This document shows positions 1 through 61,229 of a stretch of DNA of 61,229 bases, one piece after another. The translations under genes and the position numbers were made by a program. The notes below the pieces were generated by a model. It saw only the letters and a program-made list of their open reading frames with translations, was not told the DNA's origin and made no database searches. Position 1 is the stretch's first letter, and each line of letters begins with the position of its first letter. The DNA is taken from NCBI GenBank assembly GCA_029260055.1, contig JAJDDX010000418.1, positions 1 through 61,229 on the forward strand, read 5' to 3'. This DNA comes from Phycisphaerae bacterium (GTDB taxonomy: Bacteria; Planctomycetota; Phycisphaerae; UBA1845).

Positions 1-2
1 AA

Positions 3-446
3 CCGCATCCGACGGACCCAACCAAGGAAATCGTTTATGCATGCCTGGAAGCCGGTGAGGTCGGGACCTACTGGCGAGGGACTGCCCAGCTTGTAAAAGG
101 CCGAGCTCAGATCGAGCTCCCTCAACACTTTTCGCTCGTCACAGCTGAGGTACTCTTAACAGTGCAGCTCACGCCTCGAGGCGATTGTCGGGGGCTTTAT
201 GCTGAACAGGTTACGCGCGATGCGGTCGTCGTGCGCGAGTGTAGCGATGGCCGCAGTAGCGTGGTATTTGACTACTTCGTTCAGGGACGACGACGTGGCT
301 ATGAAAAGTACGTGGTCATTCGCCCAGCCGGACCTCGCCTCGCAGGTGGCACATCGGTTCCCAATAACGAACATCGCCGGACACAAACCGTCGAGAAGAG
401 AGGACATGAAGGATCAGACCGCGACTACGCTTCGGAGGGGCAGTAA
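3..446 (+). CDS. C-terminal part of a secreted/structural protein (5' end outside window)
   Basis: An open frame enters from the left edge and stops at 446, giving about 147 residues. The text is protein-like: a segment with AQIELPQHFSLVTAE, then LTVQLTPRGDCRGLYAEQV, then FDYFVQGRRRGYEKYVVIRP. From memory this beta-rich pattern (an ELPxYF strand, 'LTVQLTPRG', a closing 'VxGxRxGYExxxVIR') recurs at the C-terminus of large extracellular repeat proteins; the family assignment is by recall only. The last 30 residues, rich in charged residues, look like a degenerate tail. The stop lies 41 bases inside the next gene, so the two genes overlap in different frames. The N-terminus and full domain layout cannot be seen. 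Confidence 0.6.
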   Translation, partial: PHPTDPTKEIVYACLEAGEVGTYWRGTAQLVKGRAQIELPQHFSLVTAEVLLTVQLTPRGDCRGLYAEQVTRDAVVVRECSDGRSSVVFDYFVQGRRRGYEKYVVIRPAGPRLAGGTSVPNNEHRRTQTVEKRGHEGSDRDYASEGQ

Positions 447-846
447 GCTCCGTTTCGGCACACTCGGCATCGCGCTCGTCACCATGTGCGCTGTCGCGGC
501 ACAAGCGCCTGCGCAGGAGTATCACGTGTCCTGGTACACCGTCGATGGTGGTGGCACTTCCCATGTGTCTTCCGGGACGTTTGTTGTATCAGGGACGTTC
601 GGTCAGCCAGATGCCCACAAGGCAGCGGCGGATGGCTACGTCCTGTCCGGTGGGTACTGGCATGATGATGCGGACCCGCAGGCGATTCCTGCTGTCTCAT
701 CGTGGGGCATGGCTGTTGCAGTTCCTCTGACGCTGATTGCTGGAACATGTCTATACGTGCGCAGCTACTGGGACCCTCTTGATGCAGGTGGCGCGTGCGG
801 CGTTCGTGCGGGTAGGAGTACGTACGCCGTGTTGGTGCGGCCGTGA
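406..846 (+). CDS. Small secreted protein with IPTL-CTERM-like sorting tail
   Basis: The ATG at 406 follows a purine-rich AGAGAGGA and gives 146 residues. The frame is open upstream to 199, but that text is not protein-like. Residues about 20-38 form a hydrophobic signal peptide ending AQAPAQ. The body has YHVSWYTVDGGGTSHVSSG and SGTFGQPDA, a pattern common in short planctomycete and verrucomicrobial exported proteins. Near the C-terminus, IPAVSSWGMAV plus a hydrophobic run and an Arg resembles the IPTL-CTERM signal (IPTLSEWG, membrane helix, basic end), recognised by exosortase-type sorting. About 27 extra residues after the Arg are unusual; a normal tail ends there, so a frameshift near the end is possible. 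Function beyond export is unknown. Confidence 0.65.
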   Translation: MKDQTATTLRRGSKLRFGTLGIALVTMCAVAAQAPAQEYHVSWYTVDGGGTSHVSSGTFVVSGTFGQPDAHKAAADGYVLSGGYWHDDADPQAIPAVSSWGMAVAVPLTLIAGTCLYVRSYWDPLDAGGACGVRAGRSTYAVLVRP

Positions 847-853
847 TCCGCTA

Positions 854-1168
854 CTAATTGTTTGTCAAAGAAGGTGGGGGTGGGGGAAGGTCGCGCGGGC
901 TGTCGAGCGGTTGCTCTCCTGCTGCAGTTCCTGGTGGTAGCGGTGGAAGTTCCGCACCAGTATCTGGATGGGGTGGCGCAGGCGGGGTATCTCCATCCGT
1001 CACGTCCGTTTGTCCGTGCTCAGGAGGTGCGGGTGGCTGCTCATCCGGTTGTTGTGGTGGTGCTCGCTGGCCAATATTGGGCGGTACTGGTTGCGGTGCC
1101 AGGAGCACGGCAGCGACAGCCACTGCTATCACGATTACGACAATTCCTGTCAAAGCTACCGTGTTCAT
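854..1168 (-). CDS. Membrane-anchored proline-rich protein
   Basis: This 104-residue protein has a single N-terminal transmembrane helix (about residues 4-25, MNTVALTGIVVIVIAVAV). The remainder is dominated by Pro, Glu, Asp and Gly (PPAPPEHGQ, ELPPLPPG, DLPPPPPS), typical of an extended periplasmic linker. Its ATG lies 3 bases after the stop of the secreted protein at 1172-1804 on the same strand, so the two are probably co-transcribed. The opposite strand is also open across this stretch, but that reading is a Gly/Ser-rich artefact of the proline codons. Function is unknown. Confidence 0.5.
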   Translation of the reverse strand: MNTVALTGIVVIVIAVAVAAVLLAPQPVPPNIGQRAPPQQPDEQPPAPPEHGQTDVTDGDTPPAPPHPDTGAELPPLPPGTAAGEQPLDSPRDLPPPPPSLTNN

Positions 1169-1171
1169 AGG

Positions 1172-1804
1172 TTACTCCGGTGGGCCGATTGGCTGTTCCT
1201 CAACGAGTGGGAAGAGGCAGGTATTCTCGACCTTGATCCAGTATCCAGCAAGCGGTTCGAGGACTGTGGCTTCGGTGTACTGCTGTGTCACGGCGTTCCA
1301 TTCCCATGGGCCGGACAGGATGGTGCAATCGGTTGGGATGTCAACGAAGCGCATGGTGTCCGTGTAGGGTGAGCCAACTTGGTTCCAGCCACCGTAAAGG
1401 AAGCGTTCCGGGTACCTCATACCTGGGTACTCGTGGAGATTGAAGGGCGATCCGCGTAGGGTGATGTGACAATCGCGTTCCACGTTGATCCAAGATGCAG
1501 GTCGTTGTGTGGCCAGGATGCTGTGTGCGCGCCCGATACTGAGTTTGGCTGCCGTATTGCGAACATAGGTCTTCATGATCGAAGCGGAATAATGCCAGCT
1601 GTCGAGATCGCCGCAGGTGTTTTCGACAATCGTCATGTCATCGGCTTCGTAGGCCAACGTCCGGACCGGTGACGAAAACATGTTCCAACCGGGTTTGAAA
1701 TCGATGCGGAGTTCGGATTGGGCAGTGGCTTGCGGAGCCAGGGTTGCGAGAATGAGCACTGCCGCCAGAAGCGAACCGGTTACGGTCAACGTCTTGTATT
1801 TCAT
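1172..1804 (-). CDS. Secreted protein with two GWN...GYW-type repeats
   Basis: This 210-residue protein starts with a clear signal peptide (MKYKTLTVTG, hydrophobic run, cleavage near ATAQ). The mature part holds two related modules. The first begins FKPGWNMFSSPV and ends SWINVERDC. The second begins GGWNQVGSPY and ends GYWIKVENTC. From memory this 'GWN-(L/Q)-S-P ... GYW-(I/V)-KV' pattern occurs in many extracellular proteins, often as repeats; no enzyme motif is visible. The start codon is preceded, 22-31 bases upstream, by a perfect palindrome GTTTATAAAC, while no good ribosome-binding site is seen. It probably forms an operon with the Pro-rich membrane protein downstream (854-1168). Confidence 0.65.
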   Translation of the reverse strand: MKYKTLTVTGSLLAAVLILATLAPQATAQSELRIDFKPGWNMFSSPVRTLAYEADDMTIVENTCGDLDSWHYSASIMKTYVRNTAAKLSIGRAHSILATQRPASWINVERDCHITLRGSPFNLHEYPGMRYPERFLYGGWNQVGSPYTDTMRFVDIPTDCTILSGPWEWNAVTQQYTEATVLEPLAGYWIKVENTCLFPLVEEQPIGPPE

Positions 1805-2304
1805 GACTTGTTATTGGCGACGGAAGTTTATAAACATGCACCCCACGAGCGCGCACTATGCTTCCGCCACGCATGCGACCAAGACGAGTTGCCCTCTAGA
1901 CGAGCGGGACTACACGTTTGCTCTATGCATATCGGTCGTGGCTCCGGCCCACCCAACAAGGGGATGGCCCGCCAGCAAGCACAACGGACGCTGCCGTTTG
2001 CGAGCGGCCTAAACGCTCAAGACCGGATGCCCGGCGCGAGCCAGGCAATCATCCGGCTTTGTTCGTTTCTCCTCCGGACGGCCGCTCGCTGGGATCATGG
2101 GCTCGCTGCGCAGCATGCCGCCACGCATCCCTTCAGGCAACCAGGGTACTCGCCTCGCCCCTACGATTGGCGTGCTCTGTCCTTGTACCTCGCTCGGGGC
2201 CAACGCACGGCCTGCCGGTTCCTGGGTCCTGGGCTCCTTTCAGATTATCCCAGTCAGAGGGCGGCGGCGGACAGCGGCTGCAACAAGAAACGGAGGTGAA
2301 GACG
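1805..2304. other. 500-base stretch without a convincing gene
   Basis: Reading frames here are open in several registers because of high GC, but none gives protein-like text with a ribosome-binding site. A palindrome GTTTATAAAC lies at 1826-1835, close to the start of the minus-strand secreted protein. It is the divergent promoter region between that gene and the small zinc protein at 2305. Confidence 0.5.
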
Positions 2305-2427
2305 ATGAAATGTACCATCGAAGGGTGCGTGAACCACACGGAAGCGATCACGAAGCTGTGCCTTGAGCACGAGTGCGTGGTGTGGCACATGGCAAACACC
2401 CAGGCCGGGGTCGCTGCCCCGGTCTGA
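2305..2427 (+). CDS. 40-residue putative zinc-finger protein
   Basis: The ATG at 2305 is preceded by a strong ribosome-binding site (ACGGAGGTG, 8 bases upstream). The 40-residue product has metal-ligand spacing: C3, C8, H11, then C19, H22, C24 (MKCTIEGC, LCLEHEC). That could bind one zinc ion. It lies 71 bases upstream of the gene at 2499 on the same strand, likely as one operon. The strong ribosome-binding site and ligand pattern argue that it is real despite its size. Function is unknown; a nucleic-acid-binding accessory protein is possible. Confidence 0.5.
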   Translation: MKCTIEGCVNHTEAITKLCLEHECVVWHMANTQAGVAAPV

Positions 2428-2498
2428 ACTACCACCTCGAAGCGATGAGCCTGTCGAACGGGACACCGTTCCGGGTTTCACTTAAAGAGGTGATTGAT

Positions 2499-2918
2499 AT
2501 GACAAGAGTAGAAGACTTGAAGCCGCTGGCGAGCAAGGCGATCGACCTGAGCCAGTACGAGGGTCGGCGCGTGCGAATCGAATCCGTTGAGGTCGTGCGG
2601 CTGCCGAGTAAGTACAGCGCGACCGAGGACGGAGAAACCGATGTCCTGCGCGTGCAGACCGTGCCGCTCCGGACGATCCAGGACCGGGAGGGGAACGACG
2701 CCAAGCTGCGGGCGTCGGAGCTCTTCAACCTGAACCGGGATACCGACGGTACGCTCGGATGGCCAACCGGCCCCAAGAGCAAACTCGCCGGCTTCCTGCG
2801 GCTGACCGATAGTTCGGCGCCAAGTGAGCTGCCGGAGAAGGAAGTCACTGTTCGCGTTCGCCGACGGCGAGGAACAGACGGCGAGAGCCGCGAGTTTCTC
2901 GGGTTTGACACGGCGTGA
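2499..2918 (+). CDS. Conserved-looking 139-residue protein, possibly OB-fold nucleic-acid-binding
   Basis: The start ATG at 2499 follows AAAGAGGTGATT. The protein begins MTRVEDLKPLASKAIDLS and continues with alternating strands (VRIESVEVVRLPSKYS, VLRVQTVPLRTI), the segment LRASELFNL, a GWP motif, SKLAGFLRL, and the end KEVTVRVRRR...FLGF. The 'EGRRVRIESVEV... KEVTVRVR' layout looks like a small beta-barrel of the single-stranded-DNA-binding or replication-accessory type found on plasmids and viruses. That is pattern-based inference only. It is followed by a good Rho-independent terminator, so it ends a two-gene operon with the small zinc protein. Confidence 0.55.
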   Translation: MTRVEDLKPLASKAIDLSQYEGRRVRIESVEVVRLPSKYSATEDGETDVLRVQTVPLRTIQDREGNDAKLRASELFNLNRDTDGTLGWPTGPKSKLAGFLRLTDSSAPSELPEKEVTVRVRRRRGTDGESREFLGFDTA

Positions 2919-2964
2919 GATCCCACTGCCAGCGTCGTTGACAGAGTGGAGAAGTAAGCTCTGG

Positions 2965-2999
2965 CCGGGCGCCCTCCGGGACGCTCGGTTTTCTTGTTC
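2965..2999 (+). terminator. Rho-independent terminator
   Basis: A stem CCGGGCG/CGCTCGG (7 pairs, one G-U) encloses a 10-base loop at 2965-2988 and is followed at once by the U-rich run TTTTCTTGTTCTT. It lies 47 bases after the stop of the gene ending at 2918. Confidence 0.7.
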
Positions 3000-3037
3000 T
3001 TCAGAGCCGGGGGAAGGTGCCGTGAGTTGGCGTTGCG

Positions 3038-3379
3038 TCAGGACCGCCCTCGCGTCAACTCCTTCACGACGTTCAGAATCGTCCGGAGCCGGGCGGCTGG
3101 CTGCTGCCGCAGGAGCCGTGCGATGTCCCGCCGGAGCCGCTCGGGCTCCGATGGCGTAGCCGGTGCCTTCTCACCGCTGAACAGTTCTGCCACAGACACA
3201 TCAAGGGCTTTCGCAAGCTTCGTGATGTTCTCCAGCGAGATGTTGTATTCGCCTCGCTCGACGCCCGACACGTACGTGACGTGCAAACTCGCCTTGGCAG
3301 CCAACTTTTCCTGTGAGAGGCCCGCCTGATGCCGGAGGAACCGTATCCGTGACCCGAATTCTCGCTGCGACTTCGCCAT
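3038..3379 (-). CDS. XRE-family helix-turn-helix transcriptional regulator
   Basis: This 113-residue product starts at ATG 3379 (MAKSQREFG). Residues about 7-62 form a Cro/C1-type HTH domain: FGSRIRFLRHQAGLSQEKLA, YVSGVERGEYNISLENITKLA, ALDVSVAELF. The C-terminal part is a basic helix (RLRRDIARLLRQQ) that may serve for dimerisation. XRE proteins of this size often repress their own promoter and genes of mobile elements. It is divergent from the two lipoproteins downstream, whose promoter starts 79 bases away, so it could control them. No palindromic operator was recognised. Confidence 0.9.
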   Translation of the reverse strand: MAKSQREFGSRIRFLRHQAGLSQEKLAAKASLHVTYVSGVERGEYNISLENITKLAKALDVSVAELFSGEKAPATPSEPERLRRDIARLLRQQPAARLRTILNVVKELTRGRS

Positions 3380-3457
3380 AACCAAGTCATTGTCCGCCCA
3401 CCGGGCATTGCCCCACCATAGACTTGAGCTATTCCTAGAGCTGTTTTGTATTAGACG

Positions 3458-3486
3458 TTGACACTACTTATCGGCGTGGTTACACT
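3458..3486 (+). promoter_or_regulatory. Sigma-70-type promoter for the lipoprotein genes
   Basis: TTGACA at 3458-3463 is separated by exactly 17 bases from TACACT at 3481-3486, a near-consensus housekeeping promoter. It lies about 110 bases upstream of the first lipoprotein start (3598) and points toward it. Confidence 0.6.
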
Positions 3487-3597
3487 GTGTCGGTTTCGTT
3501 GGCGGAAGTGGCAGCTACGGTGCCGGCGAAGATCGACCCGACGCCTGCCCGCGATCGCCACGAGCCCCTCGCCTGGGTGGCGGCAAGGAGATCACTC

Positions 3598-4047
3598 ATG
3601 TCCAGCTGTCGACACGGTGCTTTGCTTCTCGGCTTCCTCGGTCCGGCTCTCGTTTCCGGGTGTGTTCGATACGGTTCCGGGTACGACACTTACGAACCGC
3701 AGTGGAACGCCGGTGCAGCGCGTTACCAGCAGAGTATGGCCCAGGCTGAGCGACGGGAGCGCAGTCAGGTCCGCGATGCGAACCGGCAAACGCGGTGGCA
3801 GCAGGAGCAGGCCGATCGGGAATGGCGGCGATACAAGTACGAGACGGATCGCGATCGCCTCGACCGCCAGCAGGCGGAGCGGCGGGTCCGACAGTTCCGG
3901 AACCGATTGAACATGGACACGTTCGCGTGGGAGCGGGATCACCCTGGCGAGCCGCTACCGCGGTCCATCCGTCAGCGGCGAGAGCAACTGGAACGCATGG
4001 AGGCCGATTACTTCGCTAAATACAAGGTGACCGTCGAGTACAGATAG
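3598..4047 (+). CDS. Lipoprotein with long charged coiled-coil
   Basis: The start at ATG 3598 has the ribosome-binding site AAGGAG 8 bases upstream. The signal sequence MSSCRHGALLLGFLGPALVSGC ends in a lipobox (L-V-S-G-C), so the protein should be lipidated and exported. The rest (about residues 45-125) is highly charged and helical, rich in Arg, Gln and Glu (QAERRERSQVR, RQTRWQQEQADREWRRYK, RLDRQQAERRV), consistent with a coiled coil. No catalytic motif is seen. It is followed 39 bases later by another lipoprotein gene, so an envelope-related pair is likely. Confidence 0.75.
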   Translation: MSSCRHGALLLGFLGPALVSGCVRYGSGYDTYEPQWNAGAARYQQSMAQAERRERSQVRDANRQTRWQQEQADREWRRYKYETDRDRLDRQQAERRVRQFRNRLNMDTFAWERDHPGEPLPRSIRQRREQLERMEADYFAKYKVTVEYR

Positions 4048-4086
4048 GTCGGCGCCTTCTACTGGACGCGAATCGGGAGAACGATC

Positions 4087-4692
4087 GTGCTTACCCGGGA
4101 GTATACTCAACTCATCCTTGTCTCGATTCTGGCGACCGTCGCGTTTTGGGGGTGTGCACGCCCCGGTGGCATCGGGACGACACGGCCGGGCTACGGGTCG
4201 GCGCGGGTCACCAGTGGCTATCCCCACCGGCAGATCCGTACTGTGGCGATTCCGCCGTTCGCCTCACGCTGCAGCGAAGGCCTGCACTCGGCCCGTGCCC
4301 TCGCTGTCGCGCTTCGTGGCCGCTACAGTACGATCACTCCGGACTCCGTGGATTCGCTCCTTTTCAAGAAGCACCGGCGCAGCAGTCGTCCATTACGGCG
4401 GCAATCGAACTTCGTCGAACTCGTGTGCCGAGAGACAGGAGCGGATGCCGTCGTCCTTGGAGAGGTTCTGGCTGCGGAGCACGCCGCCGTGGTTCTCGGG
4501 AACAAGACCGGTGACCACGACGAGGTGGAATTCCGGGCGAGTTGCGTGGATCGCGCCGGCACCGTGATCTGGCAGCTAGCCGGTAGGCGGGCGGAGATGA
4601 CGACGGGACAAGCACCCGGCTACCTGGAATCCCTCTGGTCGAAGGTCATGCCACCTTGCACGCAGGATCTGTTCCGGAAGTTGCCACGATAA
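4087..4692 (+). CDS. Lipoprotein, CsgG/LpoB-like or LptE-like
   Basis: A GTG start at 4087 follows CGGGAGA. The signal peptide ends ATVAFWGC, an acceptable lipobox. The mature part has the sequence of elements IRTVAIPPFAS, ARALAVALRGRY, ELVCRETGADAVVLGEVL and RAGTVIWQLAG. This matches the general design of small periplasmic lipoproteins that share the CsgG/LpoB/LptE-type alpha-beta fold (opening 'I-V-PF', then 'L...L...G', then 'GAD-VVLGEV'). The exact family cannot be settled from sequence reading. It probably forms an operon with the coiled-coil lipoprotein just upstream. Confidence 0.7.
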   Translation: MLTREYTQLILVSILATVAFWGCARPGGIGTTRPGYGSARVTSGYPHRQIRTVAIPPFASRCSEGLHSARALAVALRGRYSTITPDSVDSLLFKKHRRSSRPLRRQSNFVELVCRETGADAVVLGEVLAAEHAAVVLGNKTGDHDEVEFRASCVDRAGTVIWQLAGRRAEMTTGQAPGYLESLWSKVMPPCTQDLFRKLPR

Positions 4693-5154
4693 CGGTGAGG
4701 AACGCGGGCCCCTGGGGGGGCTCCGCGCGAGCAAACCGACCCGGGGCTGTTCCACCGAGACTCTCCGGTAGTTCATCACTGCCGGAGCCAGTGTGAATCC
4801 AGTCGTGATGTTTCGATTCTGCGTCGCTGATTGTCGGCCGTTTGCAGCGCCGCTATCATGATTATTCAACGTACGCGGGCGGCAGTGGCTACGTCTGCCC
4901 GCGGGTGGCCCCGGCCGGACACATGCGTCGGTCGGGTCTTCTTTATCGAGTATTGTGCAAGGTGTGGTGGATTGTTTTCAGAAAGGAGGCGCCGAGGCTT
5001 CGCCATTCGGGAATCCCGGCTGCCGGCCCCTGGACTACCGTTGGGTTCACATCGTCAATCCACCCCGTAGGCTGCCACGAAACTGGGTCGAGACTCGTCA
5101 TCGATACCGCCGGGGGCACTCCAAACCGGTTTCCAGGTGGGCTCTCGGCCCCTG
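4693..5154. other. 460-base gap without a supported gene
   Basis: It lies between the lipoprotein stop and the end of the convergent TIGR04141 gene. Overlapping frames are open, but none gives protein-like text with a ribosome-binding site. No strong terminator was recognised. Confidence 0.4.
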
Positions 5155-6795
5155 TCACTTGCCCTTGGCTGCCTTCTTTCTCTTCTTCGCACTCTTGGCC
5201 ACTGTCTTTCCTGTCAGGGGGATGTGATAGACCGCAACATCGTAGTTCTCGGATCGAAGTGCTCTTGCCTCTTCCATCAAGGTCATCTTACTGAAGACCG
5301 GCAAGTCATCGGGGATCGTGCGGTGCGCTGCGTCGGCGATCGCGATCACAACCGTGTGGTTCCTCGCCGAAAACCCTGCGCTAAAGCCCTTCCATGGCTT
5401 CTTCTTCCGCCATGCATCAGGCAGCTTGTTCAACAACCCGTCGCGAAACTCCTGGTTGTTTCGCATCACATGCCCTGCGTTCGCACCCTGTTTTGCATGT
5501 GCACTCAGCTTCTGCGAGCCGTCCCAGCGCTTGACGTGAATGAACGTGCCATCGATCGTCAACAGATCGCAAGCCTCGATGCTCCCGCTGGACGGCGTAA
5601 CGACTTCGTCTTGATCGAGGCACAGGAAGCCGCTCCCCTTTGCGTCGGCAACAGCACGGTTGTATTTCAGCTCGGTCCCGTGTTTCTTCAAATCCCACGG
5701 CAGGAGAAACGACGAATCGCGCTTCACTTCGAGTTCCTTCACTTGACTCTCGATGCGATCCTTGAACTCCTGATCCATCAGGAACCAATCGCCATCCGAC
5801 AGGGCGTATGGTTTTCGCGCCTGGACCACTTCGAACACCACAAGGTCGATTAGTCTCTCCGAGAATACGACGTTCCCCTCGGAGTCGACTGCCCTAACAG
5901 CGGCCTCAGCTGCCATGGTGGGCCCGGCCCGCACTTTCGCTAACGCCTTGGCGATTGATGGGACATCAAAGTCGTCACACGGTTGCCACGCTCCCGACCC
6001 CACGCGTGTGGACACGTGAGCAATTCGATCCCAGTCCTCGATACTGGCGGTAAGCACGCCGACCTGTGTGGGCTTCATCTTGATTGCCGAATCCAGCTTC
6101 TTCGTTAGCGCTGCAATCACGCCGACATCCTCGACCTTGTCGAACGGATCATACGCGGCGAAGCGGCGATTACGCGCCTTCGTATGGCGTTTCAGGATCG
6201 CTTCGCAGATATCACCGAGGTCTGCAAAGAGCAGATCACCGTCCACCGCAAGTGGTGTCGAGCCGATTATGCGTTTGCCCAGCGACTTGTCCGAGGATGC
6301 GCCCGTCAGTCGCCGAATCCGGTCCCGATTAGGATTGAGCGTGAGCTCGGCAAGATCGCCTGGCATAGGTGCGACGGTGCGTCGTTGCAGGGCCCCCGGG
6401 CCAATTCCCTTGGAATCGACGGCCTTGATCTTGGCGGGATTCAATATTCGCTCGGCAACCTCCCGTCCATACTCCTTCACGATCCGTTTCCGGTTGAGCG
6501 CATGGTGGCCCTGGCCGAACGCAACGGCGCAGTACCGTCTCGATTTCGTTCTGACGACCACGACAAGCGAGTTCGACACGTTCTTTGGCGGTGGCGTCAG
6601 CGGACAGTGCTCCCTGACCGCGTCATACCAGCGTGGTTCGGTTTCGTAATCTCTTTGAATGTATGCCTTGGCTTCAAAACCGATTTCGGAAAGCTCGACC
6701 TCCTTGTATCCAGCCATGCCCCCTAGCTTAGTAGATGACAGTGCATCCTCGAACCTGCTAACGGCAGGACTCAGTACGTAGATCGTGAACTTCAT
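5155..6795 (-). CDS. TIGR04141/DUF6119 family sporadically distributed protein
   Basis: The start is placed at ATG 6795, giving MKFTIYVLSPAVSRFEDALS, the typical opening of TIGR04141 proteins ('MKFTIYLLK...FDDAL'); the open frame extends to 6900 but that part is not family-like. About 546 residues, a normal length. Family marks include VVVVRTKSRRYCAVAFGQGH, the stretch RILNPAKIKAVDSKG followed by LQRRTVAPMPGDLAELTLNP, and a C-terminal half with TIDGTFIHVKRWDGSQKLSAH. The biochemical activity of the family is not established to my knowledge, but members are patchily distributed and often sit next to defence or restriction genes. Here it is divergent from a Hachiman pair. The Lys-rich C-terminus (KSAKKRKKAAKGK) is notable. 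Confidence 0.85.
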   Translation of the reverse strand: MKFTIYVLSPAVSRFEDALSSTKLGGMAGYKEVELSEIGFEAKAYIQRDYETEPRWYDAVREHCPLTPPPKNVSNSLVVVVRTKSRRYCAVAFGQGHHALNRKRIVKEYGREVAERILNPAKIKAVDSKGIGPGALQRRTVAPMPGDLAELTLNPNRDRIRRLTGASSDKSLGKRIIGSTPLAVDGDLLFADLGDICEAILKRHTKARNRRFAAYDPFDKVEDVGVIAALTKKLDSAIKMKPTQVGVLTASIEDWDRIAHVSTRVGSGAWQPCDDFDVPSIAKALAKVRAGPTMAAEAAVRAVDSEGNVVFSERLIDLVVFEVVQARKPYALSDGDWFLMDQEFKDRIESQVKELEVKRDSSFLLPWDLKKHGTELKYNRAVADAKGSGFLCLDQDEVVTPSSGSIEACDLLTIDGTFIHVKRWDGSQKLSAHAKQGANAGHVMRNNQEFRDGLLNKLPDAWRKKKPWKGFSAGFSARNHTVVIAIADAAHRTIPDDLPVFSKMTLMEEARALRSENYDVAVYHIPLTGKTVAKSAKKRKKAAKGK

Positions 6796-6905
6796 CGAGG
6801 TCCAGTCTCCTCGCCACGCGCACCCGCGCAACGATCCAGATGCCAGCCCAAGCAGGGATCGGTCGAGCTTGAGGGTTATGCGGTGATTCTCGAAACTCAA
6901 TCACT

Positions 6906-6923
6906 ATCATACGCGGGTATGAT
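6906..6923. promoter_or_regulatory. Perfect inverted repeat between DUF6119 gene and hamA (operator candidate)
   Basis: ATCATAC-GCGG-GTATGAT: two 7-base arms with a 4-base spacer, in the 587-base divergent region (6796-7382) between the TIGR04141 gene and hamA. The symmetry suits a dimeric regulator. No other gene is supported in this intergenic region. Confidence 0.4.
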
Positions 6924-7382
6924 CAACGGATCAAAAGAAGCGGATCACAGTTCAGTAGGACTCTGGAGAGAGCATCACTCCACCATGATGACCATACTCA
7001 GGTCGCTGGCGAAGGCGTTGGTTGTGCCCAAATCCGGAGTCGACCACATATTCTTGGCGTCATCCGAAGGACAGATGCCCTGCTGCCGCGCCTGCCCGGT
7101 CGGGGCCGTCCGCATATCAGTGTTTTCCCTGATGCGTGAAGAATCGCCGTTTGCCACAATGCGGGATTAGTGGGGAGGTTGTGCGCAGAGATGCACAGGT
7201 TTCGCAAGGCGCCTGCGCTCTTGCCTGCGTGCGCATGTGTCATAGAATCTGAACTGGCGAGCGCCCGTTGCGGCGCAGCCTGCGGCGCTGGGTCCACATC
7301 CGGCGTCCGATTCTGGTTTGCGGCTGGTGCCTGCACCCTTGGCACCGCATCAGGACTACGGGAGATCCTCGCTGGACGCCCT

Positions 7383-8243
7383 ATGACGGACCGCAGCCTT
7401 CCAACGCCAGAGCGATTCTTGACGATCCGTGTTCACGATCTCACGCATCAGCCATCGGTCTCAGGCCTGTGCGTGGGGTACGAACGCGAAGCATGGCGGT
7501 CCTCACAATTCGTGAGGCACATCATGGAGTGGCTGCCGGAGTTCGCGCTCAGCCCGGCCGAGTACAACACGATCCGCGGCGAGAACGCAGTCGCTCAGCT
7601 TCGCCGAGCCGCTGCAACGGTCTATGAGTCGAAGAAGTTCCGTAACCGGGGTGAGTTTGGAGAGCTGTTTTTACACGCGGCGGTACGGCAAGTATTCGAC
7701 TCGTTGCCGGCAGTTTCCAAGATCTACTACAAGACAGCCCGCAACGAAACGGTCAAGGGTTTCGACGCGGTCCACGTCGTAGGTCCACCTGATGAACTCG
7801 AACTCTGGCTTGGCGAGGCGAAGTTCTACGCGAAGATCGACGCGGCGATTCGCGACGTCGTCGTTGAGCTAGAAAAGCACACAGGCATCGACTACCTCCG
7901 AAACGAGTTTCTGCTTATCACAGGCAAGATCGATCCTGATTGGCCGCACGCTGAGACCCTCAGAAGACTACTGTCACCGAATACGTCGTTAGATGAGGTC
8001 TTCCGGCGCGCCTGTATTCCTGTCTTGCTGACATACGACAGCGCCTGCGTTGGCTCAAGCACGTCATGCGACGAGGCATACTGCGAGAACTTCGAGGCGG
8101 AGATCCGGCGGTATCATGCAACGTTCAGCAACAAGGCGCTTCCAACGGAGGTGCGTATTCACCTCTTCCTGCTTCCGCTTGAGAGCAAAGCGGAACTTGT
8201 CAAGGGACTGGATCAGAGACTGAAGACATGGCAGGCACTTTGA
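7383..8243 (+). CDS. hamA: Hachiman defence nuclease HamA (DUF1837)
   Basis: The start is placed at ATG 7383 (MTDRSLPTPERFL); the frame is open further upstream but is not protein-like. The 286-residue product carries the DUF1837/HamA core: RNRGEFGELFLH (E91, E94), the strand IYYKTARNETVKGFDAVHVV with D128, and LWLGEAKFY with E145 and K147. Together these form a PD-(D/E)XK nuclease site. In Hachiman systems HamA binds the HamB helicase, which restrains it until phage-related DNA is sensed; HamA then degrades DNA. The stop overlaps the helicase start by 16 bases, so the two are translationally coupled. The assignment rests on motif pattern plus the helicase partner. Confidence 0.88.
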   Translation: MTDRSLPTPERFLTIRVHDLTHQPSVSGLCVGYEREAWRSSQFVRHIMEWLPEFALSPAEYNTIRGENAVAQLRRAAATVYESKKFRNRGEFGELFLHAAVRQVFDSLPAVSKIYYKTARNETVKGFDAVHVVGPPDELELWLGEAKFYAKIDAAIRDVVVELEKHTGIDYLRNEFLLITGKIDPDWPHAETLRRLLSPNTSLDEVFRRACIPVLLTYDSACVGSSTSCDEAYCENFEAEIRRYHATFSNKALPTEVRIHLFLLPLESKAELVKGLDQRLKTWQAL

Positions 8244-10357
8244 GTACCGATGAGCTTCGAAGGACTCTGCGAAGTGCGACGGCTGTCACGGATAGCGCGT
8301 TTGCCGTTCTAAAGAGCATTTCTGCACTCATCAACGACAAGAAGCAGGAGGTGACCGGCCGGGAGATGGTTCTTCGTGCTCTGGAACGCCGCAACGAGTT
8401 TGGTCACTGCACCCCAATCCTCGACGGACTGACGAGAGCCATCGGGCTGTTTCCGTACGCAGATCCGGAGGCCCTCGATTTTCGAGATAGTGTGGCCTAC
8501 GAGTTTCATCGGCCCCTGAACATGTCCGAGAATCTCGTGTTTCATCGAGAACAAGCAGATGTGTACAGGCGGCTCCTCGACGGGGACAGTGTTATCCTCA
8601 GCGCCCCAACGAGCTTCGGCAAGAGCCGCATCATCGATGCCATGATCGCGACGCGCCGTTTCAAAAACATCGCCGTAATCGTCCCAACTTTGGCGCTTAT
8701 CGACGAGACGCGCCGTCGGCTGTCGAGGCAGTTTTCCGGTGCCTACAAGATCGTCACTCATCTCTCGCAAGAGCCGGCGGAAAAGAACATCTTCGTGTTC
8801 ACGGCGGAGCGAGCCGTCGCCTACGAAGCGTTCCCGCGGATCGAGTTCTTCGTCATCGACGAGTTCTACAAACTCGGCGCCATGAGCGAAGATACGACGC
8901 GAACGGTGGCGCTAAACCACGCATTCTACAAGCTGAGACAAGGCGACGGGCAATTCTACCTTCTGGGGCCGAGCATCGAGACGATTCCGCACGGCCTTGA
9001 GGAGGAGTTCCGGTGCTACTTCTACCCCACACGCTACAACACGGTCGTAGCCGACCAGGAGAGAGTTGCAGGGCGCGGGCACGATCTGGAACGGCTGGTC
9101 ACACTTGCGAAGACACTCAATGAGCCGACGTTGGTGTACTGCAAATCGCCAGCACGTGTAAACGCAGCGGCTCGTGCGCTGCTTGCCGCCGGCGTCGGCG
9201 TTGATACACCATCCTTGAAGCCGGCGGCCGAATGGACGGGGAGCTCATATCATCCGGACTGGGTGTTCGGCCAGGCGCTTGTACGTGGCATCGGCGTTCA
9301 CCACGGGCGCCTGCCCCGCTCACTTGCCCAGTACGTTGTGCGGATGTTCAATGAGTTGCGCCTGCGGTTCCTGATTTGCACTTCGACCCTGATCGAGGGT
9401 GTAAACACCAAAGCGAAGAACGTAGTCGTCTTCGACAAGAAGATAGGTACTAAGGACTACGATTTCTTTACGTTCAACAACATAAGGGGTAGATCAGGCC
9501 GAATGTTCGAGCACTATGTCGGCCGCGTATTCCTGTTCCACGAACCGCCGGAACATCGCCTGCCCTTTGTCGAGTTTCCGGTATTCACTCAAGGAGAAGA
9601 TGTTCCTGGGAGCTTGCTTGTACAGATCGACACGCCTGACCTTAGGCCTGCCGCGCTAGACCGCGTACGCAAGATCGCAGACCAGGAGGTTCTGCCGATG
9701 AGCATCATTCGTGAGAACTCGACGATCGACCCTGAGGCGCAGATTGGCCTAGCGAAAGCGATCGGGGACGACGCGCACGTGATGTCCCGTCGGCTATCAT
9801 GGCGGAAGTTCCCGGAATACCAACAACTCAAGGCTGCATGCGAGTTGATTTGGAAACACCTGGTGGATGCTAAACGACGAGGCGGAGTACGATCTGGAAG
9901 CCAACTTGCGATGAAGACGTGGCAACTTCGTAAGACGCCAAGTGCCGCGAAGCGGATTCGCGATGAGTTGACTCCGGGCAAATACGCAGCGAAGTCGCCG
10001 GACGAGGCGGTCGAGCGGGTCCTTGCGTTTGAGCGGACTTGGGCGGGTTTTGAGATGCCACGCTACTTGATGGCGCTCTCCCGGATACAGGCGTCGGTAC
10101 TTGGGCGACAAGGGTTGCCCACAGGGGACTACAGCGCGTTTGCGGCACAGGTCGAGTGTTCGTTCCGGAACCCGGTTACCGCTGCACTGGATGAGTATGG
10201 CGTGCCACCTCAGGTCGTCGAGAGGATTCAGCCAGCGCTCGGCGAGACGGACGATCTGGATCGAGCGTTGGTGCGACTCAAGACGCTAGACGTGCAGGCG
10301 CTGCGGCTGGGGAACTTCGAGGCGGAGTTGGTGCGGGATGCCCAGGCGGGTCTTTGA
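8228..10357 (+). CDS. hamB: Hachiman defence helicase HamB (DExx-box, Ski2-like)
   Basis: The 709-residue superfamily 2 helicase starts at ATG 8228 inside hamA. Walker A is SAPTSFGKS (residues about 125-133), motif Ia is IVPTLALIDE, and motif II is VIDEFYKL, a DEFY variant around residues 211-214. Domain 2 shows VYCKSPARV, LICTSTLIEGVN (motif V) and IRGRSGRMF (motif VI). This is the form of HamB and related Ski2-like helicases. In the family, HamB loads on DNA ends or nicks and releases its nuclease partner HamA. Nothing is missing, so the system may be functional. The C-terminal 230 residues are helical and specific to this group. Confidence 0.88.
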   Translation: MAGTLSTDELRRTLRSATAVTDSAFAVLKSISALINDKKQEVTGREMVLRALERRNEFGHCTPILDGLTRAIGLFPYADPEALDFRDSVAYEFHRPLNMSENLVFHREQADVYRRLLDGDSVILSAPTSFGKSRIIDAMIATRRFKNIAVIVPTLALIDETRRRLSRQFSGAYKIVTHLSQEPAEKNIFVFTAERAVAYEAFPRIEFFVIDEFYKLGAMSEDTTRTVALNHAFYKLRQGDGQFYLLGPSIETIPHGLEEEFRCYFYPTRYNTVVADQERVAGRGHDLERLVTLAKTLNEPTLVYCKSPARVNAAARALLAAGVGVDTPSLKPAAEWTGSSYHPDWVFGQALVRGIGVHHGRLPRSLAQYVVRMFNELRLRFLICTSTLIEGVNTKAKNVVVFDKKIGTKDYDFFTFNNIRGRSGRMFEHYVGRVFLFHEPPEHRLPFVEFPVFTQGEDVPGSLLVQIDTPDLRPAALDRVRKIADQEVLPMSIIRENSTIDPEAQIGLAKAIGDDAHVMSRRLSWRKFPEYQQLKAACELIWKHLVDAKRRGGVRSGSQLAMKTWQLRKTPSAAKRIRDELTPGKYAAKSPDEAVERVLAFERTWAGFEMPRYLMALSRIQASVLGRQGLPTGDYSAFAAQVECSFRNPVTAALDEYGVPPQVVERIQPALGETDDLDRALVRLKTLDVQALRLGNFEAELVRDAQAGL

Positions 10358-10650
10358 AGTCGCTTGGTTTGCGGATCGCCCGAAAGGCCCGGACGCGTCC
10401 CGGACCTGGATTGCCGTCACTGACCGACGGCGGGAGGAGCGAGAAGCGAGGCTCCTTCTGCGGATTCGCGGGGCACCCTCGGCCCCGCACGGCTCGTCGG
10501 ATCGCCCGCACTTGCGGCGGCGAGTAGTGCTTGGCCTTCGCGACTTTGGCGTGCCCTGACCAAGTCCCTTCGTTATGATATCGAGATGCGATTGCACTGT
10601 TGCCACACCCGCTCCGCGGGCAAGAGTGCTTGAGCGGTTTCGGCACGCTG

Positions 10651-11133
10651 ATGGAGGGCCTCCCAGTGGCTGGTAAGACCAAGCGACTCGACAAGACGTT
10701 CGTGGGGAGTGCGGGGGTGTTCCATGTGGCAAGCGAACTCAGCATGCGTGGGCTCATCGCCTTGCCAACGATCAAGAACACGCGCGGCATCGATATCCTC
10801 GTTACGGATCCGGAAACCGGTGCTCATGCAATCTTGCAGGTCAAGACATCGCAGGACTGTGTTTCCTTCTGGCCGACATCGAAGCCCGAGAACTGTCCCG
10901 CCGGTCGAGACACATTCTTCGTCTTTGTACGCAGATTGGTGGGCTGCCACCGGTTCGAGGCGTTCGTTGTCAGGGCAAGTCGCGTTGTTGACGATGTGCG
11001 CCGCGTCGTGTCTGGCCAGAAAGCGCGCGGAAGGTCGGTTTTCCCGTGCTGGTACCTTCCAAAGGACGAAGCCAATGCTCTCCGTTCCGCCTGGAGCGAC
11101 TGGCGACCGGCCATCGATTCACCGTGCACTTAG
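10651..11133 (+). CDS. PD-(D/E)XK-like nuclease-fold protein
   Basis: About 160 residues from ATG 10651 (MEGLPVAGKTKRLDK); the open frame reaches 10600 and a GTG at 10666 is another option. The segment VGSAGVFHVASELSMRGLIA is the helix that opens many small nuclease-fold proteins (G-x-AGE-like). It is followed by NTRGIDILV (D48) and AILQVKTSQ (Q63, K65), giving the D...QxK version of the PD-(D/E)XK site. This form is common in orphan endonucleases and DUF4365-like proteins of defence islands. No specificity or partner can be named. It lies 290 bases after hamB and 170 bases before the DUF4062 gene on the same strand. Confidence 0.7.
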   Translation: MEGLPVAGKTKRLDKTFVGSAGVFHVASELSMRGLIALPTIKNTRGIDILVTDPETGAHAILQVKTSQDCVSFWPTSKPENCPAGRDTFFVFVRRLVGCHRFEAFVVRASRVVDDVRRVVSGQKARGRSVFPCWYLPKDEANALRSAWSDWRPAIDSPCT

Positions 11134-11306
11134 GATGGGTGGGGACCAAGCCCTCGTTTCGTGCTGTACCCGAGATTGACCACTCGGTTCTCGCCTACTA
11201 CGTTGGCGCTCGTGTTGGTAGGCAGCAACTGGCTTCGCGACGACGGAGCTCTCGGAGGCTTCCGCCGGCGTGGCGTGCGATCGCCGTGTGGACGAGGGGC
11301 AACCTA

Positions 11307-13205
11307 GTGGTTCCCAAACGCCTGATCGCGTTTATCTCCAGCACAGCGGACCTTGCGGTGGAGCGTGAGGCCATCGAAAGCGCGCTATCTGCGCTTGAGA
11401 TCGACGGGGTACGCTTCGAAACGTGTCCATCATCACCCAACGATCCGCTCACCGAGTGCCTGCAACGCATCGAGGAATCTGACGCGCTCGTTCTTCTGTT
11501 GGGTGACCAGTACGGCACGGAACTCGCAAATGGACTGTCGTTTACGCATCAGGAGTATCGTCATGCGCGTGAGCTGGACCTCCCGGTGTTCGCTTTCAAG
11601 TTGAAGGCCGCGTCGCCGGAGAAACCGCAGGTCGCGTTTATCACTGAGGTCGAAGCCGAGGTCTTTAGATGCGCACCGGTCCGCTCGATCGAGGAACTCA
11701 CGGCCCAGGTCCGAGCCAGTTTCCTGATGGAGTATGCGCGCTGTTTTCGCCGTGTGCACACGCCGCCCCAACAACCTGTGCTTGGCCCTCCTCCGCCCGC
11801 AGGCCCCCTTCCGTCGATGCCTGGTACCCTGGACGGCTTTCGGCGACTCCTCATGGAACTCGATTCCCGTGGAGACGACGTCAGTATTCGTGTCCTCGCG
11901 GAGGAATCTGAGCGTGAGTACCTCGACGATCCGCAGGTCATCGGAATCGTCTTCGCCGCTGAAGTAAACCTCGGCATCAACGGAGTGGAGGTTGATCCGC
12001 GACGAGTCACCGACGCGATCCGGTTCTGGGAGCGGTTACTGGACGAAGCGCCGGAACGTTCTGCCGATCTCAAATACGACATCGGGAACGCGTTAGCTGT
12101 GCTGCAACGCTTCGGCGAGGCGATTGAGCAGTACCAGGCCGCACTGGACGAACAGCCTGCGTTTGCCGAATGTTGGAAGAACCTCGCGGCCGTGCACTGC
12201 GCTCAGGATAACCTGGACGCGGCACGGCACTGCCTGGAGCGAGCCATCGCGATCAAGCCTAAGCTGCCGCAGGCCCTTTACTCATTGGCCACGCTCACCA
12301 TCCAAGAGGGCGGCGATCTCGACGTCGCCCTCGCCTGGTTGAACCGTATCGCGGTCACGCGGATCCCACATGGCATGTCCGCGGCCGTCCTGGCGTGGAA
12401 GGCGCACATCTACACCAACCTCGGCCGTTTCGCTGAAGGGATCGCGTGTGTAGAGGATGCGTTATCGCTCGACCCAGAACCGAAGTGGGCGTGGATGATT
12501 GCCGCGCGGCTCTACAGTCTGGCCCGGAGGCAATCGCTGACGTGGTTGCCTGACGCAATCCAGTTCTGGCACCGGTTTTTGGACGGGCACGCTGACGTCG
12601 AAGAGGCATGGTGCGAACTTGGGTACGCTTATTGGGATGTGTGTAGAAGCACAGATAGTGAGGAGCCGAGGCGTGAGGGACGACGTGCGCTTGAGAAGGC
12701 GCTTGAGTTGGGGTTGAGCGACGGCGGCCTGGTGGAGGATCGGGTCGGGCATCTTTGCCAGGACGAAGGGAACTGGGGGGAAGCGGCGGACTTCTTTCGA
12801 TTGGCCGTAGCGAAGGACCCGAGCCAGTTCGGCTACTGCCTCGGTGTCAGCCTGACGGCTCTTGGTCAGTTCGAAGAGGCGTTGCCGTGGATCCTGGAGG
12901 CTGCCAAGCAGCACCAACCAGACGCGCTCAGCTGGTTTCAGGTCGCGTTGTGCTATGAGGGTCTCGGTCAAACGGACTACGCGATCGCGTCATATGAAAG
13001 AGCGATCGAACTCGATGAATCGTACGCTGATGCGTGGTTCAACCTGGGCGGAATCATTTGGAACAGCGGCGATCAGGAACGAGCGTTCACGGTATGGCAG
13101 GACGCGTGTCGTCGCTTTCCGGAGCATGAGCGGGCACAAGAGGTCATCGAGTTCCTCGCGCGGGCTGCGCTTATGCCTGATGCGGATCGGGCGGAAGAAG
13201 TCTAG
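11307..13205 (+). CDS. DUF4062-TPR protein
   Basis: A GTG start at 11307 has GAGGGG upstream; the frame is open to 11046 but that part overlaps the preceding gene in another frame. 632 residues. The N-terminus is a DUF4062 domain (about residues 4-145): RLIAFISSTADLAVEREAI, LTECLQRIEESDALVLLLGDQYGT, and SFTHQEYRHA. DUF4062 is a Rossmann-like fold related to TIR/SLOG-type sensor or effector domains and is typical of NTPase and conflict-system proteins. After a Pro-rich linker, about residues 165-610 consist of tetratricopeptide repeats (for example AIEQYQAALDEQPAFAECWKNLA and AIASYERAIELDESYADAWFNLG). A sensor/adaptor role with the protease encoded 67 bases downstream is plausible. Confidence 0.82.
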   Translation: MVPKRLIAFISSTADLAVEREAIESALSALEIDGVRFETCPSSPNDPLTECLQRIEESDALVLLLGDQYGTELANGLSFTHQEYRHARELDLPVFAFKLKAASPEKPQVAFITEVEAEVFRCAPVRSIEELTAQVRASFLMEYARCFRRVHTPPQQPVLGPPPPAGPLPSMPGTLDGFRRLLMELDSRGDDVSIRVLAEESEREYLDDPQVIGIVFAAEVNLGINGVEVDPRRVTDAIRFWERLLDEAPERSADLKYDIGNALAVLQRFGEAIEQYQAALDEQPAFAECWKNLAAVHCAQDNLDAARHCLERAIAIKPKLPQALYSLATLTIQEGGDLDVALAWLNRIAVTRIPHGMSAAVLAWKAHIYTNLGRFAEGIACVEDALSLDPEPKWAWMIAARLYSLARRQSLTWLPDAIQFWHRFLDGHADVEEAWCELGYAYWDVCRSTDSEEPRREGRRALEKALELGLSDGGLVEDRVGHLCQDEGNWGEAADFFRLAVAKDPSQFGYCLGVSLTALGQFEEALPWILEAAKQHQPDALSWFQVALCYEGLGQTDYAIASYERAIELDESYADAWFNLGGIIWNSGDQERAFTVWQDACRRFPEHERAQEVIEFLARAALMPDADRAEEV

Positions 13206-13272
13206 CGGCTCAGAGGTTTGCCTCGGGGAACCGCCTGCCACTTGGTGGTTGCCGGCTGACGGAGGCGGTGCG

Positions 13273-15306
13273 GTGTCAACCCGGTTCGTTGAGCGCAACT
13301 TAGCTTGGTGTGCATCGGAGTGTCGGCGGTTCCTCGCCGAACATGACTACGTCATTGCACGCACAAGAGACGAAAACCACGTCATCGAAGCTGTTTACGG
13401 CCGCAGAGACCACCTCCGCGAACTGTCGCTGTCGCGCGTACGAATCCACTTCGCGCCGTGTGCTCAGGACACAACCGAACTCGTCATCAACTTTCCCGGC
13501 CAAGTCGCCGACCTAGCACGATCAGTAACTTGGTTCCTCACCAGCACTGCGCCGGTCCTTGTCCTAGCGTTCATCTATGCGACAGGGCGTAGGCCCGAAC
13601 TACTGGCCAACCGGGCGGCGGCTGACCTAGTATTCGTCGCCAGTGGTGCGTTCGCATGTTGGATTCTCACGCGAATGGTCTTGAAGATCCATCGGGGGGA
13701 AGAGCACCGAAGACGGCTGGAGGCTGCGCTTTGGGAGCGGATGGATCCTGATGGCACACCTTCACATGAAACTGACGACTCAGCCGCGGAGCGCCGACGA
13801 GACTATGGCCTCAGGAAACTCGTCTTCTTGTGTCTGGCCGTTATCGGGTCGCTTTGGCTGAGCACGAGTTTTCTTGTCTACCTCATGACACCCGCGTCGG
13901 ATTCCGCCGAGACGAGACACCATAGCCTCGCGTTCTTTGTCGCACTTCATGTACGCTACCCCGCCGGGACGATTGTCGGACTTCTAGTGCTTTGGGCAGC
14001 TGTTCCAGGTCTGCTGATTTCTGGATGGCTGGCGGCTGCGTACAAACTCGCGCACAGGTTCCAGTGGAAGGCGAAGTTCTTTGGGGTGTACACGGTGTGG
14101 TGGGTAGCGATTAGTCTGCCTGCCCTGTTCTGGCTGATACGGTTTAGCGGAGCGGCCGTGGACGCAGAATCATCCCCGCCGAGGCTGCCGAGCGCTTTCC
14201 GTATCCTGCAAACCGGGGCAACGTGGACGGTGTTGTTTGGGCAAGTGATGTGCATGGCGGCGACATTCCGCTTAGCATCAAGGATCACGGGAATCGCCAA
14301 GGACCATCGAGAGTTCGATCCGCCGTCTACTCGCTATGAGGAGCGAGGTGCTCCGCGCGCCAACGGCAGCCCGGATCGCGCTCTTGTCAGCCTGTGTCGC
14401 TGGACTCTTGCTAACTGGGCATTTTTCTCAGTACTATGCGTTGCGTCCGCAGCTTACTTGATCTCGACCGTATGTGATGCGACCGCCGCCGTCGTGGACA
14501 GCAGCCGATACTCGTCGCAGTCGTGGCGCTGGCCCATCCTCGTTCCGTTGACGGCCCGATCTGCCGCGATCCAGGCAATCGTAGTTGCATGTATCATGGG
14601 GGTCCCGTTCGCCCTCACGTGGCTTTCAGCAGGAAACGCGATGCTTCGACGGAGGACGCGGCGGGTGCTAGGGCGGCGACTAGCACAACGCCCAGAGGAA
14701 CTCGGATTGTCGATCGATGTGGTCAATGCGCTCCAGCTAAGTCTTGAACGAATCCCAGTCGTAATCGCGCCGCTTCCCGACACTCGCATCTCTGTAGAGA
14801 TCGACGTTGGCGGCGTTTTTCGAAGAGAGGCGGTACTCTGGGTATCCATCGGCGCCATGCGACGCTTAAAAGGCGAGGAACTTGACGCGGTTCTCTGGCA
14901 TGAAGTCTACCACGCCTCGCAGTTGAAGCGAGACGCGTTTCGTGATCTCGTCGGCTTGCTCGCTCCTTGGGCATTCCGGTTTCTCGATCTACCGCGGGAT
15001 CTTTATGCGCAGGAGAAGGAAGCCGACCGCTTTGCCGCTCGACGAAGCGGATCCATCACCGTACTCGTTTCAGCTCTACGGCTGGCGTCAGAGCGCAATC
15101 GGGCTGGCCTCTCGCCAGAGAAGCGTGCGCATGATACGTTGCGCCCTGACTGGTGGCCGTCGTTCCATGCGTTCGATATACTCTTCGAGGCTGGCTGGCT
15201 GGCGTATGCCTATCCGGACGTCGCGCAGCGGATCCGTTGGCTGGAACAATACCCGATGGACGACAATCCTCAGGTAGGTGTGGAAGTGCCGTCGGCTCCT
15301 AAGTGA
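13273..15306 (+). CDS. Integral membrane M48-family metalloprotease
   Basis: A GTG start at 13273 gives about 677 residues; the frame is open farther left but overlaps the TPR gene. Hydrophobic segments cluster in the first two thirds (for example VTWFLTSTAPVLVLAFIYA, LVFLCLAVIGSLWLSTSF, TIVGLLVLWAAVPGLLISG), about eight helices. The C-terminal third is a zinc protease domain: RRLKGEELDAVLWHEVYHAS carries HEVYH at residues 543-547, and YAQEKEADRFA (E581-D585) supplies the third ligand. This is the Ste24/HtpX (M48) signature. Its N-terminal membrane region does not resemble normal HtpX. It sits 67 bases after the DUF4062-TPR gene and 33 bases before a winged-helix gene, forming a likely operon. 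Confidence 0.82.
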   Translation: MSTRFVERNLAWCASECRRFLAEHDYVIARTRDENHVIEAVYGRRDHLRELSLSRVRIHFAPCAQDTTELVINFPGQVADLARSVTWFLTSTAPVLVLAFIYATGRRPELLANRAAADLVFVASGAFACWILTRMVLKIHRGEEHRRRLEAALWERMDPDGTPSHETDDSAAERRRDYGLRKLVFLCLAVIGSLWLSTSFLVYLMTPASDSAETRHHSLAFFVALHVRYPAGTIVGLLVLWAAVPGLLISGWLAAAYKLAHRFQWKAKFFGVYTVWWVAISLPALFWLIRFSGAAVDAESSPPRLPSAFRILQTGATWTVLFGQVMCMAATFRLASRITGIAKDHREFDPPSTRYEERGAPRANGSPDRALVSLCRWTLANWAFFSVLCVASAAYLISTVCDATAAVVDSSRYSSQSWRWPILVPLTARSAAIQAIVVACIMGVPFALTWLSAGNAMLRRRTRRVLGRRLAQRPEELGLSIDVVNALQLSLERIPVVIAPLPDTRISVEIDVGGVFRREAVLWVSIGAMRRLKGEELDAVLWHEVYHASQLKRDAFRDLVGLLAPWAFRFLDLPRDLYAQEKEADRFAARRSGSITVLVSALRLASERNRAGLSPEKRAHDTLRPDWWPSFHAFDILFEAGWLAYAYPDVAQRIRWLEQYPMDDNPQVGVEVPSAPK

Positions 15307-15339
15307 GTGCCACGTCTCCGTCCTGCGTGGGAGGTGTCT

Positions 15340-16257
15340 ATGCACGAATCTGCCTTCCTTGGGAGTACCAAGCCGTTCGTCAATGAACTGGCAACCGTTC
15401 TGTGTCCCGATGAGGCTGACTTGTTCAACGACATGTGGTCGGCCCTAGATCCTATCTTCAAGGTCTGGGTTGAGGACGCTTCACGCGGGGAGACAATTGC
15501 ACCGCTTGACATTGCTGCACCTCAAGGCCTGGGATTCGCGCAAACGGCGTCTGCGGAGATGCCTATTGCGATGCTTACTGCTGTTGCGAGCATGCTTGAG
15601 CTGTGGGATGCTGGCGGCTCCAGTACGGCGGTTGGTGCGCGAGCCACGGTGGCGAAGTATGCCCAGAGCTTCGGCGCCGGAGACAGTCTCAAGCGGTGTC
15701 TCGTGGCGGAGGTTCCTGCATTCTGTTTTCGCATGTTGGACGCGATGTCGGACGCCCCTGGTTCCCCGGCTGCCACCGAACCCAACACGAAGTGCGCGCG
15801 TCGCGATCATCGAGCTGGTGAAGCATTCACAGTCATCATGGCGACGGAGACGCTGCCAGAGTTGCGTCTCGACCAGGTTGTCGAGTTCAAGAAACAGCAC
15901 TCACCGTCGGGCTTCCATATCTGGATCGATGATTCACAGCGTGAGGTGTTCGTCGATGCGTGTCCTATCCAACTGGGCCGACGCCCGACGGCCGTGTTGC
16001 GTTGCCTTGTGGAGTTCCATGGGCAGCGCGTTCGACATAGCCAGTTAGTGCAAGCCTGCGGCAAGGAACGGAGCTACAAGTCTACGGACGAGAGGGTCGC
16101 CTGGCGATGGATTTCTGATATCCGGCAAGCTGCTGGGACGCCGTTATCTAAGGAGATCGAGAGCTCGGACGGTGGCTACAGGTACGTCGGCTGCTCACGC
16201 GTTCTTATCATCCGACTGGCGAAGGACGCTCCAGCGGGTCTTCGGGCTCTGGGCTGA
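15340..16257 (+). CDS. Protein with C-terminal OmpR/PhoB-type winged helix
   Basis: ATG 15340 follows GGGAGGTG. The 305-residue protein has an uncharacterised helical N-terminal region (about residues 1-165), then a linker. About residues 190-285 resemble a trans_reg_C winged helix: strand FHIWIDDSQREVFVDACP, IQLGRRPTAVLRCLVEFHGQRV, SQLVQACG, DERVAWRWISDIRQAAG, and a closing wing DGGYRYVG. There is no receiver domain, so it is not a classical response regulator. It is the third gene of the DUF4062-TPR/M48 protease operon and could be the transcription factor or proteolysis target of that unit. Its last 50 bases overlap the convergent gene at 16208. Confidence 0.7.
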   Translation: MHESAFLGSTKPFVNELATVLCPDEADLFNDMWSALDPIFKVWVEDASRGETIAPLDIAAPQGLGFAQTASAEMPIAMLTAVASMLELWDAGGSSTAVGARATVAKYAQSFGAGDSLKRCLVAEVPAFCFRMLDAMSDAPGSPAATEPNTKCARRDHRAGEAFTVIMATETLPELRLDQVVEFKKQHSPSGFHIWIDDSQREVFVDACPIQLGRRPTAVLRCLVEFHGQRVRHSQLVQACGKERSYKSTDERVAWRWISDIRQAAGTPLSKEIESSDGGYRYVGCSRVLIIRLAKDAPAGLRALG

Positions 16258-16933
16258 CGGAGAGTCCCAACTGCGCATATAGGGGACGATAGAAGGAGCA
16301 GCCTTCGTGAAGGTCGCACATGTCCATGAGGATTGCGGACCATGTCTCCGCGAACGCATCCTGGCGGACGTATTCACGACGGTGCTTTTCACGAAACGAG
16401 AGATCGTCAACCCACTGGTCACAGAAACGCAAGATCTCCTGTACGCTCATATCGGTTGCCGAATACAGAATGACATTCTGGATGTAGTGTGCGCGCTGTT
16501 CCTGGCGATCATGTTTGTATTCTGCGTGTAACCGCTGGAAGTGCTCCTTGTAGGTCTCCGGTCTGATGAGGCCGCTTCCTGATTGCGACTCCAAGCTGCA
16601 CTGCGAATAGCCTGTCGCGAAACCCACGTACAGGGCGGATTGCGCCGAAGGCAACTTTTCCGCGACATCGTCAACTTCGGAGCGTTGGAGGCCGCTGACG
16701 TAACCTTCGACCGTGTTTCTGTAGGCTGTCAGGTATTCGCTCTCCACGAACCTCTGCCGAAGTCGGGGCAGGTGCCCCTTCACTCTGTTTCGCCAGTGAC
16801 GTTGGTCCATTCTGGCCATCTTGCGAATGTCCGGCCACGGTAAGGCGTCGAATGCTGCAGGCGGCGGCGCGTAACCGTCGATCATCACAGCGGCGATGCC
16901 GTGGCGATTCGGACCACTTTCGTACCTTGTCAT
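16208..16933 (-). CDS. Hypothetical protein (241 aa)
   Basis: This minus-strand frame starts at ATG 16933 (MTRYESGPNRHG) and overlaps the previous gene tail-to-tail by 50 bases. The text is protein-like, with charged helices (WRNRVKGHLPRLRQRFVESEYL, HFQRLHAEYKHDRQEQRAHY) and aromatic clusters, but shows no motif I recognise: no signal peptide, membrane helix or nucleotide-binding loop. A TTTTTAA-containing inverted repeat AGCTT-AAA-AAGCT is centred 26 bases upstream of the start, possibly its promoter. No clear ribosome-binding site is seen. Confidence 0.6.
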   Translation of the reverse strand: MTRYESGPNRHGIAAVMIDGYAPPPAAFDALPWPDIRKMARMDQRHWRNRVKGHLPRLRQRFVESEYLTAYRNTVEGYVSGLQRSEVDDVAEKLPSAQSALYVGFATGYSQCSLESQSGSGLIRPETYKEHFQRLHAEYKHDRQEQRAHYIQNVILYSATDMSVQEILRFCDQWVDDLSFREKHRREYVRQDAFAETWSAILMDMCDLHEGCSFYRPLYAQLGLSVSPEPEDPLERPSPVG

Positions 16934-16952
16934 CAGTAGTAAACGTGAACCG

Positions 16953-16965
16953 AGCTTAAAAAGCT
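16953..16965 (-). promoter_or_regulatory. AT-rich inverted repeat upstream of the 16933 gene
   Basis: AGCTT-AAA-AAGCT is a perfect 5-base-arm repeat and the only AT-rich element between the divergent genes at 16933 (minus) and 17182 (plus). It is centred 26 bases from the minus-strand ATG. No further gene is seen between 16934 and 17181. Confidence 0.3.
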
Positions 16966-17181
16966 TGTGGCGTTTCTGGCTCTCTAGGTGGAAGGAAATC
17001 CGAGGTGCTGCGTAGTAGGCTGTGTTCGAGCACTAAACAGGTATGCGCGTGACATGCTTGTGCGAGAGGTTGCAGGTACGTGTCAAGTAACGAGGTCTTG
17101 AACGGCGCTGACACGTGCCGTGCTGAGAACGCCCGTACGAGATGGGCGATGCGTTAAGAAGTTCTGCGTGGGAGGCATGCA

Positions 17182-17373
17182 ATGACTGCAGATGGCCTGG
17201 ACCGCAAGCGGCACGTCGACGGCCGTGGCCGGCGCGTTGAGACCCTGCCCGAGATCCAGGCAAGCAGCAAAGTGCCGCGATGTCCGCGGTGTCAGTCGGA
17301 GCGATATGAGGAGTCAGTCGGTTGCGCAGACTGCCGTTATCCGTTGCCCCGTCACTACTGGGGTGGTGTGTAG
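17182..17373 (+). CDS. Small zinc-ribbon protein
   Basis: 63 residues from ATG 17182, with the ribosome-binding site GGGAGG 8 bases upstream. After a charged N-terminus it has CPRC (C34, C37) and CADC (C48, C51) with ten residues between, a standard zinc ribbon. The end, PLPRHYWGGV, is aromatic and Gly-terminated. It lies just upstream of the ubiquitin-like cluster on the same strand and may be its first gene, though 290 bases separate it from the next one. Function is unknown. Confidence 0.6.
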   Translation: MTADGLDRKRHVDGRGRRVETLPEIQASSKVPRCPRCQSERYEESVGCADCRYPLPRHYWGGV

Positions 17374-17665
17374 GTTGCGCGTGCCGCCACCGTGCCGGCT
17401 TCATGCTCGGCCTCGCTCGCTACAGCTGATAGCGCTTGGGCGAGGGCATGCGTACAGGATAGCGCAGGAGTTCAGGACACGGATCTGCGTATACGCGGGC
17501 AAGTTCGCTCGTCACGTACGGGTCCTTCGCTGCGTAGAAGTCGTCTCGGATGAGGTGCGGCCCGTGTCGGGGATCGTAGCGTTCGCGGTCCATAGTTGAG
17601 TATGTGGCGCACGCCTTTTTAAGTCTTGCGCCAGTCGCGCGGTTAGCACGCTGAGCGAGTGGCGT

Positions 17666-17917
17666 GTGAATAAGTACACGAGGAGACCCGAAATCGACAA
17701 GCGAGCAACTCGTGCGGGAGCCATCGTGGTCAAGCTTGATGAGCAGACTGACATCGAGGTCGCGATTGCCGCCATCAGGATGGGCAAGAAGACGGTCACG
17801 CGCAACGGTCGTAAGGTGCGAGCGGACCACACGAAGGCCGACGCAGTGGTGGCGTTGGTCAAACAGGCCCTCGCGGCGAAGAGGTCGGACAGCGGAAGTG
17901 AGCCGGCCGTTGGGTAA
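17666..17917 (+). CDS. Small basic protein preceding the Ubl gene
   Basis: A GTG start at 17666 gives 83 residues. The text looks folded: AGAIVVKLDEQTDIEVAIAA, GKKTVTRNGRKVRADHTKA, DAVVALVKQALAAKR. It is rich in Lys and Arg and has no cysteine. Its stop lies 61 bases upstream of the ubiquitin-like gene, so it is likely co-transcribed. An AT-rich CTTTTTAAG at 17615-17623 lies about 45 bases upstream of the start and could be part of the promoter. No family recognised. Confidence 0.5.
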   Translation: MNKYTRRPEIDKRATRAGAIVVKLDEQTDIEVAIAAIRMGKKTVTRNGRKVRADHTKADAVVALVKQALAAKRSDSGSEPAVG

Positions 17918-17978
17918 TCGCTCGGAGGTGAGAAGCCGTACAGCTGTAGAGAACAGAGGAACACGACGGAGATCGAAC

Positions 17979-18236
17979 ATGAACGACGAAAAGAGCAAAG
18001 ACATCATCGTGTACGTTCCCGGCGCCGGGGACAAGGCCTCACGGAACGTCGAGGTAGCACCGGGAGCGACAGTGCGTGACGTCACCAGCCATCTCGGCCT
18101 GCATGGATATTGGCTAAAGAAGCCGGGCGCGGATGGGTTCTTTGGGGCGGATGAACCGATTTACGGCGCGATCAAGGATGGCGAGAAGCTAGAGGCATCG
18201 TCGCCGGCGGAGGTGGGGCAATGCGACGAGTGTTGA
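17979..18236 (+). CDS. Ubiquitin-like beta-grasp protein (Ubl)
   Basis: 85 residues from ATG 17979. The order of elements fits a ubiquitin-like beta-grasp: first strand KDIIVYVPGAG, second strand SRNVEVAPGATVRDVTSHLG leading into the helix, then GYWLKKP, FFGADEPIYGAIKDGEKLEAS. The 'V-V-P-G-A-T-V-x-D-V' hairpin-to-helix join is typical of bacterial Ubl, ThiS/MoaD and TGS proteins. The chain does not end in Gly-Gly: after G80 come five residues, QCDEC. Bacterial Ubls encoded with a JAB protease are often trimmed to expose a C-terminal Gly, so G80 is the likely conjugation residue. It overlaps the E2-like gene by 16 bases. The identification rests mainly on the downstream E1 and JAB genes. Confidence 0.75.
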   Translation: MNDEKSKDIIVYVPGAGDKASRNVEVAPGATVRDVTSHLGLHGYWLKKPGADGFFGADEPIYGAIKDGEKLEASSPAEVGQCDEC

Positions 18237-18682
18237 CGGTGATCGCGGCGTGGTGTCGTACGTGGGTCGCCGGGATCTGGCCGTTCCCGAAGTCAAATCG
18301 TGCGCGCGTGCTTTCACCGGCAGGGAATGCGCTGGTGCAGGGCGGGCGGCAGCGTCCCGGAACGTCAGTTGTACGCCCCTCTGCCGATTCGCATTTCAGA
18401 CGAAAGGGATGGCGACGGCGTGGGAGGACCGCAACAGGCTACTACCGAACGCGGCGCGGCAGCTGGCAAGGGAAGATACGTTACGACTTTGCAGGTGGCC
18501 TCGCCTACTACGTACACGATCCGCCGGACCGCATCCTCAATGGCCCGCATGGTATGTGCTTCACTGACGATGAGGGGTCGAGTACGTCCAGGGGGTGGTA
18601 TCGCGTTCATTTTGCGCGACGGCCAAATGACGTTGACAGCGGGTTGTTAATCATCGAGGCGTCGTTGGCAGGAGCACGCTGA
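18221..18682 (+). CDS. Putative E2-like (UBC-fold) protein
   Basis: 153 residues from ATG 18221 inside the end of the Ubl gene. The first 80 residues are Arg-rich with a short hydrophobic start. The C-terminal half resembles the core of divergent bacterial E2 proteins: GKIRYDFAGGLAYYVHDPP, ILNGPHGMCF with the single candidate catalytic cysteine C113, GWYRVHF, then a last strand/helix LLIIEASL. The eukaryotic HPN motif is absent; H99 or H110 would have to take its place. The assignment is inferred from position between Ubl and JAB genes plus this weak pattern. An alternative is an unrelated accessory protein. The stop overlaps the JAB start (TGATG). Confidence 0.55.
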   Translation: MRRVLTVIAAWCRTWVAGIWPFPKSNRARVLSPAGNALVQGGRQRPGTSVVRPSADSHFRRKGWRRRGRTATGYYRTRRGSWQGKIRYDFAGGLAYYVHDPPDRILNGPHGMCFTDDEGSSTSRGWYRVHFARRPNDVDSGLLIIEASLAGAR

Positions 18683-19368
18683 TGAACCAGAGCATAGCAG
18701 AACGGTGTCTCTGTCGGGCTGTCTATCGAACAGCGCACGGTCTTCCGTCCAGCTTGTGGCAGGGGATGCGGTTGGGGTGGCGCCTGCTGAACACCCCGCT
18801 CCCGTACACCTGTGTGCGGCCGCAGCGAGAAGGGGCGGCGCAGCCTGTGCGGCGGCCCGGAGTCCCGCGCTACGTGGTCAGTTCGTGGTTCCTCTGGGAC
18901 AGTTATCGCGCCACGACCGAAACGCCGGAGGAATCACTTCATTTTGCCACAGCGATCGAAGCCGACCGGGCATTCTACCTGACGAGGAGCATTATGTTCC
19001 CGCTGGCCCACCAATCAGTGGCGGGTGCAACAGGTGATCACGCCGCGACGCACGCAGCCTGCGTTACCGCGGATCAATTCGGCCACCGGATCGCGCTGAT
19101 CGCGCACAGCCATCCTGGCTTCGGGGCGTCCGCGACACATCCATCGTCGACGGATCATGCGACGCACGCGCGGTTTGAGCAGGGCGGCTTCCCGGTGATC
19201 GGCTGCATCTTCTCCCGGGATGGGTTCGCGCGGTTCTTTAGTCACCGGCGGTGTTTCACCGTCGAGGTGTTTGGGAGCGGCATATCGAAGGAGGGTGATC
19301 GTGTTTTCAAACTGGATACCAGCGAAGCATTTTCGGTGTCAGACCGTGCGGCCGCGTGCGCGGGGTAG
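18682..19368 (+). CDS. JAB/JAMM metallo-isopeptidase (deubiquitinase-like)
   Basis: 228 residues; the ATG overlaps the previous stop. The JAMM signature is clear: LIAHSHPGFGASATHPSSTD gives the zinc ligands H142 and H144 and the downstream S155-x-x-D158; a Glu upstream (possibly E93 in AIEAD) would be the catalytic base. After it, ARFEQGGFPVIGCIFSRDGFARFF is the usual strand pair of JAB domains in prokaryotic Ubl operons. The expected role is to trim the Ubl tail and/or remove Ubl from targets. The last 68 bases overlap the E1 gene in another frame. Confidence 0.85.
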   Translation: MNQSIAERCLCRAVYRTAHGLPSSLWQGMRLGWRLLNTPLPYTCVRPQREGAAQPVRRPGVPRYVVSSWFLWDSYRATTETPEESLHFATAIEADRAFYLTRSIMFPLAHQSVAGATGDHAATHAACVTADQFGHRIALIAHSHPGFGASATHPSSTDHATHARFEQGGFPVIGCIFSRDGFARFFSHRRCFTVEVFGSGISKEGDRVFKLDTSEAFSVSDRAAACAG

Positions 19369-20107
19369 AGCTGGCGTTACGGCGCGTCATGATCGCGTGC
19401 CAGGATTTTCGCAGAAGACGTTGTCCGCGGCACGCGCGTTCACGATCGGTGCCGGTGGGATCATCAGCTGGCTTGCGTGTGGGCTTGTGCGGAAAGGCAT
19501 CGGAACGCTGCACGTCTGCGATGGCGATGCCGTTGAGTTGTCCAACTTGTCGCGACAGCTCTTTGGCGCGCGTGACGTGGGCAAGAACAAGGCCGTGCGG
19601 CTCGCGCGCAATCTGCGGGCTCAAGGATTCTGCGGGACGCGCCTGACCGCGTATCCACTGCGGTTCGAGGAACTCGTCGCATTGGAGATAATGCCTGCAG
19701 TTGATCTGGTTGTGGTCGGGGTCGATGACCATGCCGCGCGTCTGGCCGTGATGCGATGGTGCGCTGCGGCGAGGAAGCCAGCAGTGTTCATTGCCGTGTC
19801 ACCGGACGCGGATAACGGGTACGTCTTTGTGTATAAGCCCGGTGCGGCGTGTTTGTGCTGTGTGCTGCCTGATCTTGTACGCCTGGGTGAGGAGGGCCGC
19901 CGGCCGTGTCCAGGGGCCCCGGCAACGCTCGATGTTCTGCTGTCGGTTGCTGGTTTCGCGACATACGCGATCGACAGCTTGCTCATGGAGCGGCCGCGGT
20001 CCTGGAACTTCCGGCGCGTGTTTCTTTCTGGCGATGGGGAGGATTGTGCGTGGGCAGTACCTCAGCAGCCTGCATGTCCTGTCTGCAGCGGTGAGGACGT
20101 ACCGTGA
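19301..20107 (+). CDS. ThiF/MoeB/E1-like Ubl-activating enzyme
   Basis: A GTG start at 19301 is chosen because a full AAGGAGGGTG lies 6 bases upstream. 268 residues. The Rossmann loop GAGGIIS (residues 50-56), DGDAVELSNLSRQ (74-86) and DVGKNKA (92-98) are the adenylation motifs of the E1 superfamily. VVVGVDDHAARL follows, then the zinc pairs C184/C187 and C259/C262 (CLCC, CPVC). C203 in RPCPGAPAT sits where ThiF-type enzymes carry the catalytic loop, so it is a thioester candidate. The enzyme would adenylate the Ubl C-terminal Gly and pass it to the E2-like protein. Short for a eukaryotic E1 but usual for bacterial ones. Confidence 0.88.
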   Translation: MFSNWIPAKHFRCQTVRPRARGRAGVTARHDRVPGFSQKTLSAARAFTIGAGGIISWLACGLVRKGIGTLHVCDGDAVELSNLSRQLFGARDVGKNKAVRLARNLRAQGFCGTRLTAYPLRFEELVALEIMPAVDLVVVGVDDHAARLAVMRWCAAARKPAVFIAVSPDADNGYVFVYKPGAACLCCVLPDLVRLGEEGRRPCPGAPATLDVLLSVAGFATYAIDSLLMERPRSWNFRRVFLSGDGEDCAWAVPQQPACPVCSGEDVP

Positions 20108-20316
20108 ACGTGCAGGAGCTGATCGAGTCGATCGTCGAGCGCTTCCGCGCGGCTGGTGGTGGGGGGCGAACGACAACGACGCGCGTGGTGGGTGGTCGGG
20201 TGGCGGACCGCGGCGTGGCCACGGGAACCGACGACTTCGATTGCGAAGAGGAACTGGGACATGGTGTCATAACACAAGGAGTAGATCGATGGAAAGACTG
20301 CTTGCCCTCTTGCTAG
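20104..20316 (+). CDS. Small protein coupled to the E1 gene
   Basis: The GTG start at 20104 overlaps the E1 stop (GTGA), a classic coupling arrangement, and the frame overlaps the next gene by 28 bases. 70 residues: an opening helix (VNVQELIESIVERFRAAG), a Gly/Thr/Arg-rich middle and an acidic patch (TDDFDCEEELGHG). No family recognised. It may be a real small subunit or an overlapping open frame; only its position and the helix support it. Confidence 0.4.
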   Translation: MNVQELIESIVERFRAAGGGGRTTTTRVVGGRVADRGVATGTDDFDCEEELGHGVITQGVDRWKDCLPSC

Positions 20317-20558
20317 CCGTCCGCGTTCTTCGATATGCGCTCCCGATCCTCGTCGGAACGCTCGGCGGTTGCCTTTTCTTTGAGCGCGTGGCCGCCCCGA
20401 ATCTGGGTTGGGGCCACGCCCTGTTGTTCACCGCAGTAATCACGGCGGTGCTGATCTCAAATTGTCGGGGTTGGCTGAATCCGCCGGCCCGCCGCCCAAC
20501 TCGGCCTCTGAGCGAGCCTCGAAGTCGCCGTACCGGCACCCGGAGGCCGAAACCATGA
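20289..20558 (+). CDS. Small two-helix membrane protein
   Basis: ATG 20289 with AAGGAG 7 bases upstream gives 89 residues. There are two hydrophobic segments: about residues 3-26 (LLALLLAVRVLRYALPILVG) and 40-57 (HALLFTAVITAVLIS), joined by a short loop. The C-terminus is basic and Pro/Arg-rich (PPARRPTRPLSEPRSRRTG), suggesting a cytoplasmic tail. It ends with ATGA overlap into the next gene. It belongs to the Ubl operon by spacing and strand. Function unknown; it may tether the system to the membrane. Confidence 0.65.
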   Translation: MERLLALLLAVRVLRYALPILVGTLGGCLFFERVAAPNLGWGHALLFTAVITAVLISNCRGWLNPPARRPTRPLSEPRSRRTGTRRPKP

Positions 20559-21154
20559 ACGTCTGTCGAGACTGCCGCGAACGAATCGCCGGACCGGAGC
20601 CGGTGTCGGAGTGGCCGTTTCCGGCGTGGCCGGTTGCCGCCGGAGCGCTGGGTGCGCTGGCAGCGGCCGTGACCGGCGCCGTACTCCTCGTGCCCGCCGC
20701 ACTTGTTGCCGGTGTGCTCACGAGTGTGCGTCCGCGCCGATGCGACCTGTGCGAGGCGGCCATCGATGCTGCGGACGGCAGCTTCCAGCTGCTCCAGGAC
20801 ACCTCGGATCAAGAGGGACGGCGCATCTTCGAGTCACTGAGCCCACCGGAGGAGTCAGGCGTGGAAAACCGTGATCGATTTGCGCCTTCGACGGACCGTG
20901 GAAGAACCGCGCTCGACGATCCGGCTCCGCCCTGGTACGGCGATCCGGTCCAGGAAGCCGACGATCCAGGGGCCTCGCAGGCTTACGTCTATGACGAGTC
21001 CCTGGGCACGCTGGTCGCCGACGAGACCGCAGCGCCGGCAGCCTTCTCCTTCTTCGAGTCGATCGCCGACGGCAACGCCGACGGATGGGGCGCGGGCGAC
21101 TTCGATGTGAGTGGATTCGACGGCTTTGGTGACGGTTCTGGGGGCGACGCCTAG
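20555..21154 (+). CDS. Zinc-binding membrane protein with acidic Gly/Asp tail
   Basis: 199 residues, start ATG 20555 overlapping the previous stop. C4 and C7 (CRDC) lie before, and C63 and C66 (CDLC) after, a hydrophobic hairpin (about residues 24-57, AWPVAAGALGALAAAVTGAV and VLLVPAALVAGVLT). All four cysteines would be on the same face of the membrane and could form one zinc site around the hairpin. The C-terminal half is acidic and likely disordered, ending in Asp/Gly/Phe repeats (GDFDVSGFDGFGDGSGGDA). No family recognised. The layout suggests a membrane adaptor in the Ubl operon. Confidence 0.65.
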   Translation: MNVCRDCRERIAGPEPVSEWPFPAWPVAAGALGALAAAVTGAVLLVPAALVAGVLTSVRPRRCDLCEAAIDAADGSFQLLQDTSDQEGRRIFESLSPPEESGVENRDRFAPSTDRGRTALDDPAPPWYGDPVQEADDPGASQAYVYDESLGTLVADETAAPAAFSFFESIADGNADGWGAGDFDVSGFDGFGDGSGGDA

Positions 21155-21214
21155 GCACGATCACCACGCCGCGATCCGGCCGCGCCCGTCGGATCATCGG
21201 GGAGGATCACGATC

Positions 21215-21763
21215 ATGAGACGCATCTTTCGAACTCTCTATCAGATCGACTGGCGCGGCGGTGTCCGCGCCGTTAAGCGTGAGCAACTGACGGACTACGA
21301 GGATGGAACCGTCGAGGAAGTCCAAGCGATCGGCGTGGCCAATTGCGAGGCGTGCCAACGTCCGGTCGAGAAGCTTGCGGACTACCGCGGTGTGTGCCCG
21401 CGCTGCGAACGGGAAACTTGCGTCGAGTGCCAAGCAACCTGCGCCGCATGTCGGCGCCGCTTCTGCGCGTACTGCATGGTCGGATTCGCCGACAAGGTGG
21501 TAAGCGTCTGCGAGCGCTGCCTGATCGGCCTCGAACAGAGAGTGGCACGTCAGGACCGCCAGATCGACGCGAAGCTTACTCACGATCGCCTCATCGCGCT
21601 GTTCAACGCCGAACTGAAGTTCCTTGAACTCAGCACACGAGAGGGCGGAGCCATGGCGGACCTGATCTCGTGGATAATGCGCGTCCGCCTGGCGCAACGC
21701 CTGTCCCGGCTCGAGCACACGCTGGACCATGAAGACCGTCATGACCCACGACGCCTGCGCTAG
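21215..21763 (+). CDS. Cysteine-rich protein with six CxxC pairs (RING/treble-clef-like candidate)
   Basis: ATG 21215 with GGGAGG upstream; 182 residues. Residues 44-102 contain twelve cysteines as six CxxC pairs: C44/C47, C61/C64, C69/C72, C76/C79, C84/C87, C99/C102. This could bind up to three zinc ions; the two central pairs (CAACRRRFCAYC) have the close spacing of FYVE/RING-like binuclear treble clefs. The flanking regions are a basic N-terminus and a C-terminal helical region (LIALFNAELKFLELS, RLAQRLSRLEHTLDH). RING-like proteins occur in some prokaryotic Ubl operons, so an E3 or adaptor role is a reasonable hypothesis, not shown. It overlaps the HerA-like gene by 35 bases. Confidence 0.7.
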   Translation: MRRIFRTLYQIDWRGGVRAVKREQLTDYEDGTVEEVQAIGVANCEACQRPVEKLADYRGVCPRCERETCVECQATCAACRRRFCAYCMVGFADKVVSVCERCLIGLEQRVARQDRQIDAKLTHDRLIALFNAELKFLELSTREGGAMADLISWIMRVRLAQRLSRLEHTLDHEDRHDPRRLR

Positions 21764-23960
21764 CGAATTCGAGTCCCAGGGCTTCGAGCGGATCGGTGGG
21801 ATTCACTACAATCTCGCGATCGCGCTCTGGTGGCACCCTCGGCTGTGCATCCACGCGAGCGTACTCGCGGTCGATGACTGGCACCTCCTTCAGTCAGGCA
21901 AGCCGTACCTTCTGCGGTCGATGGCGGAGGAGGGGGAGACCTACGCCCGGGATCTTGGCCTGCTCGAGGAGTACCTCGTCGCGCATTTTCCGGAGGCACA
22001 TCTGTCGCTGTCCTCGTTCCGAGATCCGACGCTCAGCCTGATTCAGGCCCGTATCGATGCGAGACACACTCGACACGCCAACGCCTGCGGACCGGACGGC
22101 AGCGCCGCCATGCAACAGGAACTCGATCGACTCACGGGCGAAGCGGATGAGCTTCAAGAGGCGCAGCAACGTGACCGGGCGCTGCAACGACTCGACCGGA
22201 ACACGTCGCCTCTGCTCCGCGAACATCTCAACCGGAACTTGGGCGATCGCTCGCGGAAGGTGGAGGACCTACGTCGGAACGCGCGCGAGACCCGGGAGCG
22301 CCTCTCAGCGCAAGGCCAACTGGAACGCGAGTATCGCGGCAAATCCAATGCGCTGTGCCTGCTCTTCACGATATGCTCAAACATCCAGATCGTGCGGGAT
22401 GCAGACTCGGTCCAAGACGCCCTGTCCAGCGTGACCAAAGAGATCGTAGATCTGGACAGGTTTCAGGTCCGACAGAAGCTCGAAGGCGGGTCGCTGCGCA
22501 TCTATGTCGAGGCGTCTCCCGCTCCGGCGGTTTCCCTCCTTACGCACGCCACGCGGACCATCATGAATCCTCGTCAACTCGAACGCCTGGGAGAGGCTGC
22601 ACAGCCCGTTCGAGATGCCGTCGAACGCCAGTTGATGCTCGTGCCGCGAGAGGACATCCGGGTCAACGGCTCGGTCGTTGATCCAAAGAAACTCATTGCC
22701 TCACGGATCGTGCAGAGCTTCCTGCAGCATCTCCCCAAAGGTACGGCCGCACGCGCGCGCGGAGCTGATCCCGTTCCGGCCAGCGCTCAGCCGCTCTGGA
22801 TCGGGACCATCGCGGAGGCAGGACCGCGGCGCGGCGACCCCTGGGTGCTCCCGCTGGATCGCAGTGGTCATGTCTACATCTCCGGCCGAAGCAACGCGGG
22901 TAAGACCTTCCTCGGGCGGGTCATCGCGGAATCGGCTGCAACGCTCGAATCGGTCAGCGTCGTTGTCATCGATCCGTCGAACCAGGCGGTCGGTCTTCTC
23001 TGCCCGGAGGATCGGCCCGAGGTCCTGGCGCGGTACCGCCGATTCGGCCTGAAACGCAGTGATGCGCAGGCATTTCCCTTTACCTACCACGGTCTCGCCG
23101 ACTCGGTAGGCGAACCGCTTCCGTCCGATCTGGGCCAGCTGGCGCACGGATACCACATCGTCAGCTTCACCGGGCTCGATGACGGGAGCCGCTGCATTCG
23201 CTTCGCGGCGATCATGGATGCGCTCTTCGCCGCCTGCTCGGTTGGCGAGGCCGAATCCGTCCGCCTTGTGATCCTGATCGAAGAGGCACACCGATTCACG
23301 CGCCGAGGTGTCGATCGGGAGGCACGCGAGGCCGCCGACCGGGCGGAGCTCAGCTTGGAGCGCCATGCCAGGGAGGGCCGGAAGTATGGAATTCGGCTGT
23401 TCATCAGCAGCCAGTCCATCAAGGACTTTTCGTTCAGCGCGGCGGCAATACGGCAGAACGTGTCGACGCGGGTGTTCATGCAGAATAGCGATCGTGAACT
23501 CGACTATGCCGCGGACCACATCGGGGATGGAAGACGAATTCTCAGGCTCCCCCGCGGCGAGGCGCTCTTCTGCAATCCCGATTGGGAGATTGCTCATGTC
23601 GCCGTTCGGCCGCCACTTTCGATGGTCCGGCAGCCGACCGAAGCCGAGATCTGCCGCTTGGTCGGTGGGCCGACCGCGACCTCCTCGTCACTATCACGCC
23701 AGGCCATGGCCGCGCTCGATGCGATTACTGGCCACGTCGATGCGACGGGCGGACCGGTCCGATGGTCGAAGATCGTTGAGGAACTCGGCGTCACCGGCCG
23801 ACGCGTGCGCGATCGGCTTGTCGACGAACTCCAAGGCAGCGGGCACGTCGCCTTCACTCGGTTGAAAGCAACGGGGCGGCCGCTCGTCGTCACGCTGGCG
23901 CGCGCAGAAACCGCGCTGAAAGGGCGCGCGGAAACGCCATCAACTCAGAGCATTGATTAA
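21729..23960 (+). CDS. HerA/FtsK-superfamily ATPase with coiled coil and winged-helix end
   Basis: 743 residues from ATG 21729 (a second ATG at 21741). About residues 115-205 form a coiled coil (ELDRLTGEADELQEAQQRDR). The ATPase core has Walker A ISGRSNAGKT (residues about 384-393), Walker B VRLVILIEEAHRF (about 512-524), and the segment LERHAREGRKYGIRLFISSQS, which carries the arginine finger and sensor of HerA-type hexameric pumps. The last 90 residues (AMAALDAITGHVDATGGPVRWSK..., ELGVTGRRVRDRLVDELQGSG) read as a winged helix. HerA relatives translocate DNA or power defence complexes. It is coupled to the Cys-rich gene and closes the Ubl cluster. Confidence 0.8.
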   Translation: MKTVMTHDACASEFESQGFERIGGIHYNLAIALWWHPRLCIHASVLAVDDWHLLQSGKPYLLRSMAEEGETYARDLGLLEEYLVAHFPEAHLSLSSFRDPTLSLIQARIDARHTRHANACGPDGSAAMQQELDRLTGEADELQEAQQRDRALQRLDRNTSPLLREHLNRNLGDRSRKVEDLRRNARETRERLSAQGQLEREYRGKSNALCLLFTICSNIQIVRDADSVQDALSSVTKEIVDLDRFQVRQKLEGGSLRIYVEASPAPAVSLLTHATRTIMNPRQLERLGEAAQPVRDAVERQLMLVPREDIRVNGSVVDPKKLIASRIVQSFLQHLPKGTAARARGADPVPASAQPLWIGTIAEAGPRRGDPWVLPLDRSGHVYISGRSNAGKTFLGRVIAESAATLESVSVVVIDPSNQAVGLLCPEDRPEVLARYRRFGLKRSDAQAFPFTYHGLADSVGEPLPSDLGQLAHGYHIVSFTGLDDGSRCIRFAAIMDALFAACSVGEAESVRLVILIEEAHRFTRRGVDREAREAADRAELSLERHAREGRKYGIRLFISSQSIKDFSFSAAAIRQNVSTRVFMQNSDRELDYAADHIGDGRRILRLPRGEALFCNPDWEIAHVAVRPPLSMVRQPTEAEICRLVGGPTATSSSLSRQAMAALDAITGHVDATGGPVRWSKIVEELGVTGRRVRDRLVDELQGSGHVAFTRLKATGRPLVVTLARAETALKGRAETPSTQSID

Positions 23961-24212
23961 GGGCACAGGGCAAATGTCAGCCTCGAAATCCTTGTCAATC
24001 CACCACTTGCAGCGAACGCCTTTGTGCGCGCGAGTGGTTCTTGCGCGCGGCGGGTCGCGAAAAGCACGGGGGGGGCCACTTGGAATTCGGCTGGCGCGCA
24101 CATCCCGAATCACCGACGGTGTGCGTCACCACACGAAGACGTTCGTTCAAGGACGCCACTCCTGGCCGTTTGCTTGGCTTCGAGCGGTCCGCTGGTGGGG
24201 AAGGCGGCACGG

Positions 24213-24665
24213 ATGAACGGACAGCGGCCGAACAGTCGGAAGAGGAAGGCACGCCCCGCACCAGCCGCGCTGGCTTCGCGGAAGCAGCAGACCATCGAAG
24301 TGATCGCTGACGATCACGCGCCAGTGCCGCAGGCCGGTAGCGCCTCACCCGACCGCGACGGGCTTGATTCCGCTCACTGGCTCGAGCGTACGCTCGAAGC
24401 CTGGCAGAAATTCTCGCCGCAAACACTGACGCAGGACGACGCGAAGCGGATCGCCGCGGCGGGAATACGGTTCGTGGACGCCCTTTGGGAGGACGAGGAT
24501 GATGACTCTGATCTCCATCTGCCGGGTGAGCTCAAGAGAGCAGAAGGAGGGCTACAGCCTCGATGCTCAGGATCGGGCCAACCGCGAATGGTCCAGGCGG
24601 AACGGCCATACCATCCTGGAGACGATTCTCTACCAGGAAACCGCGAGCAAACGGGCGAAACGTGA
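24213..24665 (+). CDS. Small protein upstream of the serine recombinase
   Basis: The frame from ATG 24213 (MNGQRPNSRKRKARPAPAA) has a basic N-terminus and a helical segment DSAHWLERTLEAWQKFSPQTLTQDDAKRIAAAGIRFVDALWEDEDDD, which looks like the small proteins often found just before recombinase genes in mobile elements. After that point it runs 167 bases into the recombinase gene in another frame, with low-quality text. The true end may differ or the overlap may be real. The region 23961-24212 before it holds nothing I can support. Confidence 0.45.
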   Translation: MNGQRPNSRKRKARPAPAALASRKQQTIEVIADDHAPVPQAGSASPDRDGLDSAHWLERTLEAWQKFSPQTLTQDDAKRIAAAGIRFVDALWEDEDDDSDLHLPGELKRAEGGLQPRCSGSGQPRMVQAERPYHPGDDSLPGNREQTGET

Positions 24666-25998
24666 GCGATGGCGTACGATTCTCGATCGGATCCGGGACG
24701 ATCCGCGAGTGGACGGGGCGGTGTTCCACAAGATCGACCGGGCCTCCCGCAACATGCCCGATTGGTACCAGATCGAGCAACTGCAGGACGAGTTCGGCAA
24801 GAGTTTCTTCTTCGCCACGCAGAACTTTGCGACGGACGCCACGGGACGGCTCAACGCCCGTGTCATGGCGTCGTTCGCCGCCTTCTACACCGAGAACTTG
24901 GCCGAGGAGGTCAAGAAGGGATTTGCGGAGGCGATCAGGCGGGGGCATTTTCCGCATCGACCACCGTACGGCTACCGGCACTACCGTTCGAATGGGCACA
25001 CGAGTGAGATCGTGGTCGACGAAACGAGGGCATCAACGGTCAGGTTGATCTATGAACTGTACGCGAGCCGTCAGCACTCGCTGAGCTCACTCCGCGAACA
25101 CCTCTTCAGGGAAGGTATCTACTATACCGAGAAGACACCGAGGTTCGTCCGATCGCACCTCGAGAAGCTTCTCAAAAACCGCTTCTACCTTGGAAAAATC
25201 CCGTGGCGAGGCGGGCTCCATCCCGGCAGGCATCCCGCGATCATCACGCCGGCACTGTTCGACCGGGTACAGGCCGTCTTCGCCGGCCACAACCGACACC
25301 ACTATGGTCGCTGGGATGTCTACTACAGCGGCGGCCTGATCACTTGCGGGCAATGTGAAGCCGCCGTGACGGTCGAGGTCGTCAAGGGCAGGTACGCTTA
25401 CGCTCGCTGCTCACGGATCGGACACGCCGGTCACCCGAGAATCCGCCTGCCCGGCCGCCGGATCGAGGGCCATCTGCTCGAGATCGTACGTGCCATCAGC
25501 CTCCCCACCGATGTTTGCGAGTGGCTCGGCGATCTGAACGCACAGCGTGAAGTCGGGCGAGTCGCGTGGCAGGTCGAGCAGGAACGGAGGCTTCTGACGC
25601 GTACGGAGAGATTGCGGACACGGCTGGATGCCCTCTACATCGATAAGCTCCACGAGGAGATCTCCGTCGAACGGTACCGGGATCTGGAGCGTACCTGGCA
25701 CGCGGAAGTCGGCGAGGTGGAACGGGCGATCAGTCGGTGTCGCGAGCGGCGTGACGCCGAACTTGTCCGGCGTCAGAGTATGATCGAGCGGCTGCGAGAT
25801 CCTGTGGTGTCGTACGTCCACATGCGGCCGGCGGCGAGGCGGCGGATCCTCGATGCCCTCTGTCTGGAGATTCGTCTCGTCGGTGACCGGCTCGTCCCCA
25901 CCTACCATGCTCCCTTTGATCTCCTCGTGCGAGCGTGCTCCTATGGCCCCGGCATCGGTCGCGACGACCCGGTTGCCGTCGCCGGTCGGCGGGAATAG
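24499..25998 (+). CDS. Large serine recombinase (copy 1)
   Basis: 499 residues from ATG 24499 (GACGAGG just upstream). Domains in order: resolvase catalytic domain (about 4-150) with ISICRVSSREQ, where S11 is the expected nucleophile, and KIDRASRNMPDW; a recombinase domain (about 155-265) with FPHRPPYGYRHY; a zinc-ribbon (about 275-320) with GGLITCGQCEAAVTVEVV and YARCSR; then a coiled-coil region and the end VPTYHAPFDLL. Such enzymes integrate and excise mobile elements at short att sites. About three quarters of the catalytic domain residues match copy 2 at 28301, so they are close paralogues. It could be the integrase of a first, older element. Confidence 0.92.
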   Translation: MMTLISICRVSSREQKEGYSLDAQDRANREWSRRNGHTILETILYQETASKRAKRERWRTILDRIRDDPRVDGAVFHKIDRASRNMPDWYQIEQLQDEFGKSFFFATQNFATDATGRLNARVMASFAAFYTENLAEEVKKGFAEAIRRGHFPHRPPYGYRHYRSNGHTSEIVVDETRASTVRLIYELYASRQHSLSSLREHLFREGIYYTEKTPRFVRSHLEKLLKNRFYLGKIPWRGGLHPGRHPAIITPALFDRVQAVFAGHNRHHYGRWDVYYSGGLITCGQCEAAVTVEVVKGRYAYARCSRIGHAGHPRIRLPGRRIEGHLLEIVRAISLPTDVCEWLGDLNAQREVGRVAWQVEQERRLLTRTERLRTRLDALYIDKLHEEISVERYRDLERTWHAEVGEVERAISRCRERRDAELVRRQSMIERLRDPVVSYVHMRPAARRRILDALCLEIRLVGDRLVPTYHAPFDLLVRACSYGPGIGRDDPVAVAGRRE

Positions 25999-26211
25999 GC
26001 ACGAGTTCGCTTGCTTGTGCAAAACGGGCGAAGAGTCGGCATAGCTGCCGCAACTCACGTCGGTTTCGTACCGATCATCTCTCGAAAACCCGTACGATCC
26101 GCGCAACCTTTATAAGCCGGCTCGTCAATTATCTAGCAGGCGGGCCGACGACTTGCGTCAGGCAATCCGGCACGCGGATGGAATACTATGCGTCATAAGG
26201 AGGGATGCGAT

Positions 26212-27006
26212 ATGAACGAAACCAAAGACAAGAAGCCGATCTACGAGGTCGGCCTGTTGGCAGAAGACCGATGGGTGGGACCCGCGTACATCGAGGTGCC
26301 GGATGGGTTCCCGATGAAGAGGTGTTACAGGATGAATCCGGACAAGATGGGTGGCGATCCGACCGATGCGGCGAATGCCCATCTCCTCGCCGCCTGCGGG
26401 AATCTGAAGACGCCTTTCGTTCCGGTTCGGCCGGGGTGGGGGCAGGACGCTTCGGTGCTTGCCGAGCTTCCTACAATCACGAAGGTCGAGGTGGCGTCAG
26501 GCGAGGTTCTGCACGAGGGGAAGGTCTGGTGCGGCAAGATGACATGCGTCGAATCGATCACGATTACCGTTCACACAAGCGATGGCTGGGCTTTTTCGTC
26601 GCAGGTCCCGATGGCGGTGGCACCGCCGGGCTCGGAGGGTGCGTGTAAGCCTTACGATGTCCTGATCACGCCGGAAGCCCGGAACGACGGTCTTGAGGCG
26701 GCCTGGTACCTACTGGGCGGAATCAGCGACCAGGGCGACACCGAGGATACGGAACAAGAGCGATTCGACGAGGAGTGGTGTCGTTTCTGGGCGGCGGTGG
26801 ACGGTCCGGATGAGCCGTTACGCCTGGCCGTTCTCAAGGCTCTACAAGGAATCGAGGGTCGCCCGCATGCCGTGACCGCTTCCTCGACCGGCGTTGTCAC
26901 CGTTCGTTATGAGGATGGAAGGGAAAAGACGATCAAGCCACCGGCTGCAGCATGTGGACCGGCTCGCCACCACTGCGGCACCAGGACGTGCAGCCTCGTC
27001 GTATGA
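26212..27006 (+). CDS. Hypothetical protein between the two recombinases
   Basis: ATG 26212 is chosen because AAGGAGGG lies just upstream; an ATG at 26188 is in frame but precedes that site. 264 residues. The opening (MNETKDKKPIYEVGLLAEDRW) is followed by alternating hydrophilic/strand segments (ITKVEVASGEVLHEGKVWCGKM, SITITVHTSDGWAFSSQVPMAV), an acidic helix (DTEDTEQERFDEEWCRFWAAV) and a Cys/His-bearing end (ACGPARHHCGTRTC). No signal peptide or membrane helix; no family recognised. CTTTATAAG at 26108-26116 lies about 95 bases upstream. It is probably cargo of the recombinase element. Confidence 0.6.
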   Translation: MNETKDKKPIYEVGLLAEDRWVGPAYIEVPDGFPMKRCYRMNPDKMGGDPTDAANAHLLAACGNLKTPFVPVRPGWGQDASVLAELPTITKVEVASGEVLHEGKVWCGKMTCVESITITVHTSDGWAFSSQVPMAVAPPGSEGACKPYDVLITPEARNDGLEAAWYLLGGISDQGDTEDTEQERFDEEWCRFWAAVDGPDEPLRLAVLKALQGIEGRPHAVTASSTGVVTVRYEDGREKTIKPPAAACGPARHHCGTRTCSLVV

Positions 27007-27709
27007 CGACCCGGAGGCGGATCGCTTGTCACAGGCGTGAATCTGCCGGGACGCGGACGAGACGGAGTCAGTACAGACGACGTAGGCGACGTGCCATCTC
27101 CAGTAGGCCGACGGCCCGTGTTCGGATGCGATTCCTCGAGCGAGTTTCACCGCGGCCCGGATCGTGATCCGTTGAGCAGACCTGATCCTCCGTGCCGAAC
27201 CATGCAGGGACGTTCCACACGGGCGAAGCGGATCCCTTCGATTGGCCTCACAGTCATTCCCGATGTGCCACGTCCTGACATCGGGACCTCGGCTGCACAC
27301 CGGTCCTGACTCTGACCGCCGACACGGGAGCTGCAGCACGGCCTGGGGCGGCCGGGCCCCGATCCCCACTTCTCGACACCCGCTACGCCTTTTTCAGAGA
27401 GCTGCCGCGACAGCCGGGGGCAGGCCGAAAGGCACGATACGCCGAATGCCGTTGCCAGGTACCGTCGGAGCAGTGTGTTCGGCTTAATCCAAAGGAACAT
27501 TGGTCGCCTGTTCCACTCTTGCGGGCCCGCCAAGGGCATGTGTGTGCCGTCGCGATCCTCTCAGTCGATACGCTTCAGTGTCGAGGTCGCCGCTCCGCTT
27601 GCGGCCGCACCAGGACACCCGGCTACCGAAGGGATGCCCGCAGCCACAGTCGAACCTTCGTGCGGTTCTGAAAAAGCGGCTCATTCGTATCGACCCGATG
27701 TAGGGCGGC
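27007..27709. other. 700-base stretch without a supported gene
   Basis: Several short frames are open on both strands, but none gives convincing protein text with a ribosome-binding site. It separates the hypothetical gene from the minus-strand DNA-binding candidate and may hold element ends or decayed sequence. Confidence 0.4.
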
Positions 27710-28069
27710 TCACACGACCCGATGCCCGGCCTGCTCCTGCAGGGCGCGCGACTTCCTGAGGCCGGCGAGGAGCATGCTCGCCAACCGCCGCTCGAACACA
27801 CCCAGCGTGGCGATACGGTCGTTGGGCGGCCGCGCGACGCTCACACGCCCGGCTTCGCGCAGGATCTCCTGCTCCGCATGATGGATGATCACGAGACATG
27901 CCCGCAGCAGGTGGCTCGCCCTGACCGGTGTCCTGAGTCTCTTGGCCAGGCGCGCGACGAATTCGGTCAGCGCGACGTCGCCCGATCGGCTCACCATCAG
28001 CCGTTTCTGTCGCGTCAACGCCTCTTCCGGCCGCGATCGCACGGTCCGTTGCTTCGTTCGCCTGCCCAT
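27710..28069 (-). CDS. Small basic protein, possible ribbon-helix-helix-like regulator
   Basis: The start at ATG 28069 has a perfect GGGAGGAG ribosome-binding site 6 bases upstream; the frame continues to 28150, but that part precedes this site. 119 residues, strongly basic N-terminus (MGRRTKQRTVRSRPEEAL), then MVSRSGDVALTEFVARLAKRLRTPVRASHLLRACL, which reads as a strand plus two helices as in ribbon-helix-helix DNA-binding proteins. C-terminal helices follow. A perfect inverted repeat lies 42-57 bases upstream of its start, which suits autoregulation. It is divergent from recombinase copy 2 and may control both. Confidence 0.6.
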   Translation of the reverse strand: MGRRTKQRTVRSRPEEALTRQKRLMVSRSGDVALTEFVARLAKRLRTPVRASHLLRACLVIIHHAEQEILREAGRVSVARPPNDRIATLGVFERRLASMLLAGLRKSRALQEQAGHRVV

Positions 28070-28110
28070 GTCGACTCCTCCCGAACTGACCGTCGCGGAA
28101 AACCAGGTAG

Positions 28111-28126
28111 CGTTATGGCTATAACG
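28111..28126. promoter_or_regulatory. Operator-like inverted repeat between regulator and recombinase 2
   Basis: CGTTAT-GGCT-ATAACG: 6-base arms, 4-base spacer, in the 231-base divergent region between the basic regulator (start 28069, minus) and recombinase copy 2 (start 28301, plus). Confidence 0.45.
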
Positions 28127-28300
28127 AATCTCGTTCCAGGAAGCAACCACACCGCCTGTTCGCTTCCACGGTCCGTCCGCATCCGGGCTCTTCGGACCGT
28201 TTCGCGGGGTTGCGCGTTCGCTGCAGGAGTGATATCATGCCGCCTTCGCACAGCCCCGGCGCCGTGCATGACCGGAAGGCAAGATTGAAGGAGGAGCCCG

Positions 28301-30142
28301 ATGAACCTGGTATCCATATGCCGCGTCAGTTCGCGAGAACAACGCGAAGGCTACAGCCTCGACGCTCAGGATCGAGCCAACCGTGAATGGGCGAGCCGGA
28401 ACGGGCATGTCATCGTCAGGACCATCCAGTATCAGGAGACGGCTAGCCAGAACAAGAAACGAGAGCAGTGGAACGCAATGCTCGCACAGATCCGCGACGA
28501 TCCCGATATCGACGGTGCGGTGTTGCACAAGATCGATCGCGCCTCCCGCAACATGCCCGACTGGTACCAGATGGAGGAACTCCAGGCGACGCGTGGGAAG
28601 AGCTTCTTCTTTGCAACCCAGAATTTTGCGACGGATGCCACGGGACGGCTCAATGCCAGAGTGATGGCATCTTTCTCCGCATTCTACACTGAGAATCTGG
28701 CGGACGAAGTGCGGAAGGGATTCGAAGAGGCGATCCGGCAGGGGCACTTCCCGCACTCACCGCCCTATGGTTACCGGCACCGGCGTACGGGTGAACGAAG
28801 GACGCGGATCGTGATTGATGAGGAACGGGCAGCTAAAGTCCGTCGGATCTACGAGTTGTATGCCACGCAGGAGCACTCGCTGACTTCGCTTCGCGAACAT
28901 CTGTTCGCGAACGGTGTGTTCTACACGGGAAGGACGCCCCGCTTCACGCGATCCTACCTTGATCTCATGCTCAAGAACCGCTTCTACGTTGGAGATATCC
29001 CGTGGCGCGGGCACGTGTATCCCGGAAACCATCCACCGATCGCGTCGCAGGAGCTGTTCGACCGAGTACAGAAGGCATTCGCTGCTCACAACCGGCACGA
29101 CTACCGCAAACAGCGGGTCTACTACGGTGGCGGGCTGATCACTTGTGGTCATTGCGACCGCGCGGTCACGGTCGAACTCATCAGGGAGAAGTACGCTTAC
29201 GCTCGCTGCTCGCGCGCGACGGCGGCCGGCCACCCAAGGACGCGCTTACGAGGTGCGGATGTCGAGGGTCAGTTGCTTGAGATTGTGCGGGCGGTCGAGC
29301 TGCCGGAAGACGTCCTTGCCCGGCTGGACGGGTTGGCGCGCAAGGACGGGATGGCGGAAGCCGAGTGGAACCGCAGCCAGGGGCGGCAGTTATCCCGACA
29401 GGCCGCGAGACTTCGACACCGCCTGGACGCGGCGTACGCCGACAAACTGGACGGCGTGATTTCGGACGAACGCTATGAGAAGCTTGAGCGGTCGTGGCGG
29501 TGCGAGCTGCGCCAAGTCGAGGAAGCGACTGCGGACAGCCGGGGCTCGACCGTGCGGCCGCTTACTCACACCCTCAGGGCGTTTGAACTCACGCAAGGCC
29601 TTGCGGGAAGGTATGTTACGGAGAATCCCGCCGAGAGACGGACGACCCTTGATAGGCTGTGTTTGAACATCTGCCTCGACGACGTAAGTCTTGTGCCTAC
29701 ATACAATAAGCCCTTCGACCTAGTGGCCGAAGGGCATCGAAGAGGGTTTGATTCGGGGCGACAGGATTTGAACCTGCGACTTCCTGCTCCCAAAGCAGGC
29801 GCGCTACCGGGCTGCGCCACGCCCCGAACTTGCCTTCAGGATACCAATTCCGTGGTGTTTCGCAAGCATGGAGCGGCGCGTCGACGCTTCGCCGTCGCCT
29901 ACGCCACTTTGATCACCACAATGGTGATATCGTCCGATTGCCGCGCGAGGCCGGCAAAGCGGCGCACGTCCCATAGAAGCTGCTGTGCCAATTGCTGCGC
30001 GTCCAGATCGCGGTGCCGCAGGATCGACGCAAGAAGGCGCTGCTTGCCGTACTCTCGGTCGTCGAAGTCCAGCGCCTCGGTGACGCCGTCCGTCACGATC
30101 GCGAGGATGTCGCCCGGAAGGAAGGCGATCTCCTCGTGTTGA
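28301..30142 (+). CDS. Large serine recombinase (copy 2), reading into tRNA-Pro
   Basis: ATG 28301 follows AAGGAGGAG. The first ~480 residues are a complete large serine recombinase: catalytic domain with SICRVSSREQ (S10), KIDRASRNMPDW, recombinase domain with FPHSPPYGYRH, zinc ribbon GGLITCGHCDRAVTVELI with YARCSR, coiled coil, and the end VPTYNKPFDLVAEG. At about 29750 the frame runs without a stop into the tRNA-Pro gene in antisense (text DSGRQDLNLRLPAPKAG) and on through the phosphatase gene to 30142. The last ~130 residues are therefore host sequence, not recombinase. The tRNA 3' end meets the recombinase 3' end, which suggests that integration used this tRNA as target. Confidence 0.88.
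   Translation: MNLVSICRVSSREQREGYSLDAQDRANREWASRNGHVIVRTIQYQETASQNKKREQWNAMLAQIRDDPDIDGAVLHKIDRASRNMPDWYQMEELQATRGKSFFFATQNFATDATGRLNARVMASFSAFYTENLADEVRKGFEEAIRQGHFPHSPPYGYRHRRTGERRTRIVIDEERAAKVRRIYELYATQEHSLTSLREHLFANGVFYTGRTPRFTRSYLDLMLKNRFYVGDIPWRGHVYPGNHPPIASQELFDRVQKAFAAHNRHDYRKQRVYYGGGLITCGHCDRAVTVELIREKYAYARCSRATAAGHPRTRLRGADVEGQLLEIVRAVELPEDVLARLDGLARKDGMAEAEWNRSQGRQLSRQAARLRHRLDAAYADKLDGVISDERYEKLERSWRCELRQVEEATADSRGSTVRPLTHTLRAFELTQGLAGRYVTENPAERRTTLDRLCLNICLDDVSLVPTYNKPFDLVAEGHRRGFDSGRQDLNLRLPAPKAGALPGCATPRTCLQDTNSVVFRKHGAARRRFAVAYATLITTMVISSDCRARPAKRRTSHRSCCANCCASRSRCRRIDARRRCLPYSRSSKSSASVTPSVTIARMSPGRKAISSC
29753..29826 (-). tRNA. tRNA-Pro (TGG anticodon)
   Basis: The reverse strand folds as a full tRNA of 74 bases: acceptor CGGGGCG/CGCCCCG with discriminator A, D arm GCGC...GCGC containing AGCCCGGTA, anticodon stem CCTGC/GCAGG with loop TTTGGGA (anticodon TGG), T arm GCAGG-TTCAAAT-CCTGT. 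The C1-G72 pair is typical of bacterial tRNA-Pro. CCA is not encoded. Its 3' end faces the recombinase gene, so the chromosomal gene has stayed intact after insertion. Confidence 0.95.
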
Positions 30143-31698
30143 AACGCCTCGTCCGGGTGCAGGCCGATGACCGGCCCGCCCGTCGTCAGTTCCGAAAGCT
30201 CGCTGCCGCGCAGAAGCAGTGGAGGCAGGTGGCCCGCGTTGCAGTAGGTAAAGGTCTTGCCGTCCGGCGACAACGCACCATACACCAGTGTGGCGAACTC
30301 ACTGACGAGCGTATCGCGGCACATGTGACGGTTGACCTCGGCGACGGCTTCGTCGACTTCCCGCTCCCGCCGAACCGACGCCCGTAGCGCCGACCGCACC
30401 GACGCCATCATGAGCGCAGCCGGAAAACCCTTGCCGACCACGTCCGCCACCACTATCCCCATTGAGTCGTCCGGCGATTCGATGAAGTCATAGAAGTCGC
30501 CGCCGACATCGAGCGAAGGATCGTAGACGCAACCGAACGTCACGCCGGGTATCGTCGGATGCTCCGCCGGTAGCATGCGGCGCTGGATCTCACCGGCTGC
30601 GGCGACCTGACGCTCGACACGCCGTGCCTGAGCCTGCCCCTCGAACAGGCGGGCGTTGATGATCGCCGACGCCGCCTGCGACGCGATCGAAGTCACTAGT
30701 GCCGATTCCACGTCACTGAACGCGTACCGTTTTGACGTATAGACCCGCAGGACGCCGACGGTCTGACCGCGATAGGTCATGGGGGCGCACAAGCCGCTGA
30801 CGATGCCCTCTCGCCGCGCGTTGTCGGGATAACGAATGCGCGGGTCGTTCGGCGCGTCGGCGATGTAGACCATCTGGCCGGCAAAAGCAGCCGCGTCGAT
30901 CGCGTTCTCCGCGAGCGTCACGCGGCCCTTGCCGAGGTACTCGTCCGAGAGGTTGTGGACCGCCTGGATGACCAGTTCTCCCGTCTCCTCGTTCAAGAGC
31001 CGAATGCCGCAGGCTTTGACCGGAAGCACGTCGACGACGCGCTCGACCGTCAGGTCGAGGATCTCTTGGAGGTCGCGCGTACTGGAAAGAAGCTCAGCCA
31101 GGCCGTATACGACCGACAGATCGGCGAGCTGTCGTTGAATGCGCTGCGCCTGGTCGTAGAGGGTGGCGATGGTGTCCGCCAAGACGTCGGCGAACCGATG
31201 CGTCGCCTCCGGCGTAGCGCCGGTGTGCGACGTGGTCCGGTTGATGTCCGCGATGAGCTTCGCGGCCTCGATGCCGTACTGCGCAGCCGCCCCGCGTGCC
31301 TGTGCGTCGTCCGGCGGCCGAGCGGCGCGCGTACCGACGACGATCGCGGCGAGCCGATGGCCGTCGTGCGTAATCGGCGTCGCGTAGAGAGCCAGGCCTT
31401 CATGGCAAATCGACGGTACGGCGCGGTCGTCCGTCTGAACCACAGCCCGCAGGCTGTCCGCCATGACGATTCGCCCGAGCTTGGAGTTGCCGATGAGCGC
31501 CGAGTAGCGACTGCCCCAGCTCGGCTGCGTGATGAGCTCGCCGCTCACCGAGCAGATGCACACCGTGACCTGTCCCAGCGCGGCAAAGCGATCCTGCAGG
31601 CGCTGGAGCGTGTCGGCTGCGACGAGCCGAGTGAGTTCGGTGTCGGCCTCGGGCACCGTATCATGTGGACCTGTGCCGTCGCGTGGCTCGCTCGTCAT
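29899..31698 (-). CDS. Serine phosphatase with PocR-like, GAF and PP2C (SpoIIE/RsbU) domains
   Basis: Start ATG 31698 (MTSEPRDG). About 599 residues in three parts. About 20-155: a sensory domain with LQRLQDRFAALGQVTVCI and DGHRLAAIVVGT, like PocR/ligand-binding regions. About 200-350: a GAF domain (LSSTRDLQEILDLTVERVVD, GLCAPMTYRGQTVGVLRVY). About 375-598: PP2C-type phosphatase, with AGEIQRRMLPAEHP, DVGGDFYDF, VVADVVGKGFPAALMM, NAGHLPPLLLRG and the acidic metal site in LAIVTDGVTEALD and QSDDITIVVI. RsbU-like phosphatases control anti-anti-sigma factor switches. It starts 2 bases after the upstream peptidase stop, so the two are co-transcribed. Confidence 0.9.
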   Translation of the reverse strand: MTSEPRDGTGPHDTVPEADTELTRLVAADTLQRLQDRFAALGQVTVCICSVSGELITQPSWGSRYSALIGNSKLGRIVMADSLRAVVQTDDRAVPSICHEGLALYATPITHDGHRLAAIVVGTRAARPPDDAQARGAAAQYGIEAAKLIADINRTTSHTGATPEATHRFADVLADTIATLYDQAQRIQRQLADLSVVYGLAELLSSTRDLQEILDLTVERVVDVLPVKACGIRLLNEETGELVIQAVHNLSDEYLGKGRVTLAENAIDAAAFAGQMVYIADAPNDPRIRYPDNARREGIVSGLCAPMTYRGQTVGVLRVYTSKRYAFSDVESALVTSIASQAASAIINARLFEGQAQARRVERQVAAAGEIQRRMLPAEHPTIPGVTFGCVYDPSLDVGGDFYDFIESPDDSMGIVVADVVGKGFPAALMMASVRSALRASVRREREVDEAVAEVNRHMCRDTLVSEFATLVYGALSPDGKTFTYCNAGHLPPLLLRGSELSELTTGGPVIGLHPDEAFQHEEIAFLPGDILAIVTDGVTEALDFDDREYGKQRLLASILRHRDLDAQQLAQQLLWDVRRFAGLARQSDDITIVVIKVA

Positions 31699-31700
31699 GG

Positions 31701-32762
31701 TCAATCCGGGATGAAACTGGTCCTGGGTCCGATCTTCGCGACGGTCTCAGCGATGAGCTTGGCCGCCGCCTGCAGATCAGAGAGGCTCACGACCTCGACC
31801 TGCGTGTGCATATACCGATTCGGGATGCCGACCAGTGACGTGGCCACACCGCCGCGCGTAAGCTGTATCGCGTTGGCGTCGGTCCCGGAGCCGCCGGGGC
31901 TGCCCTCGAACTGGACGGGAATCCTCTTGGCCTTGGCGGTCGCGGTGAGCATCGCCTCGAGTTTCGGGTTGATATTGGCGCCGCGGGAGATCGTCGGCCC
32001 AGCGCCCATTTTCACGTCACCGTTGGCGCGTTTGTCGATGTCCGGGTAATCGGTGGCGTGCGTGACGTCGACGGCGATGCCCACGTGTGGATCGACACCG
32101 TAACACGATGTCTTCGCGCCGCGCAGGCCGACTTCCTCCTGCACCGTGCTAACGGCAAAGAGCGCGCACTTGAGCTTCTTGACCGTGCAGAGCCGCAGGG
32201 CCTCCATCACCACGAACGTGCCGCACTTGTTGTCCAGCCCCGGCGACGTGACGAAGTCGCTGCCGAGATGGCTCATCTCCAAACGGAACGTGATGGGGTC
32301 GCCGATCCGCACGACACGCTCGACTTCCTTCTTGTCTTTGGCGCCGATGTCCACCCACATCTCGCGCAGTTCGATCTTGGCGCCGCGCTCCTCCGGTTTG
32401 AGCACGTGAATGGGGCGCCGGCCGATGATGCCGTCGACCGGGCCGTGCGCCGTGTGAATCACCAAGCGCGAACCGGGCACGACGCTCGGGTCGATTCCGC
32501 CGATCGCCGTGAAGAAGATGTAGCCCTTGTCGTCGATGTAGTTGACCATCATGCCGATCTGGTCGCAGTGGCCGGCCAGCATGACCCGCGGGCTGCCCTT
32601 CGGGTTGAGCCCGACGATGACGTTGCCGTGCACGTCCGTCTCGATCGAATCGGCATGCCGTTTCATGCGATCCCGCACGACGCGCTGCACGGGCTGCTCA
32701 AAGCCCGACGGCGAGGGTGTTTCCTGGATGGTCTTTAAGAACTCGTAGGATTCCTTGCGCAT
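31701..32762 (-). CDS. M42 family metallopeptidase (aminopeptidase)
   Basis: 353 residues, ATG 32762. Motifs of the M42 family: VMLAGHCDQIGMMV (first metal His and Asp), SPGLDNKCGTFVVMEAL (bridging Asp), VSTVQEEVGLRGAKTS (catalytic Glu pair), GIAVDVTHATDYP (metal Asp), and PNRYMHTQVEVVSLSDL (last metal His). Members are self-compartmentalising aminopeptidases with two metal ions that degrade short cytoplasmic peptides; some are annotated as endoglucanases by mistake. Length and motif order are normal. It is the first gene of a pair with the phosphatase. Confidence 0.93.
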   Translation of the reverse strand: MRKESYEFLKTIQETPSPSGFEQPVQRVVRDRMKRHADSIETDVHGNVIVGLNPKGSPRVMLAGHCDQIGMMVNYIDDKGYIFFTAIGGIDPSVVPGSRLVIHTAHGPVDGIIGRRPIHVLKPEERGAKIELREMWVDIGAKDKKEVERVVRIGDPITFRLEMSHLGSDFVTSPGLDNKCGTFVVMEALRLCTVKKLKCALFAVSTVQEEVGLRGAKTSCYGVDPHVGIAVDVTHATDYPDIDKRANGDVKMGAGPTISRGANINPKLEAMLTATAKAKRIPVQFEGSPGGSGTDANAIQLTRGGVATSLVGIPNRYMHTQVEVVSLSDLQAAAKLIAETVAKIGPRTSFIPD

Positions 32763-32826
32763 CTACCACTCTCCCAACCGCCGCCGCGGGCACGACGCCA
32801 CGGGTGTGTCGCAGGCGGTGCAATCG

Positions 32827-34410
32827 TCAGTCGGCGCCTTCCTGTTCGAGGGCGAATTCCTCGGGGTGGATTCGCTCGTAGGCCTCTTCCTCGACCCGTT
32901 TCTCCTGCGCGTCGGCCCGCCTCTTGAGATAACGCCTCACGCCGAGGTTTATCAGAATGCAGGCGACGATGCCGACCGCCTCGAGATGGAGGATCGCACG
33001 GGCGACGAGCGCAGTGGCGGCGGCCGCGATCGCCGCCGAAAGGAACCAACTGGTCACGACCCAGATCGCCCTTCCGAGCTTCAGTTCCGCGTCGCCGCGC
33101 TGGAAAATGCGGTCCGCCATGCCGGTCGTCACGACGGCTGCGAAGGTGACGTATGTCGTAGACACGGGCAGGCCCAGGCTGCTGGCGGTCGCGATGACGC
33201 TGGCCGAGACGGACATGATGACGCACGCACGAAGGCTGTCGTAGTGGACCGTCTTGCCGGCGGGTGTCAGCGATGCTCGCGGTGAGAGGGCGGGCGCATC
33301 GCCCCGGAAACGAAGCAATTTCGACGCGAGTCTCACGCACCAATCCGGCGCCCACAGCGCCACGTGGTCGCCCATGCTGCCGGTCGCGACGGCGGCCCTG
33401 GTGACCCGTTGGGCGTTTTTGGTGGTCATGCCGACGAACAGAAGCAAGCCGCAGATCAGCAACATCCACCAGGCAATCGGCACCTTCGTGCCAATCTCCA
33501 GATTCTGTGCTTGGAGCAGGTTGATGGCCGCCAACCCGGGCGATGCGCAGTTGGCGAGGTCGTTCTGCCCGAACGCGAACGCCATGGCGATCATGCCCAG
33601 CACCGCGAGTGTCGGGAACAACAATCGCGCCGCGCGCCGCCTGAAGATCACGAGAGCCAGATGGATCAGGATGCCGAAGGCCGCCCACAGGATCGCGATC
33701 AAGAGTGCCGTGGCAATATCAGCCTCTGCACTCTCATCGATGCGCTTGAGCAGGCCCTTGAGCTCCTTGACGATGCCTACGTTCTTCATCCCTTTCAGCA
33801 GAAGAAAGTAGCACAGCCCGGCGCACAGCCCGCCGCCGGTCCACCCGCCGTGCAGCAGGAGCGTGGACAGACTGGTCGACTTGTCTCGGATGGCTCCGCG
33901 CACGGCCCGCTGCACAAAGAACGCAATGGCCCCGGTCAGGATGATGGAGATGACAATGCCCGATACGACGATGCCAGCTTTGCCCCATCTCACAGCCGCG
34001 GCGTTGACGGCGATCGCCGCGCCGAGAAGCTCGAAGACCAGGCAAGCCGTCGTGCTGACCGGCATGCCGAACGCCGAATAGCTGTAAAGAAGCACGGTGT
34101 CGACGATGTAGACGCTGACGTAGACCGTCAGCGCTGCCTTCAGCGTCCCCATCATCGTCGGGTCGAAAATGCCCTTGCGCGCCGTGTCGATCACGTCCGA
34201 ACTGAAGACCGCGCCTAGCACGACAGCCGCGCCGGCGATCAGCACCGCCGTATTGCGCGGCATGACCCGTGCTCCGAACACGGCGTTGACGAGATTGGCG
34301 GCGTCGTTCCGCCCGACTTCAATGGTGTCCCACAGCAGCAGGCCGACGGCCAGTGCGAGAACCGCCAGCGAAAAGTGATCGAGCGTGCTGAGGTCGATAA
34401 TCGCCATCAT
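32827..34410 (-). CDS. PiT-family inorganic phosphate transporter
   Basis: 527 residues; ATGs at 34410 and 34407 are both possible. Multi-pass membrane protein with the duplicated PiT signature: GRNDAANLVNAVFGARVM near the N-terminus and AFGQNDLANCASPG in the second half. Further hallmarks are SVYIVDTVLLYSYSAFGMPVSTTACLVFELLG and ASSLGLPVSTTYVTFAAVV. Between them is a soluble linker. PiT carriers import metal-phosphate with protons or sodium. The C-terminus is charged. The DUF47 gene lies 142 bases upstream on the same strand, the usual partner. Confidence 0.93.
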   Translation of the reverse strand: MMAIIDLSTLDHFSLAVLALAVGLLLWDTIEVGRNDAANLVNAVFGARVMPRNTAVLIAGAAVVLGAVFSSDVIDTARKGIFDPTMMGTLKAALTVYVSVYIVDTVLLYSYSAFGMPVSTTACLVFELLGAAIAVNAAAVRWGKAGIVVSGIVISIILTGAIAFFVQRAVRGAIRDKSTSLSTLLLHGGWTGGGLCAGLCYFLLLKGMKNVGIVKELKGLLKRIDESAEADIATALLIAILWAAFGILIHLALVIFRRRAARLLFPTLAVLGMIAMAFAFGQNDLANCASPGLAAINLLQAQNLEIGTKVPIAWWMLLICGLLLFVGMTTKNAQRVTRAAVATGSMGDHVALWAPDWCVRLASKLLRFRGDAPALSPRASLTPAGKTVHYDSLRACVIMSVSASVIATASSLGLPVSTTYVTFAAVVTTGMADRIFQRGDAELKLGRAIWVVTSWFLSAAIAAAATALVARAILHLEAVGIVACILINLGVRRYLKRRADAQEKRVEEEAYERIHPEEFALEQEGAD

Positions 34411-34552
34411 GTCGATCGGGCCGATACGGCTGTAAGGGGAAGCGGTTTGGGGTCATCCGTGGAACCGCTCATTCTGCTTTCGCTCGCCTGTCGAAACGAG
34501 GGCACCGCGGCAGCCAAGAGCCGCTGGGGAAGTTCCGCCATCCACGCCGCGC

Positions 34553-35224
34553 CTAGGTGGACAGCATCCGCCGCAAACGATCGCCCGTCTTTTCCGCGAA
34601 GTTGGCGAGTTGACCGAGCTCGCCGAAAATGCGGAACCAGAGGAATAGATCCGAAGGCTTCAGTTCGTCTTCCAACGCGAAGAGCTGCTGGGACAGTGAA
34701 TACTGAAGACGGTCAGCCTCCCATTCCGTCTTCTCGAGATCGGTGACCATCGCGAGCGCCTGCGTCGCCTCCGCGCCGACCATGTCGCCCTCGACCAGCG
34801 TCGGCATGAAGTCCGCGATCGCGCTCGTGCCGTCGCACACTTGAACCACCTTGTCGAGGTAGCCGAACACGGAATCGGCGAGCGAGCCGGGCAGCTTCAG
34901 TTTCTTCAGCGTGAGCAACACGGCGAGGTCCTCGACCGAATCCGCCATATCGTCCTGGAGCTTGATATACCCCAGCAGGTCGCCGCGGTAGACCGGAAGA
35001 AAGAACCGCTTCGGAATCGTGCGACGGATGTCGTCCTTGATCAGGTCCGCCTCGTGCTCGGCTTTGAAGACCTTCTTCGCCAGCCCGTCAAGGTCGTCGT
35101 ACCGCTCGTCACGAACCGCTTCGAATAACGGCCGAACGAAGGATACGCACTCCATTACCGTCTTCATGTGGTACCGCAAGGGCTCGAAAGGCGACTCGCG
35201 GAACATCTCTTGAATCACGGCCAT
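34553..35224 (-). CDS. DUF47/PhoU-like protein, partner of PiT
   Basis: 223 residues from ATG 35224. All-helical TIGR00153/DUF47 protein: FRESPFEPLRYHMKTVMECV, KVFKAEHEADLIKDDIRRTIPKRFFLPVYRGDLLGYIKLQDDMADSVEDLA and a C-terminal EKTGDRLRRML. The ExxxD pattern in 'EHEADLIKDDI' and 'QDDMADSVED' is the metal-binding PhoU-type repeat. Such proteins regulate the adjacent PiT transporter. Spacing and strand support an operon with it. Confidence 0.92.
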   Translation of the reverse strand: MAVIQEMFRESPFEPLRYHMKTVMECVSFVRPLFEAVRDERYDDLDGLAKKVFKAEHEADLIKDDIRRTIPKRFFLPVYRGDLLGYIKLQDDMADSVEDLAVLLTLKKLKLPGSLADSVFGYLDKVVQVCDGTSAIADFMPTLVEGDMVGAEATQALAMVTDLEKTEWEADRLQYSLSQQLFALEDELKPSDLFLWFRIFGELGQLANFAEKTGDRLRRMLST

Positions 35225-35326
35225 TCGGGAATCTCCGATTCTTCAGTTCATGCTGCGGGCGGTAAGGGTCGCACAGCGCTCGACGTTTGGCAAGCACGGC
35301 GGAAGCCCCAAGCCGGTGCCTGTGAG

Positions 35327-37486
35327 TTACTTCTTCTTCGACATCCCCAGGGCCCGCCACATGAAAGCCAGCCGGTCCGCCGCCTCGTCGATCTTCATCG
35401 AAGTCGGCTTGCCCGCACTGTGCCCCGCCTGGGTCTGGATTCGGATCAACGTCGGGTTGTCGCCCGCGTGCGCAGCCTGCAGAGCGGCCGCGAACTTGAA
35501 ACTGTGGGCCGGAACGACGCGGTCGTCGTGGTCGCTCGTCATGATCAAAGTGGACGGATAGGACGTGCCGGGCTTGAGGTTGTGAAGCGGCGAGTAGGCG
35601 TACATCGCCTTGAACTCGTCGGCATTATCGACGGACCCGTAGTCGGACACCCACGCCCAGCCGATCGTGAATCGTTCAAAACGGAGCATGTCGAGCACGC
35701 CGACCTGAGGGACGGCCGCCCCGAACAAGTCCGGACGCTGCGTCATGCACGCGCCGACCAGCAAGCCGCCGTTGCTCCCGCCGCCGATCGCCAGCTTCTC
35801 CGGGCGAGTAAAATGGTACTCGATCAGGAACTCGGCCGCCGTGACGAAGTCGTCGAAGCAGTTCTGCTTGTTGAGCTTCTTCCCCGCATCATGCCATTCC
35901 TTGCCGTATTCCCCGCCGCCGCGAATGTTGGCCACGGCGAAGACGCCGCCTCTTTCCATCCAAACCAGGTTCGCCACCGAAAAGAAGGGCTCAATCGCGA
36001 TGTCGAACCCGCCGTACCCGTACAAGTACGTGGGGTTCTCGGCGCGTCGCATCATCCGCTTCGGGTAGTTGACGTAGATCGGCACCTCGACATTGTCCTT
36101 CGTGCGGAAGAACATCTGCCTGGTGGTGTATTGCTGGGGATTGAAGCCGATCTTGGGCTCGCGAAACACGCTACTCACGCCCGTCGACACGTCGTACCGG
36201 TAGATCGCCGTCGGCTGGGTGTAACTCTTGAAGCTGTAGAACGTCTCCGGATCATCGCGCCGGCCGTCGAAGCCGCGCGCCGAGCCGATCCCGGGCAACT
36301 CGACCTCGCCCGCTTCGGTACCATCCAGGTTGTAGACGATGATCCGGGTCGCGGCATTGGCTAGATAACGCCCTATGAACTTCCCGCCGACGGTCGTGGC
36401 TGATCGGAGTGCGTCGATACGCTGTTTGATAACCTGCTTCCAGCGGGTACGCTCAGGATTCTCGATGTCGATCGCAATGACGCGCCCGCGGGGGGCATCC
36501 AGATCGGTCTGGAACCAAAACACCGTGCCGTCGTTGTCGACGAAGTTGTACTTGGCCTCGAACTTGTCGATCAGTTCGACCACCTTGCTCTTGTCGTCCT
36601 TCAGGTCCTTGTAGAGGACCAAGTTATTCCTTTCCGTCCCTTTCGAGACGCTGATGATCAGGTAGCGTCCGTCGTCCGTCACGTAGCCGCTGAAACCCCA
36701 CTCCTTCTGATCGGGACGCTCATAGACCAGCGTGTCGGCCGATTGCGGCGTCCCGACGCGGTGGTAGTAGAGCTTCTGGAAGTAGTTCGCCTCTTGAAGG
36801 GCGGCTCCCTCCTTCGGCTTGGGGAATCGGCCGTAGAAGAAGCCCTTGCTGTCGGCGGTCCAGGACGGCGACGTGAACTTCGTCCATTCGAGGTGATCGT
36901 CGAGGTCCTTGCCGGTCTCTATGTCCCGCACGCGCCACTCGACCCAATCCGAACCCGCCTTGACGATGCCATAGGCGATGTACTTCCCGTTCTCGCTGAC
37001 GTCGTAGCCGTACATTGCCACCGTGCCGTCGGCGGAGAACTTGTTCGGATCGATCAGCACCGCAGGCTCGTCGCTGAGCGTCTTCGTCGTATACAGCACG
37101 TCGTGGTTCTGGAGCCCGTCGTTCTTCTTGAAGTAGTACCGGCCGCCCTTCTTGTGCGGCGGGCTGTAGCGCTCGTAGTTCCACAACTCAGTCAGACGCT
37201 TGCGAAATGTCTCTCGCTCCGGGATCTCGCTGAGGTAGCTGCCCGTGATCTTGTTCTGCGCGTCGATCCAGGCGCGTGACTCGTCGGAATCCGGGGCCTC
37301 GAGCCAGCGGTAGGGGTCGGGCACCGTCACGCCGTGGTATTCGTCGACCTGGTCGCACTTTCGTGCCTTGGGGTATTCAAACGGCTTATCGGCGCCCGCG
37401 AGCGCGTCGGCGGCCCATCCGGCGAGCACGTAGCCGGAGAGAGCGGTTGCGGCCATCAGTCGAATTAGCTTGCGTGATCCACGCAT
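35327..37486 (-). CDS. Prolyl oligopeptidase (S9A) with signal peptide
   Basis: The start is ATG 37486 with GGAGAGG upstream (the frame is open to 37729 but the extension is not protein-like). About 719 residues. Residues 1-31 form a signal peptide ending ALAGA, so the enzyme is exported. The N-terminal part shows YHGVTVPDPYRWLE and beta-propeller repeats. The C-terminal hydrolase has YGYGGFDIAIEPFFS, the nucleophile in GGGSNGGLLVGA, Asp in TSDHDDRVVPAHS and His in QAGHSAGKPT. It cleaves short peptides after proline. Its gene is convergent with DUF47 spacing and divergent from uvrC. Confidence 0.93.
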   Translation of the reverse strand: MRGSRKLIRLMAATALSGYVLAGWAADALAGADKPFEYPKARKCDQVDEYHGVTVPDPYRWLEAPDSDESRAWIDAQNKITGSYLSEIPERETFRKRLTELWNYERYSPPHKKGGRYYFKKNDGLQNHDVLYTTKTLSDEPAVLIDPNKFSADGTVAMYGYDVSENGKYIAYGIVKAGSDWVEWRVRDIETGKDLDDHLEWTKFTSPSWTADSKGFFYGRFPKPKEGAALQEANYFQKLYYHRVGTPQSADTLVYERPDQKEWGFSGYVTDDGRYLIISVSKGTERNNLVLYKDLKDDKSKVVELIDKFEAKYNFVDNDGTVFWFQTDLDAPRGRVIAIDIENPERTRWKQVIKQRIDALRSATTVGGKFIGRYLANAATRIIVYNLDGTEAGEVELPGIGSARGFDGRRDDPETFYSFKSYTQPTAIYRYDVSTGVSSVFREPKIGFNPQQYTTRQMFFRTKDNVEVPIYVNYPKRMMRRAENPTYLYGYGGFDIAIEPFFSVANLVWMERGGVFAVANIRGGGEYGKEWHDAGKKLNKQNCFDDFVTAAEFLIEYHFTRPEKLAIGGGSNGGLLVGACMTQRPDLFGAAVPQVGVLDMLRFERFTIGWAWVSDYGSVDNADEFKAMYAYSPLHNLKPGTSYPSTLIMTSDHDDRVVPAHSFKFAAALQAAHAGDNPTLIRIQTQAGHSAGKPTSMKIDEAADRLAFMWRALGMSKKK

Positions 37487-37716
37487 GGTCTGTCCTCTCC
37501 GTTCTGTTCCGGATGTAAACACGGCGCTGTAGCCGAGCTTCAGCGGCGCTTCCCGTTGGGCTCCAGATGATCTCGTTCGCCCCGGCCCTCTTGCCGAAGC
37601 CCGAGCATCCGCGTTGTAACCGAGCCCAGGGCGCCGGACAAGTTTCCGACGCCGATCACGGTCGAACCCGTCGCCGGGCTCGTTCGCAGCCGATATCCGC
37701 GTAGAATGGGCACGAT

Positions 37717-39108
37717 ATGGACGCCGCACGACACGACGAGGTCAGAAAGCGAATCTCTCAGTTCCCGAAGGTGCCCGGCGTCTACCTCATGAAGGACCGG
37801 GAAGGCCGGGTCCTCTACGTCGGCAAGGCCAAGGACCTGCGATCCCGAGTCGCCAGCTACTTCCAGCCCGGTGCCGACCTGCTCAACACACGCGGCCCGG
37901 ACATCTGCCGGATGATCGAACAGGTCTGCGATGTCGACTTCATCGAGTGCGACACCGAAGTCGACGCCCTCTTGAAGGAAAACCGGCTGATCAAGGACAT
38001 TCAGCCGCCGCACAACGTCGCGCTCAAGGACGGCAAGACGTTCCCCTACATCGAGATCACGACCCGCGACGACTTCCCCGGCGTCTACGTGACACGGACC
38101 CCACGCTCCAAGGGAACAAAACTCTACGGCCCGTTTATCAACGTGACGGGCATCCGCGACGCCGTCAACGCCCTCCAGAAGGTCTTCAAGTACCGCACGT
38201 GTGAGCTGGAAATCCGCGAGGGCGACGAATCCCGCCGCCACTTTCGCCCCTGCCTGCTACACGCGATCAACCGCTGCACAGCGCCCTGTGCCGCGAAAAT
38301 CAGCAAGGAAGAGTACCGCCGCGACACCGACCGCATGAAGAAGTTCCTCGCGAGCAAACGAAGCACGGTGCTGCGGCAAATGACGCGTGAGATGGATTCA
38401 GCCTCCGAGGAACTGAGGTTCGAAGATGCCGCCACGCTCCGCGATCGGATCAAGGCGATACAGTCCCTCTCGCTCTCCGGAGATGTCCACGAAGACGTGC
38501 AGCCGGAGGTCTTCTACATCGATCCCCGCGAGGGGCTCGACAAACTGGCCGACCTGCTGAGCCTCGAAGCCGCCCCGCGCAGCATGGAATGTGTCGATAT
38601 CGCACACCTGCAGGGCGACGAGACGGTCGGGTCGCTGGTCTGTTTCATCGACGGCAAACCGCTCAAAAGTGGCTACCGCCGATTCAAGATCAAGACCGTC
38701 GATGGCGTCGACGACTACGCAGCCATCCGGGAGGTGCTCACGCGGCGATACCGCTACGCCGCTGCGGGCGAGGAACTCTACCCAGACGTGATCCTGATCG
38801 ACGGCGGCCTCGGGCAACTACACGCAGGGCTCGAAGCGTTCAGCGAGATGGATATGCGTCCGCCCATGGTCATCTCGCTGGCCAAACGCGAGGAAGAGGT
38901 ATACATCCAAGCGAAAAGCGCCCCCGTGCGACTTCCTCGCAACAATGCGGCCCTGCGATTGCTCCAACAAATGCGCGACGAGGCCCACCGTTTCGCACAG
39001 CACTACCACCATCAGCTCAGACGCAAGAAGACCTTCGAAAAGGAGGTGGGCGAAGGACGCCGACCACCGGCTGCACGCAAGACGAGGCGACGAACGGATG
39101 GCGGCTAG
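37717..39108 (+). CDS. uvrC: UvrC-like excinuclease subunit lacking the helix-hairpin-helix end
   Basis: 463 residues from ATG 37717. GIY-YIG nuclease domain: FPKVPGVYLMKDREGRVLYVGKAKDLRSR (residues about 16-44). Cys cluster CLLHAINRCTAPC, then the UVR/UvrB-binding motif MTREMDSASEELRFEDAATLRDRI, and the RNase H-like C-terminal nuclease with ECVDIAHLQGDETVGS and ILIDGGLGQLHAG. The usual ~600-residue UvrC ends in tandem HhH motifs; here the chain stops after HHQLRRKKTFEKE, with a basic tail. The short form may be normal for this lineage. The reaction is dual incision in nucleotide excision repair together with UvrA/UvrB. Confidence 0.92.
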   Translation: MDAARHDEVRKRISQFPKVPGVYLMKDREGRVLYVGKAKDLRSRVASYFQPGADLLNTRGPDICRMIEQVCDVDFIECDTEVDALLKENRLIKDIQPPHNVALKDGKTFPYIEITTRDDFPGVYVTRTPRSKGTKLYGPFINVTGIRDAVNALQKVFKYRTCELEIREGDESRRHFRPCLLHAINRCTAPCAAKISKEEYRRDTDRMKKFLASKRSTVLRQMTREMDSASEELRFEDAATLRDRIKAIQSLSLSGDVHEDVQPEVFYIDPREGLDKLADLLSLEAAPRSMECVDIAHLQGDETVGSLVCFIDGKPLKSGYRRFKIKTVDGVDDYAAIREVLTRRYRYAAAGEELYPDVILIDGGLGQLHAGLEAFSEMDMRPPMVISLAKREEEVYIQAKSAPVRLPRNNAALRLLQQMRDEAHRFAQHYHHQLRRKKTFEKEVGEGRRPPAARKTRRRTDGG

Positions 39109-39238
39109 CCGGTGTCCCCGCTGGCGATCCGCTGCCGAAGCTGGTAATCTGCGCAGGTACGCCACACCGGCCTGGGTTCCTACGGCGGCCGGCACGGAGG
39201 CTGGTTCTTACACACGACAACGACGAAGGAGCAATCTG

Positions 39239-39826
39239 ATGCGCACACCTGCGATAGCACTCGGCATAACTGCGCTGGCGGCCGGTCTGATGGCCGGATG
39301 CAACCCAGCCGTCCCGACGGACGGCGGTAACGGCAACGGAGTCCTCGACAACGTCAACGTGGATTTCAATCTGGGCACCGGGCTCGGCGACTTCGAGGTC
39401 GAAGCCGGCGTGCCCAAGACGCTAGTCGGCACGGGGCGATTCAGTCTCACCGGCGCTACCGCGTCCGGTGGCGTCTTCATCCTCGATCCGTCCGACGTGA
39501 CCGTCATTCCGGGGGACACCAGCGGCGGGAAGGGTGCCGCCGACCTGCAAACGGGCGATCCGCTTCAAATCACCGTCTTGATCGATGGCATCGAGGACGT
39601 CGACACCGTGTGCACCGACGGCGAGCAATACGGCCCATACAGCATTACGCTGGACGAGAACAACGTGCCCGTCTCGATCGACCCATCAGAGATCAACCTG
39701 ACGGCCAACACCATCGCGCTGCTGAATTCCGGGGAGTTCAGCATTTGTATCGCCGTGCTGTCGCCGGTATCAGGTACGGTGCGGATCGCGACGCTGACCT
39801 TCTCCGTTGTCCCCTCGCTGGAATAA
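39239..39826 (+). CDS. Small lipoprotein
   Basis: ATG 39239 with AAGGAG upstream; 195 residues. The signal MRTPAIALGITALAAGLMAGC ends in a good lipobox (LMAGC). The mature region starts with a Gly/Asn linker (TDGGNGNGVLDNVNVDFN) and continues as a beta-rich domain (FEVEAGVPKTLVGTGRFSL, PLQITVLIDGIEDVDTVC, GTVRIATLTFSVV). No family recognised. It stands alone and is followed by a strong hairpin. Confidence 0.75.
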   Translation: MRTPAIALGITALAAGLMAGCNPAVPTDGGNGNGVLDNVNVDFNLGTGLGDFEVEAGVPKTLVGTGRFSLTGATASGGVFILDPSDVTVIPGDTSGGKGAADLQTGDPLQITVLIDGIEDVDTVCTDGEQYGPYSITLDENNVPVSIDPSEINLTANTIALLNSGEFSICIAVLSPVSGTVRIATLTFSVVPSLE

Positions 39827-39871
39827 AGCCAAATCTCGCCGCGGGCTTCCCACTCGCGCGGATCTGAAGAA

Positions 39872-39909
39872 GCGACCCCGGACCCCGCACGCGGCGGGCC
39901 CGGGGTCGC
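39872..39909 (+). terminator. Strong hairpin terminator after the lipoprotein
   Basis: GCGACCCCGG pairs perfectly with CCGGGGTCGC around an 18-base GC-rich loop and is followed by GTTGTAT. It lies 46 bases downstream of the lipoprotein stop. Confidence 0.65.
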
Positions 39910-39976
39910 GTTGTATAGTCACAGCGAGTGAGCCGGACCGTGTGCCACTATCGGTGTTCCCGACAGTGCCGGACGG

Positions 39977-40006
39977 GTGGCATGGGCAAGCAGCAGCTTG
40001 CCCGTG
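39977..40006. repeat. 30-base hairpin repeat, copy A
   Basis: GGGCAAGC-AGCA-GCTTGCCC core inside a 30-base unit identical to the one at 42030-42059. It lies in the intergenic region before the convergent membrane protein gene. Confidence 0.8.
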
Positions 40007-40052
40007 AACCCACAAGGCGACCTGGCTTGTGCCGCCTCATCACGACATGCGA

Positions 40053-40583
40053 CTAGCCCGCAGTCGGCTTCGGCTTGCAGAACAGCGCGCACAGCACGAG
40101 CCCGACTGCCGCGAGCAAACCGAACATGCACAACCCCGCCGACGGCACAGCCAGCCATTCGAGCGACTCCTTCGCCGCGCCCGTGCTGCCCATGCCCGGT
40201 GCCTTCAGCGCCGCCAGCATCCAGTAGAGCGAGTAGCCCAACGAACCGACGCCCACCGCCAGCGCGGTGAAGACGCGCGGCTTGCCCGCACCCACCGCCG
40301 TCAGAAGGAGGATGACGCCGACCGCCACGGCGCCGAGCCCGTTCGCGTGAAGGTGCGCCCGCTTGAAGTAGACCCACGATTTACTGGTGACCTTCTTCAT
40401 CGCGGCCTCATCGCTCTTGTAGACCGTCTCGAACACGTCCTGCGCCGTGGCCTTCAGGTGGCCCTTGATCGAACTCTCGACCGCCCCGAACGCGCCGCCC
40501 AGGCCGAAACCGAATAGCAGCGTCAAGAGGGCGAACACGAGCCCGAACCGCATGTCCACGAGCCCTGATCTGGAGTCACTCAT
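40053..40583 (-). CDS. Four-helix membrane protein of unknown function
   Basis: ATG 40583 (MSDSRSGLVDMRFGLVF); 176 residues. Four hydrophobic segments: FALLTLLFGFGLGGAFG, GLGAVAVGVILLLTAVG, FTALAVGVGSLGYSLYWML, and GLCMFGLLAAVGLVLCALF. Between the first and second is a soluble stretch with KATAQDVFETVYKSDEAAMKKV. The tail is KPKPTAG. It resembles small integral membrane proteins annotated only as hypothetical. No partner gene on the same strand. Confidence 0.7.
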   Translation of the reverse strand: MSDSRSGLVDMRFGLVFALLTLLFGFGLGGAFGAVESSIKGHLKATAQDVFETVYKSDEAAMKKVTSKSWVYFKRAHLHANGLGAVAVGVILLLTAVGAGKPRVFTALAVGVGSLGYSLYWMLAALKAPGMGSTGAAKESLEWLAVPSAGLCMFGLLAAVGLVLCALFCKPKPTAG

Positions 40584-40884
40584 CTGTTTCCCACGCCTCA
40601 CATTTGGATCAACATCAGTCACGCGCGAACGCAAAGCCAGCCTTCCCATCCGGTAAGGCCGCCGCCTGGAATAGTGACCGACTCCGGGCGTCACGGACTT
40701 GATGTCGTGGTCCATCGGCCTGGCGGCAAGAGCCCGAGGCCCGCCAACCACGACTTCGACCTTATCGGCTCGGGGCCGTACAGAAGTCCCGCCTTCCTTG
40801 GCCCGGTGAGCCCGGGCCGCTACCGTAGGGACGGGCCGAAGCCCGCTTTAGGGATTGCCCGTGGAAAGCCACAAGGAGCCTGGT

Positions 40885-41835
40885 ATGAGCCGTGCCGTTT
40901 TGGTCGCGATCGCCCTGACTGCCTGCTGCAGCGCTTTGGCTGACGATGAACCGGAGCCCGCCCAAGACGCGGACCAAGCCTCGAAGACGACCAAAGTGGT
41001 CATGCTCGGCACTGGCACGCCGAACGCAGACCCCGACCGGTTCGGCCCCGCAACCGCGATCATCGTAAACGGCACGCCCTACATCGTAGACTGCGGCCCC
41101 GGTATCGTCAGGCGAGCCGCAGCCGCCCGGCGAGCCGGCGCAGCGAGCCTCGCCGCCCGCAACCTCGACAAGGTATTCATCACGCACCTGCACTCCGACC
41201 ACACACTGGGCTATCCCGACCTGATCTTCAGCCCGTGGGTGCTTGGTCGAAAGGTGCCGCTCGAAGCCTACGGCCCGCCGGGCCTCGCCACGATGACCGA
41301 CCACATCCAAAAGGCCTACGCCCAGGACACGCACCTCCGGCTTGACGGGTTCGAGCCGGCCAACCCGGACGGCTACAAGGTCAACGTCCACGAGGTCGGC
41401 CCCGGTCTTATCTACAAAGACGACAACGTCAGCGTCACCGCTTTTCCGGTCAAGCACGGATCATGGGAGCACGCCTACGGTTTCAAGTTCGAAACAGCCG
41501 ACCACACCATCGTCATCTCGGGCGATACCCGAGGCGTCGAGGAACTCGTCCGGCAGGCTGCCGGCTGCGACGTCTTGATCCACGAGGTCTATTCGCAAGC
41601 GGGCTACGAGACCCGCAAGCCGGTCTGGAAGAAGTACCACGCCTCGTTCCACACCTCGTCGCGAGAGCTGGCCGAGATCGCGGTCAAGGCCAAGCCCAAG
41701 CTGCTGGTCCTCTACCATCAGTTACTCTGGGGCACGACCGAGGAGGCGTTGCTGGCCGAGATCGCCGCCATCTACGACGGCAAGGTAGTCTCCGGCAAAG
41801 ACCTCGACATCTTCGAGCTTGACGAGTTGAAGTAA
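40885..41835 (+). CDS. Secreted metallo-beta-lactamase-fold hydrolase (RNase Z-like)
   Basis: ATG 40885 with AAGGAG upstream; 316 residues. Signal peptide MSRAVLVAIALTACCSALA. The MBL fold is complete: VVMLGTGTPNADPDRFGPA, YIVDCGPG, FITHLHSDHTLGYPDLI (the HxHxDH zinc motif), PVKHGSW, VISGDTRGVEELV, and a last His in LVLYHQLLWG. The opening 'LGTGTPxxxxxRxGP' and 'HLHSDH' are typical of RNase Z/arylsulfatase-like members, but export makes tRNA processing unlikely. The natural substrate is unknown. Confidence 0.88.
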   Translation: MSRAVLVAIALTACCSALADDEPEPAQDADQASKTTKVVMLGTGTPNADPDRFGPATAIIVNGTPYIVDCGPGIVRRAAAARRAGAASLAARNLDKVFITHLHSDHTLGYPDLIFSPWVLGRKVPLEAYGPPGLATMTDHIQKAYAQDTHLRLDGFEPANPDGYKVNVHEVGPGLIYKDDNVSVTAFPVKHGSWEHAYGFKFETADHTIVISGDTRGVEELVRQAAGCDVLIHEVYSQAGYETRKPVWKKYHASFHTSSRELAEIAVKAKPKLLVLYHQLLWGTTEEALLAEIAAIYDGKVVSGKDLDIFELDELK

Positions 41836-41905
41836 CGCGGAGCGCGCGGCCCGAGCCCGACGGGCGTGTGCCCGATGAGCCCAAGTGAGACGGGCGCGCT
41901 TTCAG

Positions 41906-42012
41906 ATTCCCCCCTTGCCAAGGGGGGACAGAGGGGGGTCTGTCTGCGGAACCGTGCGGACGCCGTCTGAAGAAAGTACCTCCCCCAGCCCCTCCTTGTT
42001 AAGGAGGGGAGC
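41906..42012. repeat. MITE-like pair of palindromic repeat ends
   Basis: The left end (41906-41940) is a palindrome CCCCCCTTGCCAAGGGGGG followed by ACAGAGGGGGGTC. The right end (about 41979-42012) is its inverted counterpart, ACCTCCCCCAGCCCCTCCTTGTTAAGGAGGGG. Together they bracket about 40 unrelated bases and read as one ~107-base element with inverted ends. A related single end lies inside a gene at 49903. Confidence 0.65.
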
Positions 42013-42029
42013 CGACCCACGCTGTCCGC

Positions 42030-42059
42030 GTGGCATGGGCAAGCAGCAGCTTGCCCGTG
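42030..42059. repeat. 30-base hairpin repeat, copy B
   Basis: Identical to the unit at 39977-40006 (core GGGCAAGC-AGCA-GCTTGCCC). It lies right before the end of the carbonic anhydrase-like gene. Confidence 0.8.
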
Positions 42060-42074
42060 TGGCAGCGCTGCGGC

Positions 42075-42554
42075 TTACACCTCCACCCGCTCGAAATAGA
42101 CTGTCTGCCCGTCCACGCGGAGCATGAAGCACTCCACCGTGATCACCGAAGCCATGCCGCGCAGGCGGCGGGCGGCTGTGGCCAGGTCCTCGCGCTGACG
42201 GGTCTCGAACTCGTCATCGGCGACCTTCAGCCGCTGGCGATAGTACGCGCAGTCCTCGTGCGCGATCAGCACGATCTGGCGCAGCTCGTGAGCCTCGATC
42301 AGGAACTTGAGTTGCTCGACCACGCCGCCCTCTTCCAGATGCACGGCCTCATGCCCGACGAGGCAAGCAGCCCCGCCCGGCACGATCATCCGGTCATAAC
42401 GAGGCAGCTTCAGGGCGTTGTGCAGGAAATCGTCGCACTGCTCCCCAAACCGACCGTCGCTGCAATAGACGGCAGCCGCGTTGATGCGCTCCGACTCGTA
42501 AGCCACTTCGCTCGTAAACACGACGCTTCGCCGTGTGTCCGGCACGTCACTCAT
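42075..42554 (-). CDS. Beta-carbonic anhydrase-like protein
   Basis: ATG 42554; 159 residues (the frame is open to 42911, but that part lies across the divergent promoter region). VYCSDGRFGEQCDDFLH contains the C-x-D-x-R motif of beta-carbonic anhydrases, followed by DRMIVPGGAACLVGHEAV and QIVLIAHEDCAYYRQR, giving the H-x-x-C pair. These are the zinc ligands and the Asp/Arg dyad. The chain is shorter than usual (about 200), and lacks the typical '...RNAGN' loop, so the catalytic activity is not certain. It is divergent from the dehydrogenase operon. Confidence 0.75.
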   Translation of the reverse strand: MSDVPDTRRSVVFTSEVAYESERINAAAVYCSDGRFGEQCDDFLHNALKLPRYDRMIVPGGAACLVGHEAVHLEEGGVVEQLKFLIEAHELRQIVLIAHEDCAYYRQRLKVADDEFETRQREDLATAARRLRGMASVITVECFMLRVDGQTVYFERVEV

Positions 42555-42795
42555 GGCAACCTCGCTGGAATCGGAAGCCTCGGTACGAATCAACGGGACC
42601 CGCCGGAATCGTCGGCACAAACCGTGCCGCTTCTCTAATCCGGCCACTTCGCAGCCAACCCGGGCCGACCCGCAAGCGTCGGGTGCCCGTTTTGGAGCGC
42701 CTACACACCGCCGCCACGATGTGTACAATACCTCCCGTCCTACGGGCCTATCGATGCGGTCGGGGCAGATCCATCGAGTTGTGGAGTAATCTGAG

Positions 42796-43893
42796 GTGCC
42801 ACGAAAACCGATTACGGTTAAACCAAAGCTTGAATACTTGTCCATCCTGGACGGCGAGGGCAAGGTCGACGAGAAGCTCGACCCGAAACTCGATGCCGAT
42901 CTGGCGGTCAAGATCTACCGTTTCATGGTGCTCGCCAGGCGGATGGACGAACGCTGCATCAACATGCAGCGGCAGGGGCGCATCGGTACCTACGGCCCAT
43001 GCCGCGGGCAGGAGGCGGCGCACTGTGCAGCCTCCGTCGTCATGGAGAAGGAAGACTGGATCGTCCCGGCCTTCCGCGAGCCCGGCTCGTTCTTCATGCG
43101 CGGCTGGCCGCTCGAAACGATTTTGAGGTTCTGGGGCGGCTACGAGGAAGGCTGCCAACCGCCGGAGGGCGTCAACGACCTTCCGATCGCCGTGCCGATC
43201 GCGTCGCAGACGCCCCACGCCACCGGCATCGCCTGGGGCATGAAGATCCGCGGCGCGAAGCAGGCCGTCCTTTGCTACTGCGGCGACGGCGGCACGAGCG
43301 AGGGCGACTTCCACGAGGGCATGAACTTCGCCGGTGCCTTCGACCTTCCGGTCGTCTTCTTCGTACAGAACAACCACTGGGCGATCTCGATTCCGCGTGA
43401 GGCGCAGACCCGCTCGGAAACCATCGCTCAAAAAGCGATCGCGTACGGGTTCGACGGAATTCAGGTGGATGGAAACGACCCGCTGGCCGTCTACGTCGCG
43501 ACCAAGGAGGCCGTCGAGAAGGCCAGGGCCGGCGGCGGCCCGACGTTGATCGAAGCGGTGACCTATCGCCTCAGCATGCATACAACCGCCGACGATCCCA
43601 CGAAGTACCGATCCCAGGCTGAAGTGACCAAGTGGGAGAAGCTCGATCCGATCCCGCGGTACCAAAAGTACCTGGTAAAGCGCGGCATGTTGGATCAACA
43701 GACGATCGACGAAATCGAGGAGGACGTGAAGGCCGAGGTGGCCGCCGCTGAGGAGCGGTACGAGGCCGCCCGCGACGTCGATCCTCTCGATTGCTTTGAC
43801 TATATGTATACGGAACTGCCGCAAGAGCTCGTCGAGCAGCGGCAGGAGTTCGCCGAGGCGATCGAAAGAGAGGGGCATGGCCACGGCCATTGA
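42796..43893 (+). CDS. pdhA: Pyruvate/2-oxoacid dehydrogenase E1 component, alpha subunit
   Basis: GTG start at 42796; 365 residues. Features: YRFMVLARRMDERCINMQRQGRIGTY, the GDG thiamin-diphosphate motif in CYCGDGGTSEGDFHEGMNFA with VVFFVQNNHWAIS closing it, and the loop YRLSMHTTADDPTKYR with conserved His/Arg. This is the TPP-dependent decarboxylase subunit of a branched-chain/pyruvate type E1 (alpha2beta2). The operon order E1a-E1b-E2-E3 follows. The C-terminus is His/Gly-rich (EREGHGHGH), unusual. Confidence 0.92.
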   Translation: MPRKPITVKPKLEYLSILDGEGKVDEKLDPKLDADLAVKIYRFMVLARRMDERCINMQRQGRIGTYGPCRGQEAAHCAASVVMEKEDWIVPAFREPGSFFMRGWPLETILRFWGGYEEGCQPPEGVNDLPIAVPIASQTPHATGIAWGMKIRGAKQAVLCYCGDGGTSEGDFHEGMNFAGAFDLPVVFFVQNNHWAISIPREAQTRSETIAQKAIAYGFDGIQVDGNDPLAVYVATKEAVEKARAGGGPTLIEAVTYRLSMHTTADDPTKYRSQAEVTKWEKLDPIPRYQKYLVKRGMLDQQTIDEIEEDVKAEVAAAEERYEAARDVDPLDCFDYMYTELPQELVEQRQEFAEAIEREGHGHGH

Positions 43894-43941
43894 TTGGCCG
43901 TCGCCGGCGACACCGGTAAGAAGACAAGCGAGCTTGAGCTT

Positions 43942-44922
43942 ATGGCTTTGATGAATATGGTCGGCGCGCTGAACCGCGCCATGGATGACGCCCTGAGGAC
44001 CGACGACACCGTCGTGCTACTCGGGCAGGACATCGGGCAAGACGAGGGCGTCTTCCGCGTGACAGCCGACTTGCTGCGTCGGTACGGCGACCAGCGCGTC
44101 ATCGATACGCCGCTGGCGGAAGGGGCGATCGTCGGCGGGGCTGTGGGCATGGCGCTCTACGGGCTCAAGCCCGTCGCCGAGATGCAGTTCTCCGGCTTCG
44201 CCTACCAGGCGTTCCACCAGGTCGAGCAGCACATGGCCCGCTTCCACAACCGGACACGCGGCCGATACCGCATGTCCATGGTGGTACGCATGCCCTACGG
44301 CGGCGGTATCCGGGCGGTCGAGCATCACAGCGAATCACGCGAGACCTACTACGCCCACACGCCCGGGCTCTATATGGTGATCCCTTCGACCCCTCGCAAC
44401 GCGAGGGCCCTGCTGCTCGAGTCCATACGAAGCCCCGAGCCGGTCATCTTCTTCGAGCCCAAGGCGGTTTACAGGTCATTCAAGGAAGAAGTACCGGAAG
44501 AACCGGAGACCATGGAACTCGGCAAGGCTCAGATCGCCCGCGCCGGGACCGATATCACATTTGTCGCCTACGGTGCCATGATGCGCCCGACGCTCGAAGC
44601 GGCCGAAGACCTTGCGGACACCGAAGGCGTCTCAGCCGAGGTCGTCGACCTGCTCACGGTCTCGCCGCTCGATACCGACACGATCACCGAGTCGGTCACC
44701 AAGACCGGTCGGGTCGTCGTGATCCACGAGGGGCCGCGAACCTGCGGCATCGGCGCGGAGGTGATTGCGCGGATCGTCGAGCGAGCGTTGATGCACTTGG
44801 AGGCGCCGATCAAGCGCGTGACGGGCTACGACGTACACTTCCCGTACTTCGCGCGGGAGCGGGCGTTTATGCCCAACGCGGAGCGGATCGCGCACGCGGC
44901 CCGCGAGGTGCTCGCGTTCTGA
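43942..44922 (+). CDS. pdhB: Pyruvate/2-oxoacid dehydrogenase E1 component, beta subunit
   Basis: Start placed at ATG 43942, which gives MALMNMVGALNRAMDDAL, the usual family opening; a TTG at 43894 directly after the alpha stop is in frame and would add 16 residues. About 326 residues. VVLLGQDIGQDEGVFRVTADLLRRYG and RVIDTPLAEGAIVGGAVGMAL form the TPP-binding half, then MVVRMPYGGGIRAVEHHSESRE, and the C-terminal transketolase-like part with VVDLLTVSPLDTDTI, VVIHEGPRTCGIGAEV. It forms the active site with the alpha subunit. Confidence 0.93.
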   Translation: MALMNMVGALNRAMDDALRTDDTVVLLGQDIGQDEGVFRVTADLLRRYGDQRVIDTPLAEGAIVGGAVGMALYGLKPVAEMQFSGFAYQAFHQVEQHMARFHNRTRGRYRMSMVVRMPYGGGIRAVEHHSESRETYYAHTPGLYMVIPSTPRNARALLLESIRSPEPVIFFEPKAVYRSFKEEVPEEPETMELGKAQIARAGTDITFVAYGAMMRPTLEAAEDLADTEGVSAEVVDLLTVSPLDTDTITESVTKTGRVVVIHEGPRTCGIGAEVIARIVERALMHLEAPIKRVTGYDVHFPYFARERAFMPNAERIAHAAREVLAF

Positions 44923-44997
44923 TTCGCGGAATCGAGCCCTTTGCGGCGCACCGACGACGGCACCGACGCCAAACGAAACATCGAGGGAGTTGACTCC

Positions 44998-46287
44998 ATG
45001 CCAAGAGAATTCACGTTGCCCGATCTCGGCGAGGGAATCGCGGAGGCACAGATCATTCGCGTACTGGTCAAAGAGGGCGACGCCATCGCCGAAGACCAGT
45101 ACCTGATGGAAGTCGAGACCGACAAGGCCGCGGTCGAGATACCGTCGCCCTTCGCCGGTGTCGCCAGCCGTGTCCACGTCAAGGAGGGCGATACGGTCAA
45201 CGTGGGTGAGGTCGTCGTCACCTTCGATAACGGTGACGGCAGCGCACCCGCTGCCAAGAAGCCCGAAGTAGCCAAGACCGCCGCTCCCGCGGCACCCGCT
45301 GCCGCACCGCAAGCCGCCGCGCCGGTCGCAGCCTCCGCCCAAAGGACCAAAGCCGCAGCCGCGCCGGTCGTGCGCAAGATGGCGCGCGAGATGGGTATCG
45401 ACCTCGATGCAGTGACCGGAACCGGCCCGGGCGGACGGGTGACCAAGGACGATCTGACCAGCCATGCGGCTGGGCCCGCCGCCGCACCCGTAGCGGCCGC
45501 CGCGTCCGCGCCGGCTCCGATGCCGGTGGCCACCAAGCCGTTGACCGAACCGGAAGACCTTCCGCCCGGCACCGACGGCAGCGACAAGTGGGGCCACATT
45601 CGGAGCGTCCCGCTCAATCAGATTCGAAAGACCATCGCGAACCAGATGGCCAAGGCCGCCTTCACCGCCGTCCACGTCACCCACGGCGACGAGGCGGACA
45701 TCACCCAGTTGGATCGACTGCGTCGCAACCTGAACGAGGCGACCGGCGGCGACCCGAAGCTGACGGCAATGACCTTCGTCGTTCGCGCCGTCGCACTGGC
45801 GTTGAAGCGACACCCGGCCTTCAACGCCTCGTTCGACGAGCAGGGCAGCCAAATCATCTACAAGAAGTACATCAACCTCGGCATCGCGGTCGACTCGCAG
45901 CGCGGCTTGATCGTACCCGTGATCCGAGATGTCGACCGGCTTTCGATGCGAGGCATCGCCCACGCGCTGCGCCACATTGCGGACCAGATTCGCACGAACC
46001 AGTTCGCCATCGAGGACCTGCGCGGCGGAACGTTCACCATCACCAACGTCGGCGCGTTCGGCGGGACGTTCAACACGCCCATCATCAACCACCCGGAGGT
46101 GGCAATACTCGGGCTCGGCCGATCACGAAAGGTCCCCTGCATTCGCAAGGGGCAACTCGCGGAGAAACTGATCCTGCCGCTGAACCTCTCGTTCGATCAC
46201 CGGTCCACCGACGGGGCGAACGCAGCCCGGTTCACGCGCGACATCATGACGTACCTCGAAACGCCCGCGATGTTCATGCTGGATTGA
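44998..46287 (+). CDS. Dihydrolipoamide acyltransferase (E2)
   Basis: ATG 44998 after GGGAG; 429 residues. One lipoyl domain (about 2-76) with K43 in VETDKAAVEIPS as the lipoylation site. An Ala/Pro-rich linker, then the peripheral subunit-binding domain (about 122-157, VVRKMAREMGIDLDAVTGTGPGGRVTKDD), a second linker, and the catalytic domain (about 195-429) with YINLGIAVDSQRGLIVPVIRDV, FTITNVGAFGGTFNTPIIN and the active-site segment SFDHRSTDGANAARF. It transfers the acyl group to CoA. The exact substrate (pyruvate or branched-chain acids) cannot be told from sequence reading. Confidence 0.93.
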   Translation: MPREFTLPDLGEGIAEAQIIRVLVKEGDAIAEDQYLMEVETDKAAVEIPSPFAGVASRVHVKEGDTVNVGEVVVTFDNGDGSAPAAKKPEVAKTAAPAAPAAAPQAAAPVAASAQRTKAAAAPVVRKMAREMGIDLDAVTGTGPGGRVTKDDLTSHAAGPAAAPVAAAASAPAPMPVATKPLTEPEDLPPGTDGSDKWGHIRSVPLNQIRKTIANQMAKAAFTAVHVTHGDEADITQLDRLRRNLNEATGGDPKLTAMTFVVRAVALALKRHPAFNASFDEQGSQIIYKKYINLGIAVDSQRGLIVPVIRDVDRLSMRGIAHALRHIADQIRTNQFAIEDLRGGTFTITNVGAFGGTFNTPIINHPEVAILGLGRSRKVPCIRKGQLAEKLILPLNLSFDHRSTDGANAARFTRDIMTYLETPAMFMLD

Positions 46288-46353
46288 TCTAACGAAGCCG
46301 GGAATCTCGACGGGAGCGGCCGCTGGCCACACAACACAAGGACGAACGCGACC

Positions 46354-47745
46354 ATGGTCGTTGGCGAATTCACCCAAGATACGGATTTGTTGATCATCGG
46401 CGGCGGGCCGGGCGGATACCACGCGGCGTTTAGAGCCGCGGCGAACGGCATTCAGACGACCATCGTCGAATCGATGCCATCGCTCGGCGGCGTATGCCTC
46501 CACCGCGGATGCATTCCCTCCAAGACCTACCTCTCCATGACGGAAACGGTACACGCAGCCGCAAGCTGCGCGGCGATGGGCATCGAGTTCGGCAAGCCGA
46601 AGTATGACGTGGCAGCCATCCGCGGCTGGAAGGAGCAGGTCGTCTCGAAGCTCTCCGGCGGTCTCGATGCCCAGTGCAAGAAGCACGGCGTAGAGAAGAT
46701 TCGCGGCACGGCCCGGTTCGAGGACGGCAAGCACGTGGCGATCACCGAGGGCGATGTCGCCCGCGTCAAGTTCCGCCGCGCCATCATCGCGACCGGCTCG
46801 CGGTCCATCACGCTCGGCAAGATGCAGATCGACTCGCCACGCGTCATGACCTCGCGAACCGCCCTCGACATGGCGGACATTCCAAAGACACTCCTGGTGC
46901 TCGGTGGTGGCTACATCGGCCTCGAACTCGGACAGGTCTATGCGGGCCTGGGCTCCAAGGTCACGGTGGTCGAGATGTTGCCCACCTTGCTGACCGGTGC
47001 CGACCGCGACCTCGTGCGCCACCTCGAGAAGCGCCTCAAAGAGCAGTTCGACGAGATCTGCCTCGATACGAAAGTGACCGGCATGAAGGAGGTCAAAGGC
47101 GGCATCGAGCTGAGCTTCGAGGGCAAGAGCGCGCCGAAGACCAACAAGTTCGACAAGGTGCTCGTCTCAGTCGGCCGACGACCCAATTCGCAGGACCTCG
47201 GCCTCGACTTAGTCGGCGTCGAAGTCAACGAGAAGGGCTTCATCAAGGTCGACGCCGGCTTCAAGACGACCGCGCAGCGCATCTATGCCATCGGCGACGT
47301 GATCGGCAACCCGATGCTCGCCCACAAGGCGATCCACGAAGGCACCGTGGTGGCGGACAAACTCGCCGACAAGGATGCGGTGTTCGATCCGCGTGCCATC
47401 CCCGCGGTCGTGTTCACCGACCCGGAGATCGCCTGGGCCGGTGTCACGCAAGAGGAAGCGAAGGCTAAGGGCCTCGATGTCGTCATCAAGAAGCTTCCCT
47501 GGTCCGCGTCGGGCCGCGCCGTGGCGCTCGGCCGAACCGACGGCGTCACCAAAATGATCTTCGACAAGGCGTCCCAGCGCCTGCTCGGGATCGGCATGGC
47601 CGGCCCGCACGTCGCCGAGATGATCTCCGAAGGCGTCTTGGGCATGGAGATGGGAGCCACCGCTTACGATATAGCCTCGACCGTCCATCCACATCCGACC
47701 CTCTCGGAGACGCTCTTCGAAGTGGCGGAAATGGCGGCCTCTTGA
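46354..47745 (+). CDS. lpdA: Dihydrolipoamide dehydrogenase (E3)
   Basis: ATG 46354 with AAGGACG upstream; 463 residues. FAD motif LLIIGGGPGGYHAAFRA; redox disulfide C48/C53 in GGVCLHRGCIPSK; NAD-binding LLVLGGGYIGLELGQVYAG; second FAD motif RIYAIGDVIGNPMLAHKA; dimer-interface VHPHPTLSET with the catalytic His and Glu. It reoxidises the lipoyl arm of E2. It ends the four-gene dehydrogenase operon. Confidence 0.95.
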   Translation: MVVGEFTQDTDLLIIGGGPGGYHAAFRAAANGIQTTIVESMPSLGGVCLHRGCIPSKTYLSMTETVHAAASCAAMGIEFGKPKYDVAAIRGWKEQVVSKLSGGLDAQCKKHGVEKIRGTARFEDGKHVAITEGDVARVKFRRAIIATGSRSITLGKMQIDSPRVMTSRTALDMADIPKTLLVLGGGYIGLELGQVYAGLGSKVTVVEMLPTLLTGADRDLVRHLEKRLKEQFDEICLDTKVTGMKEVKGGIELSFEGKSAPKTNKFDKVLVSVGRRPNSQDLGLDLVGVEVNEKGFIKVDAGFKTTAQRIYAIGDVIGNPMLAHKAIHEGTVVADKLADKDAVFDPRAIPAVVFTDPEIAWAGVTQEEAKAKGLDVVIKKLPWSASGRAVALGRTDGVTKMIFDKASQRLLGIGMAGPHVAEMISEGVLGMEMGATAYDIASTVHPHPTLSETLFEVAEMAAS

Positions 47746-47916
47746 TCGTAGACCTGCGCGGTGCTATTCCGGTTTTTGGCTGACAGCACGTCGCGCGGCG
47801 GGTAGAATGAGCGATGCGACGTGCGCGCGATCGCAAAGGGGGGCAACCGGGGCCTTTCGACAAAGGCATCGGTTAGGAGTGACCGCGCGGGTGCGTCGGC
47901 AGCGGAAACCTCTGAC

Positions 47917-49353
47917 ATGCTCAAGTCGCTTGCCAATGAACTCCTGACCGATAGTGTCTTGAACCGCGACGACCTGATCGTCGTCGGCGTCTCCGGCGGT
48001 GCCGATTCGATGGCGCTGCTCCACATGCTGCTCAAGCTCAACAGCAGCCACGACTGGAGCCTGAAACTGCACGTGGCTCACCTCGACCACCGGCTCCGAC
48101 CCGGCGATTCGGAGCAGGACGCGGCCTTCGTGCAGGCCGCGGCGGATGACCTCGGGCTGCCCTGTACCATCGACCGACGCGATATCGAAACGCTGGCGGG
48201 CAAAGAGCCCTCAGGCATCGAAGAGACGGCCCGGCGGGAACGCTACGCCTTCTTCGAACGGGTCTGCCTCAAAACCGGTGCGAAGGTGCTCGCCCTGGGA
48301 CACCACGCGGACGACAATGCCGAGACCATTCTCCAGCGCATCCTTCGAGGCACGGGCATTCGCGGGCTCGCCGGTATTCCCCGCGTCCGGAAGCTGAGCC
48401 CGACGAGCGATATCCGCGTCGTGCGGCCCCTGATCGGTACGACGCGGGAAGCTCTTCGGGCCTATCTGGCGAACGTCGGAATCGCCTACCGAGAGGATCA
48501 CAGCAACGCGTCGAATGAACCGACGCGCAACCGAATCCGTAACAGAATACTCCCGCAACTCGCCGAAGAGGTGAACCCGCAGGTGGCCGAAGCGCTCACG
48601 CGGCTCGGCGAACAGGCGCAATGGCTCGAAGAGTATCTTCGTGAAACCGTCGAGCGCACGTTCGACACCCTCATCGTGTCGCGCACCGACCAGGTCCTCA
48701 CGCTCAATGCCGACGCCTTGTCCCGCAAGAGCAGGATCGTCCAGACCGAGATCATCCGGCTCGCCTACCGATCGTTCGGCCTGGGTGAGCAGGACCTGGC
48801 GTTTACCCACCTCGTGTCGGCGCTCGACCTCATCGGCGATCCGGCCAGCGGAAGGCAGACCAAGCTGCCCGGCGGGATGACGGTCGAGAAACGTTATCAC
48901 CAACTGATCTTCTCGTTGCCATCGGACGAACCGAGGGAGACGATTGCGCCGGAGATCGCGATCCATCTACCCGGGCACACCGTGCTGCCGATTCGGCGGC
49001 TCGAGATCGACTGCACGGTCAGAGAGGTGACGCCCGGCGAGATCCCGAGCCTTCGCCGGCAATCCGGCAAGCTTCAGGAGTTCGTCAGCTTCGAGGCGGT
49101 ACATCCGCCCCTCGTGGTTCGGGCGCGTAGGCCGGGCGACCGCTTCGTGCCGTTGGGCGCCCCGGGGTCCAAGAAGGTGTCCGACTTCCTGGCCGATACC
49201 AAGGTCGACCCGAAGGAAAGACCGCGCGTGGCCGTCCTCTGTGACCAGCTCGGTCCGATCTGGATCATCGGGCACCGGCTGGACGACCGTGTCAAAATGA
49301 CGGCACTGACAAGAACGGTCCTTCAGCTCAAGGCGAAGTCCCTTGAACCGTAG
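47917..49353 (+). CDS. tilS: tRNA(Ile)-lysidine synthase TilS
   Basis: Start ATG 47917 (MLKSLANELL) chosen by family; an in-frame GTG at 47821 would add 32 residues. About 478 residues. PP-loop motif VVGVSGGADSMALLH, then HVAHLDHRLRPGDSEQD, ALGHHADDNAETILQRILRG and YREDHSNASNEPTRNRIRNRILP are all diagnostic. The C-terminal part (about 390-475) has the TilS substrate domain: VRARRPGDRFVPLGAPGSKKVSDFLADTKV. It modifies the wobble C of tRNA-Ile(CAU) with lysine. The stop overlaps the next gene by 11 bases. Confidence 0.93.
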   Translation: MLKSLANELLTDSVLNRDDLIVVGVSGGADSMALLHMLLKLNSSHDWSLKLHVAHLDHRLRPGDSEQDAAFVQAAADDLGLPCTIDRRDIETLAGKEPSGIEETARRERYAFFERVCLKTGAKVLALGHHADDNAETILQRILRGTGIRGLAGIPRVRKLSPTSDIRVVRPLIGTTREALRAYLANVGIAYREDHSNASNEPTRNRIRNRILPQLAEEVNPQVAEALTRLGEQAQWLEEYLRETVERTFDTLIVSRTDQVLTLNADALSRKSRIVQTEIIRLAYRSFGLGEQDLAFTHLVSALDLIGDPASGRQTKLPGGMTVEKRYHQLIFSLPSDEPRETIAPEIAIHLPGHTVLPIRRLEIDCTVREVTPGEIPSLRRQSGKLQEFVSFEAVHPPLVVRARRPGDRFVPLGAPGSKKVSDFLADTKVDPKERPRVAVLCDQLGPIWIIGHRLDDRVKMTALTRTVLQLKAKSLEP

Positions 49354-50707
49354 GCGACCGCGATTCGGTGCCGACGAGAGCGCGCCCACGCGACGAGCCT
49401 CCAACCGGTGCGCTCGGCCCTGTCTGTTTCGCATGTGTCTCGCCATCTTCGTCGTGGCGATCGTGGCCCGAGCGGGGTGGGGGACTTACCGCCTTGTTCG
49501 AGCGCCCGATCCGTGCCAACTCGAATTCCCCGACGAACAGCAATACTGGCTCATGGCCTCGAACCTCTGGCAGGGCAACGGGCTTACCGACGAGTTCGGC
49601 TTCCATGCCACGCGCATGCCGCTTTTCCCGGGGCTACTGGCGCCACTGACCGGCATCGACAACGGTGTGGTCGTGGCCAAGGTCGCTCACTGGTTCATCG
49701 GCGCGGCAGCGGCGGTACTGACGGCTTTGCTCGCGTCGTCTCTGATAGAGCGGCGAGCCGTTGCCTGGCTCGCCGGCCTGATGGTCGCTCTGGATCCGTT
49801 TCTCGTCTTCTCCTCTTCGCTACTTCTGACGGAGACGCTCTTCATCGTGGCGAGCCTCGGCCTCTGGTGGGCCGCCGCGCCGCTGGTGACGACCCCCGTT
49901 GCATCCCTCCTTGCCAAGAGGGGAAAGAGGGGGGTCGCGCAACCCGCCGGCGATCTGAAGAGTACCGATGCACCGTGGCACCGCTGGCTGACGATCGGTA
50001 TCATCGCCGCCGCGACCGTCTACGCGCGCGAGGCGGGTCTCGTGCTGGTGGCGCTCTTACTGGTCTTTATTCTTGAGGGATTCAAGCCGCGCCGAGCTGC
50101 GCTCGCGGGCGCCGCAATGGTCGTCGCCATCGTCACCCTGACGCTGCTGCCCTGGGCGGTGCGGAATCACGAGGTCACGGGCGCTTGGTGTTGGACCACG
50201 ACCCGGGCCGGAGTCTCCCTGTACGACGGAGTCCGCCCCGGCGCGGACGGCGCCAGCGATCTCGCGGACATCCAGCAAGCATCCGACGTGGCAGACCTCG
50301 ACGAGGTCGCGTGGAACCGCCACTTCGTCACCGAGTCGATCAGGTTGATCAAGGCCGATCCGTGGCGAATCGCCAAACTCGCCGGTCGCAAGCTCTCGCG
50401 CACGTGGAACCCGTTGCCAAATGTCGAAACCTATCAATCCGCGTTTGTTCGCGTCGTTTCTGCCGCATGGATGGTTCCGACGCTCGCTTTCGCTCTCGCC
50501 GGCGCTATGATAATGTCGAAGCGTCAAGAGGGGGGGGGTTGGCGGCTCGTGCTGTTCCTCCTGCTTCCCGCGGTGCAGGTCAGCACGCTGCACAGCCTCT
50601 TCGTGGGAAGTGTGCGGTATCGCCTCGGGGCGATGCCGATGCTCGAAATCGGTATCGCCTCGGGGCGATGCCGATGCTCGAAATCCTGGCCGCCGTCGCC
50701 ATCGTAG
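49343..50707 (+). CDS. GT-C glycosyltransferase (family 39-like), C-terminus frameshifted
   Basis: ATG 49343 overlapping tilS. About ten hydrophobic segments; the first loop has FPDEQQYWLMA with the Asp-Glu pair used by GT-C enzymes that take polyprenyl-phosphate sugars, followed by RMPLFPGLLA. Two oddities. At 49903-49936 a palindromic intergenic repeat lies inside the gene and is read in frame (SLLAKRGKRGV). At 50616-50685 a 35-base tandem duplication shifts the frame; the product ends in the odd text GIASGRCRCSKS, whereas the other frame continues as LEILAAVAIVALLDRLRR to a stop at 50754. The original protein probably ended there. Confidence 0.8.
   Translation: MNRRRPRFGADESAPTRRASNRCARPCLFRMCLAIFVVAIVARAGWGTYRLVRAPDPCQLEFPDEQQYWLMASNLWQGNGLTDEFGFHATRMPLFPGLLAPLTGIDNGVVVAKVAHWFIGAAAAVLTALLASSLIERRAVAWLAGLMVALDPFLVFSSSLLLTETLFIVASLGLWWAAAPLVTTPVASLLAKRGKRGVAQPAGDLKSTDAPWHRWLTIGIIAAATVYAREAGLVLVALLLVFILEGFKPRRAALAGAAMVVAIVTLTLLPWAVRNHEVTGAWCWTTTRAGVSLYDGVRPGADGASDLADIQQASDVADLDEVAWNRHFVTESIRLIKADPWRIAKLAGRKLSRTWNPLPNVETYQSAFVRVVSAAWMVPTLAFALAGAMIMSKRQEGGGWRLVLFLLLPAVQVSTLHSLFVGSVRYRLGAMPMLEIGIASGRCRCSKSWPPSPS
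49903..49936. repeat. Palindromic repeat copy inside the glycosyltransferase gene
   Basis: ATCCCTCCTTGCCAAGAGGG followed by GAAAGAGGGGGGTC: the same design as the left end of the element at 41906-41940, with a few changes. It is read in frame and adds about 11 residues in a loop. Confidence 0.65.
50616..50685 (+). repeat. 35-base tandem duplication causing a frameshift
   Basis: Copy 1 is 50616-50650 and copy 2 is 50651-50685, identical throughout (starting GGTATCGCCTCGGGG). Thirty-five is not a multiple of three, so the downstream reading frame of the glycosyltransferase gene is changed. Confidence 0.92.
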
Positions 50708-50768
50708 CGTTACTTGATCGTCTGCGTAGGGTTGCAGCCGCAGGGCCGACTTGAGTTCAACACTGACC

Positions 50769-53700
50769 ATGGCTGATCCGTTGCCCAAACCTTCAGCCGC
50801 CAAGAAGCGGTGGCGATTCGGGTGGTTCGCGGCGTGCGCGATCGTTCTTTGTGTCGTCGCAGCCGCGGTGCCGGTCTACAACCACTACACGGCACCTGAG
50901 CGAATCCGCCTTATCGCGGAAGAATACCTGCAGCAATACGCGCGAGGCCGCGTCAATGTGGGTTCCGCCGAGTTCTCCTGGCGAGGCGGTATACATCTTT
51001 CCGACGTGTCCGTGGCAGAGCGACCTCGCGAGGCTCCACGCGGCGCCGCCGAACCGCGCCGCAATCGGACACCCATCTTCTATTGCCGAAAGATCGAACT
51101 GGCTCACGATCCCTGGGCGGTCTGTCTTGGACGGCTGAAGATCGAATCGGTACTCGCGTCGGAGCCGACGTGCCGCATCGTGAGGAACGCGGACGGCACG
51201 ACCAACCTGGCGGGGCTCCTGCCCACCGGCGTCATGGCGAAATCAGAGGCGGCGCCGAATGAGCCATTGGCACTACCGACGGTCGAGCTTCGCGACGCCC
51301 GGGTAGAGGTGGTCCACCGCCGTGGCCGCATCGATCGAACGATCGAGGACATCCGCCTCACCGTCCGCGGGCTACCTGCCGGTAAGAACTCGAAGTTCTA
51401 CGACATCGTCTGGCAGGGCGGCGGGCGCCACGTGGCCACCGGGAGATCACGCGTCGATCTGATGACCGGAGGCGTCAGGAATCTAAGCGGTGGTCTGCCC
51501 TGGCTCTCGGTCGAGGCCGTCATGATCGCGGTCAACGCGGAGTATCAGGAGGCCGGCAACTGGTGCGATCTGCTCGGCCTCGACGGCAGCGTGCGAGCAA
51601 GCGACTACCAACTCGCCCTTGGAAACGCGGCCGACGACTCACTCTCCGCGACTATCGAACTTCAGGACGCCTCCCTTTCCATTCCGGTCAAGGACGATGA
51701 ATACCCTCTCGCGCCCGAAAAGCGTTACCTTCGATTCGAGAAGGTCTTCGGGACGATCCGAGTAACGCCCAGCGACCTCCACGCTGAGTTCGACGCGCTG
51801 TTCCACGGCAGCGAATGTAGCGTCTCAGCCGACCTGCGCGGTGGCATGGAGACGATCCAAAGCCTCGACGACATCGCATTCGATGTCCATGCCACGGTGC
51901 GACAACTGCTTCTGCCACGCATCGGCCCCGATGCGCCGCCGGAAGAAGGCCGCTTCGTTCAGTACGTGCGGCCCATCGCCAAGTTCTACCGCGACTACGA
52001 CCCACACGGCCGCGTGGATGTCGACGTGTACGCTCGCAAAGACGTTGGGGCCGACCAGCCGATCGTGCTTCGCAGAATGGCGCTGACCGCTAGAGGCTGC
52101 GATGCGAGCTGCCGCTGGTTTCCCTGTCGCGTCGAAGGGGTGACAGGCGTCGTCGAGTTCCTGCCCGAGGGTGTGTTCATCCGGGACGTGGGCGGGACGC
52201 GCGACGACGGAAGCGTCGTGGTCAACGGATGGCTCGAAAAGCCGAAACGCTGGTCGGCTGCGAGGGTCAACGTCAGTGCGGCGAACATCCGAATCGATGA
52301 CGAGCTTTTCGCGGCCGCACCGGACACCTACCGCCGAGTGGGGCGACACTTCAACCCCGAGGGCATGCTCGATGTCGAGCTGGCGCTGACGCGCCCGGCC
52401 GGCGAGAATCAGCAGCCCGCCAAGTGGGATTCGCACTGCCTCATCGGGTTCCACGACATCTCGGCCTGCTACGTGCACGTGCCCTATCCGTTGGAGCACG
52501 TGTCCGGCTCGCTCGTGGTCGATGGTGACCAGGCCCAGGTCGCCGACGTGCGCGTGCGGTCGAACGATACCGAAATCGACATCGACGGAGTCATCACGTT
52601 CGATTCCGCCGGCACGAATCAGCTCGACCTGCGGATCGACGGCCGCGATATCCCGTTCTCCGACGAGTTGCTCACTGCGGTTCCCAACGAGATTGAGCGC
52701 GCCGTCCGACCGTTCCATCCGACCGGTGCTTTCAACCTGCGAACAGAAGTCACGCGTGACATGGGAATGCGCTCTGCCGAGCAACGCTCCAGCGTCGAGC
52801 TTCAAGACGTGACGCTCAAACACGACGCCTTCCCGATTTCGATCGAAAACGTCACAGGCACCGTTCGCGTGACGCCGGAACGAACCACCTTCGAGAACCT
52901 GGCGGGCCGCTACGGTGACGGCACGGTGACTGCGACCGGCGGAATCGAACGAACCGCGGACGGCTCATACCTCGATGTGACGATAGACTCCGAAGGCGTG
53001 CAGATCGACGAGGCCGCCCGCTCCGCCGCTCCGCCGGCCCTGCAAGCAGCGCTTAGCGATTGGCGGATCAACGGACCGATTTCGACTTCGACGCGGCTCG
53101 CGACCGAGGCTACCGTGCCTCCGGGGCCCACAAAGGCGGACACAACGATCGAATTGGATGGCGTCTCAGTGCGGCACGCGCGCTTTCCGAAACCGTTCGA
53201 CGATGTCCACGCGGTTCTGACACTCGACGATTCAGGTCTACATACGACGGGTGCAGCCGCGACGTACGGGCCGGCTACCCTTACCGTCGACCTCGACTCT
53301 GTCCAAGGCGAAGAGGGAACCGAAGCAGACATGCGGCTCAACGTGCACGGCTTGCCACTCGACGAGTCCGTTAGAGGAATACTGCCCGAGCGTCACCAAG
53401 CTGCGTGGGACCGGCGAGAGCTCTCGGGAACCGTTGATCTTCATCTCGACCGACTGGCATACCACAGGCCGTCCGGCCGTCCGGGCGTGTGGCAAGTGGA
53501 CGGCCGCGCTACGATGACCGACGTCGCTCTGCACGCCGGTGGCGACATCGAGAACGTGTCCGGGACACTCACCATGGCCGGGGTCCTTGTTGATCGGCTC
53601 GGCGGCACCGCGCTTGATGGTGAACTCGCCCTCGACACGATTCGCGTGGGCGGGCATGACTTGAGTGAAGTGGCTACGCCTTGGTCGTTCGCACAACTCG

Positions 53701-54410
53701 CCGAGGGCGGTGGTAGACTGTCGTTCGATGCGGTGACGGGAGCCGCGTATGACGGCGTGCTTTCCTCTCGCTACGAACTCCTCTTCTCCGAGACATCGAG
53801 CCATTACAACCTCAGCGCCACCGCTCACAACTTGGACCTCGCCATGCTCGCCGAAAGCGACCGGCCCCGCGCCCTAGGCGAGCCCGAGCGGGAGCCGATC
53901 AGCGGGCGGGTGAACGGTCAGCTCTATCTGTCAGGCGAGGTAGCCGATGCCACATCGAAACGCGGCGGTGGCCATGTCGAAATCCGCGACGGCCAGCTCT
54001 ATCGGCTTCCCGTGATTCTGGCGATCCTCAGAGTGATCAACCTGACCATTCCGAACAACGACCCGTTTGACGATGCCCGTGCCCGCTTCTACGTCGTCGG
54101 AAACCGCGTGGAGTTGGAGGACATACTCCTCAACGCCGACGCGCTGACACTGGTGGGCTCGGGCTCGATGTCCCTACCCGACCGCGGACTGGATCTCAGC
54201 CTCGTCAGCGGCGATGTGAGCGCCCTGGTCGACGTGCCGGGCCTCGCCGCGTTCGTCGAGGGCGCGTCGCGGGAGTTAGTGGCGCTGCAAGTCACAGGGC
54301 CGCTGACACATCCCACGGTCAAGGCAAGACCGTTCCGCGGCATCAACGAAGAGATCAAACGACTCTTCAAGAAGAAGAAACGGAGGAAGATACAGCCGGC
54401 GTCGTCCTGA
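50769..54410 (+). CDS. Large AsmA/TamB-like envelope protein
   Basis: Start ATG 50769 (MADPLPKPSAAKK); a TTG at 50751 is in frame. 1213 residues. One N-terminal membrane anchor (about 22-42, FAACAIVLCVVAAAVPVY), then a long periplasmic part made of beta-rich repeats of the kind FENLAGRYGDGTVTATGGIER and VNVSAANIRIDDELF. The C-terminal 130 residues match the AsmA-like C-terminal region: QLYRLPVILAILRVINLTIP, FYVVGNRVELEDILLNADAL, GSGSMSLPDRGLDLSLV. Proteins of this class form beta-groove bridges for lipid transfer between membranes. It follows the glycosyltransferase on the same strand. Confidence 0.82.
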   Translation: MADPLPKPSAAKKRWRFGWFAACAIVLCVVAAAVPVYNHYTAPERIRLIAEEYLQQYARGRVNVGSAEFSWRGGIHLSDVSVAERPREAPRGAAEPRRNRTPIFYCRKIELAHDPWAVCLGRLKIESVLASEPTCRIVRNADGTTNLAGLLPTGVMAKSEAAPNEPLALPTVELRDARVEVVHRRGRIDRTIEDIRLTVRGLPAGKNSKFYDIVWQGGGRHVATGRSRVDLMTGGVRNLSGGLPWLSVEAVMIAVNAEYQEAGNWCDLLGLDGSVRASDYQLALGNAADDSLSATIELQDASLSIPVKDDEYPLAPEKRYLRFEKVFGTIRVTPSDLHAEFDALFHGSECSVSADLRGGMETIQSLDDIAFDVHATVRQLLLPRIGPDAPPEEGRFVQYVRPIAKFYRDYDPHGRVDVDVYARKDVGADQPIVLRRMALTARGCDASCRWFPCRVEGVTGVVEFLPEGVFIRDVGGTRDDGSVVVNGWLEKPKRWSAARVNVSAANIRIDDELFAAAPDTYRRVGRHFNPEGMLDVELALTRPAGENQQPAKWDSHCLIGFHDISACYVHVPYPLEHVSGSLVVDGDQAQVADVRVRSNDTEIDIDGVITFDSAGTNQLDLRIDGRDIPFSDELLTAVPNEIERAVRPFHPTGAFNLRTEVTRDMGMRSAEQRSSVELQDVTLKHDAFPISIENVTGTVRVTPERTTFENLAGRYGDGTVTATGGIERTADGSYLDVTIDSEGVQIDEAARSAAPPALQAALSDWRINGPISTSTRLATEATVPPGPTKADTTIELDGVSVRHARFPKPFDDVHAVLTLDDSGLHTTGAAATYGPATLTVDLDSVQGEEGTEADMRLNVHGLPLDESVRGILPERHQAAWDRRELSGTVDLHLDRLAYHRPSGRPGVWQVDGRATMTDVALHAGGDIENVSGTLTMAGVLVDRLGGTALDGELALDTIRVGGHDLSEVATPWSFAQLAEGGGRLSFDAVTGAAYDGVLSSRYELLFSETSSHYNLSATAHNLDLAMLAESDRPRALGEPEREPISGRVNGQLYLSGEVADATSKRGGGHVEIRDGQLYRLPVILAILRVINLTIPNNDPFDDARARFYVVGNRVELEDILLNADALTLVGSGSMSLPDRGLDLSLVSGDVSALVDVPGLAAFVEGASRELVALQVTGPLTHPTVKARPFRGINEEIKRLFKKKKRRKIQPASS

Positions 54411-54443
54411 CTCGATGCGACGACAGCGCGGCTGCACAGCGTC

Positions 54444-55388
54444 ATGGCGGACGGACCGACAGAAACCGGCGGGTCCACAGAGCCGGACAACGAAGCGCAG
54501 GGCAGCGTGCCCGTGGCTCGAACCGCGGTCGCGGGCGTGCTGATGGGCCTGGCGAACCTCGTGCCCGGCGTCTCCGGCGGGACCATGATCGTTGTCATGG
54601 GGCTCTACGACGAGTTCGTGACCGGCGTCGCCGATGTCACGCGGCTTCGCTTCTCCAAGAAGAACGTCCTCTTCCTCGCCGTGCTTGTGTGCGCCGCGTC
54701 CGTGGCCATCGTGTCGTTGGCGGGGACGATGAGCCGCGCGGTGACGCTCCATCGCAGCGCCATGTTCTCGCTCTTCATCGGCATGACGCTTGGCGGCGCG
54801 CCACTGCTGGTGCGAATGCTCAGGCGGTTCAGCCCGGCGTCAGTCGCCGGCGTCGTGCTCGGGCTCAGTCTGATGATCGTCATCGCCGTCACCAACGACG
54901 AGCCGCCCGATCGCGACGCCGTCAAACGGGCGGTCGCCACGGGCGAGTTCGTCATCCAGGCAGACTACGCCCGCGATCTGGCAGCCGGGGTGCTCGGCAT
55001 GAGCGCCATGGTCCTGCCCGGAATCTCAGGGGCGTACATGCTCCTGATCCTCGGCCGCTACGAGACGATTCTCGCCGCCGTATCCGCCGCAAAAGGATAT
55101 GTCACGTCCGGTGGTAGCGAGGGCGATCCAGCCGCCTTCCTCGGCGTCCTCATTCCCGTGGCCATCGGGGCAATCGTTAGCCTGGTCGTCCTGAGCAACT
55201 TCCTGAAGTGGATGCTCCACAGCCATCGCGATGTAACGATCGGGGCCTTGCTGGGCATTCTGCTTGGCTCGGTCGTCGGCATCTGGCCGTTCGACGCAGC
55301 AAGCACGGCCGCCGACTGCGGCATCGGCGCCGCACTGGCCGTAGCCGGGTTTGTCGCCACGGTGCTGCTGTCACGAATCAGGGCGTGA
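54444..55388 (+). CDS. DUF368 family membrane protein (polyprenyl-phosphate translocase family)
   Basis: ATG 54444; 314 residues. Duplicated family signature: MGLANLVPGVSGGTMIVVMG near the N-terminus and GMSAMVLPGISGAYMLLILG in the second half, each at the start of a re-entrant/helical repeat. About eight membrane segments. DUF368 proteins in Gram-positive and other bacteria have been shown to recycle undecaprenyl phosphate across the membrane; the same role is likely here and fits the neighbouring polyprenyl-sugar-dependent glycosyltransferases. It begins 33 bases after the AsmA-like gene. Confidence 0.92.
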   Translation: MADGPTETGGSTEPDNEAQGSVPVARTAVAGVLMGLANLVPGVSGGTMIVVMGLYDEFVTGVADVTRLRFSKKNVLFLAVLVCAASVAIVSLAGTMSRAVTLHRSAMFSLFIGMTLGGAPLLVRMLRRFSPASVAGVVLGLSLMIVIAVTNDEPPDRDAVKRAVATGEFVIQADYARDLAAGVLGMSAMVLPGISGAYMLLILGRYETILAAVSAAKGYVTSGGSEGDPAAFLGVLIPVAIGAIVSLVVLSNFLKWMLHSHRDVTIGALLGILLGSVVGIWPFDAASTAADCGIGAALAVAGFVATVLLSRIRA

Positions 55389-55469
55389 TAGGGCGCGGGC
55401 GCGGAACAAGCGCAGCGAGTCAGAAGACAGATTCGTCATCCAGTTGAAAAACGGTCGACCGTGCGAGCC

Positions 55470-55841
55470 CTAGGCGGCCGCTGCCTCGGGCTGATGCTTC
55501 TTGGCGATCTCGACGAGTGCGTCGAAGTCGGTCGGCGCGTTGATGGCCATTTCGCTCATCTGCTTGCGATTCAACTCGATGTCAGAAGCGTTGAGACCGA
55601 AGATGAAACGGCTGTAGGCGATGCCGCGGCTGCGGCAGGCAGCGGTCAGACGCGTGATCCAAAGAGCGCGGAAGTCTCGCTTGCGACGACGACGATCGCG
55701 ATATGCATTCGCTCCGGCACGAATCACAGCTTCCTGGGCCAAGCGCCAACGCTTGCCAGGACCGCCGCGGAAGCCGCGAGCCTCTTTCAGGATACGCACT
55801 TTCTTACGATGTCGGGCGGCGCCGTATGTGGCTCTTCCCAT
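55470..55841 (-). CDS. rplT: Ribosomal protein bL20
   Basis: 123 residues from ATG 55841. Textbook bL20: MGRATYGAARHRKKVRILKEARGF is a slight variant of the family start, then RGGPGKRWRLAQEAVIRAGANAYRDRRRRKRDFRALWITRL and GIAYSRFIFGLNASDIELNRKQMSEMA. It binds 23S rRNA early in 50S assembly. It lies 59 bases after bL35 on the same strand. Confidence 0.97.
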   Translation of the reverse strand: MGRATYGAARHRKKVRILKEARGFRGGPGKRWRLAQEAVIRAGANAYRDRRRRKRDFRALWITRLTAACRSRGIAYSRFIFGLNASDIELNRKQMSEMAINAPTDFDALVEIAKKHQPEAAAA

Positions 55842-55900
55842 GACTTATCACTCCCGGCGGGCCGCTTCGTGCCCGTTCTCTTCTGACACTTGCGCGAATC

Positions 55901-56095
55901 CTAACTACTCAGTGCAATCCTGACGCGGATAGCAGGCCGACCAACCATGAACGACGGACGGCGGAGCTTACGACGATGGTCACCCGTCTTGTGACTCATC
56001 AGGTGGCCCGCGAACGAAGGGTTGTACTTCACCTTGCCCTTGGCCGTCAGCTTTACACGTTTCTTCAAACCCTTATGGGTCTTCATCTTCGGCAT
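55901..56095 (-). CDS. rpmI: Ribosomal protein bL35
   Basis: 64 residues from ATG 56095 (MPKMKTHKGLKKR), the standard start; the frame extends to 56116 without support. HLMSHKTGDHRRKLRRPSFM is the conserved C-terminal part. In many bacteria infC precedes this gene; here a plus-strand glycosyltransferase begins on the other side instead, so the operon consists of only two genes. Confidence 0.95.
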   Translation of the reverse strand: MPKMKTHKGLKKRVKLTAKGKVKYNPSFAGHLMSHKTGDHRRKLRRPSFMVGRPAIRVRIALSS

Positions 56096-56280
56096 CGGTC
56101 GCACCTTTCCGCTCACGCGTCGAGATCACAAGAGCCCCGCATTATACGCCTGAAGCCCATCTCCGCAAGGCGCTTTGCCGCCAAACACGCGTCCCGATCG
56201 GCGTGAGATTCAACCGGCAAACGGGTATCCTGCGGCGGCGAGGAAGCCCGGCCGCCACCCTCGCCGGAGCGTGTCCGCAG

Positions 56281-58017
56281 ATGCAGCAGTCGAAACAGCC
56301 CGACGATGCCACGACCGAAGTCGGACGGACAAAGATGATTGTCAGTCTGGCTGTCCTTATTGGTGTCGGAGCGTTCATTCGATTCGACAGCCTCAGTGTC
56401 CGAGACATCTGGCTGGACGAGAGCTGCACCTTCTACGCGACTCACAACCTGCTCGATTGGCCCGAAGCCGGGCCCGATCGCGTCCGCGAGGTAGCCCACG
56501 GCCCCTATTTCCTGCTTCTGAGGGCCTGGACATCGGTCGCCGGCGAGACGGCCGCAGGGCTTCGTAGTTTCTCCGCCTTCGTGGGGTGCCTGACGATCCC
56601 GGTCATCGCGATGGTCGGCGTGCGTCTCGGAGGCAGGCGGGCGGGGCTGATCGCCGCGGCGCTGGTCGCGGTGCATCCGTTGCACATCTACTACAGCCAA
56701 GAGGCTCGAGTCTACACGTTGTGGGCGTTAGTCGCAGCCGTCACGCTGTACGCCTTGGTTCGCGCGGCACAATCGGCCAGCGCCCGGTGGTGGGTCACTT
56801 ACGGCGCGACCGTTTGGTGCCTGGTGCTGACGCACTACTACTCGCTGCTCTGGCTGCCGGCGACCATCGCGGTTCTCTTCGTGGTGAAAGACCGCCGTCG
56901 CGTGTTTCGCCAATGGCTCATCACTCACGTACTACTCGCCGTGAGCCTTGTCCCGCTGATCCTCTTCGTCGTTCTCCCGAACGCCGCGACCGGCCCGAAG
57001 GTCTGGCTGTCCGAGACGTGGAGCGCCTATCCGCCGATTCTGGCTCTGCCACGGTCGATTTGGGCCTTGCTGCCGTCGGGAAGCTACCCGAGCTACCTCG
57101 GGCGATTGCATGCCGCGCCGGAACTGCTCGCCGAGCATGGTTCCGCTGCCGCAGCGATGATCGTCTGGGCCCCGGCGCTGCTTGGCGCCGTGCTGGTCCT
57201 GGCCGGCGGCGTGCTCTATCGCGCACCCGTGGAGCTGGTCAGCGAGGACAGCCCGGCCGGGCTCGCGCGAACCGCCACCACACGACACGTTCCCGCGGTG
57301 CGGTTCCTCCTCGGTAGTACCGCACTCTTCATGGTAGTAGCCTGGGCCTATTCGTTCTTCGTGCGCCCTGCCTACGTGGTCGGTAGGTACGATGTGATCG
57401 CGCTGCCCGCCGTGATCCTGGCTCTCACGCTGCTGATCAACGCGATGCCGACCGCCTGGCAACACTACTCATCCGTCCGTTCCTTCGTGCCGCTCGCCAT
57501 CACAGCCGCACTTTGCGGTTGCAGCCTCCTGACGGTGGCTGCCTCGCGAGCGGGCCCCGTTCGGCACATTCAGCAAGACCGGGCACGGCGCATCGCCACC
57601 CACGTCAGCGAAGACGATCTTGTCGTCAGCATGAACCTATACCGCTGGTTCATGGCGCATGAATGGCATCAACAGGGCTTCGCGCCGCGAGTCGTTTCGT
57701 TCCCACCGGCCCATGACCGTCAACTCTGCTGGGACGACGCCCCGGCGGAACTGACCGCCCCGGCGACGATCGAGGCGGACATCGACGCCGTCGTCTCTCG
57801 AATCTCGGCGGCCTTCGCGACGGGGGATCGCGTGTGGCTGTTGGCTCACGGTGAGCCGGCGGGGCCCCGCTGGGAGGTGGATCGCCGCTTCTTCGCCCGC
57901 CTGCGATCGCTCGGGATCGATGTGCAACTCGTCGACGACACCGTCGGTCTCGCGCGGCTCATGCCTACTTCCGACGACCAGGGCCACGACGCACCGGCAC
58001 CCGGGTCCGCCCCATAG
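56281..58017 (+). CDS. GT-C glycosyltransferase (family 39/ArnT-like)
   Basis: ATG 56281 chosen (an in-frame start at 56203 is possible but overlaps the rpmI promoter region). About 578 residues. The catalytic DE motif is in DIWLDESCTFYATH on the first periplasmic loop, followed by HGPYFLLLRAW and then the second hallmark HPLHIYYSQEARVYTLW. About ten membrane helices fill the middle (for example VWCLVLTHYYSLLWLPATIAVLF). A soluble domain of about 150 residues ends the protein. It transfers a sugar from a polyprenyl-phosphate carrier to an acceptor outside the membrane; the acceptor is unknown. Confidence 0.88.
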   Translation: MQQSKQPDDATTEVGRTKMIVSLAVLIGVGAFIRFDSLSVRDIWLDESCTFYATHNLLDWPEAGPDRVREVAHGPYFLLLRAWTSVAGETAAGLRSFSAFVGCLTIPVIAMVGVRLGGRRAGLIAAALVAVHPLHIYYSQEARVYTLWALVAAVTLYALVRAAQSASARWWVTYGATVWCLVLTHYYSLLWLPATIAVLFVVKDRRRVFRQWLITHVLLAVSLVPLILFVVLPNAATGPKVWLSETWSAYPPILALPRSIWALLPSGSYPSYLGRLHAAPELLAEHGSAAAAMIVWAPALLGAVLVLAGGVLYRAPVELVSEDSPAGLARTATTRHVPAVRFLLGSTALFMVVAWAYSFFVRPAYVVGRYDVIALPAVILALTLLINAMPTAWQHYSSVRSFVPLAITAALCGCSLLTVAASRAGPVRHIQQDRARRIATHVSEDDLVVSMNLYRWFMAHEWHQQGFAPRVVSFPPAHDRQLCWDDAPAELTAPATIEADIDAVVSRISAAFATGDRVWLLAHGEPAGPRWEVDRRFFARLRSLGIDVQLVDDTVGLARLMPTSDDQGHDAPAPGSAP

Positions 58018-58122
58018 AGAAGTCATCGGCTGTGACCGGCGGCGTGCAAGTCAGTCGCGTTTCCGTGCCGATAAGAGCGATGACGGACCATAGGCCATGG
58101 CTTTCGGAAAGGGCGGACCACT

Positions 58123-59652
58123 TTGACCACCGGGCTCGAAACCAAACTCAGCGATGCCGTGCTCAGTATTGATGAGCTTGCGGCCACCTGTGCCCGGCTG
58201 CGCCGAGAAGGCAAGTCGATCGCCCACTGTCACGGCGCGTTCGATCTGCTGCACCCCGGGCACATCCGCCATCTCCAAGCGGCGGCGCGCAAGGCCGACG
58301 TGCTCGTCGTGACGGTTACCGAAGATCGTTACATCAAGAAGGGCCCGGGCCGACCCGTCTACAACGAGCGCGTGCGAGCCGAAAGCCTCGCCGCTCTCTC
58401 GGCGGTGGACTACGTAGCCACGAGCCCCTGGCCGACGGGTGTCGAGACCATCGAGCTGCTTACGCCCGACTTCTACGTCAAAGGCCAGGACTACCGTGAT
58501 CGAGCGGACGACTCGACCGGCCCCATCGTCGACGAGAAACGAGCCGTCGAGCGATGCGGCGGTCGACTCGTCTTCACGGACGAGGTGCAGTTCAGTTCGA
58601 CTCGCCTTCTCGACAAGCACTTCGCAGCCGTCGCGCCGGAGCGAACAGAATACCTGGACGCGCTGTGGAGTCGTCACACCGTAGCCGAAGTACTGCATTG
58701 GCTCGATGTGATCAGTGCCACGAAGGCACTCGTCATCGGTGACACGATCGTCGAAGCGCATCATCAGTGTGCGCCGATCAGCCCGGGTGATGAATCGAGC
58801 GAGCTGTCGGTTCGAATCGAGTCGACCCGGTCTTCGTTCGGCGGCGCCGTGGCCGTCGCCAATCACCTTGCGGGATTGGTCGGCTCAGTGAAGCTTCTCT
58901 CCGGCGTCTGCCACAACGTTGACATCACGCCCCACGTAAGCAGACGCGTCGAGGCTATTCCGATCGTGCTGCCCGACGGCGCCGACATGCGTCGGGAGTA
59001 CTACCGCGATGCCTCATCGGGGCGGTTGCTCTTCGCCGCGGCGGCTCCGGGTGGAGGCGCCATTCCAGCGGAGACGAAGGAGGCGTTCTGCGAAAGATGT
59101 GCGTCCGGCGCATCGACATCCGACCTCACGATCGTCGTCAACGCCGCGGGCGGACTGATCGCTGCGGAGACCATCGCCGCTCTCCGCGAACGCGCGGGCT
59201 TCGTGGCGTACGGAATCGGCGGTTCGGCCGCACACAACGTCGCCGGTTGGGAAAAGACCGGCAAGGGCGCGGACTGTATTTGCCTTGATGAACGCACCCT
59301 GCGCGGCCGCTTCCGCGACCCGTACGGCCCGCTGTCCGATCTGATCACACGCCTGTGCGAACGGGAACGGTGCGACCGGGTGTGCGTGACCCCGGCGGGC
59401 AGCGGTGCGATCTACTATGACGGCGAGTCCCGCCATCGCGCGCCCTCGCTGTCACCCCATGGTGACGGACCAGCCGAATGGCACGACCTGGCGGTGGCTA
59501 TTGTCGCTCCTCTGGCATGTGCCGGCGCACCGTCCGAACTCATTCCCTTCGTCGTGAGCTGTGCTCGTGCGGCGTATTCGACCGCGGCGTGCCATGACGA
59601 GCCCGTCAGCGCAGACGCCCTGCGCGACTCGATCACGAGTACCGCCCGGTGA
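58123..59652 (+). CDS. HldE-like fusion: nucleotidyltransferase followed by degenerate PfkB-type kinase
   Basis: TTG start at 58123, with GGAAAGGG upstream; 509 residues. Residues about 30-165 are an RfaE2-type nucleotidyltransferase: IAHCHGAFDLLHPGHIRHLQ (HxGH), VTVTEDRYIKKGPGRPVYNERVRAESLAAL, DFYVKGQDYR. Residues about 190-500 have the shape of a PfkB sugar kinase: VIGDTIVEAHHQC, SSFGGAVAVANHLAGL, VCVTPAGSGAIYYDG. The normal DTxGAGD catalytic motif is absent: the place reads DGPAEWHDLAVAI. Domain order is reversed relative to E. coli HldE. The kinase half may be inactive or a binding domain. Confidence 0.82.
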   Translation: MTTGLETKLSDAVLSIDELAATCARLRREGKSIAHCHGAFDLLHPGHIRHLQAAARKADVLVVTVTEDRYIKKGPGRPVYNERVRAESLAALSAVDYVATSPWPTGVETIELLTPDFYVKGQDYRDRADDSTGPIVDEKRAVERCGGRLVFTDEVQFSSTRLLDKHFAAVAPERTEYLDALWSRHTVAEVLHWLDVISATKALVIGDTIVEAHHQCAPISPGDESSELSVRIESTRSSFGGAVAVANHLAGLVGSVKLLSGVCHNVDITPHVSRRVEAIPIVLPDGADMRREYYRDASSGRLLFAAAAPGGGAIPAETKEAFCERCASGASTSDLTIVVNAAGGLIAAETIAALRERAGFVAYGIGGSAAHNVAGWEKTGKGADCICLDERTLRGRFRDPYGPLSDLITRLCERERCDRVCVTPAGSGAIYYDGESRHRAPSLSPHGDGPAEWHDLAVAIVAPLACAGAPSELIPFVVSCARAAYSTAACHDEPVSADALRDSITSTAR

Positions 59653-59712
59653 ACACGTAGAAACCTGTCTGCCCCGCTCGACAGGCTCGTGGAAAAGCTT
59701 CTAATTCGACCC

Positions 59713-61062
59713 ATGGCGTCTACCCCGGAGAGCCCCCAGATCGCGCCCACCCCTCCCTTGCCGAACCACGCTGCCGCCACACCGAGCCCGCTGGGCGACA
59801 CCGACCGCATTGCTTCGCTGGACGTACTGCGCGGGGTGGCTGTACTCGGCATTCTGGCGATGAACATCCAGTGCTTTGCGATGATCTTCGAGGCCTATGA
59901 GAACCCGACCGCCTACGGCGATTTGACCGGCGCCAATTACGTCGTCTGGTACCTAAGTCACCTCCTCTTCGATGGGAAGTTCATCACGATCTTCAGTATG
60001 CTCTTCGGCGCCGGGATCGTGCTGATGACCGAGCGGTTGGAAGCGAAGCGGTCCTCTTGCGTGAGCGACGCCGAAGAGACCGCGCGGGCTCAAGCCTGCG
60101 GCTTGGGTGGGTTCAGTGTCGCTTGGCTGCACTACCGCCGGATGGGCTGGCTGCTGGCGATCGGGCTGGTGCACGCCTATGCGCTGTGGTACGGCGACAT
60201 ACTCTACGCCTACGCGATATGCGGCATGATCCTGTACTGGTTCCGCGGCCTTCCGCCCCGGGCGCTGCTGTCGCTCGGCATAATCGCTCTGCTCGTCCCC
60301 GTGATGATCGTGGTCGCACTCCAGTTCGTGCTGCCATACATACCCGACAACGCCATGGTCGAGATCGTCAAGGAATGGTCGCCGCCGCCGGACCGGATCG
60401 CCGAGCAGGTGGCGGCCTACCGCGGAGGCTGGCAGGACCAGATGCGCCATCGCGTTCCGATGGCGTTAGCGATGCAAACGGTCATGCTCGTACTCGGTAT
60501 GGGGTTCTACTGCGGCGGGCTGATGCTCATCGGCGTGGCGATGTATCGTTGGAGCGTCTTCGCCGCGACGCGGTCGACCGGCTTCTATGCCGCCATGATC
60601 ATCGTCGGAGTGGGCGTCGGAATCCCGGTCACCGTTTTCGGCGTCCGGCAGAACGAAGCCGCCGGCTGGAGCGTCGACTACTCGATGTTCATCGGGTGTC
60701 TTTACGACTACTTCGCCGCACCACTGGTGAGCCTCGCCTGGATCGGGCTCGTCATGCTGGTCTGCAAGCACGGGCTGTTGAGACCGGCCCGCGCGGCGCT
60801 CTCGGCCGTCGGGCGGACGGCGCTGACGAACTACCTGATGCACACGGTGATCTGCACGACGATCTTTTACGGTCACGGATTCGGACTGTTCGGGTACGTC
60901 AGCCGCCTGGAGCAGGTCGGCGTCGTGGTTGCGATCTGGATCTGTCAGCTCGTGGTCTCACCGCTGTGGCTTCGGCGATACCGGTTCGGCCCGTTCGAAT
61001 GGGCATGGCGGTCACTGACCTACCGTCAGCTTCAGCCGATGCGCGTCGCGGTACGGGCGTAA
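59713..61062 (+). CDS. DUF418-family membrane protein
   Basis: Start ATG 59713 (MASTPESPQ); a GTG at 59689 is in frame. 449 residues. The family opening RIASLDVLRGVAVLGILAMNIQCFA, then GKFITIFSMLFGAGIVLM, and the C-terminal DUF418 domain with GRTALTNYLMHTVICTTIFYGHGFGL, WLRRYRFGPFEWAWRSLTYR. About ten membrane helices. Members (for example YeiB) are predicted acyltransferase-like or transport proteins of the envelope; no reaction is proven. It ends just before a bidirectional-looking terminator. Confidence 0.9.
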   Translation: MASTPESPQIAPTPPLPNHAAATPSPLGDTDRIASLDVLRGVAVLGILAMNIQCFAMIFEAYENPTAYGDLTGANYVVWYLSHLLFDGKFITIFSMLFGAGIVLMTERLEAKRSSCVSDAEETARAQACGLGGFSVAWLHYRRMGWLLAIGLVHAYALWYGDILYAYAICGMILYWFRGLPPRALLSLGIIALLVPVMIVVALQFVLPYIPDNAMVEIVKEWSPPPDRIAEQVAAYRGGWQDQMRHRVPMALAMQTVMLVLGMGFYCGGLMLIGVAMYRWSVFAATRSTGFYAAMIIVGVGVGIPVTVFGVRQNEAAGWSVDYSMFIGCLYDYFAAPLVSLAWIGLVMLVCKHGLLRPARAALSAVGRTALTNYLMHTVICTTIFYGHGFGLFGYVSRLEQVGVVVAIWICQLVVSPLWLRRYRFGPFEWAWRSLTYRQLQPMRVAVRA

Positions 61063-61068
61063 AAAGAA

Positions 61069-61102
61069 GCACGCCCCACCGCTCGTAGGCGGAAGGGCGT
61101 GC
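61069..61102 (-). terminator. Hairpin terminator between convergent genes
   Basis: GCACGCCC pairs with GGGCGTGC, with an inner CCGC/GCGG stem. On the minus strand the stem is followed by TTCTTTTT, giving a good terminator for the Lys/Cys-rich gene; on the plus strand it ends the DUF418 gene. Confidence 0.7.
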
Positions 61103-61130
61103 CGTCTTATCTCAGCTTGTAGCCGAATGA

Positions 61131-61229
61131 CTACTTCGTGGTCTTGGCGGCGGCCTTCGTGCCACAGGGCTTCTTGCAGCCGGGCTTGCAGCCGGGCTTC
61201 TTCCCGGCGGCCGTCTTGGCGCTAGCCTT
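61131..61229 (-). CDS. C-terminal end of a Lys/Ala-rich protein with Cys repeats (5' part outside window)
   Basis: The minus strand is open from the right edge to a stop at 61131: 32 residues rich in Lys and Ala with CKPGC and CKKPC elements (KKPGCKPGCKKPCGTKAAAKTTK). The Lys/Ala/Pro composition resembles bacterial histone H1-like tails; the regularly spaced cysteines are an unusual addition and could bind metal. Only the tail is visible. Confidence 0.55.
   Translation of the reverse strand, partial: KASAKTAAGKKPGCKPGCKKPCGTKAAAKTTK

What the first reader, a model, noticed from the sequence alone, without database searches (positions are those of the whole stretch)
17666..23960. Ubiquitin-like conjugation operon extended by membrane-zinc, RING-like and HerA-type genes
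Seen directly: a small beta-grasp protein, an E2-like candidate, a JAMM protease (HSHPG...PSSTD) and a ThiF/E1 enzyme follow each other with overlapping starts and stops, and the same strand continues without a break into three small zinc/membrane proteins, a six-CxxC protein and a HerA-like ATPase. Known: the order Ubl-E2-JAB-E1 matches bacterial ISG15-like (BIL) defence operons, and related clusters have been catalogued in comparative-genomics work. Inference: the downstream genes make this a larger, membrane-associated variant in which Ubl transfer is tied to a DNA-pumping ATPase. That combination is one I do not recognise as described.
Basis: partly seen in the sequence, partly recalled or inferred. 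Interest (0 to 1): 0.9.

Follow-up and report, generated by a model that had tools for sequence, protein, structure and literature searches.

The report
Ubiquitin-like operon coupled to DNA pump
A planctomycete mobile island carries a complete ubiquitin-like protein-tagging set (tag, E1, E2 and tag-removing enzyme) in one operon with membrane proteins, a zinc protein and a DNA-pump ATPase, and distant relatives repeat this pairing, suggesting that bacteria use ubiquitin-like tagging at a membrane DNA pump.

Summary
Window 17979-23960 is one same-strand operon: Ubl, E2-like, JAMM, E1, membrane protein, Cys/2-TM protein, six-CxxC protein, HerA-like ATPase. A relative (L004) keeps these genes plus the small gene 17666-17917 in the same order at 26-65% protein identity, in the same tRNA-Pro island, while the rest of the island has turned over. 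Profile searches found five more divergent cassettes in other planctomycete classes. In six of seven loci a DNA-translocase ATPase (HerA-, FtsK- or VirD4/TraG-like) lies 0-3.5 kb from the cassette, usually with TM or zinc proteins, integrase, primase or Replic_Relax. The E2 core is predicted confidently (pLDDT 89) and its 24 best structural matches are all UBC/RWD/Atg3-type folds. Cys113 and a downstream His130 are invariant. The Ubl resembles ThiS/MoaD; most copies have a tail beyond a conserved VG, implying trimming by the JAMM enzyme. It is not BIL: one Ubl domain, a short E1 without the inactive half, no CEHH motif. It resembles Iyer type 6d, but one defining 6d feature fails. The RING claim is unproven; the 20104 mini-gene is unsupported. 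Best reading: a mobile-element Ubl-conjugation module acting at a membrane-docked DNA pump; defence or element transfer is open.

The parts
17666..17917 (+). Small conserved gene of unknown function (83 aa) opening the conserved block
   Evidence: 51% identical counterpart at the same position in L004; not found in the other loci
17979..18236 (+). Ubiquitin-like protein, single beta-grasp-type domain, ending ..SSPAEVG-QCDEC
   Evidence: Family of six; hhalign to ThiS/MoaD score 25.7, P 2e-4, against a best of 18.1 in 40 shuffles; V79-G80 line up with the MoaD GG end; L004 homologue stops exactly at VG
18221..18682 (+). E2-like conjugating enzyme; predicted catalytic Cys113, partner His130; variable N-terminal hydrophobic or basic region
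   Evidence: Seven-member alignment; AlphaFold core pLDDT 89.4, pTM 0.82; best structural matches all E2/RWD folds, Z about 5-7
18682..19368 (+). JAMM (JAB) peptidase with N-terminal extension
   Evidence: Pfam Prok-JAB 17.6 bits, below cut-off; invariant E84, H142, H144, S155, D158; family profile hits Rpn11 E 0.005 and BilC E 0.006
19301..20107 (+). E1-like adenylating enzyme, single ThiF-type domain; GTG start aligned with the ATG of L004
   Evidence: Pfam ThiF 8e-28; invariant GAGG, D72, D74, N80, R83, K95, D140, Zn cysteines C182/C185/C257/C260 and a further invariant C201 (numbering of window:19307-20104)
20104..20316 (+). Doubtful 70-aa open frame
   Evidence: No counterpart in L004, where E1 and TM genes overlap
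20289..20558 (+). Small membrane protein, two hydrophobic segments
   Evidence: 41% identical in L004; hydropathy
20555..21154 (+). Cys-rich (two CxxC) protein with TM hairpin and acidic tail
   Evidence: 26% identical in L004 with the four Cys and hairpin kept
21215..21763 (+). Six-CxxC zinc-binding protein with helical C-terminal half (E3 or adaptor candidate)
   Evidence: 42% identical in L004 with 11 of 12 Cys invariant; weak FYVE/Siva/IBR leads
21729..23960 (+). HerA/FtsK-superfamily ATPase with 360-aa N-terminal region and apparent C-terminal winged-helix region (the latter by eye)
   Evidence: PADLOC mad8 8e-15 and HerA 1e-9; 46% identical along its length in L004
24499..25998 (+). Large serine recombinase of the island
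   Evidence: Pfam Resolvase and Recombinase; 64% identical to the L004 recombinase
28301..30142 (+). Second serine recombinase, open frame running into tRNA-Pro
   Evidence: 72% DNA identity to the first; 67% protein identity to L004
29752..29827 (-). tRNA-Pro(tgg), likely attachment site
   Evidence: ARAGORN; same arrangement, tRNA then SpoIIE-type gene, in L004

Best explanation
This is a ubiquitin-like conjugation and deconjugation module, carried by integrative elements, that works together with a membrane-docked DNA-translocating ATPase. Proposed steps: (1) the JAMM enzyme trims the Ubl tail (QCDEC here) after the conserved VG; (2) the short E1 adenylates the Ubl and possibly loads it on C201; (3) the Ubl passes to E2 Cys113, with His130 standing in for the classical E2 histidine; (4) with the six-CxxC zinc protein as E3-like adaptor, the Ubl is put on a target held at the membrane by the TM proteins, most likely the HerA-like pump, its partners or proteins on the DNA it handles; (5) the JAMM enzyme reverses this. 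The outcome would be control of DNA entering or leaving the cell, that is exclusion/defence or element transfer. Gene content, order, motifs and the E2 fold prediction are shown; every chemical step, the target and the outcome are inferred.
For: Complete set with intact motifs. E2 core: pLDDT 89, the 24 best structural matches are all UBC/RWD/Atg3-type, including BubB (Z 6.5, 95 residues), CdnG-E2, Cap2 and UBE2A. Block from g0 to HerA plus recombinase kept in order in L004 while the rest of the island differs. Five further cassettes in other classes; ATPase next to the cassette in L017, L018, L039 and L030. TM or zinc genes adjoin the ATPase in L018, L030, L039 and TM in L017; E2 of L018 and JAMM of L017 have their own N-terminal TM. 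The ATPase family of L017/L030/L039 occurs in only 15 of 148 genomes, about 36 copies, so adjacency by chance is unlikely.
Against: Adjacency is not interaction: those ATPases also occur without the cassette, and with integrase, primase and Replic_Relax they could just be element mobility genes. L029 has no ATPase before its contig ends 1.8 kb after E1. ATPases and zinc proteins of different loci are not detectably homologous at full length. Foldseek alone gave no significant E2 match, and Z 5-7 is in a range the tool calls common. The beta-grasp call for the Ubl rests on a modest profile score, not a structure.
Confidence: 0.5

Rival explanations
1. Cargo model: the Ubl-E2-JAMM-E1 cassette is an independent module (defence or regulation) riding on integrative elements, and the ATPase, TM and zinc genes are the element's own DNA-transfer genes, next to it without functional link.
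For: L017, L030 and L039 ATPases are VirD4/TraG-like and sit with Replic_Relax, primase and integrase; the ATPase family is about ten times commoner than the cassette; in L030 an integrase separates the two.
Against: In the window and L004 the HerA gene overlaps the zinc gene and the order is kept while the rest of the island turned over; in L039 ATPase and E1 genes overlap; this HerA subfamily was found only with the cassette (1 of 392 genomes, plus L004).
Confidence: 0.27
2. BIL-like anti-phage defence: Ubl is conjugated to phage proteins during infection and the extra genes are accessory effectors.
For: Same four functions in the BIL order; a Hachiman locus (HamA 203 bits and helicase) lies 7 kb upstream in the same island; HerA's best PADLOC model is mad8 of a defence system; known bacterial E1/E2 systems (CBASS, BIL) are antiviral (PMC10097602; PMC11354881).
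Against: BIL-defining features fail: single Ubl, no inactive adenylation half, no CEHH. No phage challenge data exist.
Confidence: 0.15
3. Sulfur-carrier pathway: a ThiS/MoaD-like carrier and ThiF-like E1 with no protein conjugation.
For: E1 is closest in sequence to ThiF/MoeB and MccB models; the Ubl is ThiS/MoaD-like.
Against: A dedicated E2-fold protein with invariant Cys/His and a DUB-like JAMM enzyme are present in all seven loci; no rhodanese or biosynthetic gene seen nearby; the genome has separate ThiS/MoaD-type genes.
Confidence: 0.05

Closest known systems
Operon type 6d of Iyer, Burroughs and Aravind 2006 (PMC1779556)
   Same: Standalone small Ubl ending in Gly, separate E2 with Cys and an invariant downstream His, JAMM with N-terminal extension, separate E1
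   Different: No invariant Arg and Trp in the JAMM extension, the helical partner was not identified, and membrane, zinc and ATPase genes are added; E2 and Ubl match no Pfam family
BIL (BilABCD)
   Same: Four functions and gene order; Ubl precursor tail; E2 with downstream His
   Different: BilA has two beta-grasp domains, BilD an extra inactive adenylation half, BilB the CEHH motif
Bub (bacterial ubiquitination-like) operons
   Same: E2 core of the window matches BubB (PDB 9eae chain C, Z 6.5, 17% identity, 95 residues)
   Different: Full comparison not possible: the defining paper is not in the library
PRTRC cassette (ParB-related, ThiF-related) of plasmids and ICEs
   Same: Ubl-type E1 genes on mobile elements
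   Different: E1 scores 43 bits against a cut-off of 145; no Prok_Ub, Prok-E2_D or ParB partners detected
HerA-containing defence systems and VirD4/TraG coupling ATPases
   Same: HerA/FtsK-superfamily ATPase core
   Different: Long unknown N-terminal region, below curated cut-offs, and linked to a Ubl cassette

Membership tests
BIL (BilABCD) | Ubl, E2, JAMM DUB and E1 encoded in that order | tested here: met
BIL (BilABCD) | BilA with two beta-grasp domains | tested here: not met
   85-aa single-domain Ubl; all family members 77-85 aa; definition from PMC11354881
BIL (BilABCD) | BilD with inactive plus active adenylation domains | tested here: not met
   E1 of about 268 aa with one ThiF domain; BilD chain 535 aa
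BIL (BilABCD) | BilB CEHH motif (Cys, Glu+6, His+8, His+13) | tested here: not met
   Only Cys113 and one downstream His (+17 here, +12 in L017 and L030) are invariant
BIL (BilABCD) | Anti-phage activity by Ubl conjugation | not testable with these tools
   needs infection assays
Iyer 2006 operon type 6d | Small Ubl with conserved C-terminal Gly | tested here: met
   VG (AGG in L018) conserved, with 0-6 residue tails or fusion
Iyer 2006 operon type 6d | E2-fold protein with conserved Cys, no classical His, invariant downstream His | tested here: met
   C113 and H130 invariant in 7 of 7; E2-type fold predicted. An upstream H (GPHGxC) occurs in most members but is not aligned in all
Iyer 2006 operon type 6d | JAB N-terminal domain with strictly conserved Arg and Trp | tested here: not met
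   Extension present but no invariant R or W across six members
Iyer 2006 operon type 6d | Additional alpha-helical protein with conserved charged residues | tested here: inconclusive
   No candidate recognised; g0 occurs only in window and L004
PRTRC | E1 over the TIGR03736 cut-off, with PRTRC A/B/C/ParB partners | tested here: not met
   43 of 144.75 bits; no partner family hits
Type II CBASS (Cap2/Cap3) | Fused E2-E1 Cap2 and a CD-NTase | tested here: not met
   E1 and E2 are separate; no CD-NTase among the operon proteins scanned
HerA/FtsK superfamily ATPase | Walker A, Walker B and conserved RQN motif | tested here: met
   G386..GK392, E518-E519, R575-Q576-N577 invariant with L004; PADLOC mad8/HerA hits
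RING finger E3 | C3HC4/C3H2C3 cross-brace recognised by RING models | tested here: not met
   All-Cys pattern, no conserved His, no RING family hit up to E 1

The most novel reading that the evidence does not exclude
A distinct class of bacterial ubiquitin-like system, spread on integrative elements across planctomycete classes, whose E2 and Ubl families are undescribed and which is dedicated to a membrane-docked DNA pump: reversible Ubl tagging licenses, blocks or redirects DNA translocation, with a multi-CxxC protein as adaptor or E3.
Probability: 0.3. Interest if true: 0.88.

Novelty: new variant of a known kind. Interest (0 to 1): 0.66.

Why it matters
Bacterial ubiquitin-like pathways known so far act on cGAS-like enzymes, phage proteins or unknown targets. 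A recurring link between an E1-E2-JAMM-Ubl cassette and a membrane DNA translocase would give these pathways a concrete target class, tie ubiquitin-like tagging to control of horizontal gene transfer, and make it testable whether tagging regulates DNA pumps. The one-ORF Ubl-E2 arrangement in L017 and the very short E1 also bear on how minimal an E1-E2 relay can be.

Tried and rejected
Plasmid, phage and viral-contig searches for the cassette found only generic MoeB/ThiF relatives or partial E1 matches with no E2/JAMM nearby. Spirosoma hit H1 is a thiamine operon. L019 (G125), L031, L032 and L040 were profile hits without the other cassette genes. Folding E2 from two sequences gave a poor model (pLDDT 48.7); seven sequences fixed that. 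Foldseek alone gave no significant PDB match. Ubl against a single ThiS was uninformative; a ThiS/MoaD profile worked. A frameshift in the E2 gene, suspected from flat codon-position GC, was rejected because the same frame is conserved in L004 with third-position excess. Homology of the window six-CxxC protein with the L018 zinc protein was not significant. The papers defining BIL mechanism, Bub and prokaryotic RINGs are not in the library, so prior description of this exact combination cannot be fully excluded; searches of the library found none.
Full report
Observation. The window lies in a 7.63 Mb planctomycete genome (G000, contig C355). Reading frames, overlaps and coordinates of the finding are right. 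The set is: g0 17666-17917, Ubl 17979-18236, E2-like 18221-18682, JAMM 18682-19368, E1 19301-20107, TM 20289-20558, Cys/2-TM 20555-21154, six-CxxC 21215-21763, HerA-like ATPase 21729-23960. Corrections: 17666 is a separate gene and not the Ubl; the 70-aa frame at 20104 has no counterpart in the relative and is doubtful; the E1 probably starts at GTG 19301.

Identity of the four core proteins. E1: ThiF 8e-28, PDB relatives MccB, ThiF, UBA5, Cap2 and BilD; 43 residues invariant in six members, including the nucleotide-site motifs, four zinc cysteines and an extra invariant C201, a possible thioester cysteine. JAMM: weak in Pfam but with all catalytic residues invariant; the family profile's best PDB matches are Rpn11 and BilC (E 0.005-0.006), which are isopeptidases. 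E2: no Pfam, PHROG, NCBIfam or PDB sequence match. A seven-sequence alignment gave a confident model of the core (pLDDT 89.4, pTM 0.82): a four-strand meander, a loop with Cys113, then a C-terminal helix. Re-alignment of Foldseek candidates put E2/UEV/RWD/Atg3 folds in the first 24 rows at Z 4.8-7.0. The tool warns that Z below 8 can be a common arrangement; the uniform fold class and the invariant Cys/His make the E2 call likely, not proven. Ubl: hhalign against ThiS/MoaD proteins collected from relatives gave score 25.7, P 2e-4 over 55 columns, against a best of 18.1 in 40 column shuffles; in a global alignment the conserved VG falls on the ThiS/MoaD GG. Residues beyond the VG/GG (QCDEC, AEVRAA, LRACA, KK, AR) and an in-frame Ubl-E2 fusion in L017 imply proteolytic maturation. 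L004 alone ends exactly at VG.

Conservation of the larger operon. L004 (Planctomycetota MAG JAUWWQ010000006, apparently the same contig as G729:C10, which has the same length and lies in the same family as the window) has g0-Ubl-E2-JAMM-E1-TM-Cys-CxxC-HerA in the same order, followed by a DNA methyltransferase and the same serine recombinase at the same tRNA-Pro beside a SpoIIE-type gene. SpoIIE (64%) and E1 (65%) identities are alike, so the island probably descends from their common ancestor; only the g0-HerA block and recombinase are shared, while genes to the left of g0 show no similarity. Third codon positions differ most in all nine genes, weakly for the Cys/TM gene, so the block is under protein-level constraint. 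The two other relatives examined (G760, G752) have SpoIIE but neither this tRNA nor the element beside it.

Wider family. JAMM and E2 profiles over planctomycete genomes found five more cassettes in at least three other classes, all rare (about 1% of genomes): L017 (Ubl-E2 fused, JAMM with N-terminal TM, E1, TM protein, VirD4/TraG-type ATPase, Replic_Relax, primase), L018 (Ubl, E2 with TM, JAMM, E1, TM, Cys-rich protein, FtsK/TrwB-like ATPase, excisionase, tyrosine integrase), L029 (short contig: Ubl, E2, JAMM, E1, primase, excisionase), L030 (methyltransferase, ATPase, Replic_Relax, zinc-ribbon/TM protein, integrase, then Ubl, E2, JAMM, E1) and L039 (Ubl, E2, JAMM, E1, ATPase, Replic_Relax, double-zinc-ribbon/TM protein, primase, integrases). 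So in six of seven loci a DNA-pump ATPase lies within 3.5 kb. The reverse does not hold: the ATPase family of L017/L030/L039 was found in 15 of 148 genomes of one class, against 3 of 297 with a clear cassette. The cassette is nested among pump-bearing elements.

Interpretation. The anatomy fits a working Ubl relay placed at the membrane: hydrophobic N-termini on E2 or JAMM in some loci, separate TM proteins in others, zinc proteins between E1 and the pump. I commit to a conjugation module acting on or through a membrane-docked DNA translocase (confidence 0.5). What is shown: gene content, order, motifs, predicted E2 fold, recurrence, element context. What is inferred: chemistry, E3 role of the six-CxxC protein, target, and purpose. 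For purpose, defence is favoured by the Hachiman locus in the same island, the mad8-like HerA and the known roles of bacterial Ubl systems; element transfer is favoured by integrase, primase, Replic_Relax and VirD4-like ATPases. I cannot separate these here.

Known systems. It works like BIL but fails three BIL-defining features. It fits most, not all, features of operon type 6d of Iyer et al. 2006: the strictly conserved Arg and Trp in the JAB extension are not found. It does not match PRTRC or CBASS. Since key later papers are not held, the absence of a published description is a limited statement. I rate it a new variant of a known kind.

Noticed in passing
window 7170-10357: Hachiman defence system: HamA (PF08878, 203 bits) followed by a DEAD-box helicase, overlapping by 16 bp, about 7 kb upstream of the Ubl operon.
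   Followed up: partly
window 5155-6900 (-) and 11046-13205 (+): A DUF6119 protein (329 bits) and a DUF4062 plus TPR-repeat protein flank the Hachiman genes, as in defence islands.
   Followed up: no
window 24499-25998 and 28301-30142: Two related large serine recombinases in tandem (72% DNA identity); the second runs into tRNA-Pro, suggesting two stacked insertions at one attachment site.
   Followed up: partly
L017:8772-9452 (-): Ubl and E2 are in one open frame with no stop after ..AEVG; the nearest internal GTG codons lie just before the junction. Either a fused precursor cut by the JAMM enzyme or overlapping starts.
   Followed up: partly
window 15307-16257 and L004:3712-4662: Genes at a similar distance upstream of the operon, both resembling winged-helix regulators by eye; not significantly similar to each other.
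   Followed up: partly
window 12862-15306: Membrane protein with an HEVYH motif like an M48-type metallopeptidase by eye; no Pfam hit with the frame used.
   Followed up: no
L004:13042-14067 and L030:2789-3457: N6/N4 DNA methyltransferases near the cassette in two loci (146 bits in L004; tblastn match in L030); no counterpart seen between HerA and the recombinase in the window.
   Followed up: no
L039:17374-18426: A second copy of the VirD4/TraG-like ATPase about 7 kb beyond the cassette on the other strand; one relative carries seven matches to this family.
   Followed up: no
window 17666-17917: Small lysine-rich protein conserved with L004 but absent from the other loci; function unknown.
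   Followed up: no

Follow-up and report, generated by a model that had tools for sequence, protein, structure and literature searches.

What does it mean when the gene of a large serine recombinase (LSR) runs, without a stop codon, into the antisense strand of an intact tRNA gene? This arrangement occurs in the window analysed here, by which we mean the whole 61,229-nucleotide stretch of DNA from a Phycisphaerae bacterium. The features concerned are as follows.

28301 to 30142, plus strand: LSR1, a large serine recombinase, as an open frame in the integrated state (open reading frame, Pfam and family alignment A1)
29752 to 29827, minus strand: tRNA-Pro (TGG), intact, 3′ end towards LSR1; right half of attB (ARAGORN)
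29899 to 31704, minus strand: host gene for a SpoIIE-type phosphatase, to the right of the tRNA (also the neighbour in G031, G001 and G002)

LSR1 starts with the ATG at 28301 and its translated frame gives a product of 613 aa, up to a stop at 30142. Pfam places an N-terminal resolvase domain (PF00239, E 8e-20) before the Recombinase domain (PF07508, E 1.5e-13), both above cut-off and in the domain order of an LSR. The zinc ribbon (PF13408) scores 23.1 bits with a cut-off of 25.3, and the CxxC..C cysteines are invariant across A1. The conserved part occupies 28301-29749 and finishes with the family-conserved end ..NKPFDLVAEGHRRGF. After 29749 the frame reads antisense tRNA-Pro and then the antisense of the SpoIIE-type gene, with no stop before, within or shortly after the tRNA, and it remains open for 388 nt beyond the tRNA 3′ end, across unrelated host antisense. 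A preliminary description of this DNA had noted both the stop-free run past the conserved end into the tRNA-Pro antisense and an intact tRNA whose 3′ end abuts the recombinase, in agreement with the translated frame and with ARAGORN; it ended the frame segment at 29826, whereas the actual stop at 30142 lies after the whole tRNA. The SpoIIE-type gene and its next neighbour also adjoin tRNA-Pro in G001 and G031, and adjoin a tRNA 5′ half in G002. The best overall explanation, and one that we consider probable, is that LSR1 belongs to a lineage of LSRs that use tRNA 3′ ends, with attP inside the recombinase gene and a tail of the circular form that would be lost upon integration.

The alignment A1, of 15 members, was used to find relatives among 397 genomes of the class, and a profile search recovered them in 64 of these at E<=1e-60. 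Matches reaching the C-terminus gave 75 non-redundant loci; 17 of the 92 matched rows, mostly partial or low-scoring, were left out, and L137, discussed below, stands outside the set as its gene region is identical to that of L138. At 65 of the 75 ends the LSR runs into the antisense of a tRNA or tmRNA (58 Pro, with all three anticodons, 3 Arg and one each of Ala, Lys, Asp and tmRNA), three further contigs terminate inside tRNA sequence, and the remaining seven, window LSR2 included, are tandem junctions or lack a tRNA. These tRNA-adjacent ends agree with the earlier proposal that integration had fused the 3′ end of the recombinase to host DNA. Named relatives include Zixiibacteriota and Acidobacteria metagenome-assembled genomes (MAGs), and one Acidobacteria MAG has the same LSR end against a tRNA-Ser. 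Among more distant LSR loci (57-174 bits) a tRNA was found at the end in 0 of 16.

An ordinary tRNA island, whose LSR lacks a stop by chance in GC-rich DNA and whose read-through is harmless and without a role, would account for the long run of the window frame through host antisense and for integrated tails that vary with each host tRNA. We regard this as unlikely, given that 64 of the 65 tRNA-adjacent members are stop-free up to the tRNA, that the spacing to the tRNA is fixed and that the circular-form tail described below is constrained as protein in the LSR frame. Of these 65 members, 36 have their first stop no more than 25 nt into the tRNA, 20 farther along the tRNA, 8 past it and one before it. 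The conserved PF codons are separated from the TCG of the tRNA by 44 nt in 55 of 58 tRNA-Pro cases, a count that includes 10 cases anchored by the script 24 nt later, and the LSR frame keeps the same register with the tRNA in 55/58. In the three window-clade cases (the window, G031 and G016) the spacing is 45 nt and the frame is one base off; this clade therefore enters the tRNA in a different frame and passes over its stop codons. Judged from the loci compared, insertion at tRNA 3′ ends is a solid trait at the level of the family, and is extended to the window by homology.

Several genomes have more than one tRNA occupied. In the window's own genome a second tRNA-Pro (CGG) is taken by a main-clade LSR (L009, G000:C357:405-1862) that is 35% identical to LSR1 and has its stop 134 nt beyond the tRNA 3′ end. 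All three tRNA-Pro genes (TGG, GGG and CGG) of G050 are occupied by family LSRs (L069, L076 and L077). The G056 member at L078:10645-10998 uses a tmRNA 3′ end and has no hairpin of the kind described below.

The position of the crossover can be read from natural junctions. G182, a single contig of 7.4 Mb, has three LSR copies (L136, L137 and L138), of which L137 and L138 are 99.9% identical across 2,011 bp, through ..AACAAGTCG. Beyond this point L138 continues into tRNA-Pro and L137 into CCGCTCCC.. without a tRNA. L137 shares its strand with the tRNA-adjacent copy L136 and lies 81 kb upstream of it; because a tandem array joins the left arm of one element to the right arm of the next, a junction of this type represents attP sequence. 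Seven junctions of LSR and P′ were collected (L135, L137, L159, L161, L162, L279 and L313), and junctions like that of L137 also occur in G060, G105, G287, G250, G028 and G203. The left ends of single elements (G046, two in G258, and further genomes) carry other DNA until the base before TCG. A search for an empty site gave no clean example: the left-flank genes of G046 sit across the tRNA, inverted, in G059 and G229. What attP, attB, attL and attR have in common ranges merely from TCG to TCGGGGYGAC, TCG alone being common to all junctions compared, so that the partial tRNA-Pro 3′ repeat anticipated for the left end in the preliminary description is not what these elements carry. Likewise, no copy of the tRNA-Pro acceptor or T-arm was found within 100 kb upstream of the LSR in the single-contig genomes G046, G203, G258 and G182. 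Since CG would be symmetric, we infer that TC is the crossover centre. In the relatives the natural junctions thus show a crossover, as read from sequence, at TC in the final bases of the tRNA 3′ end and not in the anticodon. The corresponding positions in the window are these.

29753 to 29754, no strand: putative attR crossover dinucleotide, TC, in the 3′ end of the tRNA (carried over to the window from natural junctions and attL sites of relatives)
29764 to 29772, plus strand: GGATTTGAA, the T-loop in antisense, occupying half-site positions 11-19 as counted from TC; predicted attB zinc-ribbon motif (sequence and the position rule of PMC3783163)

In relatives the T-loop motif GGATTYGAA lies at positions 11-19 from TC and its attP counterpart at 16-24; the TTYGAA-type motif is therefore at 19-24 in P′ versus 14-19 in the T-loop, 5 bp farther out in attP, with a poorer fit in some P′ arms (GTTGAA, ATAGAA). 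The zinc-ribbon motif of the LI integrase is placed at positions 11-19 in attB and 16-24 in attP in the parts of PMC3783163 that treat it. By analogy with this published rule, the zinc ribbon may contact the T-arm of the tRNA.

As attP lies within the coding frame in relatives, the gene of the circular form runs on into P′. Joining LSRs to the far ends of their own elements gave an in-frame, conserved tail in 9 of 9 cases; as an example, the circular form ends ..SRGDSTPVELFVQGIRAWEPGIKGLLSRETVKRD* and the integrated gene ..SRGDRI* or ..SRGDWIRTSDLLDPNQAL*. Moreover, LSR and tail are fused in frame at L135, L137, L161, L162 and L313. The tandem junctions of G182 and G105 have a second class of tail, mutually similar (50% over 38 residues), the tail of G060 likewise differs from the main class, and the long tail of L159 (G250) resembles no other; therefore the tail is not a single conserved domain. 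AlphaFold predicts the usual LSR domains, and two helices for the G182-type tail at moderate confidence (pLDDT about 59-67, pTM 0.45).

Far-end sites were then collected with an 18-nt DNA pattern alone across the 397 genomes, which gave 28 places in 19 genomes (27 distinct sequences, 21 non-redundant). At least 14 LSRs have a listed far-end site within 100 kb on their own contig and, by hand comparison, in 13 of them every such site is on the strand of the LSR and upstream of it; G056, among the 14, has one site rightly placed and one wrongly. No LSR stands directly before 25 of the 28 places, and those copies are thus not readable at present as LSR tails. These solitary copies would suit a conserved DNA element with additional accessory binding sites, or a small gene of its own, in place of an LSR tail, and the first 25 bp need conservation as attP DNA regardless. 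Past the half-site (nt 25-61), however, the LSR frame has a pN/pS of 0.38, lower than in any of 200 column shuffles (0/200), and the remaining five frames have values of 0.59-1.66; sites found partly through a protein profile gave the same outcome as the DNA-only sites. All 27 far-end sequences are stop-free for 25 codons in the LSR frame, whereas the two remaining forward frames are open over this length in 14 and 1 of them. With this codon constraint, a frame fixed relative to the crossover and the in-frame fusions at five loci, a DNA element or small gene seems quite improbable.

An attP inside the recombinase gene and a circular-form tail selected as protein are, by these comparisons, solidly indicated in the relatives, and would apply to the window by homology. 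The compared junctions of relatives likewise show the tail replaced by tRNA antisense, a replacement that for LSR1 itself is predicted from homology only. The expectation of the preliminary description that the free circle encodes a different C-terminus therefore holds in relatives, where tails could be joined and are conserved; for the window a different C-terminus would follow by homology. A scan for the far end of the window clade's element gave nothing convincing, and neither the left end of the LSR1 element nor its own tail was found.

A further family feature lies in the last LSR codons.

29710 to 29735, no strand: hairpin GCCCTTCG-10 nt-CGAAGGGC in the last conserved LSR1 codons, resembling a terminator on the strand of the tRNA (sequence; covariation across the family)

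These codons (KPFDxLxEG) form an inverted repeat of at least 8 bp in 54 of 75 ends, versus 6 of 375 control windows from the same genes. A model of 13 pairs is 75% paired, and 26-49% when slid, with covarying positions such as C-G 50/G-C 15 and C-G 46/T-A 12. The T content of the 10 nt after the stem is 6.0 for the tRNA strand and 3.4 for the LSR strand. At the far end of the elements in G046 and G050, the displaced flank bears a hairpin right at the core, as a native tRNA terminator would. Position, covariation and T-richness together suggest that the LSR hairpin replaces the displaced terminator of the tRNA.

To the left of LSR1 the window holds a second LSR and defence cargo, with a ThiF-type gene also left of the LSRs.

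24499 to 25998, plus strand: LSR2, 61% identical to LSR1, with its own stop and without a tRNA or clear hairpin at its end
7170 to 10357, plus strand: HamA and HamB, Hachiman defence genes carried as cargo to the left of the LSRs

LSR2 is probably an older or decayed tandem copy; its 3′ end was considered as the attP junction of the LSR1 element and dropped, TTYGAA being absent at 19-24. An ORF of 743 aa at 21729-23960 has weak matches to HerA and mad8 and is 46% conserved in G031, shortly before the LSR of that genome.

A single long tRNA-Pro 3′ repeat was found in the window's own genome, of 46 bp at C410:12992-13037 (L007, G000) and ending in the anticodon arm, flanked on the left by host-like genes and on the right by DNA methylase, HD-CE and ORC-CDC6-like genes. 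Half-copies of tRNA-Pro that stop in the anticodon arm were seen at L007, G010:C207 and G013:C6, two of them in G010 at 2.3 kb from each other, and G002:C23 carries the matching tRNA 5′ half, for which G013 shows an inverted-repeat-like partner end. G010 and G013 have no LSR-family match at E<=1e-60, and at L210 and L212 a half-tRNA is followed by tyrosine-integrase-like genes (ORFs judged by reading). That the window element crossed over in the anticodon loop, with the C410 repeat as its left end, is very unlikely and was rejected, for despite 46/46 identical bases and host-like genes on the left and defence-like genes on the right, half-tRNAs with the same endpoint occur in genomes free of the family LSR and precede tyrosine-integrase-like genes, and in relatives of the LSR the crossover is at the 3′ end of the tRNA. 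The repeat is probably the mark of another type of element stacked at the same tRNA. Synteny of the C410 left gene, and of the G001 left gene, with the tRNA/SpoIIE locus gave no support either way; the C410 end and the window start share no 12-mer, leaving adjacency of the two contigs without support.

Returning to the LSR lineage with attP in its gene, we propose the following mechanism. The LSR1 lineage would insert islands exactly at tRNA 3′ ends, mostly of tRNA-Pro, with the zinc ribbon recognising the T-arm motif GGATTYGAA (attB 11-19, attP counterpart 16-24). Strand exchange would take place at the TC near the tRNA 3′ end, and the tRNA would thus stay wholly host DNA. As the recombinase gene is predicted to span attP, its frame in the circle would run into the opposite end of the element and encode a conserved tail of ~22-50 residues. 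Integration would remove this tail and substitute antisense tRNA codons, and the new frame would end at a stop in the tRNA (a TGA or TAG in the T-loop, or a TAG farther on) or, if none is in frame, beyond the tRNA, as in the window. The tailed enzyme, made from the free circle only, would be the integrating form, and the tail-less form may lower re-excision or superintegration, making the tail a putative switch between integrating and integrated states. The hairpin in the final LSR codons would stand in for the displaced tRNA terminator. A bolder version, which we offer only tentatively, is that these are bacterial, serine-family 'self-cutting' recombinases in which a T-arm-reading zinc ribbon, a stop from the host tRNA and tail loss as a directionality switch may be combined with integron-like cassette arrays behind one LSR at tRNA ends.

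The LSR1 family has the domain order and the short shared core of large serine integrases (A118/LI integrase, Bxb1 and phiC31 type), and its relatives share the attP motif placed 5 bp farther from the centre than that of attB, as given for large serine integrases in sections of PMC3783163. Unlike these enzymes, it targets tRNA 3′ ends and has attP inside the recombinase coding frame; for mycobacteriophage serine integrases, a passage of PMC9262239 states that they do not integrate into tRNA genes. In archaeal suicidal tyrosine integrases (SSV1, pTN3 and pT26-2) the target lies within the integrase gene and integration cuts that gene, as in the LSR relatives and, we infer, the window. However, the LSR1 family consists of bacterial serine rather than tyrosine recombinases, and loses just a C-terminal tail while the catalytic part stays whole. 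In mycobacteriophage BPs, as PMC4557955 and PMC9262239 describe, integration at a tRNA shortens the C-terminus of a phage protein, with a stop codon from the bacterial junction; in that phage the repressor gene is cut and a tyrosine recombinase serves as integrase, whereas in the LSR1 family the cut gene is the recombinase itself. Among the openly licensed PMC papers listed, no title or abstract opening described a tRNA-end-targeting LSR or an LSR gene cut by integration.

Islands with tyrosine integrases that target tRNA genes occupy tRNA 3′ ends and form tandem stacks. They include a long duplicate of the 3′ part of the tRNA, in contrast to the LSR1 family, which has no such direct repeat. 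The ends of the latter are otherwise hard to predict, and the att-site sequence rule (TC at the tRNA end and the T-arm motif) could locate such islands. Moreover, the family would tie integration state to the form of the recombinase with no regulator needed, and it offers candidate LSRs aimed at a sequence common to nearly all tRNAs.

Lastly, repeated far-end att sites, on one strand and spaced by 0.3-8 kb, occur at L300, L302-L307 and L309 (G314, G050, G219, G377, G301, G382, G276 and G385). Cargo between or beside these recurring sites includes an RND efflux system plus a P-type ATPase, Pnkp/Hen1 RNA repair and a thiaminase-like gene. A hairpin of at least 8 bp stands just before the core in 11 of 25 far-end sites without an LSR, versus 2 of 140 controls. 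The recurring sites resemble cassette-like arrays without an LSR of their own.
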